Shown: one piece after another, positions 1-35,705 of the stretch | Layout: the number at the start of each line of letters is the position of its first letter | Position numbering within the stretch: the first letter of the stretch is position 1 | Origin: Bacteroidales bacterium | GTDB lineage: Bacteria; Bacteroidota; Bacteroidia; Bacteroidales; UBA932 | Direction: 5' to 3' | DNA length: 35,705 nt | Assembly: GCA_017477465.1 (NCBI GenBank) | Contig: JAFUVU010000047.1 | Coordinates: 1 to 35,705, forward strand | Notes under the pieces: generated by a model | Databases searched by the model: none | Told to the model about the DNA's origin: nothing | What the model saw: the letters and a program-made list of their open reading frames with translations, nothing else | Made by a program: the position numbers and the translations under genes

Positions 1-156
1 CACCTGAAAGTCGCTTTCAACCTGCCTCGAGGTGCGGAATTGCCGATTTCCACACCTGAAAGTCGCTTTCAACCTGCCTCGAGGTGCGGAATTGCCGATT
101 CCCGCACCTGGAAGGCGCTTTCAACCTGCCTCGAGGTGCGGTTTTGCAGGTTTCCG
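1..156. repeat. 52-bp tandem repeat, three copies
   Basis: Three head-to-tail 52-bp units are visible at 1-52, 53-104 and 105-156, and a fourth begins at 157 and decays. The array continues off the left edge. Units 1 and 2 are nearly identical; unit 3 diverges in its first and last thirds. Inside the unit are small palindromes: GAAAG-TCG-CTTTC, and CCTCGAGG. CCGCACCT and AGGTGCGG also pair across the unit. There are no unique spacers and no cas genes, so this is not a CRISPR. It is probably a non-coding intergenic tandem array. Confidence 0.85.
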
Positions 157-413
157 CACCTGGGAAGGCCACGTTTGGGCTAAAGAGAAGGGAAGAGTTG
201 ATGGAGAGGGTATGTCCTGGAGCGAATTGGAAGAAAGGGGGACGTGCGAGGGCCTTGCGGAGGGAGTGGTGCCGCGCTAGCGGCATGACGGAGTCTGTTC
301 GACGACGTTACGGACCCGAAGGGGCCGTATAAGGAGGAGTTACGACGTCAAACGACCGGTGCCGCCCCCTTTCTGACAGCTGAGCGGAAGGGCATACCCT
401 CTCCGGCAACTGT

Positions 414-460
414 GAAGAGAGATTTCTCCACTCCGCCCTTCGGGCTCCGGTCGAAATGAC
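414..460 (+). repeat. Dispersed repeat family 2, copy 1
   Basis: This stretch begins GAAGAGAGATTTCTCC and ends GGTCGAAATGAC, with a CTTCGGGC-type centre. Related copies lie at 8421-8523 (two inverted copies inside polA) and 10110-10135 (before the sigma factor). The shared pattern is AGATT(C/T)-(C)TC ... CTTCG(C/T)TC ... GAATGAC. Its position between genes fits a dispersed repeat. Confidence 0.55.
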
Positions 461-547
461 AAAAACGTCACGCCTGCCAACGGGAGCAGCGCAAGGGAAG
501 GGAGAAAAGATTTCCTTGGTGCCGCTTACAAATCCGGTTTTTTTGCT

Positions 548-555
548 TATGTTTG
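548..555 (+). promoter_or_regulatory. Putative -7 box for ettA
   Basis: TATGTTTG matches the Bacteroidetes -7 consensus TAnnTTTG and lies 31 nt before the ettA start codon. No clear -33 TTTG was found at the usual spacing. Confidence 0.4.
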
Positions 556-586
556 CAAGAAATCATTCTAACAAAGCTGCTGCACT

Positions 587-2266
587 ATGGCCGACGAAAA
601 AATAATCTTCTCCATGAACGGAGTGTCCAAGATACTCCCTCACAATAACAAAGTCATCCTCAAGGACATATATCTTGGCTTCTTCTATGGGGCTAAAATC
701 GGCATTATCGGCCTTAACGGGTCGGGAAAATCGACGCTCCTGAAAATCATCGCCGGGGTGGAGAAATCTTACAGAGGAGAGGTTGTTTGGGCGCCCGGCT
801 ACAGCGTCGGCTATCTGGAGCAGGAGCCTCAGATGGATCCGGAAAAGACAGTGCTGGAAGTGGTGCAGGAAGGCGTGCAGCCTGTCATGGACCTTCTCAG
901 CGAATACAACGAGATTTCCATGAAGTTCATGGAGCCGATGGATGACGACGAGATGGCCCGCCTAATAGAGCGCCAAGGGGACCTGACGGAGCAGATAGAA
1001 CACGTAAACGGCTGGGAGATAGACTCTAAGCTCGAAAGGGCGATGGATGCCCTCCAGTGTCCTCCGGCCGATCAGCGCATAAAAGAACTCTCCGGAGGCG
1101 AGCGTCGCAGAGTGGCCCTTTGCAGGCTTCTTCTCCAGGAGCCCGACGTCCTCCTCCTCGACGAGCCCACCAACCACCTCGACACCGAGTCCATCCAGTG
1201 GCTGGAAGCCCACCTGCAGCAGTACAAGGGCACCGTCATCGCAGTAACGCACGACCGTTACTTCCTTGACAACGTGGCCGGCTGGATTCTGGAGCTGGAC
1301 CGCGGCGAAGGCATCCCCTGGAAGGGCAACTATTCTTCATGGCTGGAGCAGAAGACAAAGCGCCTCGCGCAGGAAGAAAAGGCCGAATCGAAGCGTCGCA
1401 AGACCCTGGAGCGGGAGCTCGAGTGGGTGCGCATGGCCCCCAAGGCCCGCCAGGCCAAGCAGAAAGCCCGTCTGGGCGCTTATGAGAAACTTGCATCGGC
1501 CGATGCCAAACAAAAGGAGGCCAATCTGGAGATATACATCCCCAACGGACCGCATCTGGGCAATAAGGTCATCACATTCAACGATGTATCAAAGGCTTAC
1601 GGCGACAAGCTGCTGTTCGAGCACCTGAGCTTCGAACTGCCGCCGGCCGGCATCGTGGGGGTAATCGGCCCTAACGGCGCCGGCAAAACTACGCTTTTCC
1701 GGCTGATCATGGGCATCGAGAAGCCCGACAGCGGAAGCATCGAGATAGGCGAAACGGTAAAGATTTCCTACGTTGACCAGCAGCACCGCTCCATCGACCC
1801 GGAAAAAACTGTGTATGAGACAATTGCCGGCAATTCCGAATGGGTGCGAATGGGCGGCCGCGACGTTAACGCCCGCGCCTGGGTGTCCCGCTTCAACTTC
1901 TCAGGGGCCGATCAGGAAAAGCTCTGCGGCGTCCTCTCCGGCGGTGAGCGCAACCGCCTCCACCTGGCCCTGACGCTTAAGGACGAAGGCAACGTCCTCC
2001 TACTGGACGAACCTACCAACGACGTGGATGTGAACACCATACGCGCACTGGAGGAAGGCCTCGACGGCTTCGCCGGCTGCGTAGTCGTAGTTAGCCACGA
2101 CCGTTGGTTCCTGGACCGTATCGCCACCCACATCCTTGCCTACGAAGGCGACGGCAAAGTAGTGTTCTTCGAAGGCAACTATCAGGAGTACGAGGCCAAC
2201 AGAAAAATGCGCCTGGGTCCTGATGCAGAGCCCAAGCGCTTCAAATACAAGAAGTTGATGGAGTAA
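587..2266 (+). CDS. ettA: Energy-dependent translational throttle protein EttA (ABC-F ATPase)
   Basis: This is a 559-residue ABC-F protein of the usual EttA length, with two ATP-binding cassettes and no membrane segments. Cassette 1 has a Walker A loop at residues 42-50 (GLNGSGKST), an LSGGE signature near 168-172 and Walker B LLLDEPTNHLD with the catalytic Glu near 193. Cassette 2 has GPNGAGKTT, LSGGERNR and LLLDEPTNDVD. A charged linker rich in Lys, Arg and Glu lies between them, as in other ABC-F factors. Known family role: cytosolic, binds the ribosomal E site and gates early elongation according to the ATP/ADP ratio. The gene is monocistronic and convergent with the esterase gene, with only four bases between their stop codons. 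The ATG at 587 gives the normal EttA N-terminus. Confidence 0.95.
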   Translation: MADEKIIFSMNGVSKILPHNNKVILKDIYLGFFYGAKIGIIGLNGSGKSTLLKIIAGVEKSYRGEVVWAPGYSVGYLEQEPQMDPEKTVLEVVQEGVQPVMDLLSEYNEISMKFMEPMDDDEMARLIERQGDLTEQIEHVNGWEIDSKLERAMDALQCPPADQRIKELSGGERRRVALCRLLLQEPDVLLLDEPTNHLDTESIQWLEAHLQQYKGTVIAVTHDRYFLDNVAGWILELDRGEGIPWKGNYSSWLEQKTKRLAQEEKAESKRRKTLERELEWVRMAPKARQAKQKARLGAYEKLASADAKQKEANLEIYIPNGPHLGNKVITFNDVSKAYGDKLLFEHLSFELPPAGIVGVIGPNGAGKTTLFRLIMGIEKPDSGSIEIGETVKISYVDQQHRSIDPEKTVYETIAGNSEWVRMGGRDVNARAWVSRFNFSGADQEKLCGVLSGGERNRLHLALTLKDEGNVLLLDEPTNDVDVNTIRALEEGLDGFAGCVVVVSHDRWFLDRIATHILAYEGDGKVVFFEGNYQEYEANRKMRLGPDAEPKRFKYKKLME

Positions 2267-2270
2267 AAGC

Positions 2271-3362
2271 TTACTTTATTCCGTACTTCCGCAGTATCTT
2301 CAGGAGAGATTTTTCTATCGAGCGCTCCCAGAGGAAATAGCCGTAATCGTCGGGATGGGTGCCATCGACGGACCATTCCCGGTTACCGTCATCGGCATTG
2401 GTTTGGATGAAATATACGTCCTTGTACTTTTTGACGGCGATTTTCATCAGGGGATCGGCCATTTGCTGCTTGTCGTTTTCAACTTTTTCCACGCTCGTGT
2501 TGAAGTTGCGTTTCTCGCGCCTTATCGTCTGCTGGAAGATAAGGGGCTTGCCGGGATGCGCCGCCTGCAGCTTCTCGATGAAGGGGAAGAGGCGCTCTTT
2601 TATCATGTCGGCACCCGGGTTGGAGAAGCTGTCGAAGACGAAGGCATCGGCATCGGTGTCGCAGAGGACATCGGCAAAGTAAGGCTGCATTTTGCAGTTG
2701 CCGCTGCAGCCAAGGGACAGCATCTGGATGCCGGTGCGACGGGTGAACTGGTCGGGGTAGGACATGCCGGCGCGGCTCGTGGAAATGCCGTGTGTGAAGC
2801 TTGAGCCGAAAATGGCGACCCTGTGGCGGAAGGGGCTCTCAATGGCCTCCAGCACCTTTCCTTCCTGCACGCCGATGCGGATGGACGACATGTCGCAGTA
2901 GATAGGAAGGTAAATGAGGCACTCTTTCATCGAGCCGTCCATGTTGCTTATGAGGGTCATGCTGGCGTCCGGGTTCTTGAAGGAAGGCGCGACGCAGGCA
3001 GCCCAGAGCCATTTTCCGTCCTTTTTGATGTAAAGGTCGTAGCCATGGCTGGCGAGGCGCATGGTGCTGTTGCTCTGGAAGGAGGTAAGGTCTCCCTTCG
3101 CCTTGATTTTGATGGTGGGAGAGTTGGTGCGGAATACGACCGCCAGGCCGGCTGGGCACCTCACCTGCAGGTTTTCGCCCGGGGTGAAGCCTTTGTATTT
3201 CACGGTATCAACCCTATGGTAGGGGTTGGGAGTGGGCATGAGCTTGCCGATGAGGTTAAGCTCTGAAGCTTCCGTGTAGTTGTATTTTACATTGTCCTTC
3301 TGGGCATTGGCTGCGACTGCCACACACAGCAGCGCCGCCATGATAAGTAAACGTGGTCTCAT
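2271..3362 (-). CDS. Secreted SGNH/GDSL-family esterase
   Basis: This is a 363-residue protein with a cleavable signal peptide (residues 1-21, ending ANAQ). An N-terminal beta domain carries the GxDLY signature (GYDLY near 107-111). An SGNH hydrolase domain follows. Block I reads FGSSFTHG with the likely nucleophile Ser188, GCSGN supplies the oxyanion hole near 218-222, and DGTHPDD supplies catalytic Asp333 and His336. This matches the Lipase_GDSL_3 plus GxDLY family, which is probably carbohydrate-active (deacetylation), but the substrate is not known. It starts 8 nt after the GH3 stop codon, so the two are probably co-transcribed and the enzyme may strip acyl groups from the oligosaccharides the GH3 hydrolyses. 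The final residues are basic and unremarkable. Confidence 0.85.
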   Translation of the reverse strand: MRPRLLIMAALLCVAVAANAQKDNVKYNYTEASELNLIGKLMPTPNPYHRVDTVKYKGFTPGENLQVRCPAGLAVVFRTNSPTIKIKAKGDLTSFQSNSTMRLASHGYDLYIKKDGKWLWAACVAPSFKNPDASMTLISNMDGSMKECLIYLPIYCDMSSIRIGVQEGKVLEAIESPFRHRVAIFGSSFTHGISTSRAGMSYPDQFTRRTGIQMLSLGCSGNCKMQPYFADVLCDTDADAFVFDSFSNPGADMIKERLFPFIEKLQAAHPGKPLIFQQTIRREKRNFNTSVEKVENDKQQMADPLMKIAVKKYKDVYFIQTNADDGNREWSVDGTHPDDYGYFLWERSIEKSLLKILRKYGIK

Positions 3363-3370
3363 AAAGCAAC

Positions 3371-5593
3371 TTAGATCGAAAATTCAAGGTCGGCCTTTAT
3401 ATCGGCGGAAGAGAAGCCGATCAGGGCGTGGAACTCGCCGGGTTCGGCCACCCATTCGTGCTTGTCGGCATCGAAGAAGCTGAGGGCGTCTTTGCCGAAG
3501 CTCATCTCTATGCGACGGCTCTCGCCCGGCCCCAGGTACACTTTTTCGAAGCCTTTAAGCTCCTTGGAAGGGCGCTCGACGGATGCCTCGGTGTCGCTGA
3601 TATAGAGCTGAACCACCTCAGCGCCAGCCACTTCGCCGGTATTGCGAAGAGTTGCCGACACTGTCCAGCCGCTGCCGGAACGCTTGATGGAAGCATCGGC
3701 AAGTTCAAAGCTTGTATAGCTGAGTCCATGGCCGAAAGCGTACTGCACGGGGATGTTCTTAGTATCATACCAGCGATAGCCGATGAAGACGCCTTCGTCG
3801 TAATACTCCTGCCACCACTTATTGCCTTCTTCCTTGATGCCGGGGTACTGGCGAGGGGTCTTGAGAGGGCCGTCGGCAAGGGCCAGAGGCATGGTGAAAG
3901 GAAGCTTGCCTGAAGGGTTCACTGCGCCGGTGAGGACGTCCACGAGGGCGTGTCCGCTCTCGGAGCCGCCGTACCAGCCCTGGACGATGGCGTTCACCTT
4001 GTCGGCCCAAGGCATGGCGCAAGGGCTGCCGGAGATATTCACTACCACCATCGGCTTACCCGTTGCTGCAAGCGCCTCAATCAGAGCATCTTGGCCGTAG
4101 GGCAGGACAATATCTTCGCGGTCCGTGCCTTCGTTGTCCTGGTATTTGCTCTTGTTGAGACCGCCGATGAAAAGGATGCAGGAAGCATCTTGGGCCGATG
4201 CCACCGCCGCGGCCGTAAGCTGCTCAGCGCTACGGCTGTCGGCAAGATTCTGGCCAGTGACAACCTTGTTGTAAACGGTTGTGGTGTCGCCTACGTAGCC
4301 GCGCTCCCAGACCACATCGGCCTTGCCGTCGAAGGCCTCGTGAAGGGCGTCCAGAGGAATCACCTCGTACTTGGTTTTGAGGTTGGAGGAGCCGCCGCCC
4401 ACCACCATCATCTTGTAGGCGTTCTCGCCCACTATCAGGAGTTTACCGCCCTGAGGGACCTGCAGAGGCAGGGTGCCGTCGTTCTTGAGGAGCACAAGGC
4501 CGTCGGCAGCAATCTTGCGCGCTGCGGCGAAATGCTCGGGCGAGGTGAAACTGCCGAAGTGCTGCTCCGGAGCCATGGAGGTGCGGAAGATGGTTCTGAG
4601 GACGCGGGAGGCCTTGTCGTTCAGACCTTCCTCGCTGGCGCGGCCGTCGCGGAGGCGCTCCAGGTAAGGCTTGGCCAGATGATAATTGCTATAACTGTCT
4701 GACGCATTGCCGCTTAGGCCGTTTGTCCAGGTGCCCATCTCAATGTCCAGGCCATTGGCTGCAGCCTCGTCGTCGTCGCGGCATCCGCCCCAGTCGCTCA
4801 CCACTACGCCGTCAAAGCCCCACTCGTCCTTGAGGATGTCGCAGAGGAGCTTCTTGTTGTGGCAGTTGAACTGGCCGTTATAAAGATTGTACGAGCCCAT
4901 GATAGCCCATGCGCCACCTTCCTTAACGGCAGCCTTGAAGGCCGGCAGATAAATCTCGTAGAGGGTGCGGTCGTCCACTATGGAGTTGGTGGAAGTGCGC
5001 TTTGTCTCCTGGTTGTTGACGGCGAAGTGCTTCACGCAGGCGGCCACGCCATTTGCCTGGACTCCCTGAATATAAGGCACTACCAGCTGTCCGGCGAGGT
5101 ACGGGTCTTCGCCCATGTACTCGAAGGTGCGGCCGTTTAGCGGGGTACGGCCCATATTGATGCCGGGGCCAAGAAGGATGTCCTTCTCGCGATACTTGGC
5201 TTCCTGGCCGATGCAGTCGCCATACAGGCGGCTAAGTTCCCTGTCCCAGGTGGCGGCAAGGTTCACAAGTGCGGGGAAAGCCGTGCAGGAGTCGTTGGTC
5301 CAGCCGGCCTGGTCCCATTCGTCCCAGAGAACCTCGGGGCGGATTCCGTGAGGGCCGTCGGTGTGCCAGAGCTCCGGAATACCCAGTCTGGGCACGCCGG
5401 CGCTGGAAAACTTCGACTGAGCGTGGGTGATGGCGACCTTCTCCTCCAGCGTCATCCGCTGCAGGGCATCCTGCACCCGCTCCTCAAGCGGAGCTTCTGG
5501 GTTAAGGTACACGGGTCCATCGGCCCTCTTCTTGGGAGAGCAACTCAATACCAGCAGCAAAGCCGCCGCTGCAACAAAAAATCTGTGGCGCAT
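3371..5593 (-). CDS. GH3 beta-glucosidase-like lipoprotein
   Basis: This is a 740-residue glycoside hydrolase family 3 enzyme. The N-terminus is a lipoprotein signal with the modified Cys at 18 (VLSC). The GH3 N domain (about 35-330) contains the KHFAVNNQE substrate-binding segment and VVVSDWGG with the nucleophile Asp267. The GH3 C domain (about 370-620) contains the NEGTDRED loop expected near the acid/base. A fibronectin-III-like domain ends the protein. Family activity is exo-cleavage of beta-linked glucose, or sometimes xylose, from oligosaccharides, most likely in the periplasm. It heads a two-gene unit with the SGNH esterase. Its start codon lies inside palindromic element A, so the element forms its 5' leader. 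Exact specificity cannot be read from sequence. Confidence 0.92.
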   Translation of the reverse strand: MRHRFFVAAAALLLVLSCSPKKRADGPVYLNPEAPLEERVQDALQRMTLEEKVAITHAQSKFSSAGVPRLGIPELWHTDGPHGIRPEVLWDEWDQAGWTNDSCTAFPALVNLAATWDRELSRLYGDCIGQEAKYREKDILLGPGINMGRTPLNGRTFEYMGEDPYLAGQLVVPYIQGVQANGVAACVKHFAVNNQETKRTSTNSIVDDRTLYEIYLPAFKAAVKEGGAWAIMGSYNLYNGQFNCHNKKLLCDILKDEWGFDGVVVSDWGGCRDDDEAAANGLDIEMGTWTNGLSGNASDSYSNYHLAKPYLERLRDGRASEEGLNDKASRVLRTIFRTSMAPEQHFGSFTSPEHFAAARKIAADGLVLLKNDGTLPLQVPQGGKLLIVGENAYKMMVVGGGSSNLKTKYEVIPLDALHEAFDGKADVVWERGYVGDTTTVYNKVVTGQNLADSRSAEQLTAAAVASAQDASCILFIGGLNKSKYQDNEGTDREDIVLPYGQDALIEALAATGKPMVVVNISGSPCAMPWADKVNAIVQGWYGGSESGHALVDVLTGAVNPSGKLPFTMPLALADGPLKTPRQYPGIKEEGNKWWQEYYDEGVFIGYRWYDTKNIPVQYAFGHGLSYTSFELADASIKRSGSGWTVSATLRNTGEVAGAEVVQLYISDTEASVERPSKELKGFEKVYLGPGESRRIEMSFGKDALSFFDADKHEWVAEPGEFHALIGFSSADIKADLEFSI

Positions 5594-5691
5594 AATATAT
5601 TAACAATCAATAATTTCCTGAAATCAAGTGTGTCTTTTTGCCGCACTTGATTTTCACAAATCGCTGTGGGATAGGGATTTACGTGACAAGC
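5583..5691. repeat. 109-bp palindromic element, copy A
   Basis: The core is at 5621-5653: AAATCAAGTGTG, a 9-nt loop TCTTTTTGC, then CGCACTTGATTT. Applying the common 38-33-38 geometry places the ends at 5583 and 5691. The right end (TTACGTGACAAG) is recognisable against the other copies, while the left arm is degenerate. It lies between the divergent GH3 and nitroreductase genes and overlaps the GH3 start codon (5591-5593). Confidence 0.8.
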
Positions 5692-5745
5692 GATTTGTTT
5701 CACAAAAATACTGGTTTCCAGGCTATTTTACAAAACTTTTTTGCC

Positions 5746-5753
5746 TATCTTTG
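5746..5753 (+). promoter_or_regulatory. Putative -7 box for the nitroreductase gene
   Basis: TATCTTTG is a perfect TAnnTTTG match 13 nt before the start codon. The -33 region is not clear. Confidence 0.5.
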
Positions 5754-5766
5754 AAGAAAAATTCTT

Positions 5767-6402
5767 ATGGCCGATAATTATCTGGAATACAGGCAGCAAG
5801 AGCTCTCCGACGCGCAGAAGAAGGTCGTCGTCAGGCGCAGCTACCCTTCGCTGGACACGCTCCTGCACAGGAACCGCAGCTACAGAGGCTTCGACGCCGC
5901 AGTGCAAGTAACTGAGCGTGAGCTAAAAGAGCTCGTCGGCACCGTGCCGCTGACAGCCTCGGGGATGAACAGGCAGGTGCTAAGATTCAGGCTTGTCACA
6001 GGGGAATCGGCCCGCAAAGTTTGGCCGATTATCACCCTCGGCGGCGCACTCCCCGAGGAGCATCTCCCCAAACCCGGCACCGAGCCTGGAGCGTTCATCG
6101 TCGTCTGCACCACTGTCCCCGAAGACAAAGTGGCCGATATCGACCTTGGCTTCGCAGCCCAGAGCATCCTCCTCAAAGCCTGCGAGAAAGGCCTCGGAGG
6201 CTGTTTCATCCTAAATTTCCGCAAAGATGCACTCCGTGAGGCGCTGGATCTGCCCCTTGAGCCCGTCGCCGTCATCGCCATCGGCAAACCGGCCGAAGCC
6301 ATCTTCCTAAAACCCGCCTCCCCCGGCGACAGCCTTAAATATTACCGCAAAGACGGCATCCACTACGTCCCCAAACTCGGCACAGAGAGTCTGCTAATCT
6401 GA
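5767..6402 (+). CDS. Nitroreductase-family flavoprotein
   Basis: This 211-residue cytosolic protein has the nitroreductase fold signatures: an NRSYRGF segment near residues 36-42, where family members bind the FMN phosphate, and a DLGFAAQSILLKACEKGLGG helix followed by an IAIGKP strand. Family members are FMN-dependent NAD(P)H oxidoreductases acting on quinones, nitro compounds or unknown physiological substrates. No specific substrate can be assigned. It is a single gene with its own promoter box, divergent from the GH3 unit. A small minus-strand gene remnant overlaps its last codons. Confidence 0.85.
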   Translation: MADNYLEYRQQELSDAQKKVVVRRSYPSLDTLLHRNRSYRGFDAAVQVTERELKELVGTVPLTASGMNRQVLRFRLVTGESARKVWPIITLGGALPEEHLPKPGTEPGAFIVVCTTVPEDKVADIDLGFAAQSILLKACEKGLGGCFILNFRKDALREALDLPLEPVAVIAIGKPAEAIFLKPASPGDSLKYYRKDGIHYVPKLGTESLLI

Positions 6403-6507
6403 AGTCGCCAGCTCATACCTGAGCGTCCAGCCAGGGCCGATAGCGCTGTACGGTTCCAGGCAGGCGATGCGGTGATTGGACCAGAAAACGGTGCGGAGGC
6501 AGGGAAC
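6394..6507 (-). pseudogene. Possible 3' remnant of an aldose-epimerase-like gene
   Basis: About 37 codons on the minus strand, ending in TAG at 6394-6396, translate to a peptide containing WSNHRIACLEPYSAIGPGW. This resembles the C-terminal end of galactose mutarotase-like proteins, where an xxEPxxA segment is followed by a short beta strand. Nothing upstream continues the similarity, and the region runs into the leader of the next plus-strand gene. It could be chance, so this is a weak call based on pattern only. Confidence 0.22.
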
Positions 6508-6550
6508 ATCGGCACTGATAAAAAAATTTTGTAAACAAAGCACCAATACT

Positions 6551-7324
6551 ATGAAAACCATTAAACTATTCTTGGCCGGCGCGTTACTGATTGCTGCCAT
6601 GCCGGCCGGCGCACAGAATATTTGCGCACACAGAGGTTTCTGGAAGTGCAAGGAAGCTCATAAAACGCAGAATTCCATTGCGTCGCTCCGTCTTGCGCAG
6701 GAAAACGAATTCTGGGGCAGCGAGTTTGACGTCCATCTGACGGCCGATGACGTAATAGTAGTAAACCACGACCCTTCCCTCAACGGAATTCCCATTCATA
6801 CAAGCACTTACGCCAAGCTCTTGGAAACCAAGCTCAAGAATGGCGAGTCCATCCCCACCCTGGACCAGTACATCGAGCAGGGCACCAAGTCCGATTGCGT
6901 GATGGTTCTGGAAATCAAGCCCCAGGACACCGAGGAGAGGACCCTGCAGCTAACATCGGCATGCATGGAAGCGCTCAAAAGGCACGATATGCTGGACCCT
7001 AAGCGCGTGATGTTCATATCCTTCAGCTACGCGGCCTGCGAATGGATAGCCCGCGAGCTTCCGGAGTTCACCAACCAGTACCTGAGCGGCGACAAGGATC
7101 CCGAAACCGTCCACGCAAGCGGCATCAACGGCATTGATTATCACTATATTGCTTTTTACCGCCATCCGGACTGGGTGGAGCGTGCCCACAAACTCGGAAT
7201 GAGCGTGAACGTATGGACGGTGGACTGCAAAAAGGTAATGCGCTACGTCCGCGACCTTGGAGTGGACGCCATCACCACCAACAAACCTTTGGTAGCAAGG
7301 GAGATTATGAGCAAATCAAAATAA
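6551..7324 (+). CDS. Secreted glycerophosphodiester phosphodiesterase-family protein
   Basis: Starting at the ATG at 6551, the product is 257 residues with a clear signal peptide (MKTIKLFLAG to AGAQ, about residues 1-22). An in-frame upstream start at 6476 would put 25 non-signal residues in front, so it was rejected. The GDPD TIM-barrel motifs are present: HRG at 27-29, the ExD pair Glu58 and Asp60, His73 (NHDPSLNG), a Glu in VLEIKP and a late WTVD strand. Family members cleave glycerophosphodiesters to glycerol-3-phosphate and an alcohol, here probably in the periplasm. polA begins 18 nt after its stop codon but has its own promoter box. Confidence 0.88.
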   Translation: MKTIKLFLAGALLIAAMPAGAQNICAHRGFWKCKEAHKTQNSIASLRLAQENEFWGSEFDVHLTADDVIVVNHDPSLNGIPIHTSTYAKLLETKLKNGESIPTLDQYIEQGTKSDCVMVLEIKPQDTEERTLQLTSACMEALKRHDMLDPKRVMFISFSYAACEWIARELPEFTNQYLSGDKDPETVHASGINGIDYHYIAFYRHPDWVERAHKLGMSVNVWTVDCKKVMRYVRDLGVDAITTNKPLVAREIMSKSK

Positions 7325-7328
7325 TTAG

Positions 7329-7336
7329 TATCTTTG
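7329..7336 (+). promoter_or_regulatory. Putative -7 box for polA
   Basis: TATCTTTG lies only 6 nt before the polA ATG at 7343. If it is used, transcription would begin at or next to the start codon, giving a leaderless or near-leaderless mRNA. Confidence 0.45.
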
Positions 7337-7342
7337 AGGATT

Positions 7343-10060
7343 ATGGCGTCAAAACTATTCCTCATAGACGGTCATGCGCTGGTTTTCAAGATGTATTATG
7401 CCTTCCAGCGCAGGCCGATGATAAACTCCAAAGGGGCCGACACATCCATCCTCTTCGGATTCACCAAGTACCTTCTGGAGATGTTCCACCGCGAATCGCC
7501 CACGCACGTGGCGGTAGCCTTCGACCCTCCGGGCGGCACTTTCCGCAATAAACTGTATCCGGATTACAAAGGGACACGCCCCCCTACCCCGCAGCTTGTC
7601 ATAGACTCTCTGGAGCCGCTGACGGAACTGGTCCGTGCGATGAACATCCCCGTAGTGATGGTCCCAGGCTTCGAGGCCGATGACGTAATCGGCTCAATCA
7701 CAGCGCAGTTCAGCGGCCCGGACTTAGATGTGTACATGGTAACGCCGGACAAGGACTACGGACAGCTGATCGGGGAGCACGCCTTCCAGTTGAAGCCCGG
7801 CAAAAGCGGGGCCGATGCAGAAATTCTGGGCATCAAGGAGCTATGCGAAAAATGGGGCATCGAGAGCCCCTCGCAAGTCGTGGACATGCTAACAATCTGC
7901 GGCGACACGGCCGACAACGTCCCCGGCGTAAAGGGAGTGGGAGAAGTCGGAGCGGCCAAGCTGATTGCACGCTTCGGCACGCTGGAAAACATCTACGCAC
8001 ATATCGATGAGCTAAGCCCCCGCCAGAAGGAGCAATTCCTCCACGCCAAGCCGCATATAGCTCTTTCCAAGGAACTGGTCACCATTAAAACAGACATGCA
8101 GCTGCCTGTGACCCTGGAAGATATGCGCTACAGCGGCCAGTTCAAACCGCAACTTGCCGATTTATTCGAAAAATACGAATTCAGCTCGCTGAAAAGGCAT
8201 CTCACAGGGCATCTGGAGGGTTCGGCGGAGGCAGAAGGGCTGTTCGCCGCAGCTTCGGACGGCTCCGGCAGTGCATCGGAAGGCACTTCTTCAGAACCTG
8301 CCTTCAACTACAGGGAAACAACCCTGGAAGAAGTGGCATCGGCAGCCAAAAGGGCCGGGAAAATCGGCCTCATAGTGGAATCATGGGGCGAAGGCATGTT
8401 TGCCCCGCTGAAAAGGATAATCCTCTCTGCGAGAGATTCCTCGGCTTCGCTCGGAATGACACCACCTCCAGTGTTAGTTACTGTCATACCGAGCGAGCGA
8501 AGCGAGTCGAGCGTATCTCTTCTGCAGGACCCTGCAGTCGCCAAATTCGGGGCCAACCTCAAATTGGCTTCGCACATCCTCGAATCGGCCGGGATAAAGC
8601 TTTGCGGGAATTGGAACGACGTGCAGCTCATGCACTATGTGCTTGATCCGGAGAAGAGCCACGACGTCGCGCTCCTGGCGCAGACTTACCTTGGCATCTC
8701 CCTGGAAGAAACTGGCGCAGAGGCGGTTACAGGCTCACTGTTTGACGACGAGCCGTCCTCCGAGCCCACCCGTCTCAAGGAAGCGGCAGCCCTTGTCCCG
8801 CTGGGCGAAAAGCTTCAGGAACAGTTACCCTCCTTCTACGACGACATGGAGGAGCCGCTATCCAAAGTCCTCGCCCGAATGGAGCGCGACGGCGTGAAAG
8901 TTGACATCGGCCAGCTTAAAGTTTATGCCGATGGCCTCCGCAGCGAAATGCTGGAGCGTGAACAGCGCATACGTGAAATGGCCGGTGAGCCTTCGCTGAA
9001 CATCTCGTCGCCTAAGCAGGTAGGCGAAGTGCTCTTTGACAAGCTGAAACTGGATCCGAAGGCGAAAAAGAGCGGTGCCAAAGGCCAGTATCCGACGGAC
9101 GAAGCCACACTCGTTGCTCTGGCCGACCGGCATCCGATAGTGGACGAAATTTTGGAATTCAGGGCCGTCAAAAAGCTCCTTTCCACATACATCGAGCCTT
9201 TCCCCGGCTACATATCGCCTAGGGACGGGCGCGTGCATACGACTTTCAATCAGGCACTTACGGCAACGGGAAGGCTATCGTCCTCCAATCCCAACCTCCA
9301 GAACATCCCCATCCGCACGGAAAGGGGCAAGGAGATACGCAAAGCCTTTGTGCCCGGGAGGCCTGGCGGGGTGATAGTATCGGCCGACTACTCACAGATA
9401 GAACTTAGGATCATGGCGCACCTTTCGGGGGACGAGCATCTGATCCAGGCCTTCCGCAATGGGGTGGACGTGCATGCCGCTACCGCCAGCAAAATCTTCG
9501 GCATTCCTGTTTCCGAAGTTACCCGCGAGCAGCGCGGCATCGCCAAAACCGCCAACTTCGGCATCATGTACGGCATCTCGTCCTTCGGCCTGGCACAGCG
9601 GCTGCACCTTTCGCGCAGTGCCGCTAAGGAGCTGATAGACGGGTACTTCGACTCCTTCCCTTCCATCCGCAACTTCATCGACGGCAGTGTCGCCTTCGCC
9701 AAGGAGCACGGCTACGTAGAAACCCTCTTCGGCCGCCGACGCTACCTGCCGGACATCCTTTCCCGTAACGCCACCATCCGTTCTCTGGCCGAAAGGAATG
9801 CCGTAAACGCCCCGATCCAGGGGACATCGGCCGATATTATCAAGCTGGCGATGATAGGCGTGGCGCAAAGGATCGATGAGGAAGGGCTGCGCTCCCGCAT
9901 GGTGCTGCAGATACACGACGAGCTTGTCTTCGACGCTCTGCCGGAGGAAGTGCCTCAGCTTCAGGCTCTTGTAAAAGAAGTCATGGAGCATGTCCTGGAA
10001 CTGTCGGTCCCGCTGACGGTTGAATGCTCTGCCGGCGCCTCCTGGCTGGAGGCTCATTGA
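7343..10060 (+). CDS. polA: DNA polymerase I
   Basis: The product is 905 residues from the ATG at 7343 (MASKLFLIDGHALVF); an upstream TTG adds only three codons. The 5' nuclease domain (about 1-290) has LIDG, a DPPGGTFR segment, GFEADDVIG and a helix-hairpin-helix GVKGVGEVGAAKL. The polymerase domain (about 500-905) has motif A DYSQIELR, motif B around RGIAKTANFGIMYG and motif C QIHDELV, so polymerase activity is expected. The middle domain, normally the 3'-5' exonuclease, lacks the DxE motif (it reads GLIVESWGEG) and the final Asp (EAAALVPL). It also carries a repeat-derived insert at about residues 360-394. Proofreading is therefore probably lost. Role: Okazaki fragment processing and repair. 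Confidence 0.96.
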   Translation: MASKLFLIDGHALVFKMYYAFQRRPMINSKGADTSILFGFTKYLLEMFHRESPTHVAVAFDPPGGTFRNKLYPDYKGTRPPTPQLVIDSLEPLTELVRAMNIPVVMVPGFEADDVIGSITAQFSGPDLDVYMVTPDKDYGQLIGEHAFQLKPGKSGADAEILGIKELCEKWGIESPSQVVDMLTICGDTADNVPGVKGVGEVGAAKLIARFGTLENIYAHIDELSPRQKEQFLHAKPHIALSKELVTIKTDMQLPVTLEDMRYSGQFKPQLADLFEKYEFSSLKRHLTGHLEGSAEAEGLFAAASDGSGSASEGTSSEPAFNYRETTLEEVASAAKRAGKIGLIVESWGEGMFAPLKRIILSARDSSASLGMTPPPVLVTVIPSERSESSVSLLQDPAVAKFGANLKLASHILESAGIKLCGNWNDVQLMHYVLDPEKSHDVALLAQTYLGISLEETGAEAVTGSLFDDEPSSEPTRLKEAAALVPLGEKLQEQLPSFYDDMEEPLSKVLARMERDGVKVDIGQLKVYADGLRSEMLEREQRIREMAGEPSLNISSPKQVGEVLFDKLKLDPKAKKSGAKGQYPTDEATLVALADRHPIVDEILEFRAVKKLLSTYIEPFPGYISPRDGRVHTTFNQALTATGRLSSSNPNLQNIPIRTERGKEIRKAFVPGRPGGVIVSADYSQIELRIMAHLSGDEHLIQAFRNGVDVHAATASKIFGIPVSEVTREQRGIAKTANFGIMYGISSFGLAQRLHLSRSAAKELIDGYFDSFPSIRNFIDGSVAFAKEHGYVETLFGRRRYLPDILSRNATIRSLAERNAVNAPIQGTSADIIKLAMIGVAQRIDEEGLRSRMVLQIHDELVFDALPEEVPQLQALVKEVMEHVLELSVPLTVECSAGASWLEAH
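8421..8523. repeat. Dispersed repeat family 2, inverted pair inside polA
   Basis: Two copies face each other: one reads GAGAGATTCC ... CTTCGCTCGGAATGAC (8431-8460) and the other is its inverse, GTCATACCGAGCG ... CGTATCTCTTC (8483-8523). They are separated by 22 nt. The whole stretch stays in frame with polA and encodes about 35 residues including SSASLGMT and VIPSERSESS, which do not look like polymerase sequence. Confidence 0.7.
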
Positions 10061-10109
10061 TGACATGCTGCCGACCATTGTACAACCTTTTGTTATTCTG
10101 CCACCCTCT

Positions 10110-10135
10110 GTCATTCTGAACGAAGTGAAGAATCT
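10110..10135 (-). repeat. Dispersed repeat family 2, copy before the sigma-factor gene
   Basis: The stretch GTCATTCTGAAC...GAAGAATCT is the inverse of the family pattern and ends exactly at the base before the ATG at 10136. It forms the immediate leader of the sigma-factor gene. Confidence 0.55.
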
Positions 10136-10708
10136 ATGGAAAAAGATGAAAAGAAAATAATCGAGCAGGCGCTGTCGGGCAATCAGACCGCTTTCCGGAT
10201 GCTCTACCAGATTCACGAGCCGGCCGTCCGCGGCAGGGTCAGCGGCTATTTCAAATGGAAGGCCGATGTTGACGATGTCGTAAGCGAAAGCTTCCAGAAG
10301 GCATTTTCGGCCCTGGGAGCCTTCGACACTTCGCGCGAATTTCGGCCCTGGCTGCTTACCATTGCCACAAGGACGGCGCTGGACCACCTGAGCAGCATTC
10401 AGCGGGAAGACCAGAAGAAGGAAGGCATCCTGCACAAAGCGGCGACAGAAGGCACCGAGGGCGCCCAACTAACCGACTTCACCCCCGAGGAGGAAATAAT
10501 CAACGATGAGGTACACCAGCGCCTGATGGGCTACATCGACGAGCTCCCTTCCCTTTATAAAGACGTGATGATCAAGTACATGATAGAAGAACTGGAATAC
10601 GAAGAAATAGCCCGGGACCTGGACTTGGAGCTAAATACGGTACGCACGCGCATCCGCCGGGGCAAGCAGCACCTTGCGCAAATGATGCTAAGGGGGGAAG
10701 TGGAATGA
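10136..10708 (+). CDS. Sigma-70 family (ECF-type) RNA polymerase sigma factor
   Basis: This is a 190-residue two-domain sigma factor. Region 2 (about 18-90) includes the DVDDVVSESFQKAF segment for core binding and -10 recognition (FRPWLLTIATRTALDHL). Region 4 (about 130-185) has the helix-turn-helix LEYEEIARDLDLELNTVRTRIRRGKQHL. Domain content and length match ECF (group 4) factors. No anti-sigma gene follows; instead its stop codon overlaps the rsmG start codon (ATGA), indicating translational coupling. The regulon is unknown. The immediate upstream bases are a dispersed repeat, so no usual ribosome-binding site is visible. Confidence 0.9.
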   Translation: MEKDEKKIIEQALSGNQTAFRMLYQIHEPAVRGRVSGYFKWKADVDDVVSESFQKAFSALGAFDTSREFRPWLLTIATRTALDHLSSIQREDQKKEGILHKAATEGTEGAQLTDFTPEEEIINDEVHQRLMGYIDELPSLYKDVMIKYMIEELEYEEIARDLDLELNTVRTRIRRGKQHLAQMMLRGEVE

Positions 10709-11349
10709 ACTGGAAAGAACTGCTAAGCACAAGCTTCGAGCTGACTCCGGCCCAGTGGTCGGCCTTCGAAGCATTGGACGACCTCTACCGGGACTGGAAT
10801 TCCCGGATCAACGTCATTTCGCGCAAAGACATAGACGCTGTCTATGACCACCACGTCCTGCATTCCCTGGCAATAGGCCGATACCTCCAGACCCGTCCCG
10901 CCCTTTGGGAGGAGTTCGCCACTTCGTGCGTGCTCGACCTTGGCACCGGCGGCGGATTTCCGGGCATCCCGCTGGCCATCCTTTTTCCCCGGGCCAACTT
11001 CGTCCTTTGCGATTCCGTTGGGAAAAAAACCATTGTCGCACAAGCGGTTGCATCGGCATTGAAACTGCCCAACGTGGAGGTTGTCAACGCCAGGGCCGAG
11101 TCCCTGGGCAGGACTTTCGACTTTGTGGTTTCCCGCGCCGTCGCTTCGCTGATCGATTTCTACCCCTGGGTAAAAGGCCGGTTCGACCGCGGCATCCTCT
11201 ACCTGAAAGGCGGCGACGTTGCCGAGGAACTGTCGGCCCTGATGGCCCGTTACCACCTGCCCGGCTCTTCCATCCACACCTGGCCCGTCTCAACCTGGCT
11301 CCAAGACCCCTACTACCAAGGCAAACTAGTAATCCACCTAGAGCCCTAA
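10705..11349 (+). CDS. rsmG: 16S rRNA (guanine-N7) methyltransferase RsmG (GidB)
   Basis: This 214-residue protein is typical of RsmG. The S-adenosylmethionine-binding loop LDLGTGGGFPGIPLA lies at about residues 77-91, with VLCDSVGKK (motif II) and VVSRAVASL further on. Family function is methylation of G527 in 16S rRNA; loss of activity gives low-level streptomycin resistance in other bacteria. It overlaps the sigma-factor gene by 4 nt. Palindromic element B begins one base after its stop codon. Confidence 0.95.
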   Translation: MNWKELLSTSFELTPAQWSAFEALDDLYRDWNSRINVISRKDIDAVYDHHVLHSLAIGRYLQTRPALWEEFATSCVLDLGTGGGFPGIPLAILFPRANFVLCDSVGKKTIVAQAVASALKLPNVEVVNARAESLGRTFDFVVSRAVASLIDFYPWVKGRFDRGILYLKGGDVAEELSALMARYHLPGSSIHTWPVSTWLQDPYYQGKLVIHLEP

Positions 11350-11458
11350 CCTCGACACGCAAACCCCTATCACTCAACAACTTACAGAAATCAAGTGTGA
11401 CTTTTTGCCACACTTGATTTTCACATTTCGCTGATTGTCAGGCATTTCCGTGACTAGG
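11350..11458. repeat. 109-bp palindromic element, copy B
   Basis: The core at 11388-11420 is a perfect 12-bp inverted repeat (AAATCAAGTGTG / CACACTTGATTT) around the loop ACTTTTTGC. The ends are CCTCGACACGCAA on the left and CCGTGACTAGG on the right. It starts one base after the rsmG stop. Its right arm contains the last codons and stop (11438-11440) of the RAYT gene. Confidence 0.92.
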
Positions 11459-12376
11459 GTCTTTCAGGGGCAGGTGGAGGTATTTGCGGAGTTGCTTGGG
11501 ACGGGCCTGGGTGCGATAGCTCAGCAGCTTGTAAAGCTCCCATTTGCGCTCGTCGGGAAGCGTCGGAATCTCCATAGGATTGCCGACGGCGCCTTGCTTG
11601 AGCAGGACGGCGGTGCAATCGGCATAGACAGTGTCGGTGTAATTGTCCCTGTCTTCCTTGATGTCGTAGTCGCTGCCGGTATTGTCGTGAAAAGCGCGGA
11701 CCATAGCCTCGTAACTACCATAGTATCTGATGGTTTCCTTAAAATCGACAATATTCCAAAGGCCGATGATATAGTCCGTCAGCTGCTGCTGTTCGCCGAG
11801 CGTAAGCCTCTTCCATATCCGCGACAGCATCCTGTAATTCAGATACTTACCTTGATTATAGCAGAGATCGACCTCCTTCAGCGCCTGCACCAGTGAGCGC
11901 CGGGCCTTCGACCTCACCAGAGGGGCCGAAAAAGGATGCGCGTCATTCACGTACGCCAGCAAATTCCAGCGGTACTCTTCGGGCAGATCGACAAGCTTGC
12001 GTTCCACGGCATTGTTGTAGCTATAGGCAATGGTGGTGCGCGCCTGCTTGTTGCCCAGCTTGACCGAGCTGTTGAAGTTGTGGTGGAACAGATCACCCTT
12101 CCTCCCCCGCGCCTTGTTCCAGAGGCCGGCGAAGATGCGGGTATATTCGGCAACGAAGGCCGATAATTCCTTAAGCCCATACACGACATTCACATGATGG
12201 ATGTGGTCCGGCATCGGGCTCAGCGCCAAGACGCTTATCTCCCTCCTCTTGGCAACTGTGCAAAAGACTGTGTAGAACACCAGATAATCGATAGCGGTGT
12301 AGAAAATGACCACTTTTCCCTGCGTCATCTGGCAGACGTGATGTACCTCGCCAGGGTAAACTTTTCGTTTTTTCAT
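11438..12376 (-). CDS. REP-associated tyrosine transposase (RAYT; Y1/HUH superfamily)
   Basis: This is a 312-residue protein. The N-terminal Y1 transposase domain (about 1-150) starts with the typical YPGEVHHV strand and has the metal-binding HUH motif in MPDHIHHV (His58 and His60). It then has LFHHNFNS and the helix carrying the probable nucleophile Tyr118 in YSYNNAVERKLVDLPEEYRW, equivalent to the YIxxNPV...PEEYPWSS block of RAYTs. The C-terminal half (about 150-312) is an extra helical region, ending in a possible DNA-binding helix PKQLRKYLHLP. RAYTs are single-copy domesticated relatives of IS200/IS605 transposases that cut single-stranded REP hairpins. Here the gene overlaps palindromic element B at its 3' end, and element C lies 0.7 kb upstream. 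This strengthens the assignment. Activity is inferred only. Confidence 0.88.
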   Translation of the reverse strand: MKKRKVYPGEVHHVCQMTQGKVVIFYTAIDYLVFYTVFCTVAKRREISVLALSPMPDHIHHVNVVYGLKELSAFVAEYTRIFAGLWNKARGRKGDLFHHNFNSSVKLGNKQARTTIAYSYNNAVERKLVDLPEEYRWNLLAYVNDAHPFSAPLVRSKARRSLVQALKEVDLCYNQGKYLNYRMLSRIWKRLTLGEQQQLTDYIIGLWNIVDFKETIRYYGSYEAMVRAFHDNTGSDYDIKEDRDNYTDTVYADCTAVLLKQGAVGNPMEIPTLPDERKWELYKLLSYRTQARPKQLRKYLHLPLKDPSHGNA

Positions 12377-12391
12377 AGTCGATTCTTTTTG

Positions 12392-12422
12392 CCAAGGTAT
12401 CCAATCGCCTTGGACAAAACAA
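12392..12422 (-). promoter_or_regulatory. Putative promoter of the RAYT gene
   Basis: On the minus strand, TTG, 20 nt, then TACCTTGG resembles the Bacteroidetes -33/-7 arrangement (one mismatch in TAnnTTTG). It sits 15 nt before the start codon. Confidence 0.35.
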
Positions 12423-12492
12423 GGATCGGGCGTCAGAATGTGTTGTTTTGCATGCTTTTTATCTGTTTTGCAGTATTTTTAGTGCAAAAAAA

Positions 12493-13065
12493 TTATTCCC
12501 AGCATACCCATGAGCGGTCTAAAAGGAGCTTTTTTGGCTCTCCGGGGGGACCTTGAATCTTGTAGAAAAGCCGCCTTTCGTCCTTTATCATCGCGGCGAA
12601 GGCAGCGTTTACCCGGGATATGTTCACATTGAGGTCGTTGTTGAAAATATCCAGAATACGTTGGACGCGATGCTCCGCCACCTCGGGCTCCAAACTGCGC
12701 ATGACACGCCTGTACAGCCCCAACATCTCATTTTTGTACAGGCCGATCTCCTTCAAAACTATCCCCTCCGGATGTCTTAGGAAAAGAAGCAGGATGGTCT
12801 TTGCCATCGGCCTTATTTTCAGCTCCTTAGGGCCGATAAATATTCTAAGCTCCCGGCTTATTCTGACACGCTCCGGGAGCAAAGGGACACTGGCATGTCT
12901 TCTGCTGTTGAGCTCCTTCAGTGTCAATTGCAGAAAGACGACCAGCTCCTCGGCCTGCTTTTCCTCCAGCAGCCCTACAAATCCGGTACTGTCCGCTTCC
13001 TCCAGCGCTGCATCGGCCCTCCAGCGCACGAAATACAGCAGCGATATTAATCCAAAATCCACCAT
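12493..13065 (-). CDS. Uncharacterised Bacteroidetes protein with winged-helix-like C-terminal region
   Basis: The product is 190 residues from the ATG at 13063-13065 (MVDFGLISLLYFV). A GTG further upstream lies inside element C and would add 23 non-conserved residues, so it was rejected. The N-terminal half is charged and helical. Residues about 75-170 (RIFIGPKELKIRPMAKTILLLFLRHPEGI, then FNNDLNVNISRVNAAFAAMI) look like the OmpR-type winged helix seen in a widespread uncharacterised Bacteroidetes family. No catalytic motif is visible. It may bind DNA, but the role is unknown. It lies just upstream of the RAYT on the same strand (116 nt gap), and the pair is bracketed by elements B and C. It could regulate the RAYT or be an unrelated neighbour. 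Confidence 0.6.
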   Translation of the reverse strand: MVDFGLISLLYFVRWRADAALEEADSTGFVGLLEEKQAEELVVFLQLTLKELNSRRHASVPLLPERVRISRELRIFIGPKELKIRPMAKTILLLFLRHPEGIVLKEIGLYKNEMLGLYRRVMRSLEPEVAEHRVQRILDIFNNDLNVNISRVNAAFAAMIKDERRLFYKIQGPPGEPKKLLLDRSWVCWE

Positions 13066-13072
13066 AAGTCCG

Positions 13073-13080
13073 CAAAGATA
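13073..13080 (-). promoter_or_regulatory. Putative -7 box for the winged-helix-like gene
   Basis: On the minus strand, TATCTTTG lies 7 nt before the ATG, again predicting a very short or absent leader. Element C ends about 30 bp further upstream. Confidence 0.45.
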
Positions 13081-13108
13081 CTCCTCCCCCCAAGAACCCC
13101 ACCCAAAA

Positions 13109-13217
13109 CCTCGACACGCAACTCTCTGATACACAGCAACTTGTTGAAATCAAGTGTGACTTTTTGCCACACTTGATTTCAGGAACTCGCTGTAGGACAG
13201 TCACTTGCGTGTCAAGG
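13109..13217. repeat. 109-bp palindromic element, copy C
   Basis: This is the best-preserved copy. The core at 13147-13179 has a 12-bp stem and loop ACTTTTTGC. The outer ends CCTCGACACGCAA and TTGCGTGTCAAGG are near-perfect inverse complements. Pairing continues with mismatches between core and ends, so the whole 109 bp could fold as one long hairpin. Confidence 0.93.
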
Positions 13218-13261
13218 CTTCACACGAACCGCGGCAACAGCGGGCCGCGGCACCAGCGCAC

Positions 13262-13294
13262 AAAAAAAACCGCAGGCCGATTGGGCTTGCGGTT
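13262..13294 (-). terminator. Intrinsic terminator of rpmH
   Basis: On the minus strand, AACCGCA-A-GCC, a short AATC-containing loop and GGC-C-TGCGGTT are followed by a run of T residues. This is a classical Rho-independent terminator placed 22 nt after the rpmH stop codon. Confidence 0.85.
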
Positions 13295-13316
13295 GAATTT
13301 CTTTGGTTGCAGGAGA

Positions 13317-13469
13317 CTACCAGCGATCTTCGTCTGATACTGAGAGTTTCTTGCGGGCGTGACGACGGCGGGCGCTGAGGACGCGGCGGCCGTTGGCGGA
13401 AGCCATGCGGGCGCGGAAGCCGTGCTTATTCACGCGCTTGCGACGGGAAGGTTGAAATGTTCTTTTCAT
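13317..13469 (-). CDS. rpmH: 50S ribosomal protein L34
   Basis: This 50-residue, very basic protein starts [18 protein letters not shown] and continues [17 protein letters not shown], the hallmark sequence of bacterial L34. The C-terminus ([10 protein letters not shown]) is slightly longer than in many species. It is a structural component of the large ribosomal subunit. It is transcribed alone, with a clear promoter and intrinsic terminator. It is not next to rnpA or dnaA as in many bacteria, which is common in Bacteroidetes. Confidence 0.97.
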
Positions 13470-13505
13470 GATATATCTTTTTTATATTTTTCGCGTAATG
13501 GACTG

Positions 13506-13537
13506 CAAAGTTAGTAATTCCAACTGAAAAAGCCAAA
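13506..13537 (-). promoter_or_regulatory. Promoter of rpmH
   Basis: On the minus strand, TTTG, exactly 20 nt, then TAACTTTG match the Bacteroidetes -33/-7 consensus. This leaves a leader of about 30 nt before the ATG. Confidence 0.75.
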
Positions 13538-13557
13538 TTTTTTTACAAATAAGCCAG

Positions 13558-13666
13558 CCTCGACACGCAAATAAATATCACTCAGCCAATTACAGAAATC
13601 AAGTGCGGCAAAAAGTCACACTTGATTTCAGGAAAACTCTGGGACACAGTTAGTTGTGTGCCACGG
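13558..13666. repeat. 109-bp palindromic element, copy D
   Basis: The core at 13596-13628 has the loop in the opposite orientation (GCAAAAAGT). The left end CCTCGACACGCAA is identical to copies B and C; the right end is TTGTGTGCCACGG. It lies between the rpmH promoter and the 3' end of the symporter gene. Confidence 0.92.
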
Positions 13667-13670
13667 TTTT

Positions 13671-15014
13671 TTACTTGCGGATGGGGTAGAGCTTCAACAG
13701 AAGCATAATCAGAATGGCTATTGCTGCGGGGAAGAGGGAGAACAGGGACCAGACCATGTGCTGGACGGATTCCAGGTTGGTAATGGTGACCACGGTCTCG
13801 CCTGTCACAGGGTCCTGGCTGGAAAGGAGGCCGGCAGCGCCGAGAAGCAAGGCGACAAGGGCGCCGGAGATGGCCGATCCAAACTTCTGAGCCATAGTCC
13901 CGGAGGAGAAAATAAGACCGGTGGAGGAGGTGCCGTTCTTCTCGGTGGCGTAGTCGGCCACATCGGCATACATTGACCAGAGAAGCGGAGAATAAATGCC
14001 GATACCGACAGACGTAACTATCACATTGGCAATCATTACCCAAATCCAGGCGGGATCCATGGGGATGAAGAAGAAGGCGATGGAGGAAACCGCGCAGATG
14101 ATGGCCGACCACATGAAGGCCTTGTGCTTGGATCCCACCCATTTGGTGAAGCGGGGCGTGAGGCCGCCGACAATCATGCACACAGCCTCGCCGAACATCA
14201 TGAAGACTGTGTAGTTGATGATGAGACCGGAGACGGTGACGTCGCCCTTCATGCAGTATTCAAACAGATATGCAGCCACGGCATAGCGGAAGCCGTTGAA
14301 GAAATTCGTGCATATGCCGATGAGCGTCAGGTAGATCCAGGGCTTGTTGTGGATGAGGTCGGCAAAGGGTTTGAGGGAGAACTTTTCGGCACGGACGGGC
14401 TCCAGCCTTTCCCTGGTGAGCAGGCCGCAGGCAAGGGTGCCCAAGGCAGCCACAGCGCCAAGCACGGCCCCCAGCACTGCGTACTGATGCGCAGGCGTGC
14501 CGCCGACCATCTTCTGCAGATAAGGGAAGGAAAAGAGCGTTATGAAGCCCATTGCGTAAGCCCCCACCATGCGGAACGACGAGAATTGGTTGCGCTCGTC
14601 GCTGTCGTCGGTCATCACGCCAAGAAGCGAGCCGTAGGGCACATTCACGGCGGTGTAAACGACCATCATGAGAAGGTACATGGCGTAGGCATAAATCCTG
14701 CGGCCGACGGGCCCGAAATCAGGCGTATAAAGCAGCAGGGCGAACACCAGCCCCAGAGGAATGGCTCCGAAAATAAGCCAGGGCCGATAAGTACCCCAGC
14801 GGGACTTGGTCCTGTCGGCCAGCGCGCCCATCAGAGGGTCGGTCACTACGTCGAACAGACGGGCAATGAGCATCAGCGCGCCCGCATCGGCAACAGTGAG
14901 GCCGAAGATATTGGTAAAGAAGAAGGGAAAAGCGATGGACATCACTTTCCAGGTGATTCCGCCGGCAGCGGCATCGCCCAGGCCATAGCCTATTTTTTCG
15001 GACAGTTTCGCCAT
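13671..15014 (-). CDS. GPH-family (MelB-like) sugar:cation symporter of the MFS
   Basis: The product is 447 residues with about 12 hydrophobic helices and an inner-membrane location. RLFDVVTDPLMGALADRT carries Asp55 and Asp59, at the same positions as the cation-site aspartates of MelB, and is followed by the RWGTYRPW loop typical of the glycoside-pentoside-hexuronide family. Family role is Na+ or H+ coupled uptake of oligosaccharides. The start codon overlaps the epimerase stop (TAATG), so translation is probably coupled. In mannan loci this transporter imports mannobiose or related disaccharides for the cytosolic epimerase and GH130. The specific sugar is inferred from context. Its stop codon is 4 bp from element D. 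Confidence 0.92.
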   Translation of the reverse strand: MAKLSEKIGYGLGDAAAGGITWKVMSIAFPFFFTNIFGLTVADAGALMLIARLFDVVTDPLMGALADRTKSRWGTYRPWLIFGAIPLGLVFALLLYTPDFGPVGRRIYAYAMYLLMMVVYTAVNVPYGSLLGVMTDDSDERNQFSSFRMVGAYAMGFITLFSFPYLQKMVGGTPAHQYAVLGAVLGAVAALGTLACGLLTRERLEPVRAEKFSLKPFADLIHNKPWIYLTLIGICTNFFNGFRYAVAAYLFEYCMKGDVTVSGLIINYTVFMMFGEAVCMIVGGLTPRFTKWVGSKHKAFMWSAIICAVSSIAFFFIPMDPAWIWVMIANVIVTSVGIGIYSPLLWSMYADVADYATEKNGTSSTGLIFSSGTMAQKFGSAISGALVALLLGAAGLLSSQDPVTGETVVTITNLESVQHMVWSLFSLFPAAIAILIMLLLKLYPIRK

Positions 15015-16201
15015 TAGATATCGAAGATTTTAAGAATTTGCAAACACATGCGGGTATTGTGATAGGGGCATTTCCAGAAGCCAGCCTTGGGGTTGGAACG
15101 GTCCAGGGAGCCATCGGGGAGCACGGCCCACCACCATTCGCCGCCTTCGCTATCGACAAGATTTTCGCGGATATAGGCCCACGCATCCATGGCCCTCTTA
15201 GCGCCAAGCGTATCGCCATGATATTTCCATAGCCAAAGATTGCCGACAACGGTCTCCGCCTGAACCCACCATTGCCGGGAATCGTCAAAGGAGCCATCCG
15301 GGAGCTTTTCGTAGCGCATCGAGCCATCGGCAAGAAGGCCTTCGTTGCCGGCGACGCCCATAGCAAAGGCCCAAGGACGCACGCGGGAAACAATATCCAG
15401 GTCTTTCAGGGCGAAAGCGCACTCCAAGGCAAGCCAGGACGTCTCGATGTCGTGCCCATAAGAAACGCCGCCGGGAAGCACGCTCCAGTCCCGCTTGAAA
15501 TAAAGCTGCAGATGCCCGGAAGGAGCCATAACTTTTAGGCCGATAATATCCAGCAGCTTCTCCACAGCCTCCCGGAGCCCTTCATCGGGCCATACCTGGT
15601 ACAGATTTGCATAAGCCTCCAGGATATGAAGATGGGAGTTCATGGTCTTGTCGGCATTTATGTCGTGGGCGCTGAGGGACATGTCCTCCAGCGGGGAGAA
15701 GTCACGCGAAAGGGCCTCGATGTAGCCGCCGTTTTCGGGATCGGCAAATTTGCTTTCCACTACCTTGTACAGGTTGATGGCATTTTTCAGCACTTCGTCG
15801 TCGCCTGTGACTTTGTACAGCTCGGCCAGGCCGTAGATGGCAAACCCTTGAGCGTAAAGCTGTTTCTTAGTGTCCAGGCGCTCCCCTGCCGATGTCACGC
15901 TCCAGTAAACGCCGCCGTACTTATGGTCGCAGAAATGCTCCAGGAAATAGTCCCTGGCATGCACCGCCGCAACCAGGTATTCGGTTTTGCGGAACTGCTG
16001 GAAGGCAGCGGCGAACGACCAGATAATACGGGCATTGAGGATAACTCCGCGCGGGGCGTCGTAAAGTACCTCGCCGGTGGAGGAAACCTCTCCGTAGAAG
16101 CCTCCGCGAGGGTCTTTGAGCCGCAGCCAGTACGGCAGGATATTTTCCGTCAGGTTCTCCCGAACCTCCTTCAAAAATATGTCAGTTCTGCTTTCTTTCA
16201 T
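15014..16201 (-). CDS. AGE-family disaccharide 2-epimerase (mannobiose/cellobiose 2-epimerase)
   Basis: This 395-residue (alpha/alpha)6-barrel protein has no signal peptide and is therefore cytosolic. Three catalytic-type histidines fall in the expected motifs and spacing of cellobiose 2-epimerases: His190 (NSHLHILEAY), His250 (SYGHDIETSW) and His381 (CPYHNTRMC). The reaction is reversible C2 epimerisation of the reducing-end sugar of beta-1,4 disaccharides. Because GH130 is in the same locus, mannobiose to mannosylglucose is the most likely physiological reaction. The gene is preceded by a perfect 18-bp palindrome 5 bp from the ATG and, further up, a structured inverted-repeat element that separates it from the GH3 gene. 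It may therefore have its own control. Confidence 0.92.
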   Translation of the reverse strand: MKESRTDIFLKEVRENLTENILPYWLRLKDPRGGFYGEVSSTGEVLYDAPRGVILNARIIWSFAAAFQQFRKTEYLVAAVHARDYFLEHFCDHKYGGVYWSVTSAGERLDTKKQLYAQGFAIYGLAELYKVTGDDEVLKNAINLYKVVESKFADPENGGYIEALSRDFSPLEDMSLSAHDINADKTMNSHLHILEAYANLYQVWPDEGLREAVEKLLDIIGLKVMAPSGHLQLYFKRDWSVLPGGVSYGHDIETSWLALECAFALKDLDIVSRVRPWAFAMGVAGNEGLLADGSMRYEKLPDGSFDDSRQWWVQAETVVGNLWLWKYHGDTLGAKRAMDAWAYIRENLVDSEGGEWWWAVLPDGSLDRSNPKAGFWKCPYHNTRMCLQILKIFDI

Positions 16202-16206
16202 ATATT

Positions 16207-16224
16207 AAACGTTTATAAACGTTT
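16207..16224. promoter_or_regulatory. Perfect 18-bp palindrome, candidate operator
   Basis: AAACGTTTATAAACGTTT is its own reverse complement and contains two AAACGTTT blocks. A central-CG palindrome of this kind is typical of LacI/GalR-type operators. It lies 5 bp upstream of the epimerase ATG, where a bound repressor or a leader hairpin would block expression. I did not find a second copy in the window. Confidence 0.5.
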
Positions 16225-16225
16225 C

Positions 16226-16350
16226 CAAGACATCGATCTTCCGAACCCTTCGTCGCTTCGCTCCTCGTCCCTCCCACTGCCCTGCGGGCAGCGGGCCCCT
16301 CCCATTCATGTGGCCATGGGCGGCCACAGGTTTGGAAGATCGATGTCTTG
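16226..16350. repeat. 125-bp element with 17-bp terminal inverted repeats
   Basis: CAAGACATCGATCTTCC (16226-16242) is perfectly inverted at 16334-16350, with four more pairs inward after one mismatch. Inside are two smaller hairpins, CTGCCC/GGGCAG and GTGGCC/GGCCAC. It fills the gap between the GH3 stop (4 bp away) and the epimerase operator. It could be a miniature mobile element or a structured intercistronic RNA. Confidence 0.7.
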
Positions 16351-16354
16351 TACA

Positions 16355-18655
16355 CTAAATATTCGGCGTATCCCACACTTTCGTCTCGGTGCAGCGCACC
16401 ATCAGTCCTTGGCCGCCGATGGAGAGGCGGAAGTCGCCTTCCTCAAGGCGCCAGCGGCCGTCGGCCCCTACGAATGCGAGGGCGGAGGCGGGCAGCTCGA
16501 AGCTGACGGTCTTTGTTTCGCCCGCAGCGAGGGAGATCTTCTCGAAGCCGCGCAGGCGCTTGACATCGGGGATGAGGGAGGCCACAAGGTCGGAGCTGTA
16601 GAGCAGCACGGCCTCCTTACCGGCACGGGCGCCGGTATTGGTAACATCGACGCTCACTTTCAATACATCGGCCGATGTGAACTTATCGGCAGAAACCTGC
16701 AGGTTGGAATATGCAAAGCTGGTATAGCTGAGCCCATGGCCGAAGGGCCACTGGACGTCCATCACGGCGTCGTAGTTGTACGAGCCTTCCATGATTTCGC
16801 GGTGCTCGGAGACTTTGTAGTCGTAGGTGTGCAGGGCGTTGATGTGCTTGGAGTAGGTGAAAGGAAGCTTGCCGGAGAAGTTTTCGTCGCCGCTCAGAAG
16901 GGCTGCAAGGGCATCGCCGCCGAAGTTGGAAGGCAGCATCACATCCACCACCGCGGCGCAGAGAGGCTCGATATCGCCGATGAGGCGCGGGCGGCCTTCA
17001 TTGAGCACCAGCACAACCGGCTTCCCGCTTGCCGCAGCAGCACGCACAAGTTCTTTCTGATTGGCCGACAGGTTAAGGTCGTCCATGTTGCCGGGGGTCT
17101 CGCAGTAGGAGTTTTCGCCCACGCAGCAGATGATGACATCGGCCTTTTTGGCTTCCGCTTTAAGCTGGGCAAGGCCAGTCACCTTGTCAATCTGCCAGTC
17201 GGAAGGGTCGTATTCAACTCCGGGGACATAGCTCACCTTGCCGGGGAAACGCTTCTGCAGGGCTTCCAGGATGGTGTTGTACTGGGGGACGTAATCGTCG
17301 GCCTTGCCTTGCCAGGTGTAGCTCCAGCCTCCGTTGAGGGCGCGCAGGCTGTTGGCATTGGGGCCGGTTACAAGAATCTTCTGACCTTCCTTAAGGGGCA
17401 GCAGGCCGCCTTCGTTTTTGAGAAGGACCTCGCTCTCAAGGGCTGCGGCGTAGGACTGAAGGGCAAATTTTTCGGAGGCGAAATCGGGGTAGGCCTGGTC
17501 CCACACCGGCTTGTCAAAAAGGCCAAGGCGCACTTTCAGGCGAAGGACGCGACGCACGGCATCGTCCAGGCGGGCCTGGGAGATACGGCCTTCGTTCACA
17601 AGCTCCACGATGGCTGTGCAGCACTCGGGGTCGTAAGGGTCCATGATCATGTCGATACCGGCGTTGATGCCCATCGCAACTGCGTCCTTCTTGTCGGCGG
17701 CTACGTGGTCGCGGGTGTAGAGGTTGTCGATATCGGCCCAGTCTGTGACTAACATGCCGTCCCAGCCCAGCTGTTCCTTTACCCAGCCGCTAAGCAGGAC
17801 TGCATTGGCGTGGGTGGGGATGCCGTTGATGGAGGCGCTGTTGACCATTGCGGTGAGAGCGCCGGCGCGGAAGCACTCGAGAAAGGGTGCGAAGAACTTT
17901 TCCCTGAGGTCGTTTTCCGCTATGATAGCGGGAGTGCGGTCCTTGCCGCTGACAGGGACGCCATAGCCCATGAAGTGCTTGATGGAAACGGCTACGTGCT
18001 CCTGGTCGATGTGGTTAGGATTGGCCCCTTGAAGGGCTATTGTCTCTTCGCGGGCCATCTGGGCCTGGAGGTAAGGGTCTTCGCCGAAGCTTTCCCAAAT
18101 GCGCGGCCAGCGGGGATCGCGGCCAAGGTCCATGACGGGCGAGAACACCCACGGAACCTGGGCGGCACGCGTCTCGTAGGCCATCGCATGGCCCATGAGG
18201 CGGGGATATTCGCGGTTGAATGTAGCCGCAAGGTTGATTTCCTGCGGGTACAGGGAGCCTTCCACGAGATAGGACGCTCCGTGAATCATATCCAGGCCAT
18301 AGATGCAGGGAATGCCGATGGCTTCCATGGACTTTTCCTGGATCTGCCTTACCATGGCGGCGGTATGCTCACGGGAGTGCGCGGCATCATGCATGACGTT
18401 GAGAATGGAGCCCACTTTATACTTGCCGATGATAAGGTCAAGCTTCACAGGATCAATCTTTTCGCGGCTTGCATCTTCCAGCGTCGAGATGTTCAGCTGG
18501 ACAAGCTGGCCGGCTTTTTCCTCCAGGGTCATGCCTTTCAGGACCTTTTCTACCTTGGCTTCTACTGCATTATCTGTAGGAATGGCCTTGGGGGCCTTCG
18601 GGGCGCAGGCTACAGCAGCCAGCGCAGTGCTTAGAATCATGATTGTGCGGTTCAT
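16355..18655 (-). CDS. GH3 beta-glucosidase, BglX type, lipoprotein
   Basis: This is a 766-residue GH3 enzyme with a lipoprotein signal (Cys17 in AVACAP). The GH3 N domain (about 35-370) includes IHGASYLVEGSLYPQ, SFGEDPYL, SIKHFMGYG and MLVTDWADI with the nucleophile Asp305. The GH3 C domain follows (about 405-640), then an Fn3-like domain (about 670-750). The architecture matches BglX-like enzymes and the GH3s found in glucan PULs. Expected role: removal of non-reducing beta-glucose (or beta-mannose/xylose) from oligosaccharides in the periplasm. It begins 2 nt after the GH31 stop and is in the PUL operon. It differs clearly from the other GH3 in this window (3371-5593), so the two probably have different specificities. 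Confidence 0.93.
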   Translation of the reverse strand: MNRTIMILSTALAAVACAPKAPKAIPTDNAVEAKVEKVLKGMTLEEKAGQLVQLNISTLEDASREKIDPVKLDLIIGKYKVGSILNVMHDAAHSREHTAAMVRQIQEKSMEAIGIPCIYGLDMIHGASYLVEGSLYPQEINLAATFNREYPRLMGHAMAYETRAAQVPWVFSPVMDLGRDPRWPRIWESFGEDPYLQAQMAREETIALQGANPNHIDQEHVAVSIKHFMGYGVPVSGKDRTPAIIAENDLREKFFAPFLECFRAGALTAMVNSASINGIPTHANAVLLSGWVKEQLGWDGMLVTDWADIDNLYTRDHVAADKKDAVAMGINAGIDMIMDPYDPECCTAIVELVNEGRISQARLDDAVRRVLRLKVRLGLFDKPVWDQAYPDFASEKFALQSYAAALESEVLLKNEGGLLPLKEGQKILVTGPNANSLRALNGGWSYTWQGKADDYVPQYNTILEALQKRFPGKVSYVPGVEYDPSDWQIDKVTGLAQLKAEAKKADVIICCVGENSYCETPGNMDDLNLSANQKELVRAAAASGKPVVLVLNEGRPRLIGDIEPLCAAVVDVMLPSNFGGDALAALLSGDENFSGKLPFTYSKHINALHTYDYKVSEHREIMEGSYNYDAVMDVQWPFGHGLSYTSFAYSNLQVSADKFTSADVLKVSVDVTNTGARAGKEAVLLYSSDLVASLIPDVKRLRGFEKISLAAGETKTVSFELPASALAFVGADGRWRLEEGDFRLSIGGQGLMVRCTETKVWDTPNI

Positions 18656-18657
18656 TA

Positions 18658-21408
18658 TTATTCTGTTTCGATTTTCAAAGATACAAAATTTCCCTCATAA
18701 CTCACAGCCTGCCCCTTGGCATCAGGGTCGAAAGCCGAAGGTTTTTCAGGGCTAACCACAAGCACGCGGAATGTCCTCTTCATGAGCATACCCGGGAAAC
18801 TGCCCTCCCGCTGCCCTATGGAAAGCGTTTTGGCATCATCATCCCACTCAATGCCGATGGTGCTGCACTCTCCCCTTTCGTACGCGTATGTCAGGCCGTC
18901 GTCTTCATAGAGGGTGAAGGAGGCGTCGCGGCCGGCGTAAATCATGAGGAGGATGTCGTCGGCAGGCTTTTCATCGCTCCACTCCATAGCAGGGCCGATG
19001 GGAACGATGCTACCGGCGCGGACGTACAGGGGAATGCGTTCATAGGGCGCCTCAACGCTAAGGCGCTGCCCGCCTGGGATAAACTTGCCGGTGTAGAAGT
19101 CGTACCAGCCGCCTTCGGGGAAATAGACGCTGCGGCTGCGGGCTCCGTATTCGTACACGGGGCATGGCATCAGGGCGGGGCCAAGGAGCCACTGGTCGGA
19201 GAGGTCGCGGACCTCAGGATCGGCCGGGAAATCCATTGGAAGGCCTCTCAGGAGCGTGTAGTCTTCGCGGCTTACAGCGGCGGTGAGCGAATACAGATAA
19301 GACATCAGCCGATAGCGTAAACGCATGTAACCGAGGATGCTTTCATAGGCCTTCGAGCCTTCCGGGGCGATGTTCCAAAGCTCCCTGCGGGGCCACTGGC
19401 CGTGGGTGCGGAAAAGGGGTACGAAGGTTCCCGCCTGGTGCCAGCGGGTCTGGAGCTCCTGCCACTCATCGGCCCCTTCCTGACCATAGAATTTGCTCAT
19501 TACGGAGAAGCCGCCGATATCCATTCCCCAGAAGGGGATGCCGCTCATGGAATAGCCAAGGCCGGCCGCCATTTGCATGCGCATGTCGGTCCATGAAGTG
19601 CCGATGTCGCCGCTCCAAGTGGCGGTCGAATAGCGTTGCAGGCCGGCAAAACCGTTGCGGGTGAGAAGGAATACGCGCTTGTCAGGATCTACCGAGCGCT
19701 GGCCTTCGTAAATGGCCTGCGCATTAACCAGGGCATATGCGTTCAGATATTCCGTACTGGAGCCCAAAGCATTGGGACTCAGAAGCTTTTTCATATAATC
19801 CAGGGGCAGGCAGTCGCGCAGGTTGGGCTCGCTGGCGTCCATCCACCATGCGTCTATCTTACGGCCGAAACGGCTGTACAGGCTCTCGTCCATCTGGCGC
19901 CAGAACATTTTGCGGCCGCCGTCGGCATAAGCGTCGTAGAAGCTTTGGGTGTGTCCGAGCCAGTCCTTAAGGCTGTCCCTCTCGGGCTGCAGGTACATGT
20001 ATCCGGCGTCTTTCAGCTCTTTGTAATGGTCGGTGTTGGTATAAAACTTAGGCCATACGGAAATCATGAATCGGCCATGCATGGCGTGAACGCTGTCCAG
20101 CATGGCTTCGGGATCCGGATATCGGCTGCTGTCAAAAGCATGGCTGCCCCACTGGTCGGGCTCCCAATACTGCCAGTCCTGCACTATATTGTCCACCGGA
20201 ATGTGCCTGCGGCGAAGCTCCGCCATGGTTTCCACCAGGTCTTCCTGGGTGGCGTAACGCTCGCGGCTTTGCCAGAAACCGAGCGCCCATTTGGGCATGA
20301 CCGGGGCCTTTCCGCTAAGCTTCCTGTAGCCTTTTATCACTCCGTCGTAATCTTCACCTACTATGAAGTAGAAGTCTTCCTGGGGCTCCGCCTCGCTCCA
20401 GAATGTGAAGCGGTCGATGTCTTTTTGAAGCGGCAGCACCCTTAGGCCGATGTAGGATACATCCCCGTCCGGCTCCCAGTCGATGTGCAGCGGCACTTTC
20501 TGCCCTTTTTCAAGATGCACGGTGAACTTGAAGCTGTTGGGGTTCCATGCAGGACGCCAGCGGCGGCTCATCACTTCTTTACCGTCCAGCTCCGTTCTCT
20601 GGAAGCCGGCATAGTACTGGATAAAGTGGTAATCGCCTGTTTCCCTGGCGGTTATGCTGCCGTCATACACTACCTGCGCCCCGCTAAGCGGAATATCCGG
20701 AAGGTTCTTCACCGCCCATTCGTTCTCGTAGAACAGGCTGTCTTCCTTCTGCGTCAAGGTCTTTCCGTCCTTCGCCGTATATGTGCCGCTCAGTTCAAGG
20801 TCGAAGACTTCGCCAAGCTGGCGGTAGCTGTCGGCAGTACCCCATCGGCTCAGGGAATAGGCGTCGAAAAGAAGGCCGTAACCCTTGTTGGACACCACCA
20901 GAGGCACGCTAACCTTGGTATTGTACTGGTACAGCTCCTCCGGCCGGCCTTTATGGTCCAGCTCTCCTGCCTGGTGCTGGCCAAGGCCGTAAAACGCCTC
21001 GCCTTCATCGGAAGCGAAGCTGTAGGTGGTATTCCAAAGGCCGTTTTCCCCGGAAGGGCCGAAGCAGGTGCGGCCGTCGATTGCAAGAGGGGTGCCGTCG
21101 GCCCTGTAGAAATCTATCTGGCCGTTCGCTTTGTAAATGTCTATTGTAAGGGCCGATGTCATAAGATGCACCTTTCCCATGACATCGGACATTTCGAACT
21201 CGTCGCTAAGTGATTGAGGCAGAATGGTCAGGCTCTTCCTGTCCCTGAATTTTCCGTCCCGGCTCACGCTCACCCGAACTATTTCGGGCGAAACTACTTG
21301 CAGACGTATGGTTCTGTCATCGCATCTGACCTTCACCTCCCCTGTTTTGTGACAGGACACCGCCAACAGGGCCGCGACTATCAAAAAAGCGTTGCATGCA
21401 ACTCTCAT
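18658..21408 (-). CDS. GH31 alpha-xylosidase-like lipoprotein with PA14 insert
   Basis: The product is 916 residues from the ATG at 21408 (MRVACNAFLIVAAL); a longer frame upstream overlaps the esterase gene and lacks a signal. It has a lipoprotein signal with Cys19. The order is an N-terminal beta domain (about 25-215), a PA14 domain inserted at about 222-330, and the GH31 barrel with nucleophile Asp524 (WWMDASEPN) and acid/base Asp601 (SGDIGTSW), then C-terminal beta domains. The PA14 insert is characteristic of xyloglucan-oligosaccharide alpha-xylosidases, so removal of alpha-1,6-xylose is the best guess. GH31 also contains alpha-glucosidases and alpha-galactosidases, and an alpha-galactosidase would fit a galactomannan locus. 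It is 4 nt from the upstream esterase gene in the same operon. Confidence 0.88.
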   Translation of the reverse strand: MRVACNAFLIVAALLAVSCHKTGEVKVRCDDRTIRLQVVSPEIVRVSVSRDGKFRDRKSLTILPQSLSDEFEMSDVMGKVHLMTSALTIDIYKANGQIDFYRADGTPLAIDGRTCFGPSGENGLWNTTYSFASDEGEAFYGLGQHQAGELDHKGRPEELYQYNTKVSVPLVVSNKGYGLLFDAYSLSRWGTADSYRQLGEVFDLELSGTYTAKDGKTLTQKEDSLFYENEWAVKNLPDIPLSGAQVVYDGSITARETGDYHFIQYYAGFQRTELDGKEVMSRRWRPAWNPNSFKFTVHLEKGQKVPLHIDWEPDGDVSYIGLRVLPLQKDIDRFTFWSEAEPQEDFYFIVGEDYDGVIKGYRKLSGKAPVMPKWALGFWQSRERYATQEDLVETMAELRRRHIPVDNIVQDWQYWEPDQWGSHAFDSSRYPDPEAMLDSVHAMHGRFMISVWPKFYTNTDHYKELKDAGYMYLQPERDSLKDWLGHTQSFYDAYADGGRKMFWRQMDESLYSRFGRKIDAWWMDASEPNLRDCLPLDYMKKLLSPNALGSSTEYLNAYALVNAQAIYEGQRSVDPDKRVFLLTRNGFAGLQRYSTATWSGDIGTSWTDMRMQMAAGLGYSMSGIPFWGMDIGGFSVMSKFYGQEGADEWQELQTRWHQAGTFVPLFRTHGQWPRRELWNIAPEGSKAYESILGYMRLRYRLMSYLYSLTAAVSREDYTLLRGLPMDFPADPEVRDLSDQWLLGPALMPCPVYEYGARSRSVYFPEGGWYDFYTGKFIPGGQRLSVEAPYERIPLYVRAGSIVPIGPAMEWSDEKPADDILLMIYAGRDASFTLYEDDGLTYAYERGECSTIGIEWDDDAKTLSIGQREGSFPGMLMKRTFRVLVVSPEKPSAFDPDAKGQAVSYEGNFVSLKIETE

Positions 21409-21412
21409 AGCA

Positions 21413-22852
21413 TCAATACTCCCAGTCATCGGAACGGAAGGGAGGGACCGGAATGCCGTTGGTTTTGGTGAGATTGGCGCCCATCCAGTTGCGGAAGCCG
21501 TAACGCACCGCCACCGGGTGGGGCACATCGGCACAGCGGACTATGAGGGTCTGGCCGTCCCAGTCCACTTCAGCATCGGCAAGATGGAACTGGCGGTCCT
21601 GCCCGGCGAGCTCGCAGCCTATCACCTTGCGCGAACTCATGGAGCCAAGGTTGGACCAGATTTGCGTGAGGCGCACTTTCACCGTGCCGTCTTCGCAGAA
21701 TTCCACTTTGTCAAGGCGCGGGAGCTCTATCGAGATGCCGGTTTCCATGCCATAGACGTTCTGCAGGGCGCGCTGGACCATCATGTCGGCAATTTCGCGC
21801 TTTTTGGGAGGATGGATTGTGGCCTGGTCGCCAAGGGTTTCCGCGCAAACGGCCCATGACTGGGGCAGAATCTTCTCCGTATTGAGCTGAGTCTGAATGA
21901 AATGCGGGCGCCATCGGCCATTGGAGTCGCCGTGGTCGTAAGGGGCGAGAAGAGTAAAGATAAAGGGCAGGTCGCGGCCCCATTCGCGGCGCCAAAGCTC
22001 CACCATCGCTTTCTGCAGCTTGTCATAGCACTTTTGGCCGATGTTGGAGCAACCCTGATACCAGAGGATGCCCTTCGCCGCATAGCCTGCAATCGGCTTT
22101 ACCCTGCCGTTCCAGATAAGTTCCGGGGTTTCGGGCCAGCGGTCCAGGTGCTCCTCGACTGCGTCGATGGCGGCCCTTTCTTCGGCCGTAATGCCCGAAG
22201 CGTCAAGCGCTTCCTTTGTCATCCAGCACTCGATGCGGCTGCCGCCCCAGGGGTTGGCGATAATGCCGACCGGCACGCCCAGCGTCTTTGTGAGCCGTCG
22301 GCCAAAAAAGTAAGCTATGGCCGACGTCCAGGCGGCGACGTTGCTTGTGGAGTACTGCCAGGTGGCATCGACATCGGCAATGGGCTTATAGCGGCGGGGC
22401 GTTTTTATGTTGAATATGCGCACGTCGGCAGCGGTTTCGGGGGCCGACATGATTGCGTCCGTGCCGCCTTCGACGCCCTGGAAGCCGAAACCTGCGAGTG
22501 GCATTTCCATGTTGGACTGGCCGCTGCATATCCACACTTCGCCGAGGACGATGTCCTGAAGCGTGATGCTTTCCTTGCCGCTCTTGATGCTGAGGGTGCG
22601 GGCTGTGCCATCGGCCTTGCCGGTGGTGAGGGTGATGCGCCAGGTACTGTCGGCCTGGACCTGAGTCTTATAGCGGGCGCCGTCCCATTTTACCTGCACA
22701 GTCTTGCCGGGCGTGCCCCAGCCCCACACAGGCACCGAGGTATCCTGCTGAAACACAGCATGATCGGAGAAAATATGCGCCACTCTCAGAGTCTGCCCCT
22801 GGGCAAACCCCGAAACAAGCAGCAAAGCAAAAATATAAAGAACTCTCTTCAT
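21413..22852 (-). CDS. SASA-family carbohydrate acetylesterase (sialate O-acetylesterase-like)
   Basis: The product is 479 residues from the ATG at 22852 (MKRVLYIFALLL), with a signal peptide ending near residue 20; an upstream in-frame start inside element E would bury the signal. The SGNH fold is indicated by GEVWICSGQSNMEMPL, with the likely nucleophile Ser113, by NPWGGSRIECW, and by ATIHPPKKREIADMM, which holds the catalytic His. The usual LWYQGESN block reads LWYQGCSN, a change of the conserved Glu to Cys. Members of this family remove O-acetyl groups from sugars. In a mannan-type PUL the likely substrate is acetylated mannan oligosaccharides rather than sialic acid. The leader is formed by palindromic element E. 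Confidence 0.88.
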   Translation of the reverse strand: MKRVLYIFALLLVSGFAQGQTLRVAHIFSDHAVFQQDTSVPVWGWGTPGKTVQVKWDGARYKTQVQADSTWRITLTTGKADGTARTLSIKSGKESITLQDIVLGEVWICSGQSNMEMPLAGFGFQGVEGGTDAIMSAPETAADVRIFNIKTPRRYKPIADVDATWQYSTSNVAAWTSAIAYFFGRRLTKTLGVPVGIIANPWGGSRIECWMTKEALDASGITAEERAAIDAVEEHLDRWPETPELIWNGRVKPIAGYAAKGILWYQGCSNIGQKCYDKLQKAMVELWRREWGRDLPFIFTLLAPYDHGDSNGRWRPHFIQTQLNTEKILPQSWAVCAETLGDQATIHPPKKREIADMMVQRALQNVYGMETGISIELPRLDKVEFCEDGTVKVRLTQIWSNLGSMSSRKVIGCELAGQDRQFHLADAEVDWDGQTLIVRCADVPHPVAVRYGFRNWMGANLTKTNGIPVPPFRSDDWEY

Positions 22853-22957
22853 GGCACGTAAACAATTGGTTATCAGCAAAATCCTGAAATCAAGTGTGGC
22901 AAAAAGTCACACTTGATTTCAGGAAGTGGTTCTATTTCAGGGAGTTGTGTGTCAAGG
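22849..22957. repeat. 109-bp palindromic element, copy E, inside the PUL operon
   Basis: The core at 22887-22919 is a perfect 12-bp inverted repeat with the loop GCAAAAAGT. The right end TTGTGTGTCAAGG matches copies C and D. The left arm (GGCACGTAA) is partly degenerate and overlaps the esterase start codon (22850-22852). The right arm contains the last codons and stop of GH130 (22932-22934). Confidence 0.88.
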
Positions 22958-24110
22958 TCGCCGGGGCGTCCAGGAGGCGGTTGATTGTCTCGACGGAGAG
23001 GCCGGTGCGGAGGCCGTCCTCGGGGGTATGGAGGCAGTAGTCAACCAGACGCTCGACGGTAGAGGTGGCAACGTGCATGCGCGTGTCGGAGGATGCGTAA
23101 TAGATGAAGACGCGGCCGTCGTCATCGGCAATCCAGCCATTGGAGAAGAGGACGTTCATGACGTCGCCGATGTACTCCTCCCCTTCCGGAGCCATGAAGA
23201 AGCCGCCGGGCTGGGCGATTACGCGGGACGGGTCGTCAAGCGCAGTCATGTACATATAGAGGACGTAGCGCAGACCGGAAGCGCAGCCGCGGACTCCATG
23301 CGCAAGGTGCAGCCATCCCTGAGGAGTCTTGATGGGATGGGGACCCTCACCGTTCTTAACCTCCTTGATGGTATGGTAAAAGCGCTGATTGATAATCGTT
23401 TCCTTGCCGATCACCGCGCCTTCCATAGTATCCACAAGCGCCCAGCCGATTCCTCCGCCGCTGCCGGCATCGATGAATCCGTCCTGGGGACGGGTATAAA
23501 GGGCGTACTTCCCGTCCACGAACTCGGGGTGCAGGACCACGTTCCTCTGCTGGGAGGCCGATTGGATATCCGGCAGGCGTTCCCAGTTCACGAGGTCCTT
23601 AGTCCTGGCGACACCGGCGGCGGCCAAGGCAGAGGATAGGTCCCCCGCCGGTGCCTCAGGATCCTTGCGCTCCACGCAGAAGATGCCGTAAATCCAGCCG
23701 TCTTCGTGCGCAGTGAGGCGCATATCATAGACATTGGTTGCAGGCTCGCCCCACTCCGGCATCACGATAGGACGCGGCCAGAAGCGGAAATTGTCAATGC
23801 CGTTGGGGCTTTCGGCCACGGCGAAGAAAGACTTGCGGTCGTTTCCTTCAACGCGTACCACGAGTACGTATTTTCCGTTGAACTTGATAGCGCCGCTGTT
23901 GAGCGTAGCATGCATGCCGATACGCTCCATCAGGTAAGGATTCCGCGTGCGGTCAAAGTCGTAGCGCCACTCCAGCGGGGTATGTTCCGCCGTCAGAATA
24001 GGGTTGACGTATCTTTCATACACTCCGTTCCCTTCGATGGGAACATTCTTCTTTTCAAGCAGTTGCCGATGGTTCTCTCGGAGCCAGGAAGCTCTCTCGT
24101 CAAATGTCAT
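22932..24110 (-). CDS. GH130 4-O-beta-D-mannosyl-D-glucose phosphorylase
   Basis: This 392-residue cytosolic five-bladed beta-propeller enzyme has no signal. NVYDMRLTAHEDGW places the proton-donor Asp at 129, close to the position in the characterised Bacteroides enzyme. HPEFVDGKYALYTRPQDGF and HLAHGVRGCASGLRY are typical of the mannosylglucose phosphorylase subgroup. Reaction: mannosyl-1,4-glucose + phosphate gives mannose-1-phosphate + glucose. With the 2-epimerase and symporter encoded downstream, this completes the known energy-saving mannobiose pathway. It begins 2 nt after the GH26 stop. Its final eight or so codons (TLTHNSLK) are provided by the arm of element E. Confidence 0.94.
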   Translation of the reverse strand: MTFDERASWLRENHRQLLEKKNVPIEGNGVYERYVNPILTAEHTPLEWRYDFDRTRNPYLMERIGMHATLNSGAIKFNGKYVLVVRVEGNDRKSFFAVAESPNGIDNFRFWPRPIVMPEWGEPATNVYDMRLTAHEDGWIYGIFCVERKDPEAPAGDLSSALAAAGVARTKDLVNWERLPDIQSASQQRNVVLHPEFVDGKYALYTRPQDGFIDAGSGGGIGWALVDTMEGAVIGKETIINQRFYHTIKEVKNGEGPHPIKTPQGWLHLAHGVRGCASGLRYVLYMYMTALDDPSRVIAQPGGFFMAPEGEEYIGDVMNVLFSNGWIADDDGRVFIYYASSDTRMHVATSTVERLVDYCLHTPEDGLRTGLSVETINRLLDAPATLTHNSLK

Positions 24111-24112
24111 AA

Positions 24113-25216
24113 CTAGTCCAAAAATACAATATCAGATAATTCGCTGAAGGCCTTCATGTCGGCCTCGTTTTCAAATCCGGGCCAGGCCGCATAGAAGTGG
24201 CCGGGCTTGTCATGTGCGTTGCGCCAGGTGAGGACGTAGGAGATTGAGTAGTCCTTGATGGCCGGATACAGCACCTCGGTCCACCACTGCGCGTCCGGAA
24301 TGCCCTCCAGACCGGTCTCGCTGAGCGCGATAAGTTTGTGATGCTCAGTGCCCAGGGCGGTCATCGTGTTAAGCAGATCCTTGATGACGCCGGCAAAGCG
24401 TGCCCCGCTTTCATCCTCTCCATCCGGGCCGATGAATTCGTAAAAATCGGCCCCCAGGATATCCACGAACTCGTCGCCGGGGTAACGTTCCATATAGCTT
24501 TCGGGGGTGATGGGCGCATTGGGGGAATAGCACCAGAGGAGGTTGGTGAGCCCGCGCTCCTTGACAAAGTACAGCCAGGTCATGCGGAAGAGCTCCTGAT
24601 ATTCCTTGGTGGTGCAAAGGTCCTGTCCCCACCAGAACCAGCTGCCGGTATGCTCATGCCAAGGGCGGAAAATGATGGGCGCATCGGGGCCGACTGATTC
24701 GATAAAATTGGCCGCACGCTGCAGCCAGGTGCGGAATTCCTGCATTTTTTCGCCGCCGGAAAGGACGGAACGGACCACTTCCTTGGAGCTTACGTCCCAG
24801 GCATCACCGCCCGTGAGAGGATTGCGCGGATGCCAGGACAAGGTGACGATACCGCCCCGCTCGATATGCTTCTGGGCAGCCTTGCGAATAAGGCCGAATG
24901 GAACCCCGTCAAGGTTCTTTTCGTTCCCAAGCTCGATGCCGCCAAGGTCGCAGCCAAGGATCATGGGGTATTTTCCGGTAACGTCCTTCACATCGGAGCG
25001 CTCCAGGGGATCGTTTTCCCAGTCGGTCAGGCACCATGAATGGCCGTAGAAGAGGTCGTCCTGATGGCCGTAGGCAATCTTGCCTTCCTCGGCATAGGTG
25101 AAAAGACGGTGAACCATCTGGTCCTTAGGCGTTTCCATAGGCTTTTTGTTGCCCGTGCTACAGGCCGAAAGGGCAAGAAGTAGTAAAGTAGCGGCAGTAG
25201 CGTTAAATCTAATCAT
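24113..25216 (-). CDS. GH26 beta-mannanase lipoprotein
   Basis: This 367-residue single-domain GH26 enzyme has a lipoprotein signal (Cys19). The acid/base is Glu188 in FRPWHEHTGSWFWWG and the nucleophile is Glu300 in ALSETGLEG. The characteristic GHQDD and LSWHPRNPLTGG segments lie at about 50-54 and 126-137. The lack of accessory domains and the position directly before GH130 resemble the mannobiose-releasing, periplasm-facing GH26 enzymes of Bacteroides mannan loci, but this is inference. The product mannobiose would feed the epimerase and GH130. A 98-nt gap with an inverted repeat separates it from the upstream GH5 gene. Confidence 0.93.
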   Translation of the reverse strand: MIRFNATAATLLLLALSACSTGNKKPMETPKDQMVHRLFTYAEEGKIAYGHQDDLFYGHSWCLTDWENDPLERSDVKDVTGKYPMILGCDLGGIELGNEKNLDGVPFGLIRKAAQKHIERGGIVTLSWHPRNPLTGGDAWDVSSKEVVRSVLSGGEKMQEFRTWLQRAANFIESVGPDAPIIFRPWHEHTGSWFWWGQDLCTTKEYQELFRMTWLYFVKERGLTNLLWCYSPNAPITPESYMERYPGDEFVDILGADFYEFIGPDGEDESGARFAGVIKDLLNTMTALGTEHHKLIALSETGLEGIPDAQWWTEVLYPAIKDYSISYVLTWRNAHDKPGHFYAAWPGFENEADMKAFSELSDIVFLD

Positions 25217-25314
25217 CTTATAATCAATCGTTTATGTAAAATCCCATATCCCTATTTACATAGGGCGTTTCTTATAATATGCTCAATATAAACACGTTAC
25301 ATTCTACGCTCATC
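25217..25314. promoter_or_regulatory. Intergenic leader with inverted repeats, between GH5 and GH26
   Basis: This is the widest gap in the first half of the operon. CCCTAT-TTAC-ATAGGG forms a hairpin at 25250-25265, and ATGTAAA/TTTACAT (25234-25261) is an overlapping alternative pairing. No T-run follows, so it is not a standard terminator; an attenuator, processing site or operator is possible. No convincing TAnnTTTG box is present. Confidence 0.35.
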
Positions 25315-26814
25315 CTAGAACTTCGGCGCTGAGTCATATACGCTTTGGAGAGTGTAGGAAGCGTCGGCCGTGTTCCACGCCTTTACCATTGCCTCAATTA
25401 TTTCTCTGGATGAGCCGATGAATTCACCCGTACCGTGATTGACATAGGCGTGATGTTCCTGCCCATAGCCAGAAGCGCCGTTGTCCCAAAGGAAGCAAGG
25501 CAGACCGTAAGTTTTTGCAGCTTTCACGAAATACTCCATGTAGTACTTATAGAACGCCCAAGCCCTTGCATCGGCAGGATTGCGGAGAGAACAGCCGAAT
25601 TCACCCAAATAGCAAGGTATTCCGTGTTCCGCGTAAGTGGTCAGCTTTTCAAGAGTATTGCGAATAGCCTGTTCGTCAGTGGCGTGGGCACCATTGGAGG
25701 CCGTCCCTGTATGTCCCCAATCGGAATGCTGGCTGGGGCCGATGGTATATTCATAGGGATCGTAACAGTGGATAGACAGCATGGTACGGTTTGCCGGATC
25801 GGCAGGAAGCAGCATAAACTCCGTGTAATTGGGACTGGCCGCGTATGTGGGAACGCCCAGCCATCGCGTGGCGTTGTTGCCGCCGGTTGCACGGACTGCA
25901 TCCACAAAAACCTGATTCCACTGGTTGATGACATTGCACTTTTTCTCCGTATTGGAGGAAGATGTCCACTCGTCACCATAAATAAGCTCGTTGAAGGATT
26001 CCATAATCAGGAAGTCGCCCTTGTCTTTGAACTTGTTCGCAATCTGAGTCCAGACGGCAACTATCTCCTGCTTAATTTGTTGATTGGAGAGTTCACTGTC
26101 GACTGCATTTTTCAGATTTAGCCAGTGTCCGTCGCCGTGGTCTTCGTCGTGATGCGTATTCACAATTACGTTCAGTCCGGCTTTTTCGGCAAAGCCTACA
26201 ACTTCATAAACCCTGTCAATCCACTCTTTGTCAATTAGATAATCAGGTGCTGGGCCTATTTTTCCAAGCCAGGTGACAGGGATACGTACCGTTGAGAAGC
26301 CGTATTCCTTAAGTTTTGAAAAAGTGGCCTGGGTGGCAGGAATACCGCCCCAACAGGTTTCGCTGGGCATATCGCCTGAATATGCGTCAAAATGGTTTCC
26401 AAGATTCCAGCCAAGTCCCATGCGTGAAGACTGTGCTTTGGCAAGTTCCGGGTCACCGGCTCTTCCTGTTTGCCGGATCGGCAAAAATACGCTGGAAACG
26501 CCCGAGGAAACTATTTTAATCTGAGCACTGCGCTCATCAAATGACAGATTGGATGAAAGCGTGAAAGTTACCGTACGTTTGTAATTTGAATATTCGCCTT
26601 CTTTTTTGCTCACCCACTCCGGAAGGCCTACCAGTTTTGGAATGGAAGGAGCCGTTATCTCCACCACGAATTCTCCACCTGTAGCACCGGATTCTATACT
26701 CGGGACAGAAAGAGTTATCGCATCTGGAGCCTTATCTGTCTCCTTTTCGGGGGCGTTGCAGCAAGCGATAAGAGACAGGACAAAAAGGAGAGAGAGGAAA
26801 CGGAATGTTTTCAT
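25315..26814 (-). CDS. BACON-GH5 endo-beta-glucanase/mannanase lipoprotein
   Basis: The product is 499 residues. A lipoprotein signal (Cys18) is followed by a BACON-type beta-sandwich (about 33-117, ending in the typical RQTGR strand) and a GH5 catalytic domain (about 125-485). LGWNLGNHFDA and TVRIPVTW are subfamily-4-like. The acid/base is Glu276 (ESFNE) and the nucleophile is Glu405 (YLGEFG). GH5_4 enzymes attack xyloglucan, mixed-linkage glucan, cellulose or glucomannan. BACON domains usually hold such enzymes away from the outer membrane, so a surface endo-acting role is likely. Its start overlaps the preceding GH26 stop (TAATG), indicating coupled translation. Composition is visibly less GC-rich than the enzymes at 14-24 kb. 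Confidence 0.9.
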   Translation of the reverse strand: MKTFRFLSLLFVLSLIACCNAPEKETDKAPDAITLSVPSIESGATGGEFVVEITAPSIPKLVGLPEWVSKKEGEYSNYKRTVTFTLSSNLSFDERSAQIKIVSSGVSSVFLPIRQTGRAGDPELAKAQSSRMGLGWNLGNHFDAYSGDMPSETCWGGIPATQATFSKLKEYGFSTVRIPVTWLGKIGPAPDYLIDKEWIDRVYEVVGFAEKAGLNVIVNTHHDEDHGDGHWLNLKNAVDSELSNQQIKQEIVAVWTQIANKFKDKGDFLIMESFNELIYGDEWTSSSNTEKKCNVINQWNQVFVDAVRATGGNNATRWLGVPTYAASPNYTEFMLLPADPANRTMLSIHCYDPYEYTIGPSQHSDWGHTGTASNGAHATDEQAIRNTLEKLTTYAEHGIPCYLGEFGCSLRNPADARAWAFYKYYMEYFVKAAKTYGLPCFLWDNGASGYGQEHHAYVNHGTGEFIGSSREIIEAMVKAWNTADASYTLQSVYDSAPKF

Positions 26815-28214
26815 TATTCGTACAGGTCTGACGGTAATTCATCACGGGTTATAACAGCCTCATTTGCAAAGGAGCTGACCCACCAGTTGATATTGGCATG
26901 ATCGTGCGCGAAATTACGGCTTCCGTCAAGATTATTATCATACCAGGGCATGAAGAACAGCCATTTTGCACCGGCATTCCACTGAGCGGACATATCGGCC
27001 ACATTGCCGCATTCGCTGAGGGCGGCCATCTTCTGCGGCCAGTATCCGCAGATCGTTGAAAACTGTCCCGCCACGGAATTGGCGGAGCCTACGTTATAGA
27101 TGTCTCTGCCTACTATATCGACATATTCATCGCCGGGGTAGTATGACCAGTCTTTGCTGGTGGTGGAGGACGTTTCGGTAGTCCATACCCAAATCAGGTT
27201 CTTTACCCCTTTCTTTTTCAAGTAATCGAACACGAATATCCACAGTGCGCGGTAAGCGTCGCCGCCTTGTGCGCCCCACCAGAACCACTTGCCTGCAGCC
27301 TCGTGAAGGGGACGCCAGATTACAGGAATTCCTTCGGCCTGAAGCTGTAGCAGATAACCGGCCACTTTGTCAAGATCGGCCGTAGCGACGCTGTTCTCCC
27401 AGGTGCCGGAAACAGGAACGTTTTTTGCCTGGAAGGAGTTGCCGTTAGCATAAAAGTCATAATCCGTGGAGCCTTGTTTTTTAGGCACGCTCCAATGCCA
27501 GCCGATGCTGACGATACCGCCGTTATCGAACCAGTCTTTGGCTACGGAGATGTCGCCGTAGTTAATCCACGAACCGGGAGCGGAACTCAAAAGATGAATA
27601 TAATCAAAAGTCGCGATTGCCGGATACTTGCCTGTATGATTATGGATCCACTCAGCCTCTTCAATATTCCAGGCGACTTTTGCCATTGCTGCCGACAAGG
27701 TCTTTTTGCCCCATACTTCGTCTTTAAGATAGGAGTACAGCTTTTTGGAGTTGGTTATAGCGTCTTTTGTAACGGGCGCTGATGGAATGGTAGCATCAGG
27801 GTCAACTATCGGTTCGTCGGGATCGATGTATTTTTCCTCTGTAGTAAAGTTAAGACTATAAGCCTTGTTAAGCGAGCCGTCGGCCGATGCCACAGCCCCG
27901 GCGGCTAAAGACAGATTATACTGTTTTCCATACTCCAGGGTCCCAAAACTGATGCGCAGACGTTTGTTGCTGACCGCAGTCTCGAGCGAAACGCCCCCCA
28001 TGCTGATTTTAGATGCATCCTTAAGAGTGATGCTGGTATTGAAAACCAAGTCGATTACGCCTAAATCCAGGCCTATTCCGGTGGCCCCGTCGGCAACTGT
28101 AGATGATGCCACCTCCGGGGTGACTGTTTTATCGGCGGGAGTATCCCCCGTTTTAGTACATGCTGCAAGAATTGCAACAATGCAGGCAAAAGAAAGCAGA
28201 ATTCTGTTTTTCAT
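26814..28214 (-). CDS. GH26 mannanase lipoprotein with N-terminal Ig-like (Big_5/SbsA) domain
   Basis: The product is 466 residues with a lipoprotein signal (Cys19). An Ig-like domain of the SbsA/Big_5 type (about 32-126, with GATGIGLDLGVIDLVFN and the closing YSLNFTTE) is followed by an acidic linker of Asp, Pro and Glu (about 127-145) and a GH26 domain. The acid/base is Glu305 (WRPLHEAAGKWFWWG) and the nucleophile is Glu401 (ALSECGN). The spacer domain and first-enzyme position suggest a surface endo-mannanase that starts polysaccharide breakdown. The gene follows the glycan-binding proteins after a strong intercistronic hairpin and is translationally coupled to GH5. Confidence 0.92.
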   Translation of the reverse strand: MKNRILLSFACIVAILAACTKTGDTPADKTVTPEVASSTVADGATGIGLDLGVIDLVFNTSITLKDASKISMGGVSLETAVSNKRLRISFGTLEYGKQYNLSLAAGAVASADGSLNKAYSLNFTTEEKYIDPDEPIVDPDATIPSAPVTKDAITNSKKLYSYLKDEVWGKKTLSAAMAKVAWNIEEAEWIHNHTGKYPAIATFDYIHLLSSAPGSWINYGDISVAKDWFDNGGIVSIGWHWSVPKKQGSTDYDFYANGNSFQAKNVPVSGTWENSVATADLDKVAGYLLQLQAEGIPVIWRPLHEAAGKWFWWGAQGGDAYRALWIFVFDYLKKKGVKNLIWVWTTETSSTTSKDWSYYPGDEYVDIVGRDIYNVGSANSVAGQFSTICGYWPQKMAALSECGNVADMSAQWNAGAKWLFFMPWYDNNLDGSRNFAHDHANINWWVSSFANEAVITRDELPSDLYE

Positions 28215-28232
28215 ACAATACTTTTAGATTGG

Positions 28233-28264
28233 ATTCCGGAGGCGGTATCACCCCCCTCCGGAAT
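28233..28264 (-). promoter_or_regulatory. Intercistronic hairpin between glycan-binding and enzyme genes
   Basis: ATTCCGGAGG and CCTCCGGAAT form a perfect 10-bp stem around a 12-nt loop, 18 nt before the GH26 start. No T-run follows on the transcribed strand, so it is more likely an mRNA-stability or processing element than a full terminator. It sits exactly between the abundant surface-binding part and the enzyme part of the operon. Confidence 0.6.
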
Positions 28265-28270
28265 TAAAAA

Positions 28271-30745
28271 CTACTTGTGAGACAAGCGGAAATTGTCGAA
28301 CTTCATGCCAACGGGGAATGCCTGCACGGCTGAGCCGTCCACATACAGACCATTGGTGTCGCCTGACAAATTAATGGTACCTGACTGTCCATGCTCAAAC
28401 GTATATGTTGCCCATTTACCGTTTCCGGTAACTCCTGCCAGGAAGGTTTCACCCCACCATATCCAGGAGCCACCAAGCACTAACTGAACTTTGCAAGTGC
28501 CATCTTGGGCCCAGCCTGAAGGAATGAAGATATCAATTTTGACTTGATAATTGGAAATATCTTCCCCTTCGGGGAGTGCCGGAGCATAGTCTGCAAAGTG
28601 ATTGCAGTTAATAATCCATGCACCTACGCTTTCAGAAGTCACTTCCAAGAAATGATTACCATCCTCTTCTTTCGCCTCGGCACAACCGCTCCAACTACCA
28701 TCCCAGCTCCAGTCATGCTCCCCGTGCTTTTCGTAGTCATTCAGCATTATATCTGAAGGCTTCACAGGTTCCACGCCGCTGTTTTCATAGGTGTAATAGA
28801 CCTTCTTGATGATAACGGATTGTCCTGCGACCACAAGGCCTATGCTATAAAGCATCTGGACGTCAGCAGCCGTAAGCGTAATAGGATAGCTGGTACTGCC
28901 GGCAGTCATATCTACGCATCCCCATTCATTTGCAGGGAATCCTTCAAGCACTGTCCAGTTACCGTCCATAATCTTGAGTTGAGGTCCTTTTTCCGGATTG
29001 GTTTGCTTAATCTCGTAGTCAATATGTAAGATTGCGCCGTTTGGAATGTCCTTTAATACACCCCTATCGCCCCAAGATAAATTGACTGTGGTGCCCCAAC
29101 TGTCGCCCAGGTCAGTTTCACCTTCCCATACCACTACAGTTGTAATAGCGCCCTTCACCTCAACGGAATAGGAGCAGAATTCCTCATCGCCGTTGAACAG
29201 GACAAATTTGGGATTATAAGTACCGGTTTCCAAATCGGCAGGAATCAGGAACTCAAAGCGGGTATCGGTACGCTCGACATAGCCGGTAACCTTTGTCTCG
29301 CCGAAGTAGATAGCCTCGATCAGGTTGAAGTTGGAGCCTTCCATGACTACGGGGTCACCTACTGATGCGGGCGAAGTCAGGCTGCTGACATTGATCAGGG
29401 CATCGTAGGTTACCTCGATCGCCGTGGATTCTGCACTGTCGCCGTTTGCTGCTTTCACGACAATAGTACCGGAGGTTACCGTTGCTGTGGTATGAACGGT
29501 GATTTCAGTATCGCTCACAGCGTCGAATTCCAAGCTGGTTCCGGCAAGGGCGACGGAAGTTACAAGATCAAGGTCTGTACCTGTAACAGTGATATCGTTT
29601 CCGGCCACGATGCTGGCGGGAGACACTGCGCTGATAACCGGTTTGACAAGAGTAATCGCCTCGGTATCTATTGTTTTGCCAGATGCCGTTGTAAGAGTGA
29701 GGGGGCCATCGACAGCACTTGCCGGAATTGCAGCGACAATTTTGCTGCCGTCATTGGAGAATTCCACACTTGCCTGGCCAAAGGCTACTCCGGTGACAAG
29801 GTCGAGGTTTGTGCCTGTAATTGTCACGTTGTGCCCTGCTTTGAAAACATCCTCGGCAGCTACTGCCAGTTCGGAAGGCATTGAAACAGTGATGGCATTG
29901 GTTGTTTCAATCTTGTCTCCGGCTGCCGTAGTAAGGGTGATAGCACCATCCTGCACGGTGAAAGGAACAGTGACGACAATCTTAATGTCGGTAAGTTCCT
30001 CGAAATCATCGGCAACAATTGCAGAGCAGCCGGGGAAGCTTACTTCGTCAACCGAAGTGAACAGCGTACCGGTGATGGTCACTTTGTCGCCTGGACGGAC
30101 AGTTTCAGGACTTGCAGTGGTAACGGTGGGCTGTACAATTTCGAAGCTTTCCTCGGAATAGAGCTGGTTACCGTTTCCGTCCTGGATGAAAATCTTGCCG
30201 CTTACGGCGCCTCGGGCTACAGGAGCCTCTATCTTGTACCTGGTCTGGGACTCGAAGTCTTCAGATGCAGTGAAGGCGTCCTGATTGGCCGCAAATCCCA
30301 TACCGACGATATTGTTCAGGTAATCACCGGTAATGGTGATTATGTCACCGGGCTTGAGGGGGCTCGATGCAGCCTCCGCCTTTGTGATATAGAACGGCTC
30401 GGTAAAGGTGAGTTCTGTCTTGGTGGTGATTGTCCCGCCAGGATATGTGAGAGTAAGGGCTCCGGCCTCGGTTTCCATAGGAACCGTAATCTTGAAGCCG
30501 GCGGCAGTCTGCTCCAGAAATTCTGTCACGACTACATTTTCACCGCCAAGGGTGACAGAAGTGATCTTGTCCAGATTCTGTCCCACGAAGGAAAGGGTGT
30601 TTCCGCGAAGCACGGGGTTGGGGCCGAAAGCTTCCAACACAACCGCCGTCTTGTCCACCACATAACCGTTAGGTTCCTTGGCGCAGGAGGCTGCTATGGC
30701 GATAATCGCCGCTGCAGAAAGAATATATCTTAAAGTTTTCTTCAT
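28271..30745 (-). CDS. Surface glycan-binding lipoprotein with six IPT/TIG-like repeats
   Basis: The product is 824 residues with a lipoprotein signal (Cys21). Six consecutive IPT/TIG-like Ig repeats run to about residue 515; each has a pattern like P-x-x-V/L-x-x-G-x-x-V/I-T-I-T-G-x-x-L-x-x-V. Repeats 4 and 5 (TGTNLDLVTGVAF, TGTDLDLVTSVAL) are recent-looking duplicates. Two aromatic-rich beta-sandwich modules follow (about 525-655 and 665-824). The last ends FPVGMKFDNFRLSHK, like the ligand-binding domain of SGBP-B proteins. It occupies the SusE/F or SGBP position, so it should capture the target glycan at the cell surface. The long Ig stalk is unusual beside its 386-residue neighbour. Ligand specificity is unknown. 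Confidence 0.85.
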   Translation of the reverse strand: MKKTLRYILSAAAIIAIAASCAKEPNGYVVDKTAVVLEAFGPNPVLRGNTLSFVGQNLDKITSVTLGGENVVVTEFLEQTAAGFKITVPMETEAGALTLTYPGGTITTKTELTFTEPFYITKAEAASSPLKPGDIITITGDYLNNIVGMGFAANQDAFTASEDFESQTRYKIEAPVARGAVSGKIFIQDGNGNQLYSEESFEIVQPTVTTASPETVRPGDKVTITGTLFTSVDEVSFPGCSAIVADDFEELTDIKIVVTVPFTVQDGAITLTTAAGDKIETTNAITVSMPSELAVAAEDVFKAGHNVTITGTNLDLVTGVAFGQASVEFSNDGSKIVAAIPASAVDGPLTLTTASGKTIDTEAITLVKPVISAVSPASIVAGNDITVTGTDLDLVTSVALAGTSLEFDAVSDTEITVHTTATVTSGTIVVKAANGDSAESTAIEVTYDALINVSSLTSPASVGDPVVMEGSNFNLIEAIYFGETKVTGYVERTDTRFEFLIPADLETGTYNPKFVLFNGDEEFCSYSVEVKGAITTVVVWEGETDLGDSWGTTVNLSWGDRGVLKDIPNGAILHIDYEIKQTNPEKGPQLKIMDGNWTVLEGFPANEWGCVDMTAGSTSYPITLTAADVQMLYSIGLVVAGQSVIIKKVYYTYENSGVEPVKPSDIMLNDYEKHGEHDWSWDGSWSGCAEAKEEDGNHFLEVTSESVGAWIINCNHFADYAPALPEGEDISNYQVKIDIFIPSGWAQDGTCKVQLVLGGSWIWWGETFLAGVTGNGKWATYTFEHGQSGTINLSGDTNGLYVDGSAVQAFPVGMKFDNFRLSHK

Positions 30746-30750
30746 AATCG

Positions 30751-30760
30751 TGTCCTCCTT
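30751..30760 (-). promoter_or_regulatory. Strong Shine-Dalgarno before the six-IPT gene
   Basis: AAGGAGGACA occurs 5 nt before the start codon on the minus strand. Such purine-rich sites are uncommon elsewhere in the window. The identical 10-mer precedes susD. Confidence 0.6.
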
Positions 30761-31920
30761 TATTTAATCTTCACAAGACGGAGGTTGTCAATCTTGATAT
30801 CCAACTCACCGGGGCCGTCGGCAGCGCCGAAGGGCATCATGTGGAAGTTGACCATATCGTCGAAAGAACCGATGTGGCGCTCTTCGTCCTCTTGCTTGCT
30901 TGTGGTGAAGTCACTGATGGGGATACGGACGGTGGTCCACACACCAGGCGTGAAGCCGGTCTCATACAACTTCCAATGGTACTGTGCCTCGGTGCCGTCT
31001 ACAGATTGCTCGGTGACGGCTTTGTTGAACCAGATAATCATGGGAGTGCAATCCCATTTTTCGCAGCAGTACTCAAACTCGAGGGCGTAGTCGGCAGGTT
31101 CGCCTTCGCTTGCAAGCGGTGTCTGCTCGGGGTTGATCCACATGAGCTGCATCTCGTTGGCAGGCCAGGCCCAAGAGCCCACGCCGCCGTAGAGGTGCAG
31201 ATACTGGCCGGAACAGGGATTATCCTCGCCGAAGCGGCTCATGCCCCAAGGATTCCATGTGGACGTTTCGGAGAAGTCTGCGAACAGGCCTTCCGTCGTG
31301 TGCCATTTGAATGCGGAACGGGTGGTGCCGTATGCCGACGTAACGGAAATCGGACCTTCGATATCCACGCCGTCAGGAACGGTGATATTGATCTCGGTTT
31401 CAGTGACACTGTTCACGCTTGCAGCCACCTGTCCGGGGAAAGTGACATCCACCGTGCCGTCTTCACGTGCGAAGAAATACTTTCCGCGGATAACGGTCTT
31501 AGATCCCACGGGAGCATACAGGCAATCCATGGATTCCACTGAAGGAGAAGGAATGATGACGGCGATATCGAATTCGGCCTTGGCGCCGCCTCTTGTTTCA
31601 AGATACATCTTGTTGGTCACCTCGGAAGGCATTGTGGAGGGAACCTGACAGATGATGGAAGTGGGAGTAATAAGGGTGGGATTAAGCTTGCTGGCCTGGT
31701 CGTTGAAAGCGATTTTAACCACTTCTCCCAGATTCTCGCCGATCACCGCCACCGTACTTCCCATGGAAACAGATGTGAGGAGCTTGTCGCTCTGCTTCAC
31801 ATCCACAGGACGCACAAAGCGCACCACCGGCGTTGCATCCGATGCTTTGTTGTTGCAGGAACTGAAGAAAGCACCCGCAGCAAGCAATATGGAAATTACA
31901 GATATAAATTTGTGTTTCAT
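30760..31920 (-). CDS. SGBP-B-type surface glycan-binding lipoprotein
   Basis: The product is 386 residues with a lipoprotein signal (Cys22). Two IPT/TIG-like domains (about 30-120 and 125-205) lead to a C-terminal carbohydrate-binding domain (about 210-386). That domain is rich in Trp and Tyr (WNPWGMSRFG, GSWAWPANEMQLMW, AQYHWKLYETG) and ends in the conserved DIKIDNLRLVKI strand. This architecture matches the glycan-binding surface protein family of xyloglucan- and mannan-type PULs. It follows susD by 11 nt, as expected for SGBP-B, and works with SusC/SusD in glycan capture. Confidence 0.88.
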   Translation of the reverse strand: MKHKFISVISILLAAGAFFSSCNNKASDATPVVRFVRPVDVKQSDKLLTSVSMGSTVAVIGENLGEVVKIAFNDQASKLNPTLITPTSIICQVPSTMPSEVTNKMYLETRGGAKAEFDIAVIIPSPSVESMDCLYAPVGSKTVIRGKYFFAREDGTVDVTFPGQVAASVNSVTETEINITVPDGVDIEGPISVTSAYGTTRSAFKWHTTEGLFADFSETSTWNPWGMSRFGEDNPCSGQYLHLYGGVGSWAWPANEMQLMWINPEQTPLASEGEPADYALEFEYCCEKWDCTPMIIWFNKAVTEQSVDGTEAQYHWKLYETGFTPGVWTTVRIPISDFTTSKQEDEERHIGSFDDMVNFHMMPFGAADGPGELDIKIDNLRLVKIK

Positions 31921-31931
31921 AGGGCGTTCTG

Positions 31932-33746
31932 TTATTCTTCTTCGGTACTGAAGTCATATTCTACTGCCGCCTCTTTCAGGATAGGGGCGTCTGTAGCCTC
32001 GGATTCCGGAATGGGAAGGTACATGGACGCATCGGTGAAAACGATGTTGTTCACACGGTACTGACGAAGGTATTCGGCACCTTTGTAGTAATCCTGGTTC
32101 ATGGTTCCATCGGCATTCTCGGAAGTGATGGTCATGTTTTCCCAGATCGTGGTGTAGAAGGACTTGTCGTTTTCCCATACGTACTGGTCTTCAATAGTGA
32201 AGGTGGGGTTGCCGGCGGAATCGTAGGTGAAATTGTCGCTTCCCCAGTTGAAAACGTACTTTTTGTCACGTTCCATTCCGTTCAGGTATGCAAGACCCGC
32301 AGCATGGTCACGATACCACACGCGTTTGACATCCATCCAGTTCATACCCTCCATTGCGAACTCCTTGCGGCGCTCGCGGATGATATCCTCGAAGCTTATG
32401 GAAGAGTATGTGTTCTGAAGACCTGCACGGTCAAGAATCTCGCCCATGTAAGCAATGGCTGTATTATCGGAAGTTGAAGCACCGGTACCGATGCATGCTT
32501 CGATGTAAACCATCATGACATCGGCAAAGCGGAGAAGATACATATTGTTTCCGCCATCCTGATTAAGACCTACCTGGCCGTCGCAGTCGGCAGGTTTGCC
32601 CACCACATATTTGCGAATATGGGCAAGCATCTCATTTGAGGACTCAACCTGAGTGTCAAGATTATCCGGGTTGCGATAGCTGTACTGATAAGTATATCCG
32701 CCTGCCTCTGTTGCAAGATTGGGATAATAATCGCCGTTTGTCATGAAAACGCCCTTGCGACGGAGGTCATTTGGTGTATAAAGTTCCTGGAGGGACAGGG
32801 TGGGACCTTTACCGGCACCCCAGGTCTGGTCGGCCAGACGGGAACTGCGGGACCAGTTGGCGTTACGGGAATTACCTTCTGCATATTCACCCTTCATGCA
32901 CTGAATGGCAATCAGAGATTCCTTGCAGTTGTTGCCTTTCACGCCGAACATTTCCTCATAGTTATCATACAGGCCATAACCGACTGCCTTGCCACCTTCA
33001 ACAGCGTCCTTTGCAGTAGTCTTGGCAAGTTCATACAGAGACGCGTCTTTCTTGAAAGCCGCATGCTGCAAATAAACTTTTGCCAGAAGGCCCCGGGCCG
33101 AAGTTTTGGTTACACGGCCGGGATCGTCAGTTTCCGGAAGATATTCTACGGCTTTGGCCAAGTCTCTTTCCATGAATTTATAAAGAGATTCCTGCGTGTT
33201 CTTGTGCACGTAGATAATGTCCGGATTTTCACTGGCCGCAGTAATCATGCTGGTTGCATTCTCAATAATGGGAACTTCACCCCAGTACTCAGTGAGGAAC
33301 AGATATGCGGCAGCACGCATGGTGAATGCCTCACCGAGGGCTGCATTTACATCTTCCTCGGAAACGCCGTTGGAAAGTGCTGCGGAAGGCATATCGTTGA
33401 TAACGGAATTGGCCATTGAAATCACACGGTAAAGGCCTACCCATCCATTTCTGAGGTAAGAATTGGTAGATGTCACCGAGTTGTAATAGTAATGGCCTTC
33501 ATCTGCATAAGTATAATACAGGTCACCGGCCATCATGTCGCCCGCATAGAACATGAAATTGGCATGGAAGTCAAACCAGGCCTTTCCCGCATACAGGACG
33601 GCTGTGTTGGAACGGACGGAAGCCTTGGAGTTGTAGTAATTGTCGGACATCAGGGTGTCCTTAGGCTCTACTGTAAGCCATTTGTCGCAGGAAACTGCGG
33701 AGAGGACTGCCGATGTGAGTGCGATAATCGTAAATAACTTTTTCAT
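31932..33746 (-). CDS. susD: SusD/RagB-family outer-membrane lipoprotein
   Basis: The product is 604 residues with a lipoprotein signal (Cys20, then DKWLTVEPKD). Features include an N-terminal NYYNSKASVRSNTAVLYAG segment, TPR-like helices with a YLFLTEYWGEVPI motif and the C-terminal SusD domain containing RRKEFAMEGMNWMDVKRVW. The family forms a lid over the SusC porin and binds the incoming oligosaccharide. It starts 16 nt after the susC stop, with a strong Shine-Dalgarno sequence. Homologue-specific ligand cannot be read, but context points to mannan or glucomannan. The length is typical for the larger SusD proteins. Confidence 0.94.
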   Translation of the reverse strand: MKKLFTIIALTSAVLSAVSCDKWLTVEPKDTLMSDNYYNSKASVRSNTAVLYAGKAWFDFHANFMFYAGDMMAGDLYYTYADEGHYYYNSVTSTNSYLRNGWVGLYRVISMANSVINDMPSAALSNGVSEEDVNAALGEAFTMRAAAYLFLTEYWGEVPIIENATSMITAASENPDIIYVHKNTQESLYKFMERDLAKAVEYLPETDDPGRVTKTSARGLLAKVYLQHAAFKKDASLYELAKTTAKDAVEGGKAVGYGLYDNYEEMFGVKGNNCKESLIAIQCMKGEYAEGNSRNANWSRSSRLADQTWGAGKGPTLSLQELYTPNDLRRKGVFMTNGDYYPNLATEAGGYTYQYSYRNPDNLDTQVESSNEMLAHIRKYVVGKPADCDGQVGLNQDGGNNMYLLRFADVMMVYIEACIGTGASTSDNTAIAYMGEILDRAGLQNTYSSISFEDIIRERRKEFAMEGMNWMDVKRVWYRDHAAGLAYLNGMERDKKYVFNWGSDNFTYDSAGNPTFTIEDQYVWENDKSFYTTIWENMTITSENADGTMNQDYYKGAEYLRQYRVNNIVFTDASMYLPIPESEATDAPILKEAAVEYDFSTEEE

Positions 33747-33751
33747 TATAC

Positions 33752-33761
33752 TGTCCTCCTT
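33752..33761 (-). promoter_or_regulatory. Strong Shine-Dalgarno before susD
   Basis: On the minus strand, AAGGAGGACA lies 5 nt before the susD ATG. It is the same 10-mer found before the six-IPT gene. Confidence 0.6.
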
Positions 33762-33762
33762 T

Positions 33763-35580
33763 TTAGAATGTTATATTGACACCGAAGGTGACAGAAAGCG
33801 GAGTGGGATAACGGCCGCGGTCGATGTTCTGGAGCAGGGAGCTCTGGTTGTAAGCACCGATTTCAGGGTCGAAGCCGGAATAACCGGTTAAAGTGAACAA
33901 GTTGCTGGCGTTCACGTAAACCTTTGCAGCGGCGATGGGAGTCTTCTCGAAAATCTTTTCAGGGAAACGATAGCCGAGGGAGAGGGTCTGCAGACGCAGA
34001 TAGGAAGCGTCTTCAAGCCAGCGCTCGCTCATGCGGAGGTTGCCGTTGAAGTCGTTGAGGGAAGCTCTGGGAAGCAGATAACCCCACTTGGAGGACTTGC
34101 CGGTACCGGCCAAAAGAGTGCCGTTTTCGTCATAGCGGGCACGTTCGTTGGCGGTTATCAGCTGGTTGTCCCACAGGGAGTTGAAGGCCTCTGTGCGGAA
34201 GCGGGAGAAGTTGAGAATCTTACCGCCTACAGAGCCGATGAATGCAACATTGAGGTCAAAGCGGCCAATCATGAAGGTGTTGGTGAAACCGAAGGTGAAG
34301 AGCGGGTTCGGATCGCCGATTACGGTCTGGTCGTAAGCGTCGATTACGCCGTCCTTTACACCCTCGGGACCGGAGATGTCCTTGAATTTGATATCACCTG
34401 CATATACGCCGGTCGTCTTGTTCACAAGGTTGACACCCGGATTCATGGGATCTTCCACCTGGACAGGAGCTGCGAGAATCTCGTCGGCATCCTTGAACAG
34501 ACCGTCGACTTGGTAACCATAGAATACGCCGATAGGCTGGCCGACCATGATCTTGGTAGCGGTCTGGAAGCCTGAATACCAGTCAATGGCGCCGCTGAGC
34601 GTCTGCGTATCGCTGTTAAGGGCATCTACGCGGTTACGGTTCAGGGAGAAGACCACGTTGGTGCTCCAGTTGAAGTTACGTTTTTCGATATTGTGGGTAG
34701 TAAGGTTGATATCGATACCACGGTTGCTGGTCTGGCCCATATTCACCATCGGCGTAGCTATATCCTGATACTGGGTTGTACCGCCGAGATATGCAGGAAC
34801 GGACATCTGCAGGAGCAGGTCTTTGGACTTTTTGTAATATGCGTCCACCGTCAGGTTGACACGGCCCTTGAGGAAGCTGAGGTCGATACCGGCATTGTAC
34901 TGCTCGGAAGCTTCCCATTTAAGTTTGGGGTTGGCTATGTTGGCCATGAAGTAGGCCGTGCCGCCCATACCCGAAGGGACATTGAATGAATTCATCTTGG
35001 CGCTGTAAAGGAAGGAGCCTATATTTGAGTTACCAACCTGGCCATAGCCAAGACGAAGCTTGAACTCGTTCACTGCTTCCTTAAGGTCTTCCCAGAAAGG
35101 CTCTTCGGAGATTCTCCATGCAAGGGCTGTTGAAGGGAAGATACCCCAGCGGTTCTGGGGACCGAATTTTGAGGAACCATCGGCACGGACTGTAGCAGTA
35201 ACATAATAGCGCTCTTTCCAATTGTAGTTGACACGGCCGAAGAAGGAGGCCATAGTGTCGCCGTCCAGATGTCCCTGGTTGGAGACGAAGGTCCCGTCAT
35301 TGGTAACAATATGAACCAGGTCTGTGGAAAGCTTCTGCTTGATAATCTGACTGTTGCTCCACTGGCTCTTGGAAGCTTCGAAGCCCAGCATGGCGCCCAG
35401 GTTGTGGGAACCGCCAAGCGTTACGTTATAGTTGGCGTAGGTCTTGGACTGGAAGTACAGGGAGTGGTCTTCCCTCTGCATGATCTGGTTGGTGTCGCTG
35501 GAAAGCATGCCGAAGGAATAAGTGGGAATGAAGCAACGGTTGTTGTTGTCGTTGTTGTCGAAGTTTTTAGTACATGACAA
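33763..35580 (-). CDS. susC: SusC/RagA TonB-dependent receptor, 5'-truncated
   Basis: Only about the last 600 residues of a SusC-type receptor are present; the family is usually about 1,000 residues. The preserved part is the beta-barrel: FGRVNYNWKERYYVTATVRADGSSKFG, WRISEEPFW, GQVGNSNIG, SLNRNRVDAL and the C-terminal ASYLRLQTLSLGYRFPEKIF ... FGVNITF, ending in Phe as outer-membrane barrels do. The signal peptide, carboxypeptidase-like domain, plug and first strands are missing. Upstream, the frame closes at a TAA (35599-35601), and the sequence no longer looks like SusC beyond about 35580. No proper start is visible; a TTG at 35580 is merely the frame limit. It is either a disrupted gene, a rearranged allele or an assembly junction. 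Confidence 0.85.
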   Translation of the reverse strand: MSCTKNFDNNDNNNRCFIPTYSFGMLSSDTNQIMQREDHSLYFQSKTYANYNVTLGGSHNLGAMLGFEASKSQWSNSQIIKQKLSTDLVHIVTNDGTFVSNQGHLDGDTMASFFGRVNYNWKERYYVTATVRADGSSKFGPQNRWGIFPSTALAWRISEEPFWEDLKEAVNEFKLRLGYGQVGNSNIGSFLYSAKMNSFNVPSGMGGTAYFMANIANPKLKWEASEQYNAGIDLSFLKGRVNLTVDAYYKKSKDLLLQMSVPAYLGGTTQYQDIATPMVNMGQTSNRGIDINLTTHNIEKRNFNWSTNVVFSLNRNRVDALNSDTQTLSGAIDWYSGFQTATKIMVGQPIGVFYGYQVDGLFKDADEILAAPVQVEDPMNPGVNLVNKTTGVYAGDIKFKDISGPEGVKDGVIDAYDQTVIGDPNPLFTFGFTNTFMIGRFDLNVAFIGSVGGKILNFSRFRTEAFNSLWDNQLITANERARYDENGTLLAGTGKSSKWGYLLPRASLNDFNGNLRMSERWLEDASYLRLQTLSLGYRFPEKIFEKTPIAAAKVYVNASNLFTLTGYSGFDPEIGAYNQSSLLQNIDRGRYPTPLSVTFGVNITF

Positions 35581-35626
35581 AATTTGAAAAATATTGTCTT
35601 AACTTATTGATTTTCAGGTAATTATA

Positions 35627-35658
35627 TTTGGAAAAGACCTCGATTTTTCGTAACTTTA
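35627..35658 (+). promoter_or_regulatory. Outward promoter beside the susC breakpoint
   Basis: TTTG, exactly 20 nt, then TAACTTTA has the same architecture as the rpmH promoter (one mismatch in the -7 box). It points away from susC toward the right edge and would give a leader of about 20 nt before the ATG at 35685. Confidence 0.5.
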
Positions 35659-35684
35659 AGGTATATAACTACCACATTATTACC

Positions 35685-35705
35685 ATGTTACGAAACACCA
35701 AGGTC
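35685..35705 (+). CDS. Start of an unidentified gene, cut by the window edge
   Basis: ATG at 35685 opens a frame reading MLRNTKV to the end of the window, preceded by a plausible promoter. A 19-bp imperfect inverted repeat (35636-35654 and 35687-35705) surrounds the leader. The position next to the broken susC suggests an inserted element such as an insertion-sequence transposase, but seven codons cannot identify it. Confidence 0.3.

Follow-up and report, generated by a model that had tools for sequence, protein, structure and literature searches.

A family of 109-bp palindromic elements very probably spread by a divergent RAYT in a Bacteroidales bacterium

A family of 109-bp palindromic elements in the genome of a Bacteroidales bacterium is very probably a REPIN-like family of non-autonomous single-stranded DNA (ssDNA) elements, which a RAYT encoded at a conserved chromosomal place has spread within one lineage. 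REPINs are inverted pairs of REP sequences with a spacer between them. The best reading of our data is that the system is a variant of the RAYT/REPIN arrangement and that related bacteria carry their own versions of it, built on the same plan around a different central hairpin. We infer that the RAYT binds, cleaves and transposes the element.

The element family

The window is the whole 35,705-nt stretch of DNA that was analysed (positions 1–35,705 of contig JAFUVU010000047.1, assembly GCA_017477465.1; Bacteroidales bacterium, UBA932). The source organism is a gut bacterium. A first-pass annotation of this sequence had proposed five copies of a palindromic repeat, and all five were recovered at the positions listed in Table 1, where they align without gaps over 109 columns. 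The proposed layout (38-33-38, with a 12-9-12 core) is correct. Degenerate left arms had been claimed for copies A and E, which is true of A and only partly so of E. When folded as ssDNA, each of the five copies outperforms the mean of its dinucleotide shuffles (z = −2.40 to −5.77), and copy C folds best. Copy B adjoins the rsmG stop codon and encodes the last six codons and the stop of the RAYT gene, so that the overlap of the HUH gene with this copy, also noted at first pass, amounts to the last 21 bp of the gene. Copies B and D bound a block containing rpmH, P2 and the RAYT gene.

Table 1. Positions of the element copies and associated genes in the window
Feature	Position	Strand	Remarks
Copy A	5583..5691	+	core 5621–5653; degenerate left arm
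rsmG/gidB	10705..11349	+	positional marker of the orthologous locus
Copy B	11350..11458	+	core 11388–11420; 3′ flank of RAYT cassette
RAYT (Y1 HUH protein, 312 aa)	11438..12376	-	His58, His60, Tyr118; conserved C-terminal region
P2, companion gene	12493..13065	-	~190 aa; no family assigned
Copy C	13109..13217	+	core 13147–13179; 5′ flank of P2–RAYT cassette
rpmH	13317..13469	-	positional marker of the orthologous locus; read from sequence
Copy D	13558..13666	-	core 13596–13628; loop orientation opposite to copy B
Copy E	22849..22957	-	core 22887–22919; SASA-family gene on one side, GH130 gene on the other

The whole-genome covariance-model search suggested at first pass gave 147 matches over both strands, corresponding to 74 places of 109–111 bp, each place holding two inverted arms in one unit, as in a REPIN. 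A pattern describing the core (four open letters, ≤3 mismatches allowed) matched 73 times, compared to 0 times for the reversed-pattern control, and 68 of the 73 copies carry no mismatch. A pattern describing only the arms, and hence independent of the core, gave 114 matches against 0 for its control; among the matches listed, 98 of 100 places fall at known copies, the remaining 2 carrying three mismatches. Chance falls far short of explaining the family. The 68 mismatch-free copies and the arm-only search also rule out the possibility that conservation of the core is a search artefact.

In an alignment of copies from 73 of the 74 places, pairwise identity is 0.974 for the core (loop included), compared to 0.614 and 0.622 for the arms, with fair conservation (0.83–0.85) at their 13 outermost positions. 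Constraint is inside-out relative to published REPINs, with a nearly invariant core and loop and variable arms; conserved ends around a variable spacer with compensatory changes, the usual REPIN pattern, were not found in this family. Within a copy, the arms pair below random expectation (1576 versus 1705 ± 22 pairs). We considered whether the whole 109 bp forms a single base-paired long hairpin, and this model is unsupported because the two arms of a copy complement each other less well than arms picked at random do; covariation was absent as well. A clear small hairpin in each arm (CTGAnnnTCAG) was also rejected, since only one of four pairs (21–25, P = 0.0125) exceeded shuffles when the arms were pooled. 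It is possible that TGAnnnTCA is no more than a bound sequence.

The elements associated with different RAYTs have a common geometry: an outer end with a GTGR-like foot, then AA, TGAnnnTCA at ∼38 nt from the centre and a RAYT-specific central hairpin. Across families, 174 of 187 arms have the motif start at 37–39 nt (ties in motif score being resolved in favour of 37 nt), and the GTGR consensus lies at the outer end, ∼52 nt from the centre, at 60–80% per letter. Of 146 arms in the window genome, only 22 carry the canonical REP foot, GT[AG]G, and not at the foot of the central hairpin.

The RAYT protein and its locus

His58 and His60, both named at first pass, and Tyr118 are invariant in all 26 aligned sequences, window protein included. 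The REP_Tyr_transpos model matches all 26 members of this alignment and Pfam Y1_Tnp matches 25 (E = 0.01 or better), while the window RAYT alone (P0001) lies under the curated cut-offs (32.8 versus 80 bits for NF047646; 17.7 versus 23 for Pfam). The Y and N of the class 2 motif Y---NP, counted by eye, are present in 26/26 and the Pro in 21/26, the window protein having Ala. DHxH is the HUH variant in 17 sequences and NHxH in 9; the window protein reads DHIH and YSYNNA. The HUH gene encodes a divergent RAYT with a long C-terminal region, not a standard RAYT. The protein set is without L132, L136 and L143, each with a stop within the translated stretch (L132 is hence absent from the tree), and A3 is without L030 (one stop) and L038–L040 (weak N-terminal matches).

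The window genome holds three full-length RAYT genes; the window protein shares 42% and 36% identity with the products of the other two. Such a low gene copy number is that of a RAYT/TnpAREP rather than of an insertion sequence. An IS200/IS605 element was rejected, as neither near-identical transposase copies nor a Y---Q motif was found. A PDB search using the single protein as query yielded two weak matches, both unrelated. With the profile, weak IS200-type matches together with TnpAREP (E = 0.34) fell in the N-terminal half, and weak 14-3-3 matches, which were not credited, in the C-terminal half. PHROGs gave nothing convincing for the RAYT or P2.

A P2 homologue adjoins the RAYT gene in 32 of 32 fetched loci whose RAYT is ≥50% identical to that of the window. 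The gene at 13317..13469, which we take to be rpmH (ribosomal protein L34), has a counterpart near the cassette in 30 of the 32 relatives of this group, with 94–100% protein identity. There are 31 versions of one locus at the same place, namely that of the window and those of 30 relatives in which both rpmH and rsmG are close by. The window RAYT belongs to an orthologous cassette with the companion gene, rpmH and rsmG. At least seven changes of cassette orientation are needed on its tree, where 31 of 32 rows carry an orientation label (L112 is unlabelled, and L116, lacking rsmG, was labelled by an MFS gene).

Pairing of RAYTs with their hairpins

Most RAYT genes of the family sit between, or beside, copies of their own hairpin element. 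Hairpins flank the gene on both sides in 52 of 81 RAYT loci and on one side in 20, with none nearby in the other 9, giving 72/81 with a hairpin on at least one side. The upstream and downstream hairpins are alike in 47 of the 52 two-sided loci, compared to 273 of 2652 cross-locus pairs; in the remaining 5 they do not match. Hairpin density is 5.66/kb within ∼125 bp 3′ of the RAYT gene. On the 5′ side it reaches 2.60/kb at 125–250 bp and 2.03/kb at 750–1000 bp, at which distance P2 separates hairpin and RAYT gene, while the bins adjoining these peaks have 1.0–1.1/kb and other bins 0.05–0.48/kb. Hairpins and RAYTs also diverge together (Mantel r = 0.546, reached by 0 of 2000 permutations; 45 loci with matching hairpins and readable protein). 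Comparing 600-bp flanks by longest common string put the maximum of the row on the diagonal, ties included, in only 19 of 78 loci (3 of 81 loci, with a flank under 250 bp, were dropped), a test that is uninformative, partly because the upstream element of the rpmH group is 750–1000 bp away.

These data bear on the idea that the repeats are an unrelated mobile element, such as a MITE of a lost insertion sequence, with the RAYT merely among them. The outer inverted ends do resemble the short terminal repeats of MITEs. Yet matching hairpins flank RAYT genes in nearly all two-sided loci, hairpins track RAYT similarity, and the hairpin of the window genome is absent where the RAYT hairpin differs, bar four weak single matches, all of which makes this idea very improbable.

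It had been proposed that the RAYT made or maintains the 109-bp family, an idea that equal abundance in relatives lacking the RAYT would have undermined. The window genome has 73 copies, whereas the search of 100 other genomes from the genus yielded just four matches, each single and with three mismatches. One caveat is that this is not a clean comparison of genomes with and without a RAYT: the RAYT was searched in 36 of the 100, with some match in 24 of the 36, and at least two of the 100 (G005 and G019) hold an orthologous RAYT with its own hairpin. The hairpin of the G005 RAYT occurs 63 times in its own genome and is absent from 36 others, of which 22 belong to the genus; for G019, the numbers are 40 and 0 in 29 others. 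Hence, for the three rpmH-group RAYTs tested, the elements are multicopy at home and the relatives searched are without them, apart from the four weak single matches. In these three cases the hairpins flank the RAYT gene and have copies elsewhere, as expected of a RAYT/TnpAREP. Copy numbers can be low for RAYTs outside the rpmH group: the C17 RAYT of the window genome has a hairpin with a single match, and that of G028 one with 6 matches in its own genome, three of them exact, and one chance match in G018. Stronger support for the proposed role of the RAYT comes from the generalised pairing (47/52 loci) and the genome-specific copy numbers of two further RAYTs.

Genomic placement

Copies lie mainly at gene 3′ ends. 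Under equal rules, 26 of 56 classifiable copies are between convergent genes, compared to 15 of 98 background gaps (Fisher P = 5 × 10⁻⁵); 17 of the 73 copies were unclassifiable. Another count, which has unequal gene-length limits, places the 73 copies in 33 convergent, 24 co-directional, 7 divergent and 9 edge positions, with a background of 20/125. Stop ends lie ≤10 bp from an element border, or overlap it, in 69 cases versus 18 for start ends, whose positions are unsure because ORFs begin at the first possible start codon.

A 3′-end position is also where ordinary intrinsic terminators of the neighbouring genes would be found. This explanation has next to no chance of being correct: one 33-nt core is nearly identical in 73 copies, the 109-bp frame around it is fixed and its outer ends are conserved, and intrinsic terminators are ruled out as a full account because of this genome-wide sequence identity. 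Moreover, a terminator scan of positions 5000–23500, whose loop limit of 8 may miss the 9-nt loop of the core, flags the hairpin after rpmH (13268–13294) and none of the five window copies.

Another possibility, to which we give some but distinctly minor weight, is that the elements are now host sites kept by selection (e.g. two-way terminators, or operators for a DNA-binding protein between convergent genes), the RAYT having spread them long ago and being inactive today. The nearly invariant core and loop beside diverging arms, the excess between convergent genes and the stop codons near element borders would all fit. However, genome-specific cores would be odd for conserved regulatory sites, as would the lack of doubly occupied gaps described below; the hairpins follow the RAYT; and the terminator scan flags none of the window copies.

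For all three copies that could be tested, the orthologous gap is element-free; the gap holding copy E is element-free in L135. The exact borders and target cannot be fixed from these sites because they come from distant species. Outside the RAYT locus, no gap was found occupied in two of three genomes, the coverage being 57 of 63 copies within fetched stretches for G005 (55 used) and 24 of 40 for G019. There are 23 copy pairs outside the locus with one flanking gene in common between genomes, a number that might be due to chance.

Comparison with known systems

The size and symmetry of the element had been called unusual next to short REPs. A symmetric unit is not unusual in itself, because REPINs too are inverted REP pairs with a spacer; the reversed conservation and the extra central hairpin are what set this family apart.

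Like the REPINs of Pseudomonas fluorescens SBW25 (Bertels and Rainey 2011, PMC3116915), the element is non-autonomous, symmetric and extragenic and is associated with a Y1 RAYT; both systems have many dispersed copies, and in both, separate sequence groups have their own RAYTs. SBW25 REPINs are described as having invariant 16-mers at the ends, a less conserved middle spacer and common compensatory changes, whereas in the present family it is the central hairpin with its loop that barely changes, and the arms diverge and pair less than expected at random. TIRYTs and TIRtrons (De Nocera group 2013, PMC3733652) are similar in that RAYT-like genes are flanked by longer inverted repeats, some of which are self-complementary, form repeat families or overlap the gene end. 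The TIRYT repeats are classed apart from GTAG REPs, and several carry GGGGWSAS. In two Pseudomonas species, P. putida and P. fluorescens, mixed repeats that combine degenerate GTAG units with unrelated stem-loops number in the hundreds (PMC3733652), and the present design of GTGR-like arms flanking a specific hairpin comes close to theirs. This likeness is one of plan only: the shared TIRYT motif is GGGGWSAS or GTAG-1 (PMC3733652), in contrast to the GTGR-AA-TGAnnnTCA frame seen here, with its fixed spacing and RAYT-specific centre.

The E. coli TnpAREP/REPtron (subclass 2.2, PMC8266576) also combines HUH and one Tyr with its own REPs flanking the gene. E. coli REPs, in which features of foot and hairpin are known to matter, are 29–37 nt long with a GTAG foot and a bulge, unlike the three-part 109-bp element with its few GT[AG]G arms (22/146), and the median subclass 2.2 protein has 165 aa, compared to about 305 aa here. 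The Bacteroidetes TnpAREP of subclass 2.6 (Quentin et al. 2018, PMC6006769) have 'atypical secondary structures' by the gene and copies elsewhere in the genome. They have a median length of 179 aa, NH[LIV]H and YIH[QN]NP, in contrast to about 305 aa and a conserved C-terminal region here; none of the three subclass 2.6 features was found in the window protein (312 aa, DHIH, YSYNNA). Long proteins with a C-terminal extension occur in TnpAY1 subclasses 2.1 and 2.3, beside which that study reported no REP-like sequences; most TIRYTs are placed in 2.1 (PMC6006769). The family studied here differs in having hairpins on at least one side of 72/81 loci. The 'double foot' REPs of subclass 2.4 (PMC6006769) are symmetric, with foot and complement at both ends; there, GT[AG]G and its complement lie at the ends of a long REP, whereas GTGR here is ∼52 nt from the centre, outside TGAnnnTCA.

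Proposed mechanism and implications

We propose that the central hairpin would fold when the element becomes single-stranded, on the lagging-strand template or upon excision. The Y1 domain, perhaps helped by the C-terminal region, would then read the stem and invariant loop as an identity tag, with the conserved arms providing guide and cleavage-site sequences. Cutting and rejoining by Tyr118 would copy or move the unit to new intergenic sites, and new insertions would persist mainly at gene ends, where an arm may also supply stop codons. If long perfect palindromes are selected against, the surviving copies would be those with mismatched arms. Copies flanking the cassette could permit its inversion in place.

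RAYTs are regarded as tamed transposases, and what the host gains from them is an open question (PMC8049555). A more ambitious idea, which we consider rather unlikely as a whole, is that RAYT, P2 and element form a host-kept system with a fixed chromosomal place, in which the recognition hairpin and the genome-wide element set have repeatedly been turned over, the cassette flips in place via its flanking palindromes, perhaps as an on/off switch, and P2 is a second necessary component of mobilisation or its control.

With its conservation turned inside out, the family suggests that the REPIN plan extends beyond what is seen in Pseudomonas, and the association of REP-like hairpins with a long-tailed RAYT runs contrary to the pattern of subclasses 2.1 and 2.3. 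Among the 31 versions of the locus, the recognition hairpin differs between clades and, in the three genomes tested, so does the whole scattered set. These differences therefore provide a natural series in which to map the protein residues that read each hairpin and to ask how an enzyme and dozens of its targets change together.

The repeat family in the host genome

The first-pass annotation described five copies of a 109-bp palindromic element in the window (A–E), one of them overlapped by a gene with HUH and tyrosine motifs. Both observations stand. The copies align without gaps over 109 columns, and the gene encodes a REP-associated tyrosine transposase (RAYT); copy B adjoins the rsmG stop codon and also contains the end of the RAYT gene, supplying its final six codons and its stop codon. 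Each element consists of two 38-nt arms around a 33-nt core, a 12-9-12 hairpin. In the draft genome that contains the window (G000; 2.42 Mb, 82.5% complete), the core pattern finds 73 copies, compared to none for the reversed pattern. A covariance model built from the window copies gives 147 matches on both strands, corresponding to 74 places of 109–111 bp each. Two further repeats in the window are listed in the table; one of these, an inverted repeat, sits between the ends of a 395-aa ORF and a 766-aa ORF.

Coordinates of the features discussed
Feature	Location	Strand	Description
Copy A	window 5583-5691		element
Copy B	window 11350-11458		element
Copy C	window 13109-13217		element
Copy D	window 13558-13666		element
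Copy E	window 22849-22957		element
RAYT	window 11438-12376	-	312 aa, HUH and single Tyr
P2	window 12493-13065	-	companion gene
Further full-length RAYT	G000 C17:67359-68264		42% identical to window RAYT
Further full-length RAYT	G000 C8:26051-26962		36% identical to window RAYT
N-terminal Y1 match	G000 C2:27200		
N-terminal Y1 match	G000 C72:2751		
N-terminal Y1 match	G000 C56:20088		
N-terminal Y1 match	G000 C70:1398		
P2 paralogue	G000 C60:33351-33923		distant, 28% identical to P2
Tandem elements	L199 (G005:C18) ~3038-3415		three copies, 134-bp spacing
Hairpin in copy E gap	L131 ~19950-20060		own hairpin type
58-nt repeat	window 1-162		three copies at window edge, starts spaced by 52 bp; second and third 97% and 88% similar to first
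Inverted repeat	window 16221-16256 / 16320-16355		36-bp arms, 81% complementary, 63 bp apart

Hairpins beside RAYT genes

GTDB contigs were scanned with an alignment of a subset of the RAYTs, and 255 relatives were reported. The best 80 of these were used; their titles are at the level of Bacteroidales or Bacteroidia. Many mention a ruminant host or organ (deer, goat, sheep, buffalo, yak), and the others carry codes. Around 81 RAYT genes (the 80 loci and the window), hairpin density was 5.66/kb within ∼125 bp downstream, and 2.60/kb and 2.03/kb at 125–250 bp and 750–1000 bp upstream. Densities were 1.09/kb in the 0–125 upstream bin, 1.01/kb in the 125–250 downstream bin, and 0.05–0.48/kb elsewhere. 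Hairpins lie on both sides at 52 loci, upstream only at 13, downstream only at 7, and on neither side at 9. At 47 of the 52 two-sided loci, the two flanking hairpins have an exact match of 8 nt or more, compared to 273 of 2652 cross-locus pairs (10%), many of which join related RAYTs. The more alike two RAYTs are, the more alike are their hairpins (45 loci, Mantel r 0.546; none of 2000 permutations as high).

The RAYT family and its distribution

Against the NCBIfam model REP_Tyr_transpos the window RAYT scores 32.8 bits (E 5.6e-8), and against Pfam Y1_Tnp 17.7 bits (E 0.0039); both scores are below the curated cut-offs, 80 and 23, respectively. Among 26 aligned family members, all match the former and 25 the latter (E 0.01 or better), and a C-terminal region is conserved to about residue 305. 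A search of 61 genomes yielded matches in 25, all of the window's genus and some of them weak and confined to the N-terminal part; none of the 24 genomes from other families of the order matched. In a second search, of 149 genomes of the order (including two members of the window's genus and one of a different genus in the same family), full-length matches came from G000 only, with the remainder within the first 170 model positions. G000 has two further full-length RAYTs; that on contig C17 is flanked by its own hairpins, whose pattern is found nowhere else in this genome. Four other places in G000 match the N-terminal Y1 part only, and their open frames (318–352 aa) possibly represent a second long RAYT-like group.

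Genome-specific copy number

The window hairpin, with 73 copies in G000, gave four single three-mismatch matches across 100 further genomes from the genus, where its reversed control gave two single matches. Two orthologues of the window RAYT, in G005 and G019, have hairpins present 63 times in G005 (none in 36 other genomes, 22 of them of the genus) and 40 times in G019 (none in 29 others of the genus). Copy number is genome-specific for all three hairpins. RAYTs outside the rpmH group (defined below) can have few copies: the hairpin of the C17 RAYT matches once, and that of one RAYT in G028 matches six times there, with one chance match in G018. Immediately beyond the G005 RAYT, the G005 element is locally amplified in tandem.

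Geometry and constraint of the element

In RAYT-flanking elements with matching hairpin pairs, 174 of 187 arms have a TGAnnnTCA motif that starts 37–39 nt from the centre of the element. A GTGR-like foot lies ∼15 nt outside it (G 0.61, T 0.70, G 0.60, G/A 0.80), with AA between the two (0.93, 0.88) and TT on the inner side (0.84, 0.92). Dispersed copies in G005 and G019 have the same frame. The frame is thus family-wide, and both the outer end and the central hairpin that it carries are specific. In G000, GT[AG]G occupies the foot position in only 22 of 146 arms, other common letters being TCGA (60) and TTGA (21).

Among the 73 copies, the core with its loop has a mean pairwise identity of 0.974, compared to 0.614 and 0.622 for the two arms; the outermost 13 positions have a mean identity to consensus of 0.83–0.85. 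Core conservation is not an artefact of searching by core, because 68 of 73 copies lack any core-pattern mismatch and arms alone recover known copies (114 matches versus 0 for the control; 98 of 100 listed places at known copies). Watson–Crick pairs between arms of one copy number 1576, compared to 1705 ± 22 for randomly dealt arms (none of 1000 shuffles so low). These data suggest that the core is under selection by the enzyme and that long perfect palindromes are selected against. By contrast, the REPINs (inverted REP pairs with spacer) of P. fluorescens are described as having invariant ends, a less conserved spacer and frequent compensatory changes (PMC3116915); here the centre is near-invariant and the arms vary.

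Placement and mobility

Applying equal rules to copies and background (simple open-frame calls, ORFs of at least 120 aa, gaps of at most 600 bp), we found 26 of 56 classifiable copies between convergent genes, 24 between co-directional and 6 between divergent genes (17 of 73 unclassified), versus 15, 66 and 17 among 98 gaps taken from the same DNA as background (Fisher P = 5e-5). By such calls, stop ends overlapping or within 10 bp of the element border outnumber start ends 69 to 18, and one or more of these stop ends accompany 55 of the 73 copies. The chief rival explanation is that the elements are terminators or binding sites kept by the host. No window copy was flagged when the five were scanned for terminators, although the scan may miss a 9-nt loop.

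Both flanking ORFs were available for 54 copies. Outside the RAYT locus, the orthologous gene pair was present in the relatives compared for three of them, and each of the three had an element-free relative (L135, L172, L178). The copy E gap is element-free in L135, and L131 carries a different element there, its own hairpin type. Across three genomes (73, 55 and 24 copies), no gap whose neighbouring genes match on both sides was occupied in two, except at the RAYT; both flanking genes were present for only 58, 39 and 22 copies, which limits the power of this comparison. Outside the RAYT locus, 23 copy pairs share one flanking gene between genomes.

Association, specificity, geometry, constraint and placement are shown by these data. 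As a mechanism, we propose that the Y1 domain would read the hairpin and the arms would supply guide and cleavage sequences; the element would be copied or moved, perfect palindromes would be removed, and the cassette of P2 and RAYT could invert through flanking element copies.

Relation to known systems

That each tnpAREP has its own REP family is already known (PMC6006769). The same study detected no REP-like sequences next to the genes of subclasses 2.1 and 2.3, whose proteins have large C-terminal domains; for Bacteroidetes subclass 2.6, it describes atypical secondary structures alongside proteins of ∼179 aa. In TIRYTs, a RAYT-like gene lies between long inverted repeats, and two Pseudomonas species carry hundreds of copies of degenerate GTAG units fused to unrelated stem-loops (PMC3733652); judged by that description, the latter are close in plan to the present element. 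The combination of ∼305 aa, a C-terminal region, a three-part 109-bp element and an invariant centre was not found in the text consulted from open-licence PMC papers, nor did another paper on it stand out in literature searches limited to such papers, and we thus take the system as a new variation on the known RAYT theme.

The rpmH locus and P2

Among the best 80 of 255 relatives, 32 loci have a RAYT at least 50% identical to that of the window (the rpmH group: L104–L133, L135, L137). All 32 have a P2 homologue beside the RAYT, and 30 have rpmH and rsmG within ∼3 kb, the other two being on short stretches. On the RAYT tree, clades differ from one another in their hairpin stem, whereas relatives within a clade mostly have it in common. 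In 18 loci, rsmG, rpmH, P2 and RAYT all run in one direction, and in 11 the cassette is reversed. In the window, the rpmH-P2-RAYT block is reversed, with copies B and D at its two borders; in L109 the RAYT alone is reversed relative to P2. At least seven direction changes are needed on the tree (shuffled labels average 10.3, range 6–13). Short-read assembly error could conceivably lie behind them, but it would have had to arise repeatedly, in separate assemblies.

For P2, NCBIfam and Pfam gave no family match, and PHROGs nothing convincing. Its 18 aligned sequences share 33 invariant columns, including an HPEGI motif. Distant relatives occur in genomes lacking a RAYT match in the 61-genome search (e.g. 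G018, G039), and G000 itself has a distant P2 paralogue.
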